Assembly (NCBI RefSeq): GCF_009730915.1
Contig: NC_052474.1
Coordinates: 20,371,501-20,435,500 of the forward strand
DNA length: 64,000 nt
Reading direction: 5' to 3'
Origin: Dioscorea cayenensis subsp. rotundata
Lineage: Eukaryota; Streptophyta; Magnoliopsida; Dioscoreales; Dioscoreaceae
Under the pieces are notes generated by a model. It was given only the letters and a program-made list of their open reading frames with translations, did not search any database and was not told the origin of the DNA. Of this stretch, positions 1 to 64,000 are shown piece by piece. The position numbers and the translations under genes are program-made. The first letter of the stretch is position 1. Every line of letters begins with the position of its first letter.

Positions 1-394
1 TTTTTTTTTTTGGTTTAATGTATGTATGATGGATTGTTTTGGTTTTAGATTTAGTTGTAGTGTCATTGAAAGAACAAAATGATATATTTGAGTCATTTAG
101 GAACAAAAATGAATGTAATTGTGAAATTTGTATATTTAAGAGGGAATCAATGGAAATTGAAATGTGATGATTAGTCTTATGTCTTTATAAGAAAAGTGGA
201 AGCTTTTCCGGTAAAAAGCCGGAGAAAAAGAATAGGTGAAACTAAAAAATGTTTAACAGATGTAATCTTTTGGTTTTTGATAGAGTAATATGTAAGGGAA
301 GGACTTACGTAGCCGACCTCAACAAGTTGGGATTAACGGTTTCTTGTTGTTGTGCAATTCGTTCATTTCATATGAATATATATATAAGGCAAAA

Positions 395-621
395 AGTAAT
401 CTAGGAAAGTCCCATAGATTACTGTATTTTATGGATATTTGATTTAAAACCGGTGGATCATTATCCAACAGTTTTTTGTTTATATAAATACTATACATCT
501 TTTACCGTTATGAATACTGTACAATACTATAGTTTATGATAATCAAAGCCGTCGGATGGTAATCCGATGGTTACTATGGATGTCTCTAGATTTAAACATT
601 TATGGGCGTCTTTAGATTACC
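395..621. repeat. MITE-like inverted repeat in MRL7-A intron 1
   Basis: The ends match as imperfect inverted repeats: AGTAATCTAGGAAAGTCCC at the left, and the right end read in reverse gives GGTAATCTAAAGACGCCC. Inner segments contain ATCCAAC/ATCCGA-type inverted words. The same structure lies in MRL7-B intron 1 (about 14,125-14,360), so insertion predates the segmental duplication. No coding capacity is seen. Superfamily is not clear because I could not find a convincing target duplication. Confidence 0.45.
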
Positions 622-1264
622 AGTCCTCTATATATAAATGAATTTGTAGTTGAGGGATCAAATAAATATGTTTGTGTCATTTAAGAACAAGGATGAATGT
701 ATGCATAAGTTGGAATGGTTCAACTAAAATAACTCTTTTTTGAGTTTGAGACTGAAATAAACATTTGAATATAGTTCAGGAACTAATCATGGACTTGCTA
801 ATTTTTTTCCCTAAGATTTGTTGCAATTTGAATCTTAATTATGGTTGTTGAAGATTTAAACTTTCATACAATTTTTTCCCTAAGAACCTTTGTTTTTACT
901 GTTTTTGTGAGAATTGAATGGTGTTTTACAGGCCAAAAGAGAATGAGAAGGCAAGGATTGAATTAGAGAAAGCAGTGCAGATGTTTTGGGACACTGGATT
1001 ACCTTTCACCCAGAGTAACAACATCAAAAACTTATTGACATTAAAATTAGTCTGTTCTTACAGTTGAGCAATGTTAAACTGTGTTCAATGACTGAATTAC
1101 ATGATCAACAGTGTGTTGCAGTGGATGCTGTTGTTGAAGATGAATTAGCTTCTGTTCTTAAAGTATCCAAGTTCCCTGAGATCATCTTCACTAAAGCCGG
1201 CAAAATACTTCACCGTGATAAAGGTATATGTATAAATATATATATATATATATATATCAAAACA

Positions 1265-1460
1265 TCCTCTGTAGATGTCTACAGATAAAGAAATCTATGG
1301 GTGTCCAATTATCAGTCACTGGATCGTGATCCAATGGCTGGTATTGATAATTCTAAATATTAATTACTGTATTAACTACTATTCATCAATGTTGGTCGTT
1401 GAATCGAGATCTAATGGCTGATAATGAACGCCCATAGATGAATGGTTCTCTATGTATATA
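1265..1460. repeat. MITE-like inverted repeat in MRL7-A intron 3
   Basis: The words AATCTATGGGTGTCC (from about 1290) and, near 1430, their inverted partner GAACGCCCATAGAT enclose further inverted words built on TGGATC/GATCCAATGGCTG. The matching element in copy B lies at about 15,005-15,180. It resembles the intron 1 element in its words and is probably a related non-autonomous DNA transposon. Confidence 0.45.
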
Positions 1461-1646
1461 AGTTTGGGTCTCTCCTCGTATGGGCTTAAGTTTTAATAGA
1501 TTGGATGTTTGTTTGGTTGATGTTTAGTTGTTCGGAGCGGAGACGAGTGGTCCAAGATAATGGCATTCTTTTATTATAAAGCAGTTAGGCCAGCATGTTT
1601 GGAGAAATCAGCTGGTGAGAACCATGAGAAGATTTCATCCCTTTGA

Positions 1647-1833
1647 TTGATGTTATGATGATGATGATGATGATGATTACTTGTGTGTATATCTGCAAGG
1701 AGTTGTTAATTTGTGAATTCAATGTCTCAGGAAATGAGCTTCTTCATCTTATTATATCTTTTTACAAGTTTTCTCAGAGGAAAGTTAATTTATATTGACT
1801 CTGGACCATGCCCAAAAATACCCAGGTCTCAGT

Positions 1834-1864
<31 letters not shown>

Positions 1865-2759
1865 AAAAAAACCTACTTATCACTTAGGAATCTGGGGTTT
1901 TAAATTAATCTGGACGAGGTAGTGGGAGTTTTTGTAAGAGAAAAGGACTTCTCTCAATCCAAGTCTCTACTTTATTATTTATTAATATAATAAATTAATA
2001 ATTCAGTAGTTTCACATGAGTATATTAACATTTTAAAAAATCACATGCATACATATCAAGTTAAATGCCTCTTATTATAAATATTAAGAATTTTTATGTA
2101 TATCATAATAAATACACACATAAGGCCGAGTTTTTTAATGAACATTCATGCACTTTGAATAGTTAAACAGTTAAAAAAATTCAATATACAATATTTTTGA
2201 TCTTAACTATTAGAGTGTGATTCATCTCGATTTTTACTAGTATTCTCTTAAAAAAATCAACAAACACCCAACTATATATTTTTCATGCAAATACATGGGT
2301 TTGAGTACTATTTATATTACTGTTTATACACCGATTTATTTCTATATTTTTTTATCTATATCTTTTCACCAATTGCGGACATTTTGATAAATTCCCATAT
2401 ATACACACACATACATATATGATAGAGTTTTATACATTTTTGTATTTTAAATTGTAATTATTTATAAAATAAATTTATATTTTTTGTATTTATGATTAGT
2501 ATTTTTTTTACTCCTGATAAAAATTAGAATAATATTTTCAAATGCATTAGGGGTAAAAATGTCTTTTTGTTCCATGATTTTGGCGATTTATTAAAGAGGC
2601 TCCTTTTTGTTTTCAAAGAACGAATTAAAAAAAGAAATTAAAAAAATTTGATTTTTTATTTTTATTTTTTATAGGTAGTAATAAAATTTTAAGAACAAAA
2701 AGAATAATTATTATAAAAAAAAAAAAAAAGAAAAAAGAAAAAAGAAAAAAAGAGAAATG
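1647..2759. other. MRL7-A to ATG10-A spacer
   Basis: It holds the MRL7-A 3' flank with a short GAT microsatellite (about 1655-1677), a TA run (about 1838-1860) and AT-rich DNA. It aligns with the spacer after MRL7-B (15,360-16,300), with several small insertions and deletions between the two. No gene is seen. Confidence 0.7.
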
Positions 2760-2762
2760 AAC

Positions 2763-2825
2763 GGGGCAGTTTGAGAACGGAGAGGGTGCTGCTCGAGAAT
2801 CGGGTTGTGAGATTAGGGTTTTCAG
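2763..2825 (+). promoter_or_regulatory. ATG10-A probable 5' leader exon
   Basis: This GC-richer block after a long A/T tract is almost identical to 16,315-16,376 in copy B and ends with a donor-like TTTTCAG/GTATGG. It has no useful ATG frame into ATG10, so I read it as a noncoding first exon with the promoter just upstream. A transcript end would settle this. Confidence 0.4.
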
Positions 2826-3109
2826 GTATGGATCTTGTCTTGGTTTCTTGTTTTGATTAACAAGTTTGCCGATTCTTGATGTAGTTTTATGCCCTTTTTC
2901 TTTTGTGAATTGATTTTATAAATTTATTGTTTGTTCTACTGAATTTGAGTTTCGATCATTAATCCTTGATGGTAAATTTCATTTTATGGTTTAAATTTAA
3001 AAAAATTGTTTTTTGTACTTGTTTGTGAATTTGATGCTATTTCTTTGATTTTCTTGAGTTTAATTTGTTCCTTAATCTGTGAACACAGCAAAGATTTTTG
3101 TTTTTCTTT

Positions 3110-3250
3110 TTAGGGTTTAAGATGCAATTCAAGCACAACAATGAGGCCCTTGACCTGTTGGATGGAATAAAATCTTAAAATGACTTCTTTGTTGCAATAG
3201 GGAACACAAATTGTTGTTTTTATGAAATGAAATTTATTAGAAGGAAGATC
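3110..3250 (+). repeat. Partial upstream copy of ATG10 first coding exon (A)
   Basis: From 3122 the frame MQFKHNNEALDLLDG resembles the real first coding exon 250 bases downstream, which includes LEVWDGTISQKDFYVA. The similarity extends upstream through the TTTTTAGGGTTTA acceptor-like words. In this copy the frame is closed by TAA at 3176-3178. The same block exists in ATG10-B (16,690-16,865), so the exon-level duplication is older than the segment duplication. Confidence 0.55.
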
Positions 3251-3407
3251 TTGTTTGTATTTAATGAATTTAGATGCTGAAAGTGCAAGTATGTGTCAAT
3301 TTGATATGATTTCTATGATAGATAGTGTTTAATTTATTCCTTAACGTGAGAAAAAAAAAACAGTGATTTTTCTTTTTTAGGGTTTAGGCTGCACTTCAAA
3401 CTCAAAA

Positions 3408-4666
3408 ATGAGCAATCTTGAAGTGTGGGATGGAACAATCTCTCAAAAGGATTTCTATGTTGCTGCTAGAACCCTTGTTGAAAGATGGAAACAAGTTAAT
3501 CCCAGTCTTCCCCAGTGGACATGGATTCCTAGTAAATCCACACTTATGGGTTCTTCTTGTAAGGTTGGTCATCCTTGTTTAGTTTTTTTGGTACCTCATG
3601 TTCATCGAATTTGGTATTGTTTCTTTCAACAGGCCTTCTTCTTTTGATGTTATTCTCAGGAAGAAGGATATTTATCACTAGAGAATATGTATCATATTGA
3701 TCGGAATGAGGTCCGTCTTTGAAAACATTGGTGTTGTTGAGTTTCAGTGCAAAAATGAACATAATTCTTTGCTCATCTATATGAGAAACACTTTCGATTG
3801 ATGTTGTTTGTGATAATTCTTTTGTTCAGGAGTGTCTCATTGTAGACAGCTTCTCCGAGAGAGAAGAGACCGATGATGTCGCTACATTGGTACTATATTG
3901 GCTTAACTCATTATGTTCAATTATTTCTTTGCCTTCATCCCTGTTGATATACTTGCAAACAGTTTGCCCAAATCGATTTGATTCCATGTGTGTGTAATAG
4001 TGTATATATATTCAACATGCTGATTAGATCGAATTTGCATTTTGTTTGCCAGGTTCATAGCACCAGTAATGAAACACATATTTATGATTTCCACATTGTA
4101 TATAGTTTTTCCTACCAGGTTCCAGTTCTCTACTTCCATGGATACCAATCCGGTATGTATCTTATTGAAATTTAAACATTACGAAATAATGTATAAATCT
4201 ATATCTGATCACTAGTGGCCGACAATTTGCTTCTTGTTCAGATGGCCAGCCTTTAAATTTAGATGAGATTGAGAATGACCTTCCTCCTTCCTCTTCAAAA
4301 ATTCTAAGAGAATCGAAATGGACTTACATGACCTTAGGGGTATATTCATGTGCTTTCCACCCTGTTCTTCAGCATCAATATGTTGAAATGAACTTGATGT
4401 TGTGACAATAAGAATACGATGTTTTGCTATTCTCGCAGGAACATCCATATTTGCGTCGGCCCTGGTACACATTACACCCTTGTGCGACGAGTGATTGGAT
4501 GAAGTTACTGCTTGGTGGCACGTCCATGAAGGACCTTGACATCTCGAGTTATTTGCTGTCATGGCTATCGGTGGTCGGGCAGGCCGTTGGATTGAGGATC
4601 CCTCTTGAATTGCAGCAAAGGTCTGTAAAACATCCTTCAGCTTCATGTTTCATTATTAATAACTGA
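3408..4666 (+). CDS. ATG10: ATG10, autophagy E2-like conjugating enzyme, copy A
   Basis: ATG10 is the E2-like enzyme that passes ATG12 from ATG7 to ATG5 during autophagosome formation. Coding exons are 3408-3563, 3660-3710, 3830-3889, 4053-4152, 4242-4339 and 4439-4666, all with GT-AG borders and compatible phase (230 residues). Family landmarks are EEGYLSLE (exon 2), YDFHIVYSFSYQVPVLYF (exon 4), SKWTYMT (exon 5) and HPYLRRPWYTLHPCATSDW (exon 6). The Cys in HPC is the expected thioester-forming residue. The C-terminal WLSVVGQAVGLRIPLE matches the usual end of plant ATG10. The last 18 or so residues are read through a possible donor (AG/GTCTG at 4622), so the exact end is uncertain. A noncoding leader exon probably ends at 2825 (TTTTCAG/GTATGG). 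Copy A and copy B differ at six residues by my reading. Confidence 0.88.
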
Positions 4667-5688
4667 CGATTTCTGCTGCATGTATAGTTATCGTTTTCAT
4701 CGTGTGATAATTCTTTGTTGTTGTTTGTTGTTGATATTTTGATCAATTGCTTACCCATGCAACTCAGGCAGATAATTCAGCTCAATTTCCTTTGTGAGTA
4801 GGAATGAACCTGTGATTTTAAGCATGTTTAATAACATCATCCTTTAATTAGTTACTAAAGCCATTAGCAAGACAAATAACATACTTGTAGGATTAATCTG
4901 AAGCATTGGCTGCTTAGAAACACTGAATAATTTCTTGTTGAATTAAATTGTTTTTTCAGATATAAAAAAAATTTAAATTTTTTTTAATGCATACATGTTC
5001 TTTGTTGTGATTTTTTCTGTAATATCTTAAATTTTTAGCATATATTACATACACCTACAAAATCTTCAAAGTTACATGTATATAAAGGCATTCATATTTT
5101 GGCCTTTTCTATTACATATATATACACATCTTTAGTAAAAAAAAAAAAACTTTCGTCAAATTAATAATATGTTATTATTTTATAATAATAGATTAAACTT
5201 GACATGAATTTCTTTGTATGTTAAGTCATATCCATCTATTAATACTATCACTATACATGTATAAATAAAATAAAATTTTTTATTAAAGATACTCCTTTAA
5301 TATGTATATATATATATATCTATAAATATTAATACATATGACATTATAAGTCAATCCCTTCTGCTGCCCACCATCTCTCTTGTGCTTGTTTCCTTCCCCA
5401 TAACTGAAAATTCTCTGATCCTTATCACTTTAATTTTTAACTTTATTTTTATTTCCTTCCCAATAATAGCACCCAATAAATAATAATAAACCGCCAACCA
5501 AACTATCTCCATTTATTATTCATCCAAAAACCAATTTTACATAAAATAAATAAATCATTACTCTAAATAAATATAATTAATGCAGTATAGTAATTGCCCT
5601 TTATAAAAACACAGATCTATTAGTTAATCCCAGTCCATTCCGTTTATAAATAAGGAAAGAACGCGGGGAAAGCTTTTGGAAGAAGAGG
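4667..5688. other. ATG10-A 3' flank, duplication border and PARG promoter
   Basis: Up to about 5,620 this matches 18,268-19,275. The match stops abruptly just after ACACAGATCTAT, which I take as the segment border. A TATAAATA box at 5645-5652 lies 36 bases before the PARG start codon, so either the PARG leader is very short or the box is not the one used. No gene is seen in the AT-rich rest. Confidence 0.6.
5645..5652 (+). promoter_or_regulatory. TATA box upstream of PARG
   Basis: It reads TATAAATA, 36 bases before ATG 5689 and about 25 bases past the duplication border. Its closeness to the ATG implies a leader of only a few bases if it is functional. Confidence 0.4.
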
Positions 5689-11490
<5,802 letters not shown>

Positions 11491-13030
11491 AATGTCTAGA
11501 TAACTACTTCTATTTGTGTATTTTCTTAAAGATAAATAAACAATTATTCTAATTTATGTGAATAATAGTTTGAAAAAAAAATAATGATGAGGTGAAATGG
11601 ATCTATATATATAGACGAAATGTAATGAGCACGTGTTAGGGGCGTGTACAGGCGTATAGCAGAGTCATAAGCACCTAAGTACCTGTGTTTTCATCTTGCG
11701 TGAATATTGAAATTTGATTTCAGGTATTCTGTGAAACAAATATCCTACTCAAGGAATCTGATACTAATTGGTCAAAAAACTATTGGTTGAAAAGTATAAT
11801 TTAAAAAAAATATTGCATTTTTTTTTATATTTAGAATTTCTAAATTTTTTATTAATTTAAACACTATAACAAATATATTGTAGGCAGTTGATCTTAGGTT
11901 TATCCATTTATCATTTTCATAATATTTCACAGGCACAACATTATGTAATTAGCTGTAAGTAGCTGTAATGTAACTGGTTTTACATGTAAAAGGCTGTTTG
12001 GTTTGCTGTGAAATCAGTTTTACATGTAAACAGTTTTACAGTTTTGTGTACTTTTGCTGCATTTCAACTTACAGTAAAAATTTGCTGTAAGTTGAAATGC
12101 AGGAAAACATTTGGGCTAAAATCACCATTCTTCATTCTCCAATTTATGCATTAAAAGAAAATGAAAACTTACATATAATCAATTGTTAGTATAATTAAAC
12201 TTATGTTTATTTATATTTTATTAAATTTATTTATTTTTATTTAAAATATACTAATTTGTATTTAATTTTAATTAAAAAAAATATTTTTTTATATAAAATT
12301 AAAGAATTTTATATATTTTTAATTTAATAAAATTATTATTAAATTAATTAATTAATTAATTTACATTAGTGTTAAGAGTAGATGGGGAGAACTAAATTAA
12401 TTATTTAGAGTTAGTGTTTAATTATTTAAGTTTCTTATTATTATTTGGCTTAGTTATTTGAGTTTCTGATTATTATTTTTAAATGTAATAAATACTTTAT
12501 TAAATCATTTAATTAGTTTAAAAATTAAATTAAATTAAATTAATTATTTTAGTTTAAATTATTTTTTTAAAATGCATTAAATAATTAATAATAATACATT
12601 AGAGTAATCTTACTCTCTACTTACAATGGTGACTATATCTTCTAACTTACATCAAACCAAAACAATTAAAAAGTAATGCAGAGTTTTTCGATTCTGATGA
12701 AACCAAAACGAGCGATGATGTAAATGAAATCGCGACGATTTTTCTTTACTGTAATTTCATCGTAATTTCGACTTACAGCACAAACCAAACAACCCCTAAA
12801 TAATAGTTATTTTGTTTTATAAGGTTATTAAAATGTTAGCAATAATGGATGAGCTATATTTTTAGAAATTATTTATTTTAATAATATTATTTTTAAAATT
12901 ACTCATAAATTTATGAATTTTTAGAAAATATTTATTTTAATAATATTATTGTGGGCCCTTTTATACATAGACCCTTATATAATGTTATAATTTCATTTAT
13001 ATGATACTGTGAAAGAGACAATAGAATAGC
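11491..13030. other. PARG to MRL7-B spacer
   Basis: It is AT-rich and contains the Harbinger-like element listed separately (11,990-12,796) plus the MRL7-B promoter region. Around 11,757 the words GATACTAATTGGTCAAAAAAC resemble part of the small element at 59,157-59,337, so a fragment of the same repeat family may lie here. No gene is seen. Confidence 0.6.
11987..12799. mobile_element. Harbinger/Tourist-like non-autonomous DNA transposon
   Basis: TAA flanks both sides (11,987-11,989 and 12,797-12,799). The left end reads AAGGCTGTTTGGTTTG and the right end reversed reads GGGGTTGTTTGGTTTGTGCTG, so the outer 16 bases agree except at three or four positions. A TAA target duplication with a TGTTTGG terminal word fits the PIF/Harbinger superfamily; hAT elements share similar ends. 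Near the left end, 12,057-12,074 and 12,085-12,102 form a perfect 18-bp inverted pair with a 10-base loop. The interior is AT-rich and shows no transposase. Confidence 0.6.
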
Positions 13031-15359
13031 ATGGCGTTTCTAAATCAACAACTGCCTTTAAAGTGTTCGATGATATGTCTCAAAGACGTTCAAACGCGCA
13101 TCAAATGTTCGACGATATGCTTCAGAGAGTCCAAAGCTCTTCAGAGAGCCCAGTCTCATCCTCTTCTCAAGCTGAGAGCTTCCAAAGCTCTGGATCTCGT
13201 CCTCGGCAACAGAAGCGACGACGATGACGATGACGAGGAGAGCAGCGATGACGACGGACCCTTTCTCATGTCCGGTGAGGAGAGGATGGAGCTGAGAAGA
13301 AAGATAAGGCAAGTGCTGGACTTGCAACCAGAGGTAGAGGAAGAGATGGATCCGGAGAAGCTAAGGATGAAGGCGCTGAAGCTGGCGAGAGATTACTCTC
13401 TTGTTGTGGATGAGGAGGATCCTGATTGGCCGGAGGATGCTGAGGGGAGAGGGTTTAAGCTTGATCAATTCTTTGACAAGTTCTATATCAAAAACGTCAA
13501 GAAGGATGATGCGGATGAGGATGATGAGGAGGAGAAGGAGATTGTTTGGAAGGATGATAACTACATCAAAGCAGTGAAGGATATCACATCCAGTGAGTGG
13601 GAGGACACTGTGTTCAAGGATTTCAATCCTTTGGTCATCCTTGTTCACCATAGATACAGAAGGTTAGCTCTCTTTCTTTCTCATTCTCTCATTTTTGGAT
13701 TGAAAAATGAAAAAAAGCTAACTTTTGGTTTAATGTATGTATGATGGATTGTTTTGGTTTTAGATTTGTAGTGTCATAGAAAGAACAAAATGATATATTT
13801 GAGTCATTTAGGAACAAAAATGAATGTAATTGTGAAATTTGTATATTTAAGATAGAATCAATTGAAATTGAAATGGTATGGACATGTCTTTTTAGATGAT
13901 TAGTCGATGTCTTTATAAGAAAAGTGGAAGCTTTTCCGGTAAAAAGCTGTAGAAAAAAGAATAGGTAAAACTAAAAAATGTTAAACAGATGTAATCTTTT
14001 GGTTTATGATAAGAGTAATATGGAAAGAAGGACTTACGTAGCCAACCTCAACAAGTTGGGATTAACGGCTTCTTGTTGTTGTGCAATTCGTTCATTTCAT
14101 ATGAATATATATATAAGGCAAAAAGTAATTTAGGTAAGTCCCTAGATTATTGTATTTTATGGATATTTGATTTAAAAACGATGGATCATTATCCAACGGT
14201 TGTTTGTTTATATAAATACTATATATCTTTTACTATTAAGATACTGTACAATACTGTAGAACATGTTTTTAGTACTGTTTATGATAATCAAAGCCGTCAC
14301 ATGGTAATCTGACGGTTACTGTGGACGCCCATAAATTTAAAATCTATGGACTCCTTTAGATGACCAGTCCTCTATATATAAATGAATTTGTAGTTGAGGG
14401 ATCAAATAAATATGTTTGTGTCATTTAAGAACAAGGATGAATGTATGCATATGTTTGAATGGTTAAACTAAAATAATTTTTTTTTGAGTTTGAGACTGAA
14501 AATAAACATTTGGATATTGTTCAGGAACTAATCATGGACTTGCTAATTGTTTTTCCTAAGATTTGTTGCAATTTGAATCTTAATTATGGTTGTTGAAGAT
14601 TTAAACTTTCATGTAAACTCTAAGAACCTTTGTTTTTACTGTTTTTGTGAGAATTGAATGATGTTTACAGGCCAAAAGAGAATGAGAAGGCAAGGATTGA
14701 ATTAGAGAAAGCAGTGCAGATGTTTTGGGACACTGGATTACCTTCACCCAGAGTAACAACAACAGCAAAAACTTATTGACATTAAAATTAGTCTGTTCTT
14801 ACAGTTGAGCAATGTTAAACTGTGTTCAATGACTGAATTATATGATCAACAGTGTGTTGCAGTGGATGCTGTTGTTGAAGATGAATTAGCTTCTGTTCTT
14901 AAAGTATCAAAGTTCCCTGAGATCATCTTCACTAAAGCCGGCAAAATACTTCACCGTGATAAAGGTACATGTATATATATATATATATATATATGATAAA
15001 ACACCCTCTGTAGATGTCTACAGATAAGAAATCTATAGGCGTCCAATCATCAGCCATTGGATCGGTCACGATCCAATGATTACTATTGATGAATAGTAGT
15101 ATTATGTGTTCATCAATGTTGGCCGTTGAATCGAGATCCAATATTTGATAATGGATGTCCATAAATGAATAGTTCTCTATATATATTAGTTTGGGTTTTT
15201 CATCGTATTGGCTTTAGTTTTAATAGATTAGATGTTTGGTGATGTTTAGTTGTTCGGAGTGGAGACGAGATAATGGCATTCTTTTACTATAAAGCTGTTA
15301 GGCCAGCATGTTTGGAGAAATCAGCTGGTGAGAACCATGAGAAGATTCCTTCCCTTTGA
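13031..15359 (+). CDS. MRL7: MRL7-type plastid thioredoxin-fold protein, copy B
   Basis: Exons are 13,031-13,662, 14,671-14,752, 14,853-14,964 and 15,250-15,359, in frame throughout (about 311 residues). The N-terminal part has an acidic run (SDDDDDDEESSDDD), then EERMELRRKIRQ, ARDYSL and FKDFNPLVILVHHRY. The thioredoxin-like end has RCVAVDAVVE and FPEIIFTKAGKILHRDK. Such proteins act in plastid nucleoids/stroma and are needed for plastid-encoded polymerase activity and greening. Exon 4 reads RSGDEIMAFFYY: nine bases coding W-S-K, present in copy A, are missing. An in-frame alternative acceptor before exon 3 (exon start 14,805) would add 16 residues but leaves a 52-base intron, so I prefer 14,853. 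The first 55 residues do not look like a standard transit peptide, so the start is uncertain. Confidence 0.82.
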
Positions 15360-15369
15360 TTGATGATAA

Positions 15370-15408
<39 letters not shown>

Positions 15409-16300
15409 AACTGTGTGGATATCTGCATGCAGTTGTTATTTGTGAATTCAATGTCTCAGGAAATGAGCTTCTTCATCTTATATTTTCTTTTTGCAAGTTT
15501 TCACAGAGTAAGTTAATTTATATTGACTCTGGACCATGCCCAAAAACACCCAGGTCTCAGTCAATAATATATATTTTTTTCTAAAAAAACCCACTTATCA
15601 CTTAGGAATCACGGGTTTTAAATTAATCTGGACGAGATAGTGGGAGTTTTTATAATAGAAAAGGACTTCTCTCAATCCTAGTCTCTACTTTATTATTTAT
15701 TAATATAATAAATTAATAATTCAGTAGTTTCACTTAAGTATATAACATCTCAAGTTAAATGCCTCTTATTATTTTTATTTTTATTTTTATAGCTGAATTA
15801 TAAATATTAAAAATTTATATATATATATATATATATGACAATATATATACACACGTGGCCAACTGTCTGTCCATTCTTCATACAAATACATGGTTTGTGT
15901 ACTATTTATATTAGTATATTTATGCACTGATTTATCAATATATCTTTTTATCTATACCTTTTCATCAACTGTGGATATTTTGATGAAATTCCCATGTATA
16001 TATATACATATAGATAGAGTTTTATATGTTTTTGCATTTTAAATTGTAATTTATTTATAAAATAAATTTATATTTGTGTATTTATGATTAGTATGTTTTT
16101 TTTCTCCTGATAAAAATGAGAATAATATTTTCAAATGCATTAGGGGTAAAAATGTCTTTTTGTTCCATGATTTGGCGTTTTATTGAAGAGGCTCTTTTTT
16201 ATTTCAATAAACAAATTAAAAAGAAAATTATTTTTTTATTTTTTTATAGGTAGTAATAAAATTCTAAGAACAAAAAAATAAAAATAAAAATATTAGAAAA
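15360..16300. other. MRL7-B to ATG10-B spacer
   Basis: It starts with a GAT microsatellite (about 15,370-15,407) longer than in copy A. The rest is AT-rich DNA matching 1,647-2,750. No gene is seen. Confidence 0.7.
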
Positions 16301-16314
16301 ATAGAGAAAGAACG

Positions 16315-16376
16315 GAGCAGTTTGAGAACGGAGAGGGTGCTGCTCGAGAATCGGGTTGTGAGATTAGGGTTTTCAG
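16315..16376 (+). promoter_or_regulatory. ATG10-B probable 5' leader exon
   Basis: It is the counterpart of 2763-2825, ending TTTTCAG/GTATGG. Its conservation against a more diverged AT-rich surround suggests it is transcribed. Confidence 0.4.
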
Positions 16377-16689
16377 GTATGGATCTTGTTTTGATTAACA
16401 AGTTTGCTGATTCTTGATGTAGTTTTATGCACTTTTTCTTTTGTGAATTGATTTTATAAATTTATTATTTGTTCTACTGAATTTGAGTTTTGGTTAGTAA
16501 ATTTTTCCAGAATCCTTAATTCGTTGCTTTTCGATCATTAATTCTTGATGGAAATTTCATTTTATGGTTTAAATTAAAAAAAAAAAAAATTTGTTGTTTG
16601 TACTTGTCTGTGAATTTGATGCTATTTCTTTGATTTTCTTGAGTTTAATTTGTTCCTTAATCTGTGAACACAGCAAAGATTTTTGTTTT

Positions 16690-16865
16690 CCTTTTTAGGG
16701 TTTAAGATGCAATTCAAGCACAACAATGAGGCCCTTGACCTGTTGGATGGAATAAAATCTCAAAATGACTTCTTTGTTGCAATAGGGAACACAAATTATT
16801 GTTTTTATGAAATGAAATTTATTAGAAGGAAGATCTTGTTTGTATTTAATGAATTTAGATGTTGA
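16690..16865 (+). repeat. Partial upstream copy of ATG10 first coding exon (B)
   Basis: ATG 16,707 opens MQFKHNNEALDLLDGIKSQ and the frame stays open to 16,863-16,865, unlike copy A. It parallels the true exon (NLEVWDGTISQKDFYVA) but does not splice into ATG10 in any obvious frame. It could serve as an upstream ORF if it is retained in the leader. Confidence 0.5.
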
Positions 16866-16992
16866 AAGTGTAAGTATGTGTCAATTTGATATAATTTCTC
16901 TGATAGATAGTGTTTAATTTATTCCTTAACGTGAGAAAAAAAAGCAGTGATTTTTCTTTTTTTTAGGGTTTAGGCTGCACTTCAAACACAAA

Positions 16993-18267
16993 ATGAGCAA
17001 TCTTGAAGTGTGGGATGGAACAATCTCTCAAAAGGATTTCTATGTTGCTCTTAGAACCCTTGTTGAAAGATGGAAACAAGTTAATCCCAGTCTTCCCCAG
17101 TGGACATGGATTCCTAGTAAATCCACACTTATGGGTTCTTCTTGTAAGGTTGGTCATCCTTGTTTACTTTTTCGGCACCTCATGTTCATCGAATTTGGTA
17201 TTGTTTCTTTCAACAGGCCTTCTTCTTTTGATGTTATTCTCAGGAAGAAGGATATTTATCACTAGAGAATATGTATGATATTGATCGGAATGAGGTCCGT
17301 CTTTGAAAACATTGGTGTTGTTGAGTTTCAGTGCAAAAATGTACATAATTCTTTGCTCATCTATATGTGAAACACTTTCGATTGATGTTGTTTGTCATAA
17401 TTCTTTTGTTCAGGAGTGTCTCATTGTAGACAGCTTCTCCGAGAGAGAAGAGACCGATGATGTCGCTACATTGGTACTATATTGGCTTAACTCATTATGC
17501 TCTTTTTCTTTGTAAGTTTCAATTATTTCTTCGCCTTCATCCCTGTTGATATACTTGCAAACAGTTTGTCCAAATCGATTTGATTCAATGTGTGTTTGTG
17601 TATATATACATTTAACATGCTGATCAGATAGAATTTGCATTTTGTTTGCCAGGTTCATAGCACCAGTAATGAAGCACATATTTATGATTTCCACATTGTA
17701 TATAGCTTTTCCTACCAGGTTCCAGTTCTCTACTTCCATGGATACCAATCTGGTATGTATCTTATTGAAATTTAAACATTACGAAGTAATATATAAATCT
17801 ATTATCTGATCACTAGTGGCCGGTAATTCGCTTCTTGTTCAGATGGTCAGCCTTTAAATTTGGATGAGATTGAGAATGACCTTCCTCCTTCCTCTTCAAA
17901 AATTCTAAGAGAATCAAAATGGACTTACATGACCTTAGGGGTATGTTCATGTGCTTTCCATCCTGTTCTTCAACATCAATATGTCGAAATGAACCAGATG
18001 TTGTGACAATAAGAATACGATGTTTTGCTATTCTCACAGGAACATCCATATTTGCATCGGCCCTGGTACACATTACACCCTTGTGCGACGAGTGATTGGA
18101 TGAAGTTACTGCTCGGTGGCACGTCCATGAAGGACCTTGATATCTCGGGCTATTTGCTGTCATGGCTATCGGTGGTCGGCCAGGCGGTCGGATTGAGTAT
18201 ACCTCTTGAATTGCAGCAAAGGTCTGTTAAACATCCTTCAGCTTCATGTTTTATTATTAATAACTGA
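16993..18267 (+). CDS. ATG10: ATG10, autophagy E2-like conjugating enzyme, copy B
   Basis: Coding exons are 16,993-17,148, 17,244-17,294, 17,414-17,473, 17,653-17,752, 17,843-17,940 and 18,040-18,267, with the same exon sizes as copy A, all GT-AG and in frame (230 residues). The catalytic HPC motif and the ATG10 core (SYQVPVLYF, SKWTYMT, WYTLHPCATSDWMKLL) are intact. Differences from copy A that I can see, A to B: A to L in exon 1, H to D in exon 2, T to A in exon 4, and R to H, S to G and R to S in exon 6. None touches the catalytic Cys. So both copies look able to make ATG12-ATG5 conjugating enzyme. Shared promoter-side DNA suggests similar expression. As in copy A, the C-terminal tail after LQQ depends on whether GTCTG at 18,224 is used as a donor. 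Confidence 0.88.
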
Positions 18268-19499
18268 CGATTTCTGCTGCATATATAGTTATGATTTATC
18301 GTTTTCATCGCGTGAATATTCTTTGTTGTTATTTGTTGTCGATATTTTTTATCAATTGCTTACCCATGCAATTCAGGCAGATAATGTAGGTCAATTTCCT
18401 TTGTGAGAAGAAATGAACCTGTGATTTTAAGCATGTTTAATAAGATCATCCATTAATTAGTTACTAAAGCCATTAGCAAGAAAAATGAGAGACTTGTAGG
18501 ATTAATCTGAAGCATTGGTTGCTTAGAAACACTGAATAATTAATTTATTGTGGAATTAAATTGTTTTTTCAGTTATAAAAAAAAATTAATTTTTTTTTTA
18601 CTGCATACATGTTCTTTGTTGTGATTTTTTCTGTAATATATCTTAAATTTTTAGCATGGATTACATACACCTACAAAACCTTCAAAGTTACATGTATATA
18701 AAGGCATTTATATTTTGGCCTTTTCTATTACATATATACACATCTTTAGTCAAAAAAAAAAAAAAATAAAAATCTTTTGTCAAATTAATAATATGTTATT
18801 ATTTAATAATAATAAATGAAACTTGACATGATTTTCTTTGCATGTTAAGTCATATCCATCTATAAAATTTGTCTATATTTGAAATATATCTATTAATACT
18901 ATCACTATACATGTATAAATAAAAGAAATTTTTTATTAAAGATACTCCTTTAATATATATATATATAATATATAAATATTAGTATATATGACATCATAAG
19001 TCAATCTCTTCTGCTGCCCAGCTTCTCTCTTGTGCTTGTTTCCTTCCCCATAACTGAAAATTCTCTGATCTTTATCACTTTAATTTTTAACTTTATTTTT
19101 ATTTCCTTTCCAATAATAGCACCCAATAAATAATAATAAACCGCCAACCAAACTATCTCCATTTATTATTTAACCAAAAAAAAAACCAATTTTATATAAA
19201 ATAAATAAATCATTACTCTAAATAAATATAATTAATGCAGTATAGTAATTGCTCTTTATAAAAACACAGATCTATAAGTACACGTGTCATCAATCCAAAG
19301 GACAAATCTCTCTAAGAGTTCTAACAAAGCACCGCTTCGTCCTGTGAAGACACATAAACTCCCTTTTCTTCTTCTTTTTTCTTCTTTTTTCCTTTTTCTC
19401 TCTCACTGGAAACCCTCAAAACCCTAGCGAAATTTGAATCCTTTTTGGTTGAAATCCCTAAAAAGCTTTCAATCTTTTGCCTAAAAATCGTCTTTTGAG
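18268..19499. other. ATG10-B 3' flank, duplication border, leader of small gene
   Basis: It matches 4,667-5,620 up to about 19,275. After that, single-copy sequence begins with TACACGTGTCATC (a G-box-like ACACGTGT at about 19,279). A pyrimidine-rich leader (about 19,355-19,400) precedes the next gene. No other gene is seen. Confidence 0.6.
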
Positions 19500-19513
19500 A
19501 TGTCGCTGACGGG

Positions 19514-19546
<33 letters not shown>

Positions 19547-19895
19547 GCCGGGGAGCTACGAAGAGCCCTACAGGCACCGAAGCAGTGGCGGCTCGATCGG
19601 GCCAGTTATCGCCGTGCTGGCCGTCATCGCAGTGCTCGGAGTGATCGCCGGAGTGATCGGCCGACTCTGCTCCGGCCGCCGTGTCTGGGGTTGCCGGCAG
19701 TACGATTTCGAGGGCTGGATCGAAAGGAAGTGCGCTTCCTGCATCGATGGTCGCCTAGATCATCACCACCACCACCACCCCCGCCCGCCTCCGCCGTCGC
19801 TGGTTCCCGGGAGTACGAACGGCCCACCAGCGTCCACGGCCGAGACCTCGTCGGAGATGAAGCCTCCCGAGCCGGCGCCGCCTGCTCCGGTTTGA
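19500..19895 (+). CDS. Small single-pass membrane protein, uncharacterised plant family
   Basis: This is a one-exon gene of 131 residues. A polyglutamine run (residues 7-15, CAG repeats) and a basic patch are followed by one hydrophobic segment (about 34-54, GPVIAVLAVIAVLGVIAGVI). Then comes a Cys-rich juxtamembrane part, CRQYDFEGWIERKCASCIDG, then a His run (88-93) and a proline-rich tail. The YDFEGW...KCASCIDG block looks like the conserved core of a plant-only family, but I do not recognise a named function. A T/C-rich leader supports ATG 19,500, and the codon use is GC-rich. It lies just outside the duplicated segment and has no copy in the window. Confidence 0.75.
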
Positions 19896-22800
19896 GCCCT
19901 AAACCATGGTTTAAAATTCCTCTTTTTTTTTCCCACTCTTTTGTGAAACGTTATCCGTTTTTTTTTTCTCTTCTAATTTTAATTTTTCTTTTTAAAAATT
20001 TTTTAAAAAAAAATCAACACTCCTTTCACTACCCAATTTTAATTGTAATTTGTAATTTTTTTATTGTGTTTTTTTTGTTCTCATTATCATGTTTATGTAT
20101 ATTAGTGCTCTTTTTTTTCTTTATTTTTTTTAATAAGGAATGGTGAGCTTTAAAATAAAAAATATATAAAAAAGTTTCTTCTTTTCATAGTGGTGTCAAA
20201 AAGAGTAGGCCAGTGATATGATTCAACAACCAAGTCAAAAAATAAAAAATAAAAAACTTATTTTAATTTAATTTATTCTAGTTTATTTTTAGTTTATATA
20301 TGTATACCATTTATGATTATTTTGATGAATTATTTAATAGGGAAAAAAAGGATGGAATATAATTTAATAACAATGTGAAGGATGTCACTCATAAGTCATG
20401 CTCATGAATACTCAACGCTTGAACTTAAATGCGGATGTGGGATCTAGTAGTAGCTAATGGATCACATCACATCATTTCTTTTACCTTTTTACTCTTTTAC
20501 TTTTACTATTTATCTTTAAAGAAAATATGAATTTTTTTTTTAAAAGGCACACACACACACACATATATATATATAGCTTCACAAAAAAAAAATGTTTATA
20601 TATATGTTTATATTTTTGCAAATGTTATTAAACAAAAAAATGTGTAGTTTTTTTAATACGAAAATTAACAGTGAAATGATATATGAATATAAAGTGGCAA
20701 TGGATTTTTTGGTTATTGTTGTCAGTGGGTGTTTTGTATGGTGGTTGTGTTTTTATGAGGGTGGTGGGATGTGTTAGAGATTACAACTCTGTAACTTAGA
20801 TGCTCTGATATGATTTGTTTATTTTGTAAATAAAATGAATATAAACTTTTTTTTTAAAAGAAAAACTTGTCACAATATAAATATAAAAATTAATATTTTT
20901 TTCGATAAAAATTTATAGTGAAATGATATATTTTTAAAACGGATCTATATATATATATATATTGAGAAATTATAAAGATGACGTAAGAGAGCAAGTTTCC
21001 AACCGGGAACTGGGGATTTTTTTGTATTTACAGTATCTTGACTTCATAGATGACTTTCCGTTTGTTGCAAAAGGACGATAATGCCCATATGGGATGACAC
21101 ATAATTACGGAAGATGCCACTGATCTCGTTTCCCAATTTCGGGCCAGTGATCTAAGCCCACTTGCCCATGTGAACCAATCAGCTTTTTGTCGGTGAGCCG
21201 CGGGCCATCACCGGTTTGAGTTCCGGATAATCGTGGCCGTTAATCTTTATCAGATCAGATCATCACGGCCTTTGGATGCTTTTGGCCTTTGCGCCACACC
21301 AACACCCTTATTTTTTTATTTTCTTGTCCCCACCCATCCAACGGATCACGTTCACTGGCATGTACCTGATGTACGGATGGGATTGGCCGGATTGACATTC
21401 CATGTGCTCTTCCTATTATTCCTCTTTCCTTTCCTGGAGCTACAGACACAGACAAACCTTCTTTCTATCTCCATTTCTTTAATGCATAAATATATTCCAT
21501 TTTTCTTATTTTAATCAATTCAATTAATCATTACACTTTTATTATAATTTATTATTTGTTGCCAAGGGAAAATAATCAAGGTAATGGTTTGCGAATGTGT
21601 ATAAAGATTGCATCATTTACCAATGTAATGTGTATGGTTAAATTATCTACTTTGTAAATGTATATAGAGGCTGTGTCATCTACCAGTGTGATGTGTATAG
21701 TTAAATATCTCCGGATTAATACATTATAAATAGTATCCCTGATTTTTAATAACATTCTTGAGAGAAATTTAATAATTTAATAAAACTAATACAGTATCTC
21801 ACACTTCATTCTCCACTCAGTAACAATGCTATTATTAATTTTATTGCACCCTCATCTAGACAATGAGTAAAATGTCTTGTGACTCGGTTAGTAAGCCGAT
21901 AGCTATATATATTTATAGAAAAAAATTTTAAAAAAATAATTGTTTTTGTTTTGATATATATGAATGAAAAATTGAAAATATGTGATTTTGGTGTTTCATT
22001 GCCCAACCAAACATGGATTAAATTATTTTTAAATTATTTATTCTGAGAAAGAAACCTTTAAGGAAAAAAATTATTTTGAATATTTTATAATGATAACATT
22101 AATAATTATATTTTTATTAACTATTTAATGATAATAAATAGGTTTTATTGGACTACTGCAATTCATACATAAATGAAGAGGTCTTTACACGGTGTAATTT
22201 TAGACTTTTTTTTCAGGGGTGCGTGCACAAAGACAAAACCCTAAAATTACAAATTTCATCAAAATTTAAAAGTTATTTCCTTGGTTTTCCCACTTCACCC
22301 ACTTTGGACCTTAGTGCAACTTTTTTACCTGGCACTGTCAAAAAAAAGCTGAACGTCTTCTATCATTTCATGGATACTCGGTACTTAAATTTTACCAAAG
22401 AAAAAGTACTTAGTACTGACATTGAAAAACTTTATTTTTTATTATTAAAAAAAAATGGAAAAAATTTAATGTCTAAAAACGGTACATGTTACTTCAAAGT
22501 CATGAATGCACCACTGTATCACCATATTTCCCGTTGGTCAGATCTGATGTATTCATGATATCTATTGGGGTCAGTGAATATTTATTTTTGTACTTTGCTT
22601 GTACGTTTATTTTTACCCTGTATTTTTATTTTTAATATATTTTTTATACATTTTTTTATTTTTAAAAAATACTGTGAGTTATGCACAGAATTAATAATTC
22701 ACACACTCTTATCTTAGTTATTAAGATCCGCACAAAGAGTTCATGAAGTTAATACTTTTACATGAATTTCAAACTCGTCTTTCCCAATAATCAAAAAAAT

Positions 22801-23392
22801 TCAAATTAGTACTGCTAATCACTTGAATGAATCTGATGTTTTTAACTGATTTTACATTTTCTAAATAAACATAACATCTACTCAAAATTTATAATTATTG
22901 TCTCTTTTTCCTTAAAAAAAAATGCTAATAATTTCATTTTTCATTCTAAATTTCACATCATTCAAAATAATAATTTAATATATATTCTAGATTATATACG
23001 ATGATAACTATATTAAAGATTTTTAAAATACAAGAATCAAAATAAAAAGTGAAGTCAAAGTACAGATTAACTTCAAACATCTTCAAATTCCATGAACAAA
23101 AGCAATAATTTCAACAAAATACATACTCAACTGTCAGTTTCTCGGTTGGTTAATGGTCTCATTTAACCAAATGAGAAGCATTGCTGGTGAAATAAATAAG
23201 TGTTACTTAATTTCTATGACCATTACTTCATCCATTTTAAAGTTTTATGTTATACAAAATTATTCACCTACAAAATGACTTCCCATAAAATTAAGAAAAA
23301 AATGAATCACATTCACAATAAATTAAGTTTCTTTGATCCAAAGTCTATGAACAAAGAAAGGGAGAGAACCTGGTTCTATTTGATGCTCTATT
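19896..23392. other. Long spacer between convergent genes
   Basis: It is mostly AT-rich with no convincing gene. At 21,000-21,450 it becomes more GC-rich, with a CCAATCA word (about 21,174) and several ATCCAACGG/CGGATGGG words but no ORF with family likeness. At about 21,592-21,711 a diverged two-copy repeat of period about 64 is built on CATC(A/T)(T/C)TACCA. The 136-codon frame at 22,148-22,558 shows no domain and low-complexity composition. Confidence 0.55.
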
Positions 23393-26300
23393 TTAGCTGA
23401 ACATGAAGGGGAGTGGTCTCACAGCCATGAATGCATCAACCATCTGAAACATTAACACGCCAACCGATTCAAAATTTGTCAAGCTTAATGTCGTAAAAGT
23501 AACGTACTAACGAAGAACTACAAATAAAAAATAGTTTGAGTGCAGACTATTTGACAGTATATGATCCTAAAGATTCTAATAATTAGACGATATTGTTCTG
23601 CATGGATTATGCCCGGAACAGAAGATAATAATTTTAAGTAGGAACTCACTTCGTCAGTCACCAGCGCCCGGCCTCTGCGATGTCTTTCCACCAATTCTGA
23701 AAGAACTTCAATAAGGCGTGCCTTAACTTGGCCTGTCAACATCCGACCAGAACCATATTCCTACAAATACGTAAAAAGGATACGGCATGATCGAAATTAA
23801 ATGTTTAATGTCATCGCATCTAACCAACATTCTCGTATTGTTCTCTAGAAAAAGAGTAGGGTGTCCAAGATATCTATCTGCAACACTACATTACCTCCTT
23901 TATATGTTCAAGCTCTGCATCATCATCAAGAAAAAAACTGAGGTACTTGACCGGAATATCAACCTGAGCATAAAGGGCAAAAATTAATTTTACTTAAAAA
24001 GACTCCCACTTATTTGCCACTCATAGTACCAACCCAAAAAGTTTGATGTGGTTATAAATTTGTCATGTGATAATAACTGGCCATATTGCCCTGAAAAGTT
24101 ATGTGTACATTTTACTTGATATGGAGAACTGTAATGTTTACATGATGATCATTCATCGAACATCCACCACCATAAAAGATAACCACCAGAACACTGAAAA
24201 ATCATTCCAGCATATCTCATCCCTGATAAGATGGTTGATATATTGATTTTAATTTAGATTATCAGCCTCAAAGCTAGAATACACCAATAAGCTGATTGAA
24301 GGCATATTAACACAAGTGGAAGTCCAAACCTACAATACATGCATATACATCTTTTCAAAAAAAGATAGTACCTCCAAATTTGCTCCCAATTTCCTATGCT
24401 TCTCAATGCTGTCCTGTCCACCAGAGAAAGCATACCTATTCACCTGACATTAGTAACATAAGAAACAATTAGTGGATAGGAAGCATCTTATGACAGAAAT
24501 TTCAGAGACTGGTGAAGATATTAGATTCAAAGCTTTGTTACATACATCTAATGATAAATTCAGGGAATCTGCTTGATAAACCAACTAAATATCTATTAAC
24601 ACGCCTACTGGAAAGTAAATATCTTCATTACCTTCCCCATAATTACAGATGATAAACAATGATATCAAAGGATAATTAGAAGAACAGTGAAAATAAATTA
24701 TTCTGCAATTTTTGTCTGTATTGTTATGGCTATAAACTAGTTTGCTAAAATAACTTCAAAATAGTGCAATGTCAATTTAAATCATAGCCATTATACACAG
24801 ATTCTCCTTTTTGTAGTTTTGCATAAAGTGGCCATTTTGTTTCAAGTTTTGCTATCAAGTTTCAACAATCTTCTGTACAAACCATTTGACTTAAAATTCT
24901 ACCTTGGAAAATATAATTTTCTCAAGTATAAACAGTTTAAGCTTAAATTATTTGGAGTAATGTAAACACCATTATAGCATGCACAAAAGAGCATGCAATT
25001 CAGATTATCTTCCATATAACTTACCTTACATGGAAAGCACCTTTCAGAAAGTCAAAAAATATCTTTCATACAGCAGAAATGACAAATCATCAAAAGGTGC
25101 TTCTTCTAGGAAGAAGTGAGTACCATGTATTTAAGAAACTTGACTTTCGGTAGAAAATATACACCATCTCTTTGAAGTCAGATTTGCATAATGATTCAAA
25201 ACAGGTTCGCATCTTAAAGTTCTGTTTCATTGGAACACAAACACAAACTACAGATTTGCATGACATTAAGATTCTAATTCTCTGTCATGTTTCATAGTAA
25301 ATGGGTCTCCTATTCTGAGACAGATTTGCGTGACATTAAGATTTCTCACGGAATAACCTTTTTGAATAGAAATTTTAGCCTTATAGCAACTACCTAGATA
25401 AATAGAATCTGTGTTCAAAGCAGATAACAAGCAAATCAGTAAGAAACGACAAACTTGGCAATATATTAGCTAAGCTGAACCCATCTGACCTAGTATAAGA
25501 AGTTAGAAGCCAAACCTTGTTCTTTATGTCCTTTGGAGAATCTGTTACATAAATGGCAGAATTTGGATCACTAGCCGACATTTTTCCATTCTCTCCCTGT
25601 TGACACTCAGCATCAGAAAGATGAAAAGAATAGATGATTCACAACTGGGTATTAATAATCAGCACTCATATTGAAGTCAAAGATAGAAAAAACATTATTC
25701 GATGCACTGCTATAGAGGTCTCAACCAACATGTGCAGCAGGCATGTTGCTTCCACATTTTTTTCAGTTAATAAAGTTACCTGAAGGGCTGGGAAAAAAGT
25801 TGATTCAATTAATGAAGGTTTCTGGTAGCCTATCCTTGGAGCAACATCGCGAGTCATTCGGAAGTATGGATCCTGAGATAAAGAAGAAAATATTACAGGC
25901 CTATGAGCAATGTGTCAATAGTATATAAAACATGAAGCTCTACAGTTTTGCATAAAAAGAATACACAAACGAAACCATATATGGCACGACTGTAATGACG
26001 GTAGGAATTAGGAAACAAATGGGAAATTAAATACTTAGCTTCATCCTTCTACCATAACCATAAAAAAGACATTTTGCAACTATGACAAGCCACTAGGCTG
26101 TAAATCAAAGTTCTTGTACAGTAGCTTTGCACATCGATAAATAAATGGGCCTATGGTTAAAAAAAAGTCCTTTCGTCTCAAAATTTCACTCCATAGACAG
26201 AGCACATCTTGCTAAATAAGGCTTAGATGAAAAAAATTCATATCTGTGGCAATCAGTCAAAAGTATAAAGTGAACAAATAAATTTAATTCATCCCCACTT

Positions 26301-28354
26301 TGATACCAGACCACAATTACGCAGCTGTATATAATACAGAATAATGATAAAACTTTTTACAAATTCTGGTTGTCAAACTATGACAACTTAAAGGATATTG
26401 AGATAGATTAATTTCAAAAGGTGCTTATGCATATGAAATTGTGAATTTCTTTATAATCATTAGGAATACCTTATGCATAGAATCAACCAGCTGGCATGAA
26501 CATGAATTCTACACAATAAATTCAATAATGTCCAAAAAGAGGAGAGGTTGTCATTTTTAAAATTTTATCATGTCTAATGATTTAAGGCATCTATTACCCT
26601 TTCTACTAATTTCACCCAGAAGCAACAGCTTGTAAGATGCAAAAAAAATAGGAATATAAGTTAATTAGTTTAGCATTCCAATCTCCATAATGCCATTTCA
26701 TGATTATTTCCAAACATAAATTATTTACTTGAAAAATTACTGCAATCAAATACCTGATCTATTGCACAGGGTATCAAGCAGCGGAGGTTGTCATTAACTT
26801 TATTATTTTTGTCAGCGAAGAGATGAGGAAATGAACTTGGAAATGAGGGGACTGCCTGTGGTTCAACAAAGTCAACAATTGCATATAGCCTGAATTACCA
26901 GTGCCAGGTTCGACAGAACCTCAAGCACACTTTCACCGAAACCCAAAAATCAACAAGCCAAAGGAAACATGTAAGGGCAACATTGCATGTGGTAACAGAA
27001 CCTGCACAGGCGGAAAGCTGATTTTTCCAATGTGATCTTCACGTGTGAAGCCAAATATTCCAACAACCTACATGGAAAAAAAATTCACAATAGGCAATCT
27101 AAAAGACGGGCATTTTGTCAAGTACAAAGAGAGTAGCATATAGAGTACACATGGAAGGCGCTTAAATAGAAAAGGAGCAAGCAATTACTTTATTGAAGGT
27201 GACACAGTTTGCAACTTTGACCATGTTCTCATAAAATTTGCTGAAAAAAGAGAATTAAAGTTTGAGTCATTTTATAAACAGTCCGGCATAAAATATATAA
27301 AGAAATAGTACACCAAAGTGTAAACATGAAACTTCTGTTAAGCATTTCACATAGCAATTTTCCTAAAAAATCTGTATTGGTTACAGAAACAGGGCAGTAG
27401 CTCCTAATGGATTGATTCATGCAGAAATACAAGGCTTGAAAACCTACTGCCTAATCCTACTAGTTTCACAAAGGATCCTGTCATGTCAAATATAGATATA
27501 TATATGCATACATCAAATGTTTTAAGTGAAAATTATCCATGTCCAATGAATGTTTTCTAGTTGATTGCAGTGGATTGAGACCAAACTACATTTTTTATCA
27601 ATACTAGCTTGTCCATTGCATAATTTTCAGCAAGGAAGCAGGCTCAAGAATTACCCGCCAAGGTAATTAAAATCAGAGAAAATGAAAGTTCTTGTGACAT
27701 CAAAACCACAAGCAATGATATCCCTCGCATTTTCTCGAGCAAGTCTTTTGCTTTCTTCAATAGAGATGTTCTTCCACATGCACTTCTCATCATCAGTGAG
27801 TTGTATCACAAGAGGAACTTTGAATGCATCCTGCAAATACCTACATCAGCAAAAACCAGAGAATTAAACAAAAGGGCCATCTTTTCAACAATTCACTCCA
27901 CAAATCAACCAAACAACATCAAATGAGCAATACTTGGTGAACATGAAAGGGATCAAATGGCCAAAATGCAGAGCCTCCGACGACGGGCCTCTCCCCGTAT
28001 AGAGATAAAACTTCTCTCCTCTCTCGTACAAATCAAGAATCTCATCAAAATCCCTAGAGAAAACCAAGCCAAAGGTGAAACATTCAAACTTAAAAATCCG
28101 AAGAGAAGCCTGATTAGGAACCTGTGGGCGAAGAAGACGCCGCGGCGGAGGAATACGTGGGCTGGGCGGCCGGTGAGGCGCTCGACGCGTTGGACGAGGT
28201 CAGCGCCGAGTCGCTGGCAGCCGAATTGCTCGATGAGCTTGTCGTAGTCAATCTTATCGCCATCCTTGGCCGTCACCTCCCACGGGTTCACCACCTGAGA
28301 ATCCTCCTCTCCAGTGCTGGAGACCTTCTCTTCCGCCATTGGAGATGCTTCCAA
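23393..28354 (-). CDS. WARS: Tryptophanyl-tRNA synthetase, cytosolic type
   Basis: This enzyme charges tRNA-Trp in the cytosol. Twelve exons on the minus strand run 28,354-28,122, 28,053-27,934, 27,840-27,655, 27,240-27,189, 27,067-27,002, 26,855-26,754, 25,872-25,780, 25,596-25,516, 24,443-24,372, 23,963-23,895, 23,760-23,650 and 23,443-23,393. They total 1,236 nt, 411 residues, fully in frame. Class I motifs are in place: the HIGH-type HFGH at residues 107-110 ([14 protein letters not shown]) and KMSAS at 289-293 ([11 protein letters not shown]). Other eukaryotic-type landmarks are [30 protein letters not shown] and the end [15 protein letters not shown]. Absence of a transit peptide and close likeness to the Arabidopsis cytosolic enzyme support the location. 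A second ATG five codons in (28,339) could also start it. Confidence 0.96.
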
Positions 28355-29496
28355 TTGTGCAAAGCTAGGGTTTTGGGGCGGAAAGTGGAGTTAGGGTTAG
28401 GGTTTGGCAGGTGAGAAGAAGCAAGGACACGTGTCAACAGGATAAGCAAAGAGGACAAAAGATTCGTCCGACTGGCATTAGAATAGATTTGTATTCAGCT
28501 TAAACAGTATTTCGGAACTTTAATTTAATTAATTTTGATTTTAAAAATATTGGATTCACTATTGTTTTATATTCACTGATCCGAGAGTTGTTAAATATTT
28601 TTGAATTAAAATTTTATTTTAAAAAAAATATTTATTAAAATTTAATTGAATAAAATATAAAGTATTTGGTTGAGGAGAACATCTCTTTGGAGGTGTATAC
28701 ATCAAAATATAAACTTCAAGATTATTAACCATATAATATTACATGTTAATAACTAAAACCAAAAGAATAACTTAATAAAACCCTTCCAAAAACCCCAATA
28801 GTATATATATTATTATATACAGACAAACACCAATAAATATATATATTGTCACTTAATAAAAAAGAAAAAGAGGAAAAAAAAAAACTAAAAACCAATAGTT
28901 ACATAGACGCAAACAACAATTGTGTGTGTGTATACAATATATATTATGTCACTCGACAAAATATAGGAAAAAAACGTAACCAAACATTAATAGTACATAT
29001 TAAAAATGCCATATATAAACCCTTAGAAAAGGCCAAAAACAAACACAAACCAATAATAATATGTAGACATTATTATATAAACCCTTAGAAAAGGCCAAAA
29101 ACAAACACAAACCCAAATAAAACATATGTATACATATATATCATTTAAAAAAAACCTCAAATATATATATATATATGCAACAATGTTCCACAAGTGATGA
29201 TCTTCATAACCTGGATTTGTCAAGCAAGAAATAAAATGCAGAGATAAATTAAAACCATGAGCATGAGCTGTTCTGAAAGGAGTTAAGGGCATACAGCCGA
29301 GAGACAAAACTATAAAATCGCAAAGTATTAGATAAAAAGTGAAAATAAGTGGACAAGGTTAAAGAAGCACCGGAAATTGTTGTCCAATGACACCAAGACA
29401 AGCTTTTGACAACACATGAAGCAGACCTAAACTAGTTTTACCAAATGGAGTACCTATTGTAGCCAAGCTTTTCTATGTCATGATATCATGTTAACC
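28355..29496. other. Spacer between TrpRS 5' end and KH-gene 3' end
   Basis: The first 100 bases are the TrpRS promoter/leader (GC-rich, with an ACACGTGT G-box-like word near 28,428). The rest is AT-rich with a direct repeat: TATAAACCCTTAGAAAAGGC begins at about 29,014 and again at about 29,075 (period 61, roughly 38 bases each). No gene is seen. Confidence 0.7.
29014..29113. repeat. Two-copy direct repeat, period 61
   Basis: Two nearly identical blocks (TATAAACCCTTAGAAAAGG, then CCAAAAACAAACACAAACC) are separated by an AT-rich spacer. It is a local duplication in the 3' flank of the KH-domain gene. Confidence 0.85.
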
Positions 29497-32400
29497 TTAA
29501 TGGTGGCCATACATCTGAGCAGAATCATACTGAGCACTGCCGTAGCCAGGCTGGGGTGACAAACTCTTTGTGTAAGTAGCCGGTGCACCACTAGGATGAG
29601 CCCCATAACCAGGCTGCTGGGTTGCCGCTGATTGATCATAGCCCGGCATGGTTGGCGGTGGCTGGCCATAACCGGCTTGGCCATAGCCTGGCTGGCCACT
29701 GGCCGGAGCGGTACCATATCCTGCATTTGGGGCATTATTACCATAGCTCCCATCAGTTGATACTCCCTGGTACCCATAGTTTGCATTGTTCGTGGCTGCC
29801 TGGTCACCATAGCCCGGCTGTGAGGGTGGGTATTGTCCGTATCCTGTCGGTGGGGCACCTTGTTGAGGATACGCGGGTGCGGGCTGTCCGCCTTGGCCAT
29901 ACCCAGGAGCAGTCTGACCACCATGTTGCGAGTATCCAGCAGGCTGCTGATTATACCCATCTACAGTACCAGAGCTTGGGCCATATGGCTGGCCATAAGA
30001 AGGCGGTGGCTGTGCTGGAGCACCAGAACCATATGGATATGACTGAGGTCCACCGGATCCATAGGTCGGTGTAGGCCCATGGTACATAGAATCTGCTGGC
30101 TGATTAGCTCTTGGCGGGCCATATGACTGTGGCACTCCCTGAGAGCTAACATCATATGGCGGCTTACCATAAGGTTGCTGTCCATAGCCTGACGGTGGCC
30201 CACCGGCTTGTTGGGAATAAGCACCTGATTGAGCACCCGTTGGTGGTTGTCCATAGTATTGGTGATTGGGGGCTTGACCATCATATTTTGGCTCATCATA
30301 CCCATGTCCATAGGTCGGCTGGGCAGGGGCTGATTGTCCATATGGAGGTGGCTGGCCATACATTGGTCCTTGAGGCTGGCCATAATGGTAATTTGAAGAT
30401 GGAGGAGCTTGGGCAGGAACATTTCGGTGGTTGGCCATCAATTGGTCGGCCTCCTTGACCATAGTAGTCATAGCTACCTGGCGGAGCAGAACCACCAGGC
30501 CTTTGTTCCCAGCCAGAGCCAAAGCTGCTTCTTGGTGGAGGCTGTTGGGAATAACCACCATATGGCTGGGATGGATATTGCTGGTTTTGCGATGGGTACA
30601 TACCTCTCTGTTGGTAGTCATAGCCACCACCCATCTGTGATTGGGGTGGAGCACGAGGGCCCCATTGATTTGAGGTAGTGGGGCCACGAGCACGGAAACT
30701 TTGCTGGTTATACCCACCTGAGAGAGATGATGGCCTTGTTGGAACCTGATCAAAATAAAAATTTAATGAGATAAGATATAAAATATAAACTAAAACTTAA
30801 ACCAAGCTTCAAGCCATAAAAATATCCCCCAAGTCCTATAAAAGATCAAAACTTCAACAGCATAATAAAGATAAAAACATAACTCAAAAATTAATCAGTG
30901 ACAAAAGAGCTCAAAACAAAATTCTTAAAAACAGAGATTAATTGGACAGGAAAAAAAAGCATGACAAATACATATCATCATTCTAATGAGAACATTTATA
31001 TATATATACAGAAATAAACACAATAACATACACATGAAGATGGTAGACACTGCATGAAGATTCAAAGTTGTAACAAACATGACAGACAACTGTCTTACTA
31101 GAAAGAAACCTGAAAAACACAGTCAAATTTATCCATCTCAACCAAAACATGCACCATCAACAACAAATGAATATCATCACAGCATAAGACAATACAGGAA
31201 ACAAAAGCATTACATGCATCAGATATTGCTAGTGAAGTCTAAAATTATTCATAAGTCTACACATTAAATTATGATGTTATTGTGCAGCATAAGCTCGAAT
31301 AATTTACAATAATCCTCACAATTTTTAGATAGAAGTACATCGCCTTCGATTGATGCTTCCAAAGCAGGAACACAAGGTCAATCAAAGTTCAAATGTGCAA
31401 AAATCAAACAATTCATACAAGACCCATCAAAAATTGAACCATATAGCTTGAAATAAACAAATGAGCAGAAGAAGATAAGAATCAGTCAGTTATGGCTAAA
31501 AAAAGGGAAATGCATCATCACATGAATACTCGTTCCTGATAAGCTTCATAAATAGAATATATTATTGCCATAATCAGAAAATCAGCTTGAAGATTTGTTA
31601 GGGATACAACAGTAACCAGTGAAACATAGAGGCATGCAGGTAGCATGTAAGGAAGGTCAACTGATATTCAGTTATCACTCATCAAATAGCAGAAAAAACT
31701 ACAAAATTCAGGAAGACAGTTTACCATGTTGAAGTTTAGCATGGGAATATTTTTCATAACCATAGGACTGAACACTCTTAAGCTAGGACATGAATCAGAG
31801 ACCAAAAACAATAACATATAAACAACTCTAACCCCTTATTGTGATGCCGCTCCAACAATAGATCTTAAAATAGGCAAAGCAATGGCTGAGTTTTACATCA
31901 AAATTCATGCGAACTACTAATCAAAATGTCACTAGATATGGAAGCGGATAAGCATTAGTATGAAACTCTAAAGATCAGGTAGTACTTAAATACATTTATG
32001 AAATGCTCTCTGAATGTTTCTGCATGCATTAGGTACTCAACTTTGAAAGTAAAAGTTTCAATGAAGACATGTTTCAAGGATTCATTATTTTGGAAGTATA
32101 TGGCACGAGCATGAAAAATTCTGGTCACTGCTAAGGTTATGACAATGCTCTTGTGCGATATGAATTTGTATTCTAAGTCTCAAAGCAGTCTTACCAACTA
32201 TTTGAATATCCTGCAATGGCAAGAGTTAGTGCCTGATATCCTTCTTCTGTAGATGATATTGAACAATGGAATTTTTTGCTACACCAGTAACCAATGTTGA
32301 CCCCATGTGAAAGGTAAAAGCCACATCTGCATTATGAAAGCCAACCAATTCCAAATTGGCACCTTCAGAATGAATAAACCATGGTAACGGGCATCAAGTG

Positions 32401-35400
32401 AGTTTCACAAGGATCATGCAAGTATAGCGCAAGCCTTGTTAGATTTTATTCAGACAAAAGCTCTCATTCTCGAAGCATGGACGAATTTGCATGGAATTTT
32501 CACTTCACTCAGCTTAATTAAAGGTCATCAGCTCTAAAGATTTAGGACATTTCCAGGATGAAGAAATCTAAACAACACTTGAACACAAAACACGACGCTA
32601 TATGCAAAGCTATGAAGCATACAGAGAACAGACAACATTGCATGTACATGTTTAAGGCTTTGTGTCTTAAAGCACATATCTAGGGAAACTATGGAAGGCA
32701 TACTACATTGCTGGTGCAAAAACAGATATATTGAATGAAAAACAAATCATGAAAATATAAATGATAAAACCTAATGAACATGGGTAATTCTAAGGAATTC
32801 AGACAAAGGCAACTTATATTCATGTTACACCAGCATGTACACATGCACTACAAAAGAAATAACACTTGCTCCAGAAAATTTTCATGACATGTAGAGATTT
32901 TGCAGCCATTTAGAACCTATGCTTCTGTCCATGCAATTAATTTTTGGCATATAGTGAGCACACTTAATCTTCAAGTTGCAAAAGAAGAATTTGAAGTCAA
33001 ACACTAGCATCTGAATGGAACTTCCTCAAATTCATCAAATAATTACATCCATTGAAACATGCCGTGTTCAACATGTAAGCAGGGTATACATCATATCCAA
33101 GCACAGACCAGAAAAAATCATGAATCAGTCACAATTTTACTTCAGAACATCAAGAGAACAGTAGGTTAAAGTGTCTGAAGTATACCTCTGACAGCCTCAG
33201 TCTTCTCCTGCTAATTCAATAAGTCAATAAAAAATTACAACACAACCGAAAAACAAATTTAACCGTCTAGTAAAACAACTGAATTCTTGATACCATAGAC
33301 TCCAAAAGAATCATAATACTTGACTTTTCTCATTTTAATACAGGTAGACATTGCTTCATCCAGATTAAACAGTACCAGTCATTTAATTCCAAAACAGCTG
33401 GCATTCCATAATATCTAACTGCTAGAACAGATGTAAGATTTCTTGCACCCACTATCTAAACTGCCCATGCTAGACAGACTCAAGTAAATAAACTTAGTAA
33501 AATACAACTTTTAACATGCCACATCTAAGGCTCCCTTAAAAAATTTGAAAACACGAGTCAAAATCAATACTCCAGACATTATTTCCATATGGAACCAAAG
33601 CTACTAGTTTGCTAACACTGACCGTGTACCCAAAGATTTTATTTGCGCGCCATTTGGTACTTTGGGTTTAGAAACAGATGCACAATTCTATTCAAATATA
33701 AATGCAGCTATGAAGTTAGCGACAGGGCATATCTACAATTAATGAGCAATCAAATTATATTTTGGGATAGACTTATCCTAAGAAACTGAAATAATAAAAT
33801 CATATTTCAGCACAACCAAAGATATGTGGAACCAATGTCCAGTGTTCTGCAATCAATTTGTTAAATTGTACCCTCATGTTAAAATTAAGTAAACCATCTC
33901 CTTGAAGTCTAGGTTCACTGTTCACCAGAGTACATGCCACTCTAGAATTACTCGAATAAATGCAATGAAAATTTTAGGATCTTTCTTAGTTTTGCACTTC
34001 AGAAACTTATGACAGAAATTTGTAATATGCAAAAGTAAAACCTATCAGAGTTACCAGATCACATAGGTATAAAAAAATTAGACAAAAAACACTAATGTAA
34101 CGAAAGAATAACTTGGGAATAGAAATTGTCAACCAAGTCATAAGTTTTAACCATAGGAGAAAGTGAAGGAAATCAATAAAGCACAATTTGACAAAGAATT
34201 ATTAAGTTCAAGGTATACATTGTGTAATTCTACATTTATACTGAGTTCTGGTTACAAAAAAGGATAGGTTTGTGGATGTCAACCTAAGCATATGGTCCAA
34301 TGATATCAGTTAGCTGAGATTGGCTTATATCGGCACCAAACCTAAAGGTCTACCACCTTGACTACAGTGTCACAAATGTTAAACCAATATAAACCAATTA
34401 AAAATCAGTTATTTATCATAACCTACACATGACCATTAGATTACATACTAACTAAAAATTCTACGAAACTATATCACATCGAGTTGAAATATATGTACAC
34501 AACCACTAAATATCACAATGGGCTGTCTGCAAACAATTATAATGAAATGTCCCAGCAGAATATTAAACATGCAGATTAATCCAGATTAGACATTGAATTC
34601 ATGGCTTTATTGATAAACAAAGTTGTACATTGATTTTTTTTTTCTCACTAGAGATGCAGGAAAATGCAAGAATACCTTCTACACAACCTAATTAATTTCC
34701 ATCCATGAACCTAAAGGAATAAGGAACAATTATGTGAAAAGCTAAAAAGTATTAGCAACGGTAACATAGCATAACACCGTTGATAGTTACCAGCAACCAC
34801 ATCACCAATTACCAATAGATAGCATATACCAAAAAGAAAATTCAGAATTAAGATATATGCTAGATGAATAGGTTCTATGAAGTTACCTGGTTCAAAACAT
34901 CTTTGATCAATTCTTTTGCAACCTCAATTTGTCTTTTGTTTCCAGTTACCCGGACAGTCCTCTCCTTGGATAAATCACCTTCAGGAAGATGTTGTGGTAT
35001 TAACTACAACACAAGTAAGAACTCCATAAGCATCAAGGAAAATATATATGAATAGAGTGTCAGGTACTAGGAGGAATGGAAGGAAAAATATTTAATGCAT
35101 CTAACATAAGATGGGAACAAAAGATACCTGAATACGAGCACCTGATTTAGTTTGCAGATTCTTGATTGTTTCACCACCCTTCCCAATTACCAATCCTACC
35201 TGTATAATACAGAGTGGCACCATGTTACTGGAAACTAACTGACAATATTTATATGTGCACATCAGAAGAACATTGACCTTCTCATTCGGAACTTGTATCT
35301 CAACTTGCTCAGCACCAGTTTGTGTGGTGTCAAAACCACGTGCCACAAGTGAAGGAGAACCCCCAGCATCAGCCTAGTAAAACAAATTGTTAGAATAATT

Positions 35401-37270
35401 AGACTTGGAACCTAATATTGACCACTAAACAGTAAAAGCAACAGAAGAATAGAATATAAATAAAAAAACAAATATCATATGCAGAAAACCTCAGCAATAA
35501 CAGCCTTAATCAGCCGTTCAGCCCTGTTGATATCTTCTAGTTTCCCTATAAGTTCCACAGGTCGAGTTGCAGAACGTGGATCAGCATCAGCATCCCTTGT
35601 GATTTGAATCTTTGCCCCAGAATTGATTTGCAAATTCTTGATTGTTTCACCAGATTTACCAATGAGAACACCAACCTAAGCAAACAACATTCATGATCAA
35701 TTTCTGAAATGAAAAATGTGATCCCCATGGAGAAAACACATCAAACATAAAAACTATAACTAGTATGATCACCAGATTGATTTGCACTGTTAGTCATATT
35801 CTACTATTTTAAACCTAAAATAAAGACCAAATTCCTAAACAAGTTGCAAAATCAGCTCTTGCTAAGACTAAAACCAAGAAAATGGGAATGATTTTTCATC
35901 AATGGTCCATAGAATTTTATAAAGGACAGTCAGAACAAGCATAGAACACCACTGCACTCGTGTAACCCTGCTCAACATTACATGGTCTCAAGTAATTTAT
36001 CCTGATACTGTAAATTTTATTACTACAAGCAATCCTGTCAACTACCACAATACATATGCTTGTGCAAAGCTTCACACATACAAATCAAATCCATTAAACT
36101 TTGTCACTTATTAATAAGGTGTAATGCCACACTTGTTAACAAGGATATGAAGAAATCCTACCAATTATAATGCTGAGAACAGTGTATAATAATAGACAAA
36201 TAGGGGGTTAGAAATTATGTTCACCTAAAACTATACATCCAGGCATCTGGGCACCACTCAACAGGTAGCCCCTAATATAAAACAAATATTATGCGTATGA
36301 ATAACTTGCATGATTGACCAACAATTAAAAATTATCAGAACAAGAAGTAACAAAAAGGGCATCAAAAGAGCACATAGAGAGCACCTTGTTGCTTGGAACT
36401 TCAATCTTGCGAGACGTTGAAGCCCCATAAGCAGAAGGATCATTGCCTTCCTCTGAAACAAGAGAATCAGGATTCTGAACATCCTCAGCATTCTCCAGCT
36501 CCACATTCTCAGCTGAAGATAGTTGTCCATTCCCAACTGCAGGGGCTTCCAGCTCATGTGCCTCGTTTGCTCCATCAACTGCTGCATCAACAAGAGGAAA
36601 AACATTGCTTCTTTTTCTTTCCCAACCTCTACATTAGCAGATAATAAGCTAAACTAACCTAAATCCAGACCTTTTTCTCTTGAAATAAACAACATGGTAA
36701 TTTAATAAACAAAGAGACAAACACTGCCGATAAAAAACAGCATACAAGATACCCTGAGCTTGAAGCCCTAAAACAACGAAACCACCATCTGTAACCAAGA
36801 CATATCACAATAGATCTCCAAAACGACAATCGCAGTAAATTTGAAAAAAAAAAAAACCCTAATCACCAGCCAAACATGATACACCAAAGATCAGGCAAAC
36901 AAGAACACACAATACCTGCACCATCAGCATCGCCATCCACACGCTGCCGCTTCGCTTCACTCTCGCCACCATCATCCTCCTTCGAGGCCTCATCGGCAGG
37001 CGCCTCCAATATCGGAGCTGGGGCCGACTCGTCCACCTGGGGCTCCAGTTCCTCATGTTTCCTCTTGTGATCCGCCGCTAAGGAAGCCTCATCCTCCTCG
37101 GGCTTCTTGGGACTCTCCTCTCCGTCTCGAGTCTCGGGCGCCGTGGCGATGGGCTCCAGCGCTGAGGTGATGGGCTCTGGCGCCGTGGTGATGGGTTCCG
37201 GCGCCGAGGCCGAGGCATCCAGGTCGGTGGGTGGGGGGATCTCGGCGGCGGCGATCTCGGGCTCGGCCAT
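29497..37270 (-). CDS. FUBP-like KH-domain RNA-binding protein, frame-broken in last exon as read
   Basis: Exons are 37,270-36,916, 36,581-36,385, 35,675-35,490, 35,373-35,278, 35,199-35,128, 35,003-34,887 and 30,745-29,497. An acidic, Pro/Ala-rich N-terminus contains a basic nuclear-type patch (EAKRQRVDGD). Two KH domains follow: KH1 with VGVLIGKSGETIKNLQ (GXXG at 190-193) and KH2 with VGLVIGKGGETIKNLQ (284-287). The last exon encodes a long Gly/Tyr/Gln/Pro-rich, prion-like tail with YGQP repeats. This layout fits plant relatives of far-upstream-element-binding proteins, likely in nuclear RNA processing. The last exon is 1,249 nt, one more than a multiple of three. The frame changes at the AAA run 30,422-30,424, where two A would give GQPPNVPAQAPP. 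With that, the protein is about 756 residues; as read, it ends near residue 490 (stop 30,296-30,298) and loses most of the tail. Intron 6 is 4.1 kb. Confidence 0.9.
30746..34886 (-). other. 4.1-kb intron of the KH-domain gene
   Basis: It separates the last KH exon from the YGQP-tail exon and is far longer than other introns here. It is AT-rich and has no nested gene that I can support. At about 34,265-34,375, read on the minus strand, the words TAGTCAAGGTGG and GGTTTGGTGCC resemble the A and B boxes of a tRNA-derived SINE, at low confidence. Confidence 0.6.
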
Positions 37271-37556
37271 TGGGAGGAGATCTCGAGGGTTTGTGCGATG
37301 AATTAGGGATAGGGTTTTAGAACAAAGATAGAGAACAAATAAAAGGGGAACAAAGAGAAGTGATATTTATAAGGGGACTATTTATAGCTAGGGTTGTTGG
37401 TGTTGATGGACTGGGCCTTTTTCTTTGTAGCTGGGCTCTTTATTTTTATTGTTGGGCTTTTCTTGGGCTTGATTTCTTGGGTTTTTTTTAAAAAAAATGT
37501 TGCTCCCTGAAACATAATGAAATTACTTTGGGAAGGCAAGTAAAATGGAATTTTTA

Positions 37557-37785
37557 TCCGGTAGACTCGGTTCTGTGGTAACTACCACGGAACCGTGACT
37601 CAATTTTAGCCATGGATTTATAAATTTTATTATTTTTTATTATATAATCTAGGGATATATTGATAATTATCTTAAAAAATTCATGCTCTTTACTTTATGA
37701 GTTATTAAATCGAGGCAATCCAACAGATGAGGTTGAATCACATCTCGGTTCTATGATAACTATTATGGAACCGGTTCCGTGGGAT
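37557..37785. repeat. Foldback/MITE-like inverted repeats
   Basis: GACTCGGTTCTGTGGTAACT and ACCACGGAACCG form a hairpin near 37,565-37,593. A similar hairpin (CTCGGTTCTATGATAACTA with TTATGGAACCGGTTCCGTG) occurs near 37,743-37,780. Two related hairpins facing each other suggest the ends of a small DNA transposon, but I could not fix a target duplication. Confidence 0.45.
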
Positions 37786-38214
37786 CATCTCTCAGTAAAA
37801 TGGGCCATTTTCGGAGGATGGTAACTCTTTCGCTTGACAAGTTAGAGATTGAGAGTGAGCGGATCAACTTGCTCTTACAACATTGGTTGGGATGAGTGGA
37901 TTGTTAGTTTTGTAAAAATAAAAAAATAAATAAAATGATTCATTTGAACTGTAATAGTGTCCAGCTAACTACATTGCAAGAAAAAAATTTTATGTAAAAA
38001 TTATTTAAAAAATAACATTTTTAAGAAGGTATATTAGAAATTATGGTTAGTAAGTACTTGGATGTAGTATATCTCGGCACACAAAAACTCAATTTCTCAT
38101 GCTTCCCATGTAGAGAGACTGATAAGTCATTTATATTGGCATAAATATGTTTCTAAATTACAAAGAGTTAGTATAGCGATCTTAAGTGGAACTTAATTCA
38201 ATTTATTATACTAT

Positions 38215-38840
38215 TCCAACTAGTGAAACTTGGTCGTGACCTTCCGTATGAGCTTTTTGAAGTGCCCCATAGAAGGGGTGGTGCTTTAGAGCTCATTGAT
38301 GCACGATCTCAGGCTATTAAAGTAAAAATAACATGTAATTTATTTGAGTTTTTGAACTATAAACTTTGTTTGCACTGCTTGCAATTTTATTTATTGCTTT
38401 GAGAACATTAATTGACAAGTCAAATTCATTGATACAAGATTGTTATATTTGGAGCTTGTGGAGTAAGCAACTCAAACACAAGAAGAGCATGACAAGGCCT
38501 TACTGCGAATGAAGCAGTTATATACTATGAAACTATGGGGTGAGAAAACATAAAATGCAAGGTGTATGGAGTAGGATCCCATGGATTTATTTTTTTCATC
38601 TCTAGTGATATCAAATCTTATTTACCGGTACATCATCCAAAGGCGGTACAAACTAAGATTAGAGAGTTGCATCAAACAATCATTCAATTACAAGATAATA
38701 ATAAAAAGTTTTAACAGAGTCTGCTTGAAAATGAGAGAGTAGAGGGACTAATATCTAGAGGAGATGATGCGCTAGCTGAAGGATATGATGGTGCATTTCA
38801 AGACCAGGATCCTTCAACGCTCGCAATTTATTAATTAGGA
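38215..38840 (+). pseudogene. Decayed plant CACTA/En-Spm-type transposase remnant
   Basis: Near 38,225 one frame reads GRDLPYELFEVPHRRGGALE followed by LIDARSQAIK. This resembles the GREP-ELF-TH-R-G-FID-RS pattern in the C-terminal part of plant Ptta/En/Spm transposases (Transposase_24 type). Downstream, 38,640-38,830 contains a heptad-rich coding-like stretch (KIRELHQTIIQLQDNNKKF, then an in-frame stop and ENERVEGLISRGDDALAEG). Frames are broken several times and no terminal repeats are visible. It is an old fragment, and family assignment rests on pattern memory only. Confidence 0.4.
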
Positions 38841-39659
38841 CTCACAACAATTTATACTGATGATCATGATGTTGGTCATCTAAATGACCTATAGTATTAT
38901 TTGTCTTTCACAATAATTTATTTTTGTTTTGATCTTTTTAAACTTGAAAACGAATTAGAAATAGAAATTAATGGATTTGAAGTAGATTAGAAATGGAATT
39001 TTTAATGTCTTAATTCATTGCTAAGTTGTTTCTAATTTCAAAAATAGACCTATTTATGGTGTATGTGCCGCCCATCTCTGCAAATAACATATTCATCTAC
39101 ATATTTTATAAATCTCATATTTTTACATATTTTTACTTATATACTGTTGAGTTAAAGTACTGAGGACTATCACAATCTTCTTTGGGTTAATTTGCATGTT
39201 TAACTTAAAAAAATCATATAAAAATAACTAAACATAAATAACTAACATAATTAAGTATTTCACCTACTTAATGAATAATTTAACCAATTAATCATAGTGG
39301 CATATATATAAGAGAAAAAACATGGGCAAAAATACACACAATTATATTATTCATATATACAGTTCCCTTAAGAAAAAAATTGTACCCATAAATGCCGTTG
39401 GCTTCTCTCTCCCTTCTCTCTCTCTCTCTCTATATATATATTAATATATATACATATCTCTCTGTACATATATAGATACATAATTAAATTGATATATTTT
39501 CACTTTATCATGAGATTTATAAATAAAGAAAGCCATCAACATCTCTAATTTCATTCACTGATTATCTAACACATACAAACATTAACAAGTTACAAACACC
39601 AAAAGGTGAAAAAAGTTAATTAATTACTCACATTATTAATCAATCTCTATTAATATCAA

Positions 39660-39838
39660 TCAATCATCAAACACTCTGAAAACTCTCTTTGATCTTCTCC
39701 CAACTTCTTGATGATGATGATGTTTATTTCCTTTGCCATTAATCTTAATAACTTCCATACCATGATCACCAATAGGCAAAATCACAGACTCAACATGAAC
39801 TCCTCTCCCTCTCAATCCTCTCACAACTTCATGACCAC

Positions 39839-39874
<36 letters not shown>

Positions 39875-40523
39875 GTGATCTTCTTCCTCCATTGTTCATG
39901 ACCACAACCACTGATGGACCATTAGGATTCATGCTCAACTCCAAACCTAAAAGCAACAAACTCAAAGCACAACCTTGATTATGATGATGATCATTATTAA
40001 TGACTACAAAGTCAATGTTGTGATACTGTTTGAGTACTTCACAAGGGTTGCCAAGTTTAAGGTCAACAACATGAGACAGATGGAGGTTTTGAAGGTGAGT
40101 TTTGGTTTGTTGGAGGGTTTGGAGAGAAGGACGAATGCAGAGGAGAAGACCTCCTGTTTGTTTTGCAGCAACTGCAAGGGCTAAGGTTGATGGGGAGATG
40201 GGAACAGAGGAGATGTCTGCCATTAATTGAGCTTGGTTTCCTGCTGCTAAAGCTGATATAAACTCCATGGATTTTGGTTCAAGAACCACTGAGCTGTTGT
40301 CATCTTCTTTGCACTGTAAATAATTAACCAATTTAATCAATAAACTAAATCATGCATGCATGCATGCATGCATCCATGAGTACGTGCATGGCAAAACTAG
40401 AGAGCTGAAAGAAAGGACAAAAAGATATAAAAAAGAAAAACAAAGAGAAAGAGAGAAAGGGAATAATACCAGTTGAAGAGTATGCATGTAAGCTTGCATG
40501 GCATGCAAAGGTGACCAAACCAT
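39660..40523 (-). CDS. DUF1442 family protein
   Basis: Two exons, 40,523-40,470 and 40,313-39,660, give 235 residues. Exon 1 reads MVWSPLHAMQAYMHTLQL, equivalent to the short helical N-terminus typical of this plant family. Exon 2 has EFISALAAGNQAQLM in the form MEFISALAAGNQAQLMADIS, then TLALAVAAKQTGGLLLCI and IDFVVINND. The fold of the family resembles a Rossmann/methyltransferase-like domain, but no enzyme activity is established to my knowledge. A serine run (coded by a GAT-type repeat on the plus strand at about 39,841-39,872) and a His run near the C-terminus are local expansions. The promoter (next entries) has TATA, G-box and W-box words, suggesting stress or hormone control. The intron contains a GCAT repeat. 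Confidence 0.82.
40353..40374. repeat. GCAT tetranucleotide repeat in DUF1442 intron
   Basis: About five GCAT units also create overlapping CATGCA (RY-type) words. It is a simple repeat; any regulatory role is speculative. Confidence 0.8.
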
Positions 40524-40652
40524 TGTCAAATATATATATATATATATGTATTACAATCTCTCTTCTTCTCAAATAAAATCTGAAACACTTGCAAGCAAAG
40601 TATATCAAGTACAAGCATTCACCATGAAACCAGAATAAGCACTCCCTTTGCT

Positions 40653-40660
40653 TATTTATA
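40653..40660 (-). promoter_or_regulatory. TATA box of DUF1442 gene
   Basis: It reads TATAAATA on the minus strand, 130 bases before the start codon, a normal spacing for a plant promoter with a leader of about 100 bases. Confidence 0.6.
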
Positions 40661-40876
40661 GCATAAAATTAATATAGCTTGAAAACTTTTTCAAAGTGTG
40701 TTTGGTTTGCACTTTGCAATGAACTCCATTATTAACATGCACAAGCATGTGAAGTCCAATCCTTTTTTTTGCTTTCTTTTGTTTTCTTTTTGCATAAGAT
40801 ATGTATGGAATACCTTCAAGTTTCAGCTGGTTCAACAGCAGCCTTTTGACACTTGTTAAGAGGATGTCAATGGTGG

Positions 40877-40938
40877 TTGACACGTGTGAGGTGTTTTGCT
40901 TGTTTGACTCTTACATCATTAATGGTGCTTCACACGTG
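40877..40938 (-). promoter_or_regulatory. G-box pair and W-box upstream of DUF1442 gene
   Basis: CACGTG occurs at 40,881-40,886 and again at 40,933-40,938, each within ACACGTG(T). The first overlaps a TTGAC W-box core (40,877-40,881). A second TTTGACTC word lies near 40,903. Paired G-boxes commonly bind bZIP/bHLH factors and W-boxes bind WRKY factors. The position, 220-280 bases upstream of the TATA box, is plausible for an enhancer. Confidence 0.5.
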
Positions 40939-43261
40939 TTGGGTTTTGGATGGTGTGATGAGTTGGTGAACCAACAATGAAAAACCAAAAGTTTGGGGAC
41001 CATGGCATGTGACTATGCCTTTACATCTTTATTATTTTGTGTGTGTACGTGTGGATGTGTTGGTTCTAATATGGTTATGTGTAAAGGACCTAAAGGTGAA
41101 AGATATATACATCCATATAATACATTTAATAATGGGTTGGTTTCATTTAAAATGAGTGGGTGTATTAAAAATTTTAATATTTAAGATATTTTTGATTTAT
41201 TTTGATATTTGTCTGCCTGTATGTTTGATATTTTAATATCACAAGATTTTTAACGTTGAAGCAATTACCTCTATTTACTGTAATAATTTAAATTTATTTA
41301 ATGTGTGTATATATATATAATGCTTAGGAAGATGTTTTATTTACTCCAAATTGATATGTGCCTTCTATGTCTTATCCTCTTCTCTTTATTTTTCAATTTT
41401 TCTCTAATTATAAATTTTAGTTAAATTGACATAAATATCTCTACAAAACTCTATTATTTATAACCTCATTTTTTTAAGGAGGTTTTGATATTTAAATGGT
41501 AAAATCTAAATCTCTCACATGATTATTATAAGATTTATAATACAATTTAAATATTGAAAAATGTACCTTCCACTCTTTCATGCTTGAAATTTACAATCCT
41601 ACCATTCATAAATAATTAATAATAATAATAATTTTTGTTTTGAACAGTCTTATTTCAGTGAAATATAGTTCTGAATTTTTTTTTCTTTTATGAAATCATC
41701 TCCAAAAATATAGTTCTGAATTTACAATCCCTATATCTTCTTTTTTTTAATGAGTAATCCAGGTGTTGTTCTTAAAATACCTACTTGCTAACGAGTGTTA
41801 CTATTATTCATTATTCAAAATATATTGTCAGAGCTATTGTATTTTGAAGTTTTTTTTTTAAATTTAATTTTTTTTATTAAAAATGAGCAATTAGACTGCT
41901 AAAAAAAACAGCGTACACAAACCTCAATAGAATAAGAGAAAGTAGGATCAGCGCACACGTGAGTGCTAAAATTACCTGCACACAACTATTACTCACACTT
42001 CTAAAAATGTGCCAATCACCTGTGATTCAAACTTTCAGCACTTATAAAAAAATTTAATTAAAGACTCCAATAAACCACTTCGTACGTTGAAGTTAAAACA
42101 ACACTATGATAAGAAAACCTGCTTATAACTTCACAAGTCAACTTTTGCAAAACAAAACACTCTGAAGTGAAATGATCCACTTCTGATTTCACAAATATCA
42201 ATTTCATGAAACAAAAACCACTCTAAATAAGCAAATGGACTGAGTTCATAACAACATATACTCTCTCTCACACACAATGCACAAATTGACCATTTTCATA
42301 AACACAGACTCACTAACTAAAATTGATGAGCAATATTAATTGATGGATACATGCATACAAACCTTCTAGCATAAATGCACAATCAATAAACAACCAAGCA
42401 TGGCACTAAACAGAAATAAAATACACAAAAGTAAATCAAAATAATACATCTACAAAATAGAGATATTGGAATGACAACATCCATGCCAAGATTCTCAACA
42501 CCAAGAACACTTAAATAAAAATGTAAATTATCTTATTACTATTTATACTCGATCATATTCCTAACACTTATCCTGTAAACTGGATGAATCATGGATATTG
42601 CACATTATCGGAAAATACACATCTTTGTCAAGCCAAAACTCATCTTCTCATTCGGAATGACATACTTCACCCTAACTTCACCCTAACTTCACCCTTTTAT
42701 ATATCCCATCTTCCATATATTTCTTTCAGTATAGATTACGGAAAAAAAGAATAATGAAATGGAAAAGACAACATATCAAATTGAGATTTCATGGCAATTG
42801 AAGTCACTATAAGGGCATTTTGGAGATTTCATGTCACCTGTTACATGTTTTTTCAATTTAGGGTCTATATAAAGATACTAATAAGGAAGATAAAAACCTG
42901 CATGTCCTTTTAAATATCAGCAGGGCATGCAAGTCCTTTTTAATCCATACAAGATACTACAATAACTTTTCCTTCAATATTTGGTACTATGAGTTTATAA
43001 TTAAACTCTGATCCTGTAATACAAAAATTAATTAGAATATTATTAAAACAATTGAAGGTTATGGTATGACCTCATCTCTATTTACATAATATTTACAGGT
43101 TTTGATAGCATTATATGAAAAATAAGATCATATTCATAAATCTATATCATGATATTAAACATAGTTTAATTGCAGTCAGTACACCGTTAGTTAAATTACA
43201 ATTGAAATAGTTCCAGCATTAGACTGGTTAAAAGTTGAAACTAATCATCATGTTATATAAT

Positions 43262-43297
<36 letters not shown>

Positions 43298-43781
43298 GAA
43301 TTAGGTTCAAGTATTAGAAATTATTAATTAAAATGTTGATCAATTGTTCACCTTTCAAAACAACAAGCAAGGTTATGATAACTTCATCTCTACTAAAGTT
43401 GGTATTTATAAAGTGTGATGTACCTAAAATATAAAAAATGCAAACTATACTAATACAGTCATTTTGGTAGCTTATATAATTAGCAACCAAATGTGTGCTT
43501 TCAACTTGTTTATGTCTTTTCTTCTCATTCCATAAAATTGAAATAAACAACTAATGGCACCAACCATAAATTAAATATGAATGGAAAAAGGTGAAATTGG
43601 TGAGCATAATTACAATATTGTACATACTTAGCAATTTATATCCATAGCACATGATGCTCAGTAGAAAAATTAATCAGATTTTGGATAAATAAATGTAAGG
43701 GGTTCTAGGGCTTACAAAGTGATGGGATACCTCCCAAATATTTTACAATTTGTATCATGGAGCTACTTTCTTCCTCTGCAT
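40939..43781. other. AT-rich spacer between DUF1442 and VTT genes
   Basis: There is no gene I can support. It contains a three-unit tandem repeat of CTTCACCCTAA (about 42,664-42,697), a TA microsatellite (43,266-43,293), and loose inverted words around CACTTCTGA/TGAAGTG near 42,150-42,200. The 3' end of the VTT gene begins at 43,782. Confidence 0.6.
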
Positions 43782-46700
43782 CTACTCAATGTCTTTCACA
43801 GCATCCTGCACCAATAATGGCAGAACTTTATTTCCACGAACATTGTAAATTAATGGAGTTCTTTACATGCCTGAATGTTTTTAAGCTCACAAAACTGGAC
43901 AAATATGAAATATATTGCCATTAAGTAATACATTCCTCTGCGAACCTATTCTTACACTGAAATCACAGTCAATGAGCATTTCTTGATACTGTTCTCTTGA
44001 CAATATCAAGAAAACACAGTTTAGATCACCAGAGTCAAACATGGACATATTCTATTCTCCAGAGAGAAGAATTTAAAAAGCATTCAACATTTATTTGAGC
44101 TTTAGACATGCAGTCATCTAGGTTAAGTAACAACCACTTTATATCAGAAATTTTTACAGATGTCTCATGCAATTAAGCAGCAAATGATTACCTTTGCAAG
44201 CCGTGTGACATAGGTTGCAGCCAATGCAGTAGCTAAGAGGCCTAATCCGAGTGTCCATAATTGGTTATTTCCTCCAAATACACCAAATTCTGACTCATCT
44301 TGCTGCAAGAAGAAAGAAACCTAGTCATGTCTTCTTCAATTTTCCATGACCATTTAACTTCACCCCAATATCCTGTTTTACTATGGGAATGATTATTTAC
44401 ACAAGTGGAATGCAAAAGTGATTACAAGTAAATTACTAGACTAAAAGTGAGTTTGCTACAGATTGCTCCTTTTTTTCCCTTTCTGACATATGATTTTCTA
44501 TTCTGCTTATATAATATTTCCATACAAGCTTGCTCATAGAAGTGAAACTTAGGAGTTTTGCAATGTCATGACAAAGCAATAAATTTTGCATAAATTGGAT
44601 TCCCTTTGCGGAAAGTTCTAGCCAAATAAAACAAATATTTGGAGCTCTTTCACCAAGAAATTGGTGGAAATGGGTCAAGAAGAGTATAAAATGTCACATT
44701 GAGCAGGGTCATGATAAACTAAAGAAACTATAGTAACTATAACGAGCCTTGAAGAAAACAAAGTAAACAATGGATATGCATATTACTATAATATAGGATC
44801 AGCATTCAAGAAAAAAGAATGGAAATTTTGTTCTGGCTCTTCATAGGTGGGATACTTACAATGATGGCTCGTCCAAATGCACCTGCACTCACATATGCCC
44901 ATGTCCCTGGAAGCATGCCTAACCAACTGAACAGAAATTAAAGTTTAGTACTCAGTGTTGTCAAAAATGTTGGCGTTCAAGATGTAAAACAGCCATTTAG
45001 AGATGTTTAAGCAAATATTCATTCACGCGTTTTGGATTGAACAGAAAAGGCCTTTTCCCCTTCTTTAATAAATCAAATCCACAAAATACAATTTCATTAT
45101 TTCATTAAAAGAATAAGATCCAGACAATGAAATAATAATTCTAGTAAAATAAATTGTCACTAGTACATTCTTTCTTGAAAATAAATAAATGGCCACATAT
45201 CACCCATTTTAACATAACACTTTGTCAAAAGTCAGCCTCAAATCCACAACATTTGGGAATTAACGAAAGACTGTATTTTCATATGAAACCACTTAAGAAA
45301 CAGAGAATTTGTTCAAAGGTATTCTTTCATCATTATTTGTGCATGTGTATGATCATTCACATAATTTCTCCTTAGTCTGTTACTTCCCGTTTCCCTTTTT
45401 CTCTTTATTTGCTTAAAAGTTCTCTTAATTTTAACATTCTCCGAGACTCCAACAAAAAAGAAAGCAGTATTCAGTGTGGTATTGAATCAATTACTCTGAT
45501 ATTGGAAGAATATAAAATAATGATCAGCAGTAAGATGTAATAAAACCCATCAACAAACTGACCTGCCCAATACATATGGGACAAACTTCACTGAAGTCAG
45601 CCCATATAGATAGTTTCCAAGAGAAAATGGAAGTAAAGGACTCAAACGTAGAAGGGTAACCACTTTGAAACCATTCTCTCCAATAGCTTTGTCAATTGCC
45701 ATAAACTTTTTGTTTCCTTTGACCATTTTAAGAATGCGTTCTCGAGCAAAATATCTAGCAATAAGAAAAGATGCACTTGCGGCCAACTTAAAAAGAAGGC
45801 AAGAAAAATATAGTAAGGACTCAAAGCTGACTGATAATTTGCATATGCCAACACCAGCAAAATGAGAAACACTGCTTAAAGTAACTTACTGTCCCGCTGA
45901 TAGAAACAATGATGGTACCTGTAAGGGTACCAAAAAGAAGACCTGCTGACATAGTCAAAGGGATGGCAGGGATTGCAAGAACCTAACATGGTATGAATAG
46001 CTTAAGATTAGCTCAAGCAATTATAACATCCTCATATGGATGAAATAAAATCTCCAACTTTCTTTGCCATATGCATTGTGCATTTACAAATCTTCACAGA
46101 AGTCACATGGTAAGGCTGCATTATAACAGGTACAAATAGTGTAGCATAAATCATTTGTCACATTTCCTCATCAAAGATTAAAAAAAAAAATATATGTTTA
46201 TGACTCCAAAATAGAACTAATGGCCCTTTTAAGAAACTAAAAAAAAGTAAATTACCCTGATTTTGTGTTTCTTTTTGTGCATTGATTTTAGGTGGCAAAC
46301 ATCAAGCAAATAAAGCTGTCCTCCTAAACAGTAGACAAGGCTGCCATCTAATGCAATGTCCTACACATTAGCAGCTCTATAATCTGTGTGGCGCAGTTCA
46401 AGAAAAAAGAGTGTTCTGAAAACAAATATCTACTAAAATCTTATTCTTTTTATCTTTTTTTTTTTTTACTTTTCCTTTATTATTTTTTTTTGGTTGCCAA
46501 AAGAGTTTTTTTCTATGCCAGAGTTAATGAAGGGCATACATTATCTGTCAAGTCTTTCAATAATTTTTGTTCTGATATTTCTACTATTTGCAGAGAAGAC
46601 AATATAACTAAGTAGATATGATTCAAACTGGAAAAAGATTCAAACAAACAAATGCTTTTAATTGGTACACTATCTTACCTCCAATCCAGTATAAACAGCT

Positions 46701-47343
46701 ACAAACAGAGCGTATCCTGCAGGCCCATAACCTACACAAATAAACCCGATAAAGCTTAAAAATAAATCAAATTAAGCAATCTGTTCTTCCAAAAAGATCA
46801 ATTTTTCAATGGTGAAAAAAGAAAAAAATCTCAGAGTCCATGAAGCAAGTTCTAATTCCACATTTCCCAATAATCGAAATAAACAGGAAGGAACTCAAAA
46901 CTACCTTCGATGAACACAGAGAGCTGATTGAGAAACGCGTTGATCTGTTCCTTATAGAGAAACCCAACAGCCCCAACCCCTCCGATGAGTCCAACAAGCA
47001 AAATCCCAGCCAGAACACTGCCGGCGGCGACGGTCTCGCCGCCCAGGCCACCCTCGGGGCCGTCAGGGCCACCAGGGCCATCGGATCCGCCCTTGGAGTT
47101 ATCAAACTTGAAGCTTTGTGGGACATTGGAGGAGGCCTTGCGGAGAGTGGGATTCTTGGTCTCCTTGAGTGAGGAGAGAGGGCGGAAAGAGGGGAACCGG
47201 CGGGTGCGGATGGTGGAGAGAGGGGAAGAGAGGAAGGGGAAAGGGAGGTGAGGGAGAGGCGACGAGAGGAGGAGAGGGATCATTGGAGGCAATGGAGAGG
47301 GAGGAGAGGAGGAGAAGGAGTGAGAAGGGACGCCATGAAGCAT
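43782..47343 (-). CDS. DedA/VTT-domain (SNARE-associated Golgi family) membrane protein, probably plastid-targeted
   Basis: Seven exons run 47,343-46,905, 46,731-46,679, 45,982-45,890, 45,786-45,563, 44,926-44,860, 44,302-44,192 and 43,805-43,782 (336 residues, in frame). The N-terminus is rich in Ser, Pro and Leu with few acidic residues, like a chloroplast transit peptide, then a Gly-rich linker (GGSDGPGGPDGPEGG). The first membrane segment is at about 110-130 (VAAGSVLAGILLVGLIGGVGAV). The VTT core has the re-entrant motifs AGLLFGTLTGTIIVSISGT and LRLSPLLPFSLGNYLYGLT, then a C-terminal membrane helix ending VTRLAK. The family includes VMP1/TMEM41 lipid scramblases and bacterial DedA transporters; the plant plastid members resemble cyanobacterial DedA. 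A Met 20 codons downstream could also start it. Confidence 0.88.
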
Positions 47344-47513
47344 AGGATTGGGATGTGGAATTTGGGGGATCGAGAGCGAGAGCGAGAGCGAGATCGATGG
47401 AGGGAAGCCACTCGAACATATCGAAGGAGTAGCTTAGCCAGGCCTTTGGGAGAACATGGTTTTGCCACGTGGCCTTACTTCTTTTTACCAATTAGGTAGT
47501 GACACGTGGTTAT

Positions 47514-47516
<3 letters not shown>

Positions 47517-47556
<40 letters not shown>
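47517..47556. repeat. TA microsatellite next to VTT promoter
   Basis: It is about 40 bases of TA, directly abutting the MITE-like element that follows. Confidence 0.9.
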
Positions 47557-47557
<1 letters not shown>

Positions 47558-47921
47558 CCTACTTATTTGGTGACTCAATTTTTTTTAATTCCTATTTTTT
47601 TCATCATTCAACTAAAAAAAATAAAATATTCTAATTTGGTCACTAACATGAAAGTCTTCTCTTTTAGATAAGTCATTCATGCCAACAATATTACGATGAT
47701 GCTAATTACCTCACTTGCCACTTGTTATCTGTTATTGATATAGTAGGATTATAACCTTATGTTGTTGAAGTGGTTAGTAAGATGATAATTCATGTCAGCA
47801 TCATCATAAACGCCGTTGGTACAAGTGACTCAATTGGAAAAAAAAAAATTTAAACGTTAGTATTCAGTGGCTCAAATAAAAAAATTTTTGAAAATTTGAG
47901 TGACTAAATAAGAAGTTTATT
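47556..47921. mobile_element. MITE with ATAA-CT-CTTATTT ends
   Basis: The left end reads ATAACCTACTTATTTGGTGA and the right end reversed reads ATAAACTTCTTATTTAGTCA, followed on both sides by ACTCAA and T-rich DNA. Internal words (GACGATG-like ATGATGCTAATTAC against TCAGCATCATCATAAACGCC) are also partly inverted. The length is about 366 bases and there is no ORF. The exact target site is hidden by TA repeats on the left and TATATA on the right, so a TA target is possible. It lies in the shared upstream/downstream space of the VTT and PPR genes. Confidence 0.6.
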
Positions 47922-48210
47922 CTATATATAAATCATTGTTAATAAATTATTTTATAAATTAAAAACAAAAAGTAATAGTTCTCATGTGCCTTATTGTTAA
48001 AGATATCTCATATTCAAATTTTTAACGACATATATACATTAAGAGATCGTTAACACTTTCGTATTTATTTGTCCTTGAAATCCATTCAAAGGAGATGCAT
48101 GTCACATTAAAAACTAATTGAGGGTTAAATTAACATGTTTAAAAGCTTTTTATTTTTTACATTTTAAATATTTGATGTGTTTACTTTAACAATAAAATAC
48201 ATAATAGAAA

Positions 48211-50067
48211 TTACCAATAATCTCCACAAGAACAAACCCCGTTCTCCATGTGATGAAAAACATTAGCATCTCTTAGCACAACCTTCCTCCCATAAACCTT
48301 TGTCACCAATTTCAAAGCAGTGTGACAATCACCACACACCCTTAGATTCTTGAACACCCTTATCAAAGCGCCACGTGGCAAGACCACAAGCCCAAAAGCC
48401 ACAGCCAACTTCTCACTATGATAAGCTAAGCCCATTTCCCCTTCCTCCCCGACATCCTGCAAGACGTTTCCCGTTTCCGCCACGTACCCCGTTTCCCGTA
48501 TCCTCCCCATCATCTCATCCACTTTTGCGTAAATCTCCGCCGTCCGTGGATGCACGTGATCCTCCACGTGGAACACGTGCACAACGCCTCCAACCTCCAT
48601 CCAGCTACACCCCGGCTCCTTACTCACTCCTCGCGCCTTCATCAACGCTCGGATCTTCGCCACGTCACCCCATCTCCGTATCTTGGAGTAAATGTTGGAT
48701 AATAAAACGTACGGCACAGCATCATTTGGCGCAATCTTGAACAAAATCTCAGCCGCACGTTCCGCCACCTGGAGAGCGAATCCACTGTTGAGATGAACCC
48801 GGCAACCCGAGAGTAACGCCTTCCAAACCGTCGCATCCGGCTCGAACCGCATCCGGTTCATTAACCGAACCGCTTCCTCTATTTTCCCGGACCGGGCTAA
48901 CAAATCGATCATACATGCGTAGTGTTCCGGTCCAGGCTCGATTCCATGAACCGGTTCCATTGACTCGAAGTAGGATCGACCGGGTTCGACCAAACCCGCG
49001 TGACTACACGCGAATAGTAAACCGATGAAGGTTATATAGTCCGGTTTAGACCCGGTTCGGATCATTTTATCATAAACATGAACCGAGTCGTGACCTCGAC
49101 CGTTTTGAGCTAACCCGATAATCAGAGCCGTCCAAGTGATGGCATCGGGATATGGGATGAGATCGAAGATGAGCTCTGCGTCGTCGATGCAGCCGGTTTT
49201 GGCGTACATGGTGAGAAGCGCGTTTCCCAAAGAAAGAAACGAGTGGAAACCGCGTTTCACGCTAGTGGCGTGGAGCTGGCGGCCGAGTTCTAAGACGGTG
49301 AGCTCGGCGGAGGAGCTGAGGACGGCGGCGATGACGAAAGCATCGAGATTCACGCTGGAAGAGAGCATCTCGAGGAAGAGATCAAGGGATGCAGAATGAG
49401 ACACGTGGCGGGCGGAGGAGGTTAGAAGGGAAGTCCATGCTACAACGTCTCTGTGAGGCATTTCGTCGAACACGTTGCGGGCGGAGTGGAGCTCGCCGGA
49501 CTTGGCGTACATGTCGACGAGGGCGTTGCCGATGTGGGCGTGGCGTTGGAAGCCGGACCGGAGAAGGAGGGAGTGGATGGTTTGGCCGGTGAGGACGAGG
49601 GAGAGATGAGCGGCAGAGTTGAGAGCGGAGGGGAAGGTGAATTCGTCGAGTGGGAGGGCTCTGTGGTGCATTTTGACAAACAGGTGGAGGGCGTCGGAGT
49701 GGAGACCGGAGCGGGAGGAGGAGACGATGAGGGCGTTCCAGGAGATGGAGTCGTTGGGGTTGGTGGAGTTGAGGATGTGGTATGCGGCGGAGAAGTGGGA
49801 GCATTTGGAGTACATGGTGATTAGCGAGCTGAGAATGAAGGAGTTGGAGTCGAGGCCAGTGTGAATGGCGAGCGCGTGGAGCTGAAGACCGAGTGAGAGA
49901 TTGCGCTGGGCGCCGCATGAGGCGAGGATGGTTGGGATGGTGTAGAGGTTGAGGGGTGATCCATTGGCGAGAAAACGGTGGAATTGTGTGGAGTTGGTGG
50001 TGATGGAGGCGGTGAAGAGGAGATGGGATCGGAGATGGTGGGAATGGTTGAAGGAGAAGGCGAGCAT
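48211..50067 (-). CDS. Pentatricopeptide repeat protein, PLS class with E/E+ and DYW deaminase domain
   Basis: This is an intronless gene of 618 residues. PPR repeats run from about residue 40 to 430, with units such as GNALVDMYAKSGELHSARNV, VFDEMPHRDVVAWTSLL and FIGLLFACSHAGLVEPGRSY. E and E+ segments follow (PDATVWKALLSGCRVH, then KEPGCSWMEVGGVVHVFHV). The DYW cytidine deaminase-like domain has HSEKLAVAFGL (HxE zinc/catalytic motif), CGDCH (CxxCH) and ends CSCGDYW. Such proteins edit C to U at specific sites in plastid or mitochondrial RNA. The N-terminus before the first repeat (LAFSFNHSHHLRSHLLFTA) is basic and could be an organelle presequence. The frame stays open about 120 bases upstream without an ATG, which includes HLFDEKP, so a longer N-terminus through a non-AUG start or lost exon is possible. 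GC content is much higher than in its neighbours. Confidence 0.93.
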   Translation of the reverse strand: MLAFSFNHSHHLRSHLLFTASITTNSTQFHRFLANGSPLNLYTIPTILASCGAQRNLSLGLQLHALAIHTGLDSNSFILSSLITMYSKCSHFSAAYHILNSTNPNDSISWNALIVSSSRSGLHSDALHLFVKMHHRALPLDEFTFPSALNSAAHLSLVLTGQTIHSLLLRSGFQRHAHIGNALVDMYAKSGELHSARNVFDEMPHRDVVAWTSLLTSSARHVSHSASLDLFLEMLSSSVNLDAFVIAAVLSSSAELTVLELGRQLHATSVKRGFHSFLSLGNALLTMYAKTGCIDDAELIFDLIPYPDAITWTALIIGLAQNGRGHDSVHVYDKMIRTGSKPDYITFIGLLFACSHAGLVEPGRSYFESMEPVHGIEPGPEHYACMIDLLARSGKIEEAVRLMNRMRFEPDATVWKALLSGCRVHLNSGFALQVAERAAEILFKIAPNDAVPYVLLSNIYSKIRRWGDVAKIRALMKARGVSKEPGCSWMEVGGVVHVFHVEDHVHPRTAEIYAKVDEMMGRIRETGYVAETGNVLQDVGEEGEMGLAYHSEKLAVAFGLVVLPRGALIRVFKNLRVCGDCHTALKLVTKVYGRKVVLRDANVFHHMENGVCSCGDYW

Positions 50068-50777
50068 GCGTTGCGTTTGTGTGGAGGGAGGAGGGTTTTG
50101 TTGGGGCTTTTCGTCGAACAGGTGCTGGCCATTGTTGCTTGTTATATGAGTAGTGTTTAGGATTAAGAAGGTGAAATTGAATTTTTATCCTTAAGTCCTT
50201 TTAGATAAAAATATTTTAATTCTCATCCCTAATTATTTTTTGATTAAAAAAAATCAGGGAAGAAATCAGTGAAATTTTTAAAAAAAAAAAAATCAACTAA
50301 AAAACCACAATTGTATTTATGAAAAAACTTCCTGATACTACCTTTGTTTTTGATAAACAAGATTTGTTATTAATAGTTTATTATAAAACCCTTTTTTTAT
50401 AAAAAAAATTATTATTAATAGTTTCTTATAGAAACTCCTCAAACTTTTGACATCAAATCCTCTACATTAAGTATTCATCCCATTGAGAAGACAGATTTGA
50501 ATCCTAGTTCACGCAAGTAAAAGACACAGACATTGCATCCAACCTTAAAAAATGACTTAGTCCGCATTTGTTGAAAAAAAAAAAAATAGCCAACCGCTCA
50601 TAACAACATCCAAACATGCATTTCAAGTCCATGGTAAATGATAAACCTGACAAAATTTAGACATTATATAATAATAAAACAAGCTGAATCTATATAACAT
50701 ACTACATTCTCATTAGGCCAACACTATGAATATCAATACAAATATCATCTCACAGTACAAAAGCAACTCCATTTGGC
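50068..50777. other. PPR gene upstream spacer
   Basis: It is AT-rich. At about 50,455-50,586, a word similar to a pol III B box (AGATTTGAATCCTAG) and a terminal A run hint at an old SINE, but the 5' end and target duplication are not visible. No gene is seen. Confidence 0.5.
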
Positions 50778-52449
50778 TCAAGACTTGTGGGATTCAGTCA
50801 TATTTGAGATTTGTTTAGGAAATCGACGTCTTGAAACTAGGGTTTGTATGGATTGCAAGAGTTTCTGAAACTGGGTGCACAAATTTGCATGAATTGTCTG
50901 AGGCGTATGATTTCGGTTTCTAAGATTTCTCACTGCAGAATCAGTGGCAGCATTGATCTGTAAAACAATGGAAAAGGAAATTAGTAGAATACTAACTGGT
51001 GAAAGTGTAAAAAATGTTGTGAAAAATGTAAGGCTTGAACAATGATAATCATGATTTTCATAAGACAACTTTCTCAGCACAGTCAGCAAAATAAACCCTG
51101 AACAATGAAAGGGGACTTTTATATATTGCAAGAAATTATCCAACTGTATATAATATCATAACCTCAATCCGAAAACGTCTGCTTATCTTTTAAGTATTTG
51201 TAGATAATTCATAAACATTGAATTAAAAGATTGTAATGAGAGCCTTGATCTATGTTTCAAACCATTAAAGAAAAGAGATGGTCAGAAACTTGTCACAATT
51301 TTACAGTTTACTTTCCAGTGCATATAATAGCAAGGCAAGTTTTTGCTTAAGGATAAAATGTTTCAACTTTTGCACATAAGCTACAAAAACCTTGCCATGC
51401 GACTGCAAAAGAACCTAGAAAACTTTTCCCCAAATGATTCTGATATTTAAGGTTGTCCAACAACAAAATCTAAAGCAATACCATATGTCAACTTTGTTAT
51501 CCTAAATATGGAATAACAGTTCCAAAACATTTACTTGAGACTAATGGCCACAGAGAAAGAAGGAAAAAAAAATAACTTTCATTAAGTTGATCTCAGTTTT
51601 GTATTTCAACAATCAAAGTAAAACACAACGACAGACTTTTTCTCACATTAATCCTTTCCTTCTCTCAAGAGTCTTTGGAATGACCACTTCAAATAGTTCA
51701 GAAAGAAACTATGGTGAAAAGACTACAGGACCAGACCCAACAATTTTATTATTTACGTAGTTTGTTTAATTTGATAACCGTAGTTTTGGAATGAGAACTA
51801 AAAAATATATACATTTTTGAAATACTTAGTCTTAAATGATAAGCATTAAAGATGGCATCAATGGTTGCGGACTTGATCAAATTTTAACTTTTGGCATTGC
51901 AGCAACTGGCAAACTGTGTGATGATATAAAAGAACTACTAGTCCGTCTTTAAATTTTCATTAGAATAAAAAAAAAACCACTCTAAGATAGACTTGCAGAA
52001 ATTCAAAATTTATGGTATAACAATCCCCAAGCTTTTATTGAATTTACCAAGAACCTAACACCTACCTTACAACACATTAAAAATAACCACATCATACAAA
52101 CCAACCATGTGGTTTGTGCGGAACAAATCACAAGTTTCTAGAGAGTCAAAACCCAAACACAAAAAAAAAAAAATAATAATAATAATACATGCCGTAATCT
52201 TCATACTATTTTTCTTCATCAATATTTTGAATAATTAAACTCTAGTCAAAAGAACAAAATTAGTTCACTTGCGTGGTCAATGAACACTTCATCATCATGC
52301 AACTAATAGCACTTCACAGCAGAACACTCCATAGACCTTCACTAATTTGTAACATAATCTCAGAAACAGAAAGAAGCCTAGCAAAAAATCTATTAAACTT
52401 CCAAAAGTTCAGCTCATTCTAATCATCACAAAGTAACCTTAATGTCATT

Positions 52450-52486
<37 letters not shown>

Positions 52487-53007
52487 GTTTGGGATTACAG
52501 AATTGCAGCATCAGGACAATGTCAAAGGTCTGTATTGCTTAAACAGTAAGGAGTACAACCAAAAAAGAAGAATTCAACTTGAAATAACAAAATAAATAAA
52601 TAAATATGAATAGTATTAATTACCAATTGTGAAGAAACACTCAGAAATGCTTTGACAATCGGTACAATGCAAAACCTAGGAAGAAAAGAACACAAAAAAT
52701 AAATAAAAATAAAAAATCCAGCTTTAATACTGCTAAAAAAGATATAGATAGAAAGAAAGAGAGCCATACATTCCTCTCCCTCCAGCTAGGGCGACTTCCG
52801 ATGGGTCTCTCCACTCATCATACCTACAATGAAAAACTCAAAACAAATTATAAAGGAAGAGCATTTATAGGGTTTCAAGAGGGAAAGAGAAGCTGTGAGA
52901 TGAAAGCATTACACCCAACCGTAGCGCCGGTCGAAGATGAGGCGCTTCGGAGGCCGGCTAACCGGCGTCAGCTCCTCCATTGTCGGCGCCGGCGAGCTCG
53001 CATCCAT
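50778..53007 (-). CDS. Small uncharacterised plant protein (RRYGWV-YDEW family)
   Basis: Four exons, 53,007-52,913, 52,823-52,770, 52,675-52,624 and 50,957-50,778, give 126 residues in frame with GT-AG borders. The core FDRRYGWVYDEWRDPSEVAL then AGGRGMFCIVPIVKAFLSV spans three exon joints and reads as one conserved block, which supports the splicing. The C-terminal exon is basic (NLRNRNHTPQTIHANL, SRRRFPKQ) and ends ESHKS. I recall similar short plant proteins without known function and cannot name one. The third intron (1,666 bases) contains a TA microsatellite at 52,454-52,484. A nearby downstream Met (residue 10) could also start translation. Confidence 0.75.
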
Positions 53008-54699
53008 GGCTCCCGCTAGGGTTTCAACGGGAATTCTCCCTGGCCTTGTCCGTCTCTTTAAAGAAAAATAGTATATATTATTAGTCCAATTAAAATGAGA
53101 AAAACAGTTTTTTTTTTTTTGGTTTACATCCCTAAAATTATCGGTTATTATTATTATTATTATTATTATTATAATATATGAGGCCACATCATTGTAAACA
53201 TTGGATTGTAATTCAACGGAGATGCGTAGTATCAAATGGGATGTTTAGTGACCTTATCAAAACTGTCCTACCATCAAATGCACAATATTTTAACAGATCA
53301 CAGTTGTCACAGCTGATTTACATCCCCTTGAAAAAAAACTATAACCAACAACTAGCCTTTATTCAATTTAATACAAAGACTAGTTATTGTTCAAGTTTAT
53401 TGTTGTACTTTCTCTCATATTCAACTGTTCCGTCTCTCACTTTGATTTTCTCATTTTTATTTTTTAATCTATATGAACATCAACGGAGATATATATATAT
53501 ATATATATTTGTTCTTTTCTTCAAATATTTGAAAATTTTATTTTATTTTCCAACATCTTATGGCAGCAATTTGCACGCTTTAAGCGTGCAACTATTTGTT
53601 AACTTTGAAGTTATGAAGTAATTTTTTTTAGCTTGGAAATTTATATAGTTCAATCTTTCTATCCAAATAAAGATTATGATCACGTGTATCACAATTTCAA
53701 TGGTTTGAAAACTAAACATTTGATGAAATAAATAATGAAAACATGAGGAGTTACATAAGAAAATCTAACTTTATCATGCATACATATATATTAACCGATA
53801 TTTATAATAATGTATAAGCAATTATAATTTTATTATAATTGTACATACAATAACCCAGTGTTTATTGGTGTTATTGGCCTAGGCTGGGGATTGGACCATG
53901 GTCAAAAATAAAAATATAATAAAATATATTATAACAATTAATAATAACAAAAATATGATATAAGATGTAATTACAAAAATATTAAAAAAACATAATTACT
54001 TAAAATTTGATATTTAAATTCACATGCTTAAATAAATATATATTAATCAAAATAAAATAATCAAAAAAATACATAATCAAACAATAACCACAATTATTTA
54101 AGTATTGAAATACAACTAATGTGAGTTAAATTCCTGAACTTAGATTAGTACTCAAATCAATATCATTATTACTATCAAATCTTTAATTAAAATTTTGTGA
54201 ATTATTCCTTGCATTACCACCAACATTAAAAAAAACTTCCAAATTTACATCTTGAATGTCTACATCATCTAATAAACAAAATGAATTTACTAACTTTGAC
54301 TACATGTCCAAGATCTTAGGCTTCAATATAGGGTTTTATATAAATTTTTACATTGTTATATATCTTAAGAATAAAGCTAGTGCTCAAAACCCTTTTTTTT
54401 AAACATAAAAAATAATAAAATAATAAAATAAAATATTTTAAAAAAAAAGAAAATCTAAATAAAAGCCTATAATCCACAATGAAAAATATCTATACTCTTA
54501 AATGTTTGAATATGAAATAATATAAAAACATATATTTTGGATTTAAAAAATTTTAAAATTTTTTATTATCGGATTTTGTTTAAATTTTGGATTTTTTAAA
54601 AATAACAATAATAATAACCATTATAAAATTTAGATAAAATCTCTTATTTAATTCTTTTAATATAGTCAATACTGTCCATTTGGTTCCTTTAATATAATT

Positions 54700-54775
54700 T
54701 ATCCCTAAGAGGTCTCTGTATTTTAATTTTTTGACCTCTTAGGGATCAAATTATATTAGAGAGAGGGACTTATAT
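54700..54775. repeat. Hairpin-forming inverted repeat
   Basis: TATAATTTATCCCTAAGAGG at the left pairs with CCTCTTAGGGATCAAATTATA at the right (one or two mismatches), with a T-rich loop of about 25 bases. It probably belongs to the end of a small DNA transposon, given the dispersed TTAGAGGGACTAAAT word nearby. Confidence 0.6.
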
Positions 54776-57131
54776 CAAATCATATTAGAGAGACCAATGG
54801 GGCTGACTGACTATTATTAGAGGGACTAAATAGAATATTCAACCTAAAATTATTTAAAATTCGAATATCAAAATTTTTTAACACTTATGGATGAATTGGC
54901 TAGGCTCAGAAAGGTTTCATAAAGACAAATCAAACGGTAATGACCAGACTTGATTGATTTTCGGTTTTCTCATAAGTTTTCATGATATATAATTAGTTCC
55001 ACACAATTACTGATATAATTATCTATATTTACAAGGGTATGTAAGTAATTTCAATTTTTTTTTTTTTTGTTGATACAAACATGCAATGGTTGAAATTTAC
55101 ACCAGGCATACAAACAATTTTAATTTTATTATACATACAATAGTTTCAAATTTGTTACTGTCTAATTTACCTTTATCATTTAAAATTAAACAATACTCAT
55201 TTATTATTTTTGTCATGAGAATTCTTGAACTTACAAGTTAATCTAAATCTTATTTAAATTAATTATAACATAAAATTGATTATCATTTAGATTTAAAATA
55301 GTAATCCGCATCTATATCATTAAAATTTTAAAATCCTATGCTATCATCTAATTCTAAACCGTACTAAATTAAAAGGGATATATAGATCAACACCAATGGT
55401 CTTTATTTATATAGAGTTTTTATCAATAATCTAACCATTGAGAGAAAGAAAGTATCTAGCGGCCATAACATTCAAATGTCAAGTCCATTATCCGATATAG
55501 TTGAAGGTAATTATTTTTATTTATGTATATTATCTATACAATAGCGAATAACCTTATTATTGAAAGTACATAGTGGTATTAAAAATAAATCTTTAATGTG
55601 AGAATATCTGTAACTCGCACTTATGTGTTATAGAGACAGACTGACTATATTAGAGGGACTAAATATAAAATTTGTTGCCCAATCTAAGAAAGTAAATACT
55701 TTCTATGTATTATCTATACAATAAAGACAATCTTGTCCTATTCAATTTTCCAACACGGCATTTACATCATTATGAAAGTAATAGTTACATCTTCTAAATT
55801 ATAAGTTTTCCATGATCCTAATTAATTAAAGTTTTGATACGTGACTCATCAACTAGTACTTTCCTTCACTTAACCAAAATTCTCCCTAATGAGTCAATGA
55901 GCTAGTCTGGACTTGTTGTTCATATTGTTTCATTGTTCATGGAATAAAAAGCTCAAGTCATTGTCTCTCACATATATATGAATTCAATCTTGTTTTTTGG
56001 TTAGTAACGTCCTTTCTTGTTTGGCATCAAATTGATAAAACACTCCCTCGACTTATAAAATTCTCCAATGTATGTATATGTTTAAATATTTATTATATTT
56101 ATTTCTTGTATGATATTTTAATATACATTTAACTTTAGTGATAAAAAAATTATATTTTTGTGGTTATTTATAGTAGTAGGTAAAAATTTTCATTTCAAAG
56201 GTTTGTGTGAAAACAAATCATGTGTTAAGACGTACAAAGATATAAAATTAATTTTTTTCAATACATTTATGCTTTTATCCTATGTAATTTGGGGGTTTGA
56301 ATCCATCTTCTCAGCATGACATGAACATTTTGCATATGTTAATAGACTAAGAGTTTGTTGGTGTGTGTATATATATATCTATATATGATGTGTAAAAATT
56401 TATTTATTGATGTGTTAATAAATTAAAGTTTATCCAGTCAAGTACTTAATACATCAAATGCTATATAATAATAACAATAATAAACAAGCATCATTTGAAT
56501 CACACTTAAATTTGACTAAATCCAATCCAAACAAGTCTAGAAGCTCAAGCAATATATTAATCACATTCTGGAACTAACATTTGATTGTTCTAATTAACTT
56601 AATATAGGGTAAAATAAACTTGGTTGTCCTAATTAACTTAATATATATACTTTGCCGGCATTCCAAAGTTGCTTAACAATTCTCATTCTTCTCATCAAGA
56701 CACCAGAAAATACAAATCCAACAAGCAAAAATTAATCAAGTCAAATAAAACTACTCTTCTTATTAATTATATAACTTCTATAATTAGTTAAGAGAATATA
56801 GATAATTACCAATTTACCTTGATAAAATATTTATTTATTTAGCTTTACAAAACTTTTTGATTTGTTTATGTATTTTCATGCTTGAAAATTGATTTATAAA
56901 TATTAATTAACAAATAAGAATGATTTGTAAAAGTATGTAAGTAAATATTATTTTGTAGAACTATATATTAATATTTTATTTTCACAAGAGTATATAAGCC
57001 AAAAAAAAAAACTCTAAATTGAATTAATTAAGTCATTAATAGTAATTGACGTGCAATTAGAGGACCTTAAGACTAGTTCTAGTACATCTTTGCCGACCAC
57101 TTCCTTTGCCTTGAAGGCTTCCCAAACCTTG

Positions 57132-57154
57132 TTGACTTGTCAACCCCCTTTGAC
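57132..57154 (+). promoter_or_regulatory. Clustered W-boxes in PP2C promoter
   Basis: TTGAC at 57,132-57,136, its inverted form GTCAA at 57,139-57,143 and a third TTGAC near 57,150 cluster 50-70 bases upstream of the TATA box. Inverted W-box pairs are common WRKY targets in defence- and wound-induced promoters. Confidence 0.5.
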
Positions 57155-57201
57155 AAAATCACGCAAACAAAAGGACCTCTTCTTAATCACCATCTTCTCC
57201 T

Positions 57202-57209
57202 TATAAATA
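57202..57209 (+). promoter_or_regulatory. TATA box of PP2C gene
   Basis: It reads TATAAATA, 88 bases before ATG 57,297, giving a leader of about 55-60 bases. Confidence 0.65.
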
Positions 57210-57296
57210 GTTCTATCCATTAATAGAAAACTAACTCAATCATAATTAAGAACAAGATTATTAAATAGCAAAGAGATTAGAGAGACAGAGCAAGAG

Positions 57297-58771
57297 ATGA
57301 TTGATGCACTTGTGTTCATATGGTCTATAATCTTCATTATCTTCAACTTGTTCCAAGTATTTAAGAAGGAGTACTTTTGCATGGCTTTAGAGTCTTCACC
57401 TCCTCCTTTGTCATGGGCAAGCCTAACCGACAATGCCGGAGCGACAAAGAAGAGGCCGAGAGAAGCAAAGATCAGCCTCGAAGCAGTGTCGGTGACCGGA
57501 AATGTTAAAGAAGATGAAGTTAAGGTGTCTTCAATGGAGAGGAAGAAGAGGCCTTCAAGTATTATCATTCCTAAAACTACTTATATAAATTTAAGGTGCA
57601 TTGAGGAAGTTAAGGATCATCGTGATGATCATGTGTTTGAAGATCAAGGAAGTGAGTATTGTTTGGCAAGTAAGCAAGGAACTAGACATGCAATGGAGGA
57701 TGGTTATAGTGTTATAACTAATAGTCATGGAGATCAAAAACAGGTATATATACATATTCATATTCATATTCATATTTAGTAAATTATTTGATGTGGGACT
57801 AACTAGATAATTAACTAGGTGTTCTTCGGCGTGTTTGATGGGCCATGGAGGCCGAGCCGCGGTTGATTTCGTGAAGGAGAAATTAGGGAAGAACATACTT
57901 GCATCAATTGAAGATTCAGAGAAGAATGAAAATCAATTGGAAATAGCTGTTCGGAAAGGTTATATGATCACCGATGAAGAGTTTCTTAGTCAGGTGTTTA
58001 TTTCTTAACCTTCTAATATTTTTTTGAAAGATATATATCAATATAATTAAGTAATATTATGATAATTAACTAGATATATTTTTAAATTTTCAGGGAGTGA
58101 GTAGTGGAACTTGCATAGCTACTGTTCTATTGAAAGATGGAGACATGGTTGTAAGCAATGTAGGTGATTGTAGGGTAGTAATGAGCCAAAATGGCATAGC
58201 TAATGCCTTAACAACCGATCACCTTGCCAGTCGAGATGATGAACGGGAGAGGATCGAAAATACAGTGAGTTCTCTAGAAATTCATCCTGATAAAATGAGA
58301 GACCTAGATTTATATATTCAATGCAGACTAACATATATTTGATTACGTTTTAGGGTGGATATGTTAGTTGTCACAATGGCAAATGGAGAGTACATGACTC
58401 TTTAGCGGTATCGAGAGCTATCGGAGATGGGAACATGAAGAAATGGATCATCTCCGAGCCGGAGACGAAAAAACTCCATCTCACACTGGATTGTGAGTTT
58501 TTGATTATGGCCTCTGATGGTCTGTGGGATAAGGTATATATATATATATATATACATATATTTATTAGTGTATGATAACTCTTGATTAAGTGTAATTCTA
58601 ATTGATTGAATTGGAAACAATTAGGTATCAAATCAAGAGGCAATTGATGTTGTTTTCAAGAGCAAGGACATGAAGAAGTCATGCAAAGAGCTTGTGGAGA
58701 TGTCTTGGAGTAGGGGGAGTAGGGATGATATTACTGTTATGGTGGTAGACCTTCAAAAGTTTGTATTATAA
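57297..58771 (+). CDS. Protein phosphatase 2C, group B (AP2C-like), frame-broken in exon 2 as read
   Basis: Exons are 57,297-57,743, 57,819-57,993, 58,094-58,264, 58,354-58,533 and 58,625-58,771. PP2C landmarks are [83 protein letters not shown] and [15 protein letters not shown], so metal-binding Asp/Gly residues are present apart from the break. Similarity is highest to group-B AP2C/PP2C5 phosphatases that inactivate MAP kinases. Two Lys/Arg docking-like motifs fit this: [11 protein letters not shown] (residues 51-61) and [10 protein letters not shown]. Unusually, residues 5-22 form a hydrophobic segment ([18 protein letters not shown]). Exon 2 is 175 nt: GATGGGCCATGG has one G more than GATGGCCATGG (run 57,840-57,842). 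With two G it reads [17 protein letters not shown] in frame. As read, it stops just after VFDG. Confidence 0.88.
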
Positions 58772-59156
58772 TTAGCGAGGTTTATATTTATATATATATA
58801 TTGATAGGTAAATAGAATTTCATATTAATGGGCAATGAATTGGCTCATATGTTAATTGAGAAGAGAGATGGTTATTTAAGGAAAGATATGGTGATGAGGA
58901 TGGTGTTCAATGCCTCCCAAATAGCCATGATGATTAATGAATTCAACATTTTCTTCAAGCTAAGTGAGTTATGAGAAGATGGAATTACATGAGCTATTGA
59001 GAACTTTGGAATGAATTTTCTTTTTTCCTTTATTTTATTTTATTTTATTTATGAAATGTGGACAAATTAGGTCAGAGGTTGTGTACAAAGATGGAATTAA
59101 TATCTTAGCACACATGGGCCTTCACCTTACAAGGACTGAAAATTCAAACATGGTTC

Positions 59157-59337
59157 CTTAGGAAGGACACAAACACTGTATATAAGAGACCCGATACTAA
59201 TAGACCAAAAAGTGATTGGTTTTTTAAATAAATTTTAAAAATTGATAAAATTTAGTGGTAGAATTTGAGAGATCAATGAAGCTGAACAACACAAACCCAA
59301 GAGATTGTATTTAATTTAGCCGAGTGTCCTTCCTAAG
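59157..59337. mobile_element. Small element with perfect 14-bp terminal inverted repeats
   Basis: CTTAGGAAGGACAC (59,157-59,170) is an exact inverted match to GTGTCCTTCCTAAG (59,324-59,337). The interior is AT-rich and noncoding. It contains GATACTAATAGACCAAAAAG, close to a word at about 11,757, so related copies exist elsewhere in the window. No target duplication is evident, so the superfamily is unassigned. Confidence 0.6.
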
Positions 59338-60440
59338 ATATAATGATTTCTAACTCAACAAATGATTAAATCTTAGTTGCTTCACAAATTAGAGGATCAA
59401 ATAATTACAAATTTGACACCTGACTTAGCAACGAATTACATCAAAAAATAAATTAGTAGGCCTAGAAGTAATTAATCGAGATAATTTTGAAAAAAAGGCA
59501 TAGAAGAATGTTCAATAATCAAAGCATAAATTAAACAATAAAAATAAGTTAGAGCCAACATGGCTTTAATTTAGCGACGCTGGCTAACTGTGAAAGGCAT
59601 TGGTGTGGAAATTTCATTACCCAAGTTCAAAATTAGTTAGATGCAATGGTAGTAAGGGGTCTCTAATTATGGGTGCGGGTTTATAATCTAAACTCTATGT
59701 CCCCGGGTGAGAGTGTACAACTGAACTTTCAACCTTTTGTTGTGCATACATTGTTTACTGTATATGCGTGTTTTGTCACATTTATCAAAATAAAATAAAT
59801 TATATTTATAATTTTATTGATTTGAGCTCCGTCTCCTTTCCCCAAATATAAAAGTTTAGCCGGGTGAGAAAAAGATTGAAATAGAGGAGCATCCTTTCTC
59901 CCCTTTCTTGTTATATTACTTCCCCTATTCCCAGTCGAAATCTTCTAAAAATCTTCTAAAAATATTCTAAATATTATCTTCAAATAAAAACATCTAAATC
60001 TTACTTAATTAAGGAAAATATTAAAATTAAAATAGAGTCCTAATATAACTTGCACCATATAAACTTCAACTTACTCCAAATTAAAATTAAAAGATGATTT
60101 TTCAAAATAATGTTTTCAGTTAGACTTTGTGTGTGTTCGATCTAAAAACTTCGGAATATAACTTGCTCCAAATTAGAATTGTAAGTTTGGGCAACAAATT
60201 CAATTTCAATTAATTTTGACCTTGATGCATCTCGTAACTCTCAAAACTCAAAACATGAAGACTTTAGAGTTTTCTCTTTTACTTTTCATAGCATTTTGAA
60301 TCATCTAAATAAGAGCTTGAATTGGAGAGTTATCATGTTCAAATTGCAAAGATGTTGAAAACTTGAAACTATCCAAAATCTCCTAATTAGTTTTGTCTTG
60401 TATTTAACTTAACCTCTTCATTTGTGGCTTAAACCAAAAT

Positions 60441-60589
60441 ATAAAAATAAGCTAATATTGGTATAGTCTAACAGTAAAGCATAAGAGTCCTATGTGTAGG
60501 TCAGGGAGTATGAATCTTTCATTGCGCATAATAAATAGCACAATAGTAGTGGCTTGCCCACTTTGTCAAAAAAAAAAAAATAAAAATAA
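60441..60589 (+). mobile_element. tRNA-derived SINE
   Basis: The body is about 60,451-60,579. An A-box-like word (TATAGTCTAACAGTAAAGC) is followed 35 bases on by a decayed B-box-like word (AGTATGAATCTTT), then a unique 3' part and a 13-base A run. Flanking ATAAAAATAA occurs at 60,441-60,450 and 60,580-60,589, which would be the target duplication, though it is low in complexity. This matches the order and spacing of short plant SINEs made from a tRNA gene and mobilised by LINE enzymes. Confidence 0.6.
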
Positions 60590-61335
60590 TTTATTAATTA
60601 TATTTACATGTAGGCATAAGATAAAAAAAAAACATTAAAGGGAAAAATATGACATTTTTCACCCAAAAAATAAATTATATAAGTAAAGACATCATCATAC
60701 CTAACAACAATAACCGTTTTTCTTTGTGACCCTAACAACTTCAAGATGACAAGAATAAAATTATTAATGATGGGGATAAGAAGGATTATTTTGTAAGGAA
60801 GTGAAGCTTTCCAACCATAGTGCCAAACATTTGAAATGTTAAATAGCTAGAGGACCACACTAAAAACAATGGACCACAGAAACTTTTTGTTTTGTTTTGT
60901 TTTTTGTTTTTTTTTTAAATTTAATTTAATTTTTATTTTTTACAATAGATCATAAAAACTTTGTTGAGCATAAGGGGGAACATGAGATTTAGCATATTAA
61001 AAAAATAAAATAAAACTATAATTTACCCAACTTTGTTGTTAGATTATTCTTAATAACTTGTGATTTATTTATTTTTTATTAAAAAAAGCTTTGTTATTAG
61101 GGTAGTTGATTTCTCCAAAAACATTAGGAAGTGAAAAAAAAAAGAAGACAAAAGTCAAACTTCCCTCGAGTGGTTGAAAATATTAAAAAATTGCATTTTA
61201 AATATGGGACGTTTATGGGAGAAATGGAAGGGAGTGAAATTATATTTGTTATTTATTTTTATTGTCTTTACTTTATCTATAAAAACAATGAAACAACTTT
61301 AAACCAGTAATAAACCTGATTGTACAGCAACAACA

Positions 61336-61336
61336 A

Positions 61337-61368
<32 letters not shown>

Positions 61369-61373
61369 TAACA

Positions 61374-61411
<38 letters not shown>
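61336..61411. repeat. Two adjacent TTA microsatellites
   Basis: Runs at about 61,336-61,367 and 61,373-61,411 are separated by a few bases (CTAACA). Confidence 0.9.
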
Positions 61412-61414
<3 letters not shown>

Positions 61415-62113
61415 TAGTAATGTTTTGTTAAACATAATCCAAACAAAAATCTTTTAAATAAAATAATTTAAATATAAATTTAAAATAATATCACCTTTCA
61501 AACTTTAATCACTGAATCTAAAAAAAAACCATTTTTAGCTATCTTCTACTTTTAAAAAACATTTGAATTGTAAAACACAGTAAAACTATAAATAATTATT
61601 TTTAATTAAATTACTGTATCGCAAATTAAATTGAATATTTTCTAAATTTTATTATATATATATAATATGGTTGTTACAAACCAGTGCATGAGCAAAACAC
61701 ATCATCAAACCCCTGTACTATAGTATTATAATAATACTGTTCATACACTGTTATGAACCCAGGTACAGAGTTCAAATGGGTCTCTTGTGAGAGGTGGTAT
61801 ATATGTCTCTTCTAGAGCTGAATAGTATGAGATCTTTCAAATCATATATGGTGCACCTCCGGAGATTCTTAAGTTAATATAATTGGTGCAATTTTATATC
61901 TGTTTAATTTTTTTACGGAGTTTCTTGCTTTCGTGTATATATATATTTTTAAAAATATATATATATATATATAAATAAGAAATAAATAAATAATTTTAGG
62001 GAGAGAAAAAAACACGCTTCTCTTTCCTCACCACTCTTGAGCGAAAGCGAACCCTATCCGCGATCACTGCGACAGCGTTCTCTCCGTTCATCCTCTTCGA
62101 TTCCTCCATCGCC

Positions 62114-62815
62114 ATGGCCGATCACGCTGAGATCTCAGAATGGGAGGACTATCTCCACTCCTCCTCCCTCTCATCCGATCCCAATCCCTTCGTTCTTGAC
62201 GCCGCCGCTACCACTGACGACGCAGGCGCCATCCAACCTAACTATTTCTCCCTCTCCTCTGCTCCCCGCCGCCCTCCATCTGAGCCCATGTCCGATGGCT
62301 CCTCGGATTGCCCCAGCTGGGTTGATCCCGATTCCAATCCTCCTTGCGTTGAAACCCCCAAATTTGATGTCTTTCGGAAGAATCTGGTTGGTTCGTGGTC
62401 CGATGGCTCGTCGACTCCTCCTGATAGTGAGAAAGGTGAGACCTTTCGTGCTTCTGATCAGAAATTCCAGTCTGAGTTTGATGGGATTGGGGAGAGTTCT
62501 CAGGAATCGGATGGAAACATAGTGAGCGAGTCGGATGGCGAGCAATTGGTGGAAATGAACCGTGAGGATGTGGAATTGGAGAAAGTTGGGATCAGGGTTG
62601 GGGTTGGGGATGGGGATGGTGATCCGGAGAAGAAGGGAACAGTTTGGTGGAAGATGCCGATGGAGGTGTTAAAGTTCTATATTTTGAGGGTGAGGCCTAT
62701 TTGGTCGGTGTCCATCGCTGCAGCCATTGTTGGGGTTGTGATGCTGGGCAGGAGGTTGTACAAGATGAAGCACAAAACCAGGAGTGTTTCTCTGAAGGTT
62801 AGCTTGGATGACAAG
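62114..62815 (+). CDS. Acidic protein with C-terminal membrane helix, first exon only (runs off the window)
   Basis: Exon 1 encodes 234 residues and ends at a donor (GACAAG/GTGAGC). The remaining exon(s) are not visible up to 64,000. A long Ser/Asp-rich, probably disordered region begins ADHAEISEWEDYL. A GTVWWKMPMEVLKFYI segment and one membrane helix (about 196-212, IWSVSIAAAIVGVVMLG) then lead to a basic KMKHKTRSVSLKVSLDD. The disordered acidic N-part, WWK motif and single C-terminal helix recall plant ATG8-interacting proteins (ATI1/ATI2) and a related DUF6821-type family, but this is inference. A candidate ATG8-binding word, EFDGI at 121-125, is present. A good leader and GC-rich coding support ATG 62,114; a longer overlapping frame from 62,037 is a shadow. 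Confidence 0.72.
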
Positions 62816-64000
62816 GTGAGCAATTTCTTTATCTTTTCACTAGTGATTTGCTTAAATTGTTTGCAATTGAATGATATTAATATGAAGTTGCCATCTTTGG
62901 TTTCACTGGATATCTGAGGATGAAGTTCATGTTTTTTAATCTATAGACTTTCATGGAGCATATTGGAATGTCTGTATGAGTTTTGGTGATTTGTTTACTG
63001 GATTTTGTTTTCCTTATGGATACATGCTTCATATTCTGTTAAGTTCTTTTTTCTTTAAGTTCTGTTTGTTGTTTTGGTTATTTTGTGTTTCTTGACTTGT
63101 GTATAAGAAGTTTGAACTGATTCATTTGTCGATCCCATTTCGGGCATTTGCATGATGCGGTTGCTGGCATGAGGCTCAGGAATATCCACATTGATATTTT
63201 GAAGGGATACTATTGTCTTGTTCTAGTTCCTATTCTACATATTGACTGATGAGTAACACTAAAGCCATTTTTTGATGTTAGTTTTCCTAAATCATGTCCA
63301 AAATAAATCAGTATCTCCCAGCATCTCTTGTCTTTGCATTAAGTAGGCAAATCAAATGCATTATGTTTCATCTGCATTCTTTTTTCGTCTCAACTATTAG
63401 TAAGTCAGTCACACCATTACTGGCTAACATCCTAACCAGCTTCTCACAACCATCGCTCTTTGAGAAGGAAGAGGATTTAATACTTATTTTAGAATTCCAC
63501 TTGCTAGTAGTTATGATGATGAAACCAATGAATTTGCCTTTAAAATAGCTTTGGCTTCACATTCTAAAATATTATGATGCACTATTCTTCTCTGAAATTG
63601 TTTGGACTATTTTACAAACTATAACACCTTGATTTTTCTTTTTTAAGATTAAAACTTACTTTCAGAGAATTGCTTTTCTTCACCTGACCCTTGCTTTAGT
63701 AGCCATATGCATATGTTACTCCTTTTCTTTATTTTTTCCTAAATGTTTCTGTATTATGTGTGCTTCCTTTCTGTGATTAAAAAACATACAATGTGGAGAA
63801 AATAAAGTTCATGTCAAGTTATTTCTCTTAGTCTGGTTATGCCTCCAGTTTTCTGGTTCTCTCATTATTTTGAGTTATACATCAATCGTATGTTGTATCC
63901 AAAATTTCCTCAGCTTAAAGTTAAATAACATCAGCTAAGGCTGCTGGCCATACCGACGGCTTTTGTGTGGGGTTCAAATTGTTGATGTTGTTTTGATGCA
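62816..64000 (+). other. First intron of the right-edge gene
   Basis: It is T-rich intron-like sequence with no exon that would continue the LDDK end in frame. The next exon probably lies beyond the window. Confidence 0.6.

Follow-up and report, generated by a model that had tools for sequence, protein, structure and literature searches.

A head-to-tail tandem duplication of PARG, MRL7L and ATG10 in Dioscorea rotundata, with PARG and MRL7L read as broken in opposite copies

The window, a 64,000-nucleotide stretch of the Dioscorea cayenensis subsp. rotundata genome, was analyzed together with 30 kb of added left flank; coordinates are window positions, and negative numbers count bases left of the window. 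It shows two adjacent units, each carrying genes for PARG, MRL7L and ATG10 on the forward strand, the first of which extends beyond the left edge of the window:

-7,044 to 5,620, + strand: left unit, 12,665 bp, starting at position 20,364,456 of contig C4
-7,002 to -1,283, + strand: PARG_L, complete, 11 exons, open, 545 aa
1 to 5,620, + strand: in-window part of the left unit (3' part of MRL7L_L, ATG10_L and downstream spacer; PARG_L is further left)
932 to 1,646, + strand: MRL7L_L exons 2-4, frameshifted; exon 1, open, is at -692 to -64
3,408 to 4,666, + strand: ATG10_L, 6 exons, 230 aa, open
5,341 to 5,620, + strand: copy of the spacer downstream of ATG10, lying immediately 5' of PARG_R
5,621 to 5,646, no strand assigned: junction insert, 26 bp
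5,647 to 19,275, + strand: right unit, 13,629 bp (PARG_R, element-bearing spacer, MRL7L_R, ATG10_R, downstream spacer)
5,689 to 11,490, + strand: PARG_R, 11 exons, frameshift in exon 4
7,765 to 8,201, no strand assigned: MITE-like insertion in PARG intron 4, with outer inverted arms at 7,765-7,795 and 8,171-8,201
11,940 to 12,796, no strand assigned: Harbinger-like non-autonomous element, right copy only, with a worn 5' end whose limit lies at about 11,931-11,950
13,031 to 15,359, + strand: MRL7L_R, 4 exons, 311 aa, open
16,993 to 18,267, + strand: ATG10_R, 6 exons, 230 aa, open, Pfam Autophagy_act_C

An earlier, sequence-only reading had matched bases 12-5,620 to 13,727-19,275, and BLASTN of the window against itself recovers this repeat as two same-strand pieces (8-2,031 to 13,723-15,748 and 2,278-5,624 to 15,873-19,279), with the offset falling from 13,715 to 13,655. 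Over 12-5,624, the copies differ at 352 of 5,356 aligned columns (93.4% identity; K2P 0.069) and by 64 indel events. The sharp end described in that reading is also there: the exact match CTTTATAAAAACACAGATCTAT stops at 5,620 in the left copy and at 19,275 in the right. The left limit of the in-window match is the window edge itself; with the flank included, the match begins at -7,044 for the left copy and at 5,647 for the right one, covering -7,044 to -1,103 against 5,647 to 11,674 (92.3%) and -964 to 0 against 12,798 to 13,724 (90.8%). The PARG copy predicted within about 15 kb left of the window is present and complete, and both units have the proposed order, PARG, spacer, MRL7L, ATG10, head to tail, the MRL7-type gene being better called MRL7L/NCP. 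Adjacent, in the same orientation and homologous through coding and noncoding DNA, the units form a tandem segmental duplication; their ends are clean on both sides, and their outer flanks resemble neither each other nor the joint. The sequence from -26,070 to 64,000 contains no N. No third unit was found in the flank or in searches of the 2,249-contig assembly, nor did that assembly contain further close copies of the three genes, except an ATG10 relic on contig C7.

PARG is open in the left unit only, MRL7L in the right only and ATG10 in both. PARG enzymes combine a helical N domain with a macro-fold C domain and a GGG-X6-8-QEE signature, and the PARG_L translation has both domains (PF05028/PF20811) and the signature, as GGGALVWGCVQEE. 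PARG_R carries a 1-bp deletion at 7,695, corresponding to codon 243 of the left copy, and its 264-aa product retains the N domain without the catalytic C-terminal domain. We considered whether PARG_L might instead be the broken copy and ruled this out: an alignment with the single solved PARG shown stays continuous in the reading frame of the left copy, so it is the right copy that is shifted. PARG_L may nevertheless not be fully normal, because it has W279 close to the signature, and its C107 occupies a position that is R in a solved PARG. All 22 of the genome matches listed for PARG fall inside the two units, and no other close PARG was seen among them.

Loss of MRL7L makes Arabidopsis albino. 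In MRL7L_L, one additional T within 1,004-1,006 shifts the frame and leads to an early stop; MRL7L_R is open and differs by a 9-bp in-frame deletion at 15,267 that removes the WSK of the left copy. The thioredoxin-like C-terminal domain was recognized by its match to 6ne8 (E 5e-55), in a comparison table that contained no MRL7 entry, so this match does not separate MRL7L from MRL7. Eight of nine genome matches lie in the two units and the ninth is distant (39%), leaving no other close MRL7L. As to ATG10, the hallmark HPC motif is present in both translations, and the Autophagy_act_C domain (PF03987) was found in ATG10_R, the copy that was scanned.

Synonymous and replacement divergence between copies is 0.049 and 0.020 for PARG, 0.050 and 0.008 for MRL7L and 0.103 and 0.013 for ATG10. 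The MRL7L pair shows 6 replacement against 9 synonymous changes (P = 0.0008 for so few replacements under neutrality), and exons 2-4 show 1 against 5; because replacement changes are so few, the MRL7L_L break is either very recent or an error. Replacements in the PARG pair are also below the neutral expectation (P = 0.005), indicating that PARG_R was not free of constraint during most of its history, but their share is raised relative to the other genes (25:17 replacement to synonymous in PARG versus 13:23 in MRL7L and ATG10 pooled; Fisher two-sided P = 0.045). PARG divergence is uneven, at 1.0-1.4% over 8,667-9,722 versus about 3-7% across most of the remaining gene, which makes later gene conversion likely and means that no single age suits every part. 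The pooled synonymous divergence of 0.060 (95% 0.042-0.080) lies near the published between-species median of 0.064 for Dioscorea alata and D. rotundata. The duplication is probably a few million years old; its age, near the split of these two cultivated yams, would recommend it as a presence/absence marker.

The intron-4 MITE and the Harbinger-like element had also been put forward as clocks. The MITE is present in both units, differing by one-base indels only, and is therefore older than the duplication, so this dating proposal works only partly. Set against a consensus built from 21 other copies, the Harbinger-like element diverges by 7.6% (3.4% by transversions), which exceeds the roughly 3% that each copy has accumulated since the duplication. 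It gives no clean date: either it is older than the duplication and has disappeared from the left unit, or its divergence is unusually high. PIF/Harbinger elements make a 3-bp TWA target duplication and have GGGG-type terminal repeats. The window copy is followed 3' by TAA, and its 3' end fits this family while its 5' end is worn; among three other copies aligned, two have TTAGG/TTAGGGG-type 5' ends and all three have CCCC ends.

The 26 bp between the units are present at neither outer edge, and the left edge, joint and right edge have only a few bases in common. Within this insert, 5,622-5,635 (14 bp) is identical to ATG10 exon 1 (at 3,494 and 17,079) and 5,636-5,644 (9 bp) to PARG exon 1 (at 5,727 and -6,964). 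Among 4,000 shuffles, 13 gave a 14-bp match and 2 a two-piece tiling of 23 bp; against real 26-mers as the control the match is less striking, at 30 and 15 of 4,000, respectively. Judged from these matches, the joint suggests end joining with copied filler, although the 26 bp could also be original PARG upstream sequence that was lost on the left.

We weighed how such an arrangement could have arisen; the probabilities we attach to the alternatives overlap with that of the preferred explanation. An assembler that set two haplotypes of one locus in succession would produce precisely a whole unit repeated head to tail, and this assembly comprises 2,249 contigs. However, such a false duplication is disfavoured and in our view improbable, given the unbroken sequence without N, the 26 bp at the joint that neither outer edge has, flanks that differ from the joint, synonymous divergence as large as that between two yam species, and the lack of further close copies beyond the C7 relic. 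Slightly less credible still is unequal crossing-over between repeats on either side of the unit. Repeats do lie close by, a high-copy one ending about 650 bp left of the left unit, but the three edges share few bases, and no high-copy repeat lies at the left edge itself: within 1,061 bp there, matches elsewhere stop about 410 bp short among the candidates scored (40 of 1,140). With no repeat seen spanning the unit edges, we rejected this route. The window alone would be compatible with a dispersed insertion of an MRL7L-ATG10 block next to a single PARG, but PARG to the left was copied as well, with gene order and orientation preserved, which refutes this and leaves it practically no chance.

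A different possibility accepts the duplication as real and holds that all genes work in both copies, both frameshifts being base-calling errors. Both are one-base indels in one assembly, and the excess of synonymous change in MRL7L exons 2-4 and the below-neutral share of replacements in PARG fit this view. The raised PARG replacement share relative to the other two genes argues against it, as does the absence, in front of PARG_R, of all but 42 bp of its original 5' sequence, and we consider it unlikely.

The explanation we hold to be very probable is a tandem duplication by end joining. One head-to-tail duplication of PARG-MRL7L-ATG10 would have used two breaks, one 42 bp 5' of the start codon of PARG and the other about 225 bp 5' of that of the ORF following ATG10. 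End joining that needed no long homology would then have connected the ends, with a 26-bp filler probably taken from exon 1 of ATG10 and exon 1 of PARG. The right PARG, lying at the new joint, would thereby have retained no more than 42 bp of its native 5' sequence, placed behind the spacer from downstream of ATG10; in the right unit, the counterpart of this spacer precedes a separate ORF starting at 19,500. The PARG inside the window is thus probably the copy in decay, preceded by upstream sequence that is foreign to it, and this change may have caused the decay. Taking the single-base frameshifts as real, the copies would subsequently have been sorted, with PARG kept on the left, MRL7L on the right and ATG10 in both. 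The event is of a known kind, an ordinary case of duplicate-gene sorting; what is new here, and in our judgment likely, is that the damage is reciprocal, with PARG_R and MRL7L_L broken in opposite copies. More tentatively, and with somewhat less than even confidence, the duplication may have locked itself in: the breakpoint, by separating PARG_R from its native upstream sequence, would have determined which PARG decays, and MRL7L would later have been lost from the other unit. If so, the only intact PARG and the only intact MRL7L of the genome sit in different units, and losing either unit would be harmful.

Reciprocal (divergent) loss of duplicates is mostly discussed for whole-genome duplicates; the likeness is that each of two genes is kept in a different copy, and the difference is that the yam case lies inside one local two-unit array. 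Arabidopsis PARG1 and PARG2 (At2g31870, At2g31865) are adjacent and likely arose by tandem duplication, with activity shown by PARG1 only (passages of PMC4287526); together with the pseudogene At2g31860, they are adjacent PARG copies, as in yam. MRL7L/NCP is At2g31840 according to passages of PMC6570768, and judging from the locus numbers yam and Arabidopsis seem to share the PARG-MRL7L neighbourhood. At a synonymous divergence of about 0.05, the yam event is independent of the Arabidopsis duplication; moreover, the Arabidopsis passages concern PARG alone, whereas in yam PARG, MRL7L and ATG10 were copied together, with losses in different copies. Copy-number breakpoints in flies resemble the yam joint in combining a short insert with no long homology, and the relevant passages of that study interpret large extra stretches at 10 breakpoints as filler, favouring NHEJ over replication-associated repair (PMC4056370). 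Unlike the fly filler as described there, the yam insert is seemingly tiled from two exons of its own unit, with modest statistics. Among openly licensed papers, no literature on this locus was found by title or abstract start.

As a natural example on a small scale, the locus combines the exchange of an upstream region by tandem duplication with a later, reciprocal sorting of the genes, and the two ATG10 copies raise the question of a possible rise in autophagy capacity. The analysis also corrects gene naming here: the window's copy of PARG is probably the decaying one, and the working one lies just outside, with exon 1 about 7 kb to the left.

Comparing the window with itself revealed a pair of matches that are collinear and lie on the same strand (8-2,031 with 13,723-15,748, and 2,278-5,624 with 15,873-19,279). 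Positions 12-5,624 and their right twin differ by 352 substitutions and 64 indel events in 5,356 aligned columns, and the final exact match common to both stops at 5,620 and 19,275, bearing out the coordinates, offset and abrupt right end described in the sequence-only reading. That reading had also noted that a simple tandem duplication would place a further PARG copy, or its remnant, just left of the window. We fetched 30 kb leftward of the window (C4:20,371,501-20,435,500) from the 584.2-Mb assembly (2,249 contigs) and found such a copy there (coordinates of zero or below lie left of the window): -7,044..-1,103 matches 5,647..11,674 at 92.3% identity, and -964..0 matches 12,798..13,724 at 90.8%. 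The left-flank matches thereby set the limits of two units carrying PARG, MRL7L (also NCP; our preferred name for the gene initially called MRL7) and ATG10, whose copies are suffixed _L or _R by unit:

-7,044..5,620, plus strand: left unit, PARG-spacer-MRL7L-ATG10, 12,665 bp
5,647..19,275, plus strand: right unit, PARG-spacer-MRL7L-ATG10, 13,629 bp
7,765-7,795 and 8,171-8,201: outer arms of a MITE in PARG intron 4, present in both units with one-base indels only
~11,940-12,796: Harbinger-like element in the right unit, absent from the left

Whole-unit divergence is 6.2% (764 of 12,337 columns), poorly aligned stretches at ~11,537-12,988 and 15,805-16,058 included, and is uneven along the length. 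In genome searches, all 22 PARG matches (19 of 19 candidates scored) and eight of nine MRL7L matches fell inside the two units; the ninth is distant (39%, C4:21,106,295), and no third unit appeared among the matches listed for either gene. A single N run lies within -29,999..64,000, at -27,070..-26,071. It is highly probable that PARG-MRL7L-ATG10 was duplicated once, head to tail, with the ends joined by end joining. As read from the assembly, PARG and MRL7L would then have been broken reciprocally, in opposite units, with both ATG10 copies retained, a step we regard as likely. This kind of event is already well known; what is gained concerns the locus itself, which is usefully corrected and provides a compact test case.

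Both units begin with TAAATAAGG, at -7,044 and 5,647, and the sequence ahead of it is unlike between them: AT-rich on the left, and at the junction a 26-bp insert (5,621-5,646) following the copied ATG10 spacer. Two adjoining parts of this insert have exact counterparts in exons of the unit: the 14 bp at 5,622-5,635 in ATG10 exon 1 and the 9 bp at 5,636-5,644 in PARG exon 1. Of 4,000 shuffles, 13 produced a 14-bp match by chance and 2 a 23-bp two-piece tiling; the corresponding counts were 30 and 15 for 4,000 real 26-mers, and 14 and 2 for 4,000 dinucleotide shuffles. With only 20 bp of the insert the best match was an unremarkable 11, so the chosen insert limits matter. These matches favour, but do not prove, copied filler at an end-joining junction. 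A repeat search with 1,061 bp of flank immediately left of the left unit identified a high-copy repeat at ~-8,079..-7,701 and, for the stretch to ~-7,453, one partial match on contig C19; the last ~410 bp matched none of the 40 candidates scored of 1,140. An inverted repeat (~940 bp, 78% identity) also lies near the left unit, at -11,097..-8,918.

PARG_L encodes 545 aa with PARG_cat_N and PARG_cat_C domains. PARG_R is missing one base in exon 4 (7,695), which leaves a 264-aa product that lacks the C domain; because alignment to a solved PARG runs through in the left-copy frame, PARG_R is the shifted copy. In MRL7L_L, exon 2 contains one additional base and the frame closes soon afterwards; MRL7L_R is open for 311 aa, minus three residues (WSK in MRL7L_L; LSK in Arabidopsis MRL7L, 6ne8, the sole solved relative above threshold). 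Each ATG10 copy retains a 230-aa open frame. Replacement changes are below neutral in all three pairs: PARG (dS 0.049, dN 0.020; P = 0.005), MRL7L (0.050, 0.008; P = 0.0008) and ATG10 (0.103, 0.013; P = 0.00001). The replacement:synonymous ratio is 25:17 in PARG versus 13:23 in MRL7L and ATG10 pooled (P = 0.045 two-sided, 0.033 one-sided), a difference that later release of one PARG copy would predict. Upstream of PARG_R, 42 bp of native sequence remains, and ahead of this is the copied ATG10 downstream spacer; the right-hand counterpart of that spacer precedes a separate ORF. We infer that this swapped upstream region may have caused PARG_R decay. That ORF (19,500-19,895) starts 225 bp past the right unit end, and its small protein product contains a hydrophobic segment.

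Arabidopsis PARG1 (At2g31870) and PARG2 (At2g31865) are adjacent, likely tandem duplicates, with activity found for PARG1 only (PMC4287526); likely null mutants of MRL7L/NCP (At2g31840) are described as albino (PMC6570768). The closeness of these locus numbers suggests that the PARG-MRL7L neighbourhood is old.

Pooled synonymous changes (40 over 688.7 sites) give a dS of 0.060 (binomial 95% 0.042-0.080), which, assuming 5-7 substitutions per site per billion years, places the duplication at about 4-6 million years. The median D. alata-D. rotundata dS is 0.064 (PMC9010478). Introns diverge by 5.4% in PARG, 5.2% in ATG10 and 8.4% in MRL7L, where intron 3 reaches 15%; within it, 1,225-1,465 matches a high-copy repeat found at dozens of genome places, a pattern that a methylated MITE-like repeat would show. 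Two stretches of MRL7L introns, 1,225-1,528 and 401-600, are highly divergent and transition-rich. Divergence is unusually low (1.0-1.4%) at 8,667-9,722 in PARG, and a 500-column noncoding run within 8,958-9,776 has 7 mismatches, reached by 0 of 1,000 shuffles, which ignore local constraint; gene conversion here after the duplication is plausible.

The PARG intron-4 MITE, with one-base indels only between its copies, predates the duplication. The Harbinger-like element may have been present beforehand and lost on the left, or may have arrived afterwards as a divergent copy: in a genome search (711 first-look candidates, 40 scored), it differed at 63 of 827 sites from the majority of 21 copies chosen among the better matches, and those copies differed by 1.1-6.1% from that majority, itself built from the same 21.

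A third, partial ATG10 copy survives as a relic in three pieces on contig C7 (G000:C7:27,386,703-27,387,563), with one piece containing a stop and 72% identity in the first exon; the PARG and MRL7L searches placed nothing on C7 among the matches listed. Directly upstream of ATG10 is a partial tandem copy of its exon 1 (3,024-3,463 and 16,609-17,048; 73-75% identity), which occurs in both units and is therefore older than the segmental duplication.
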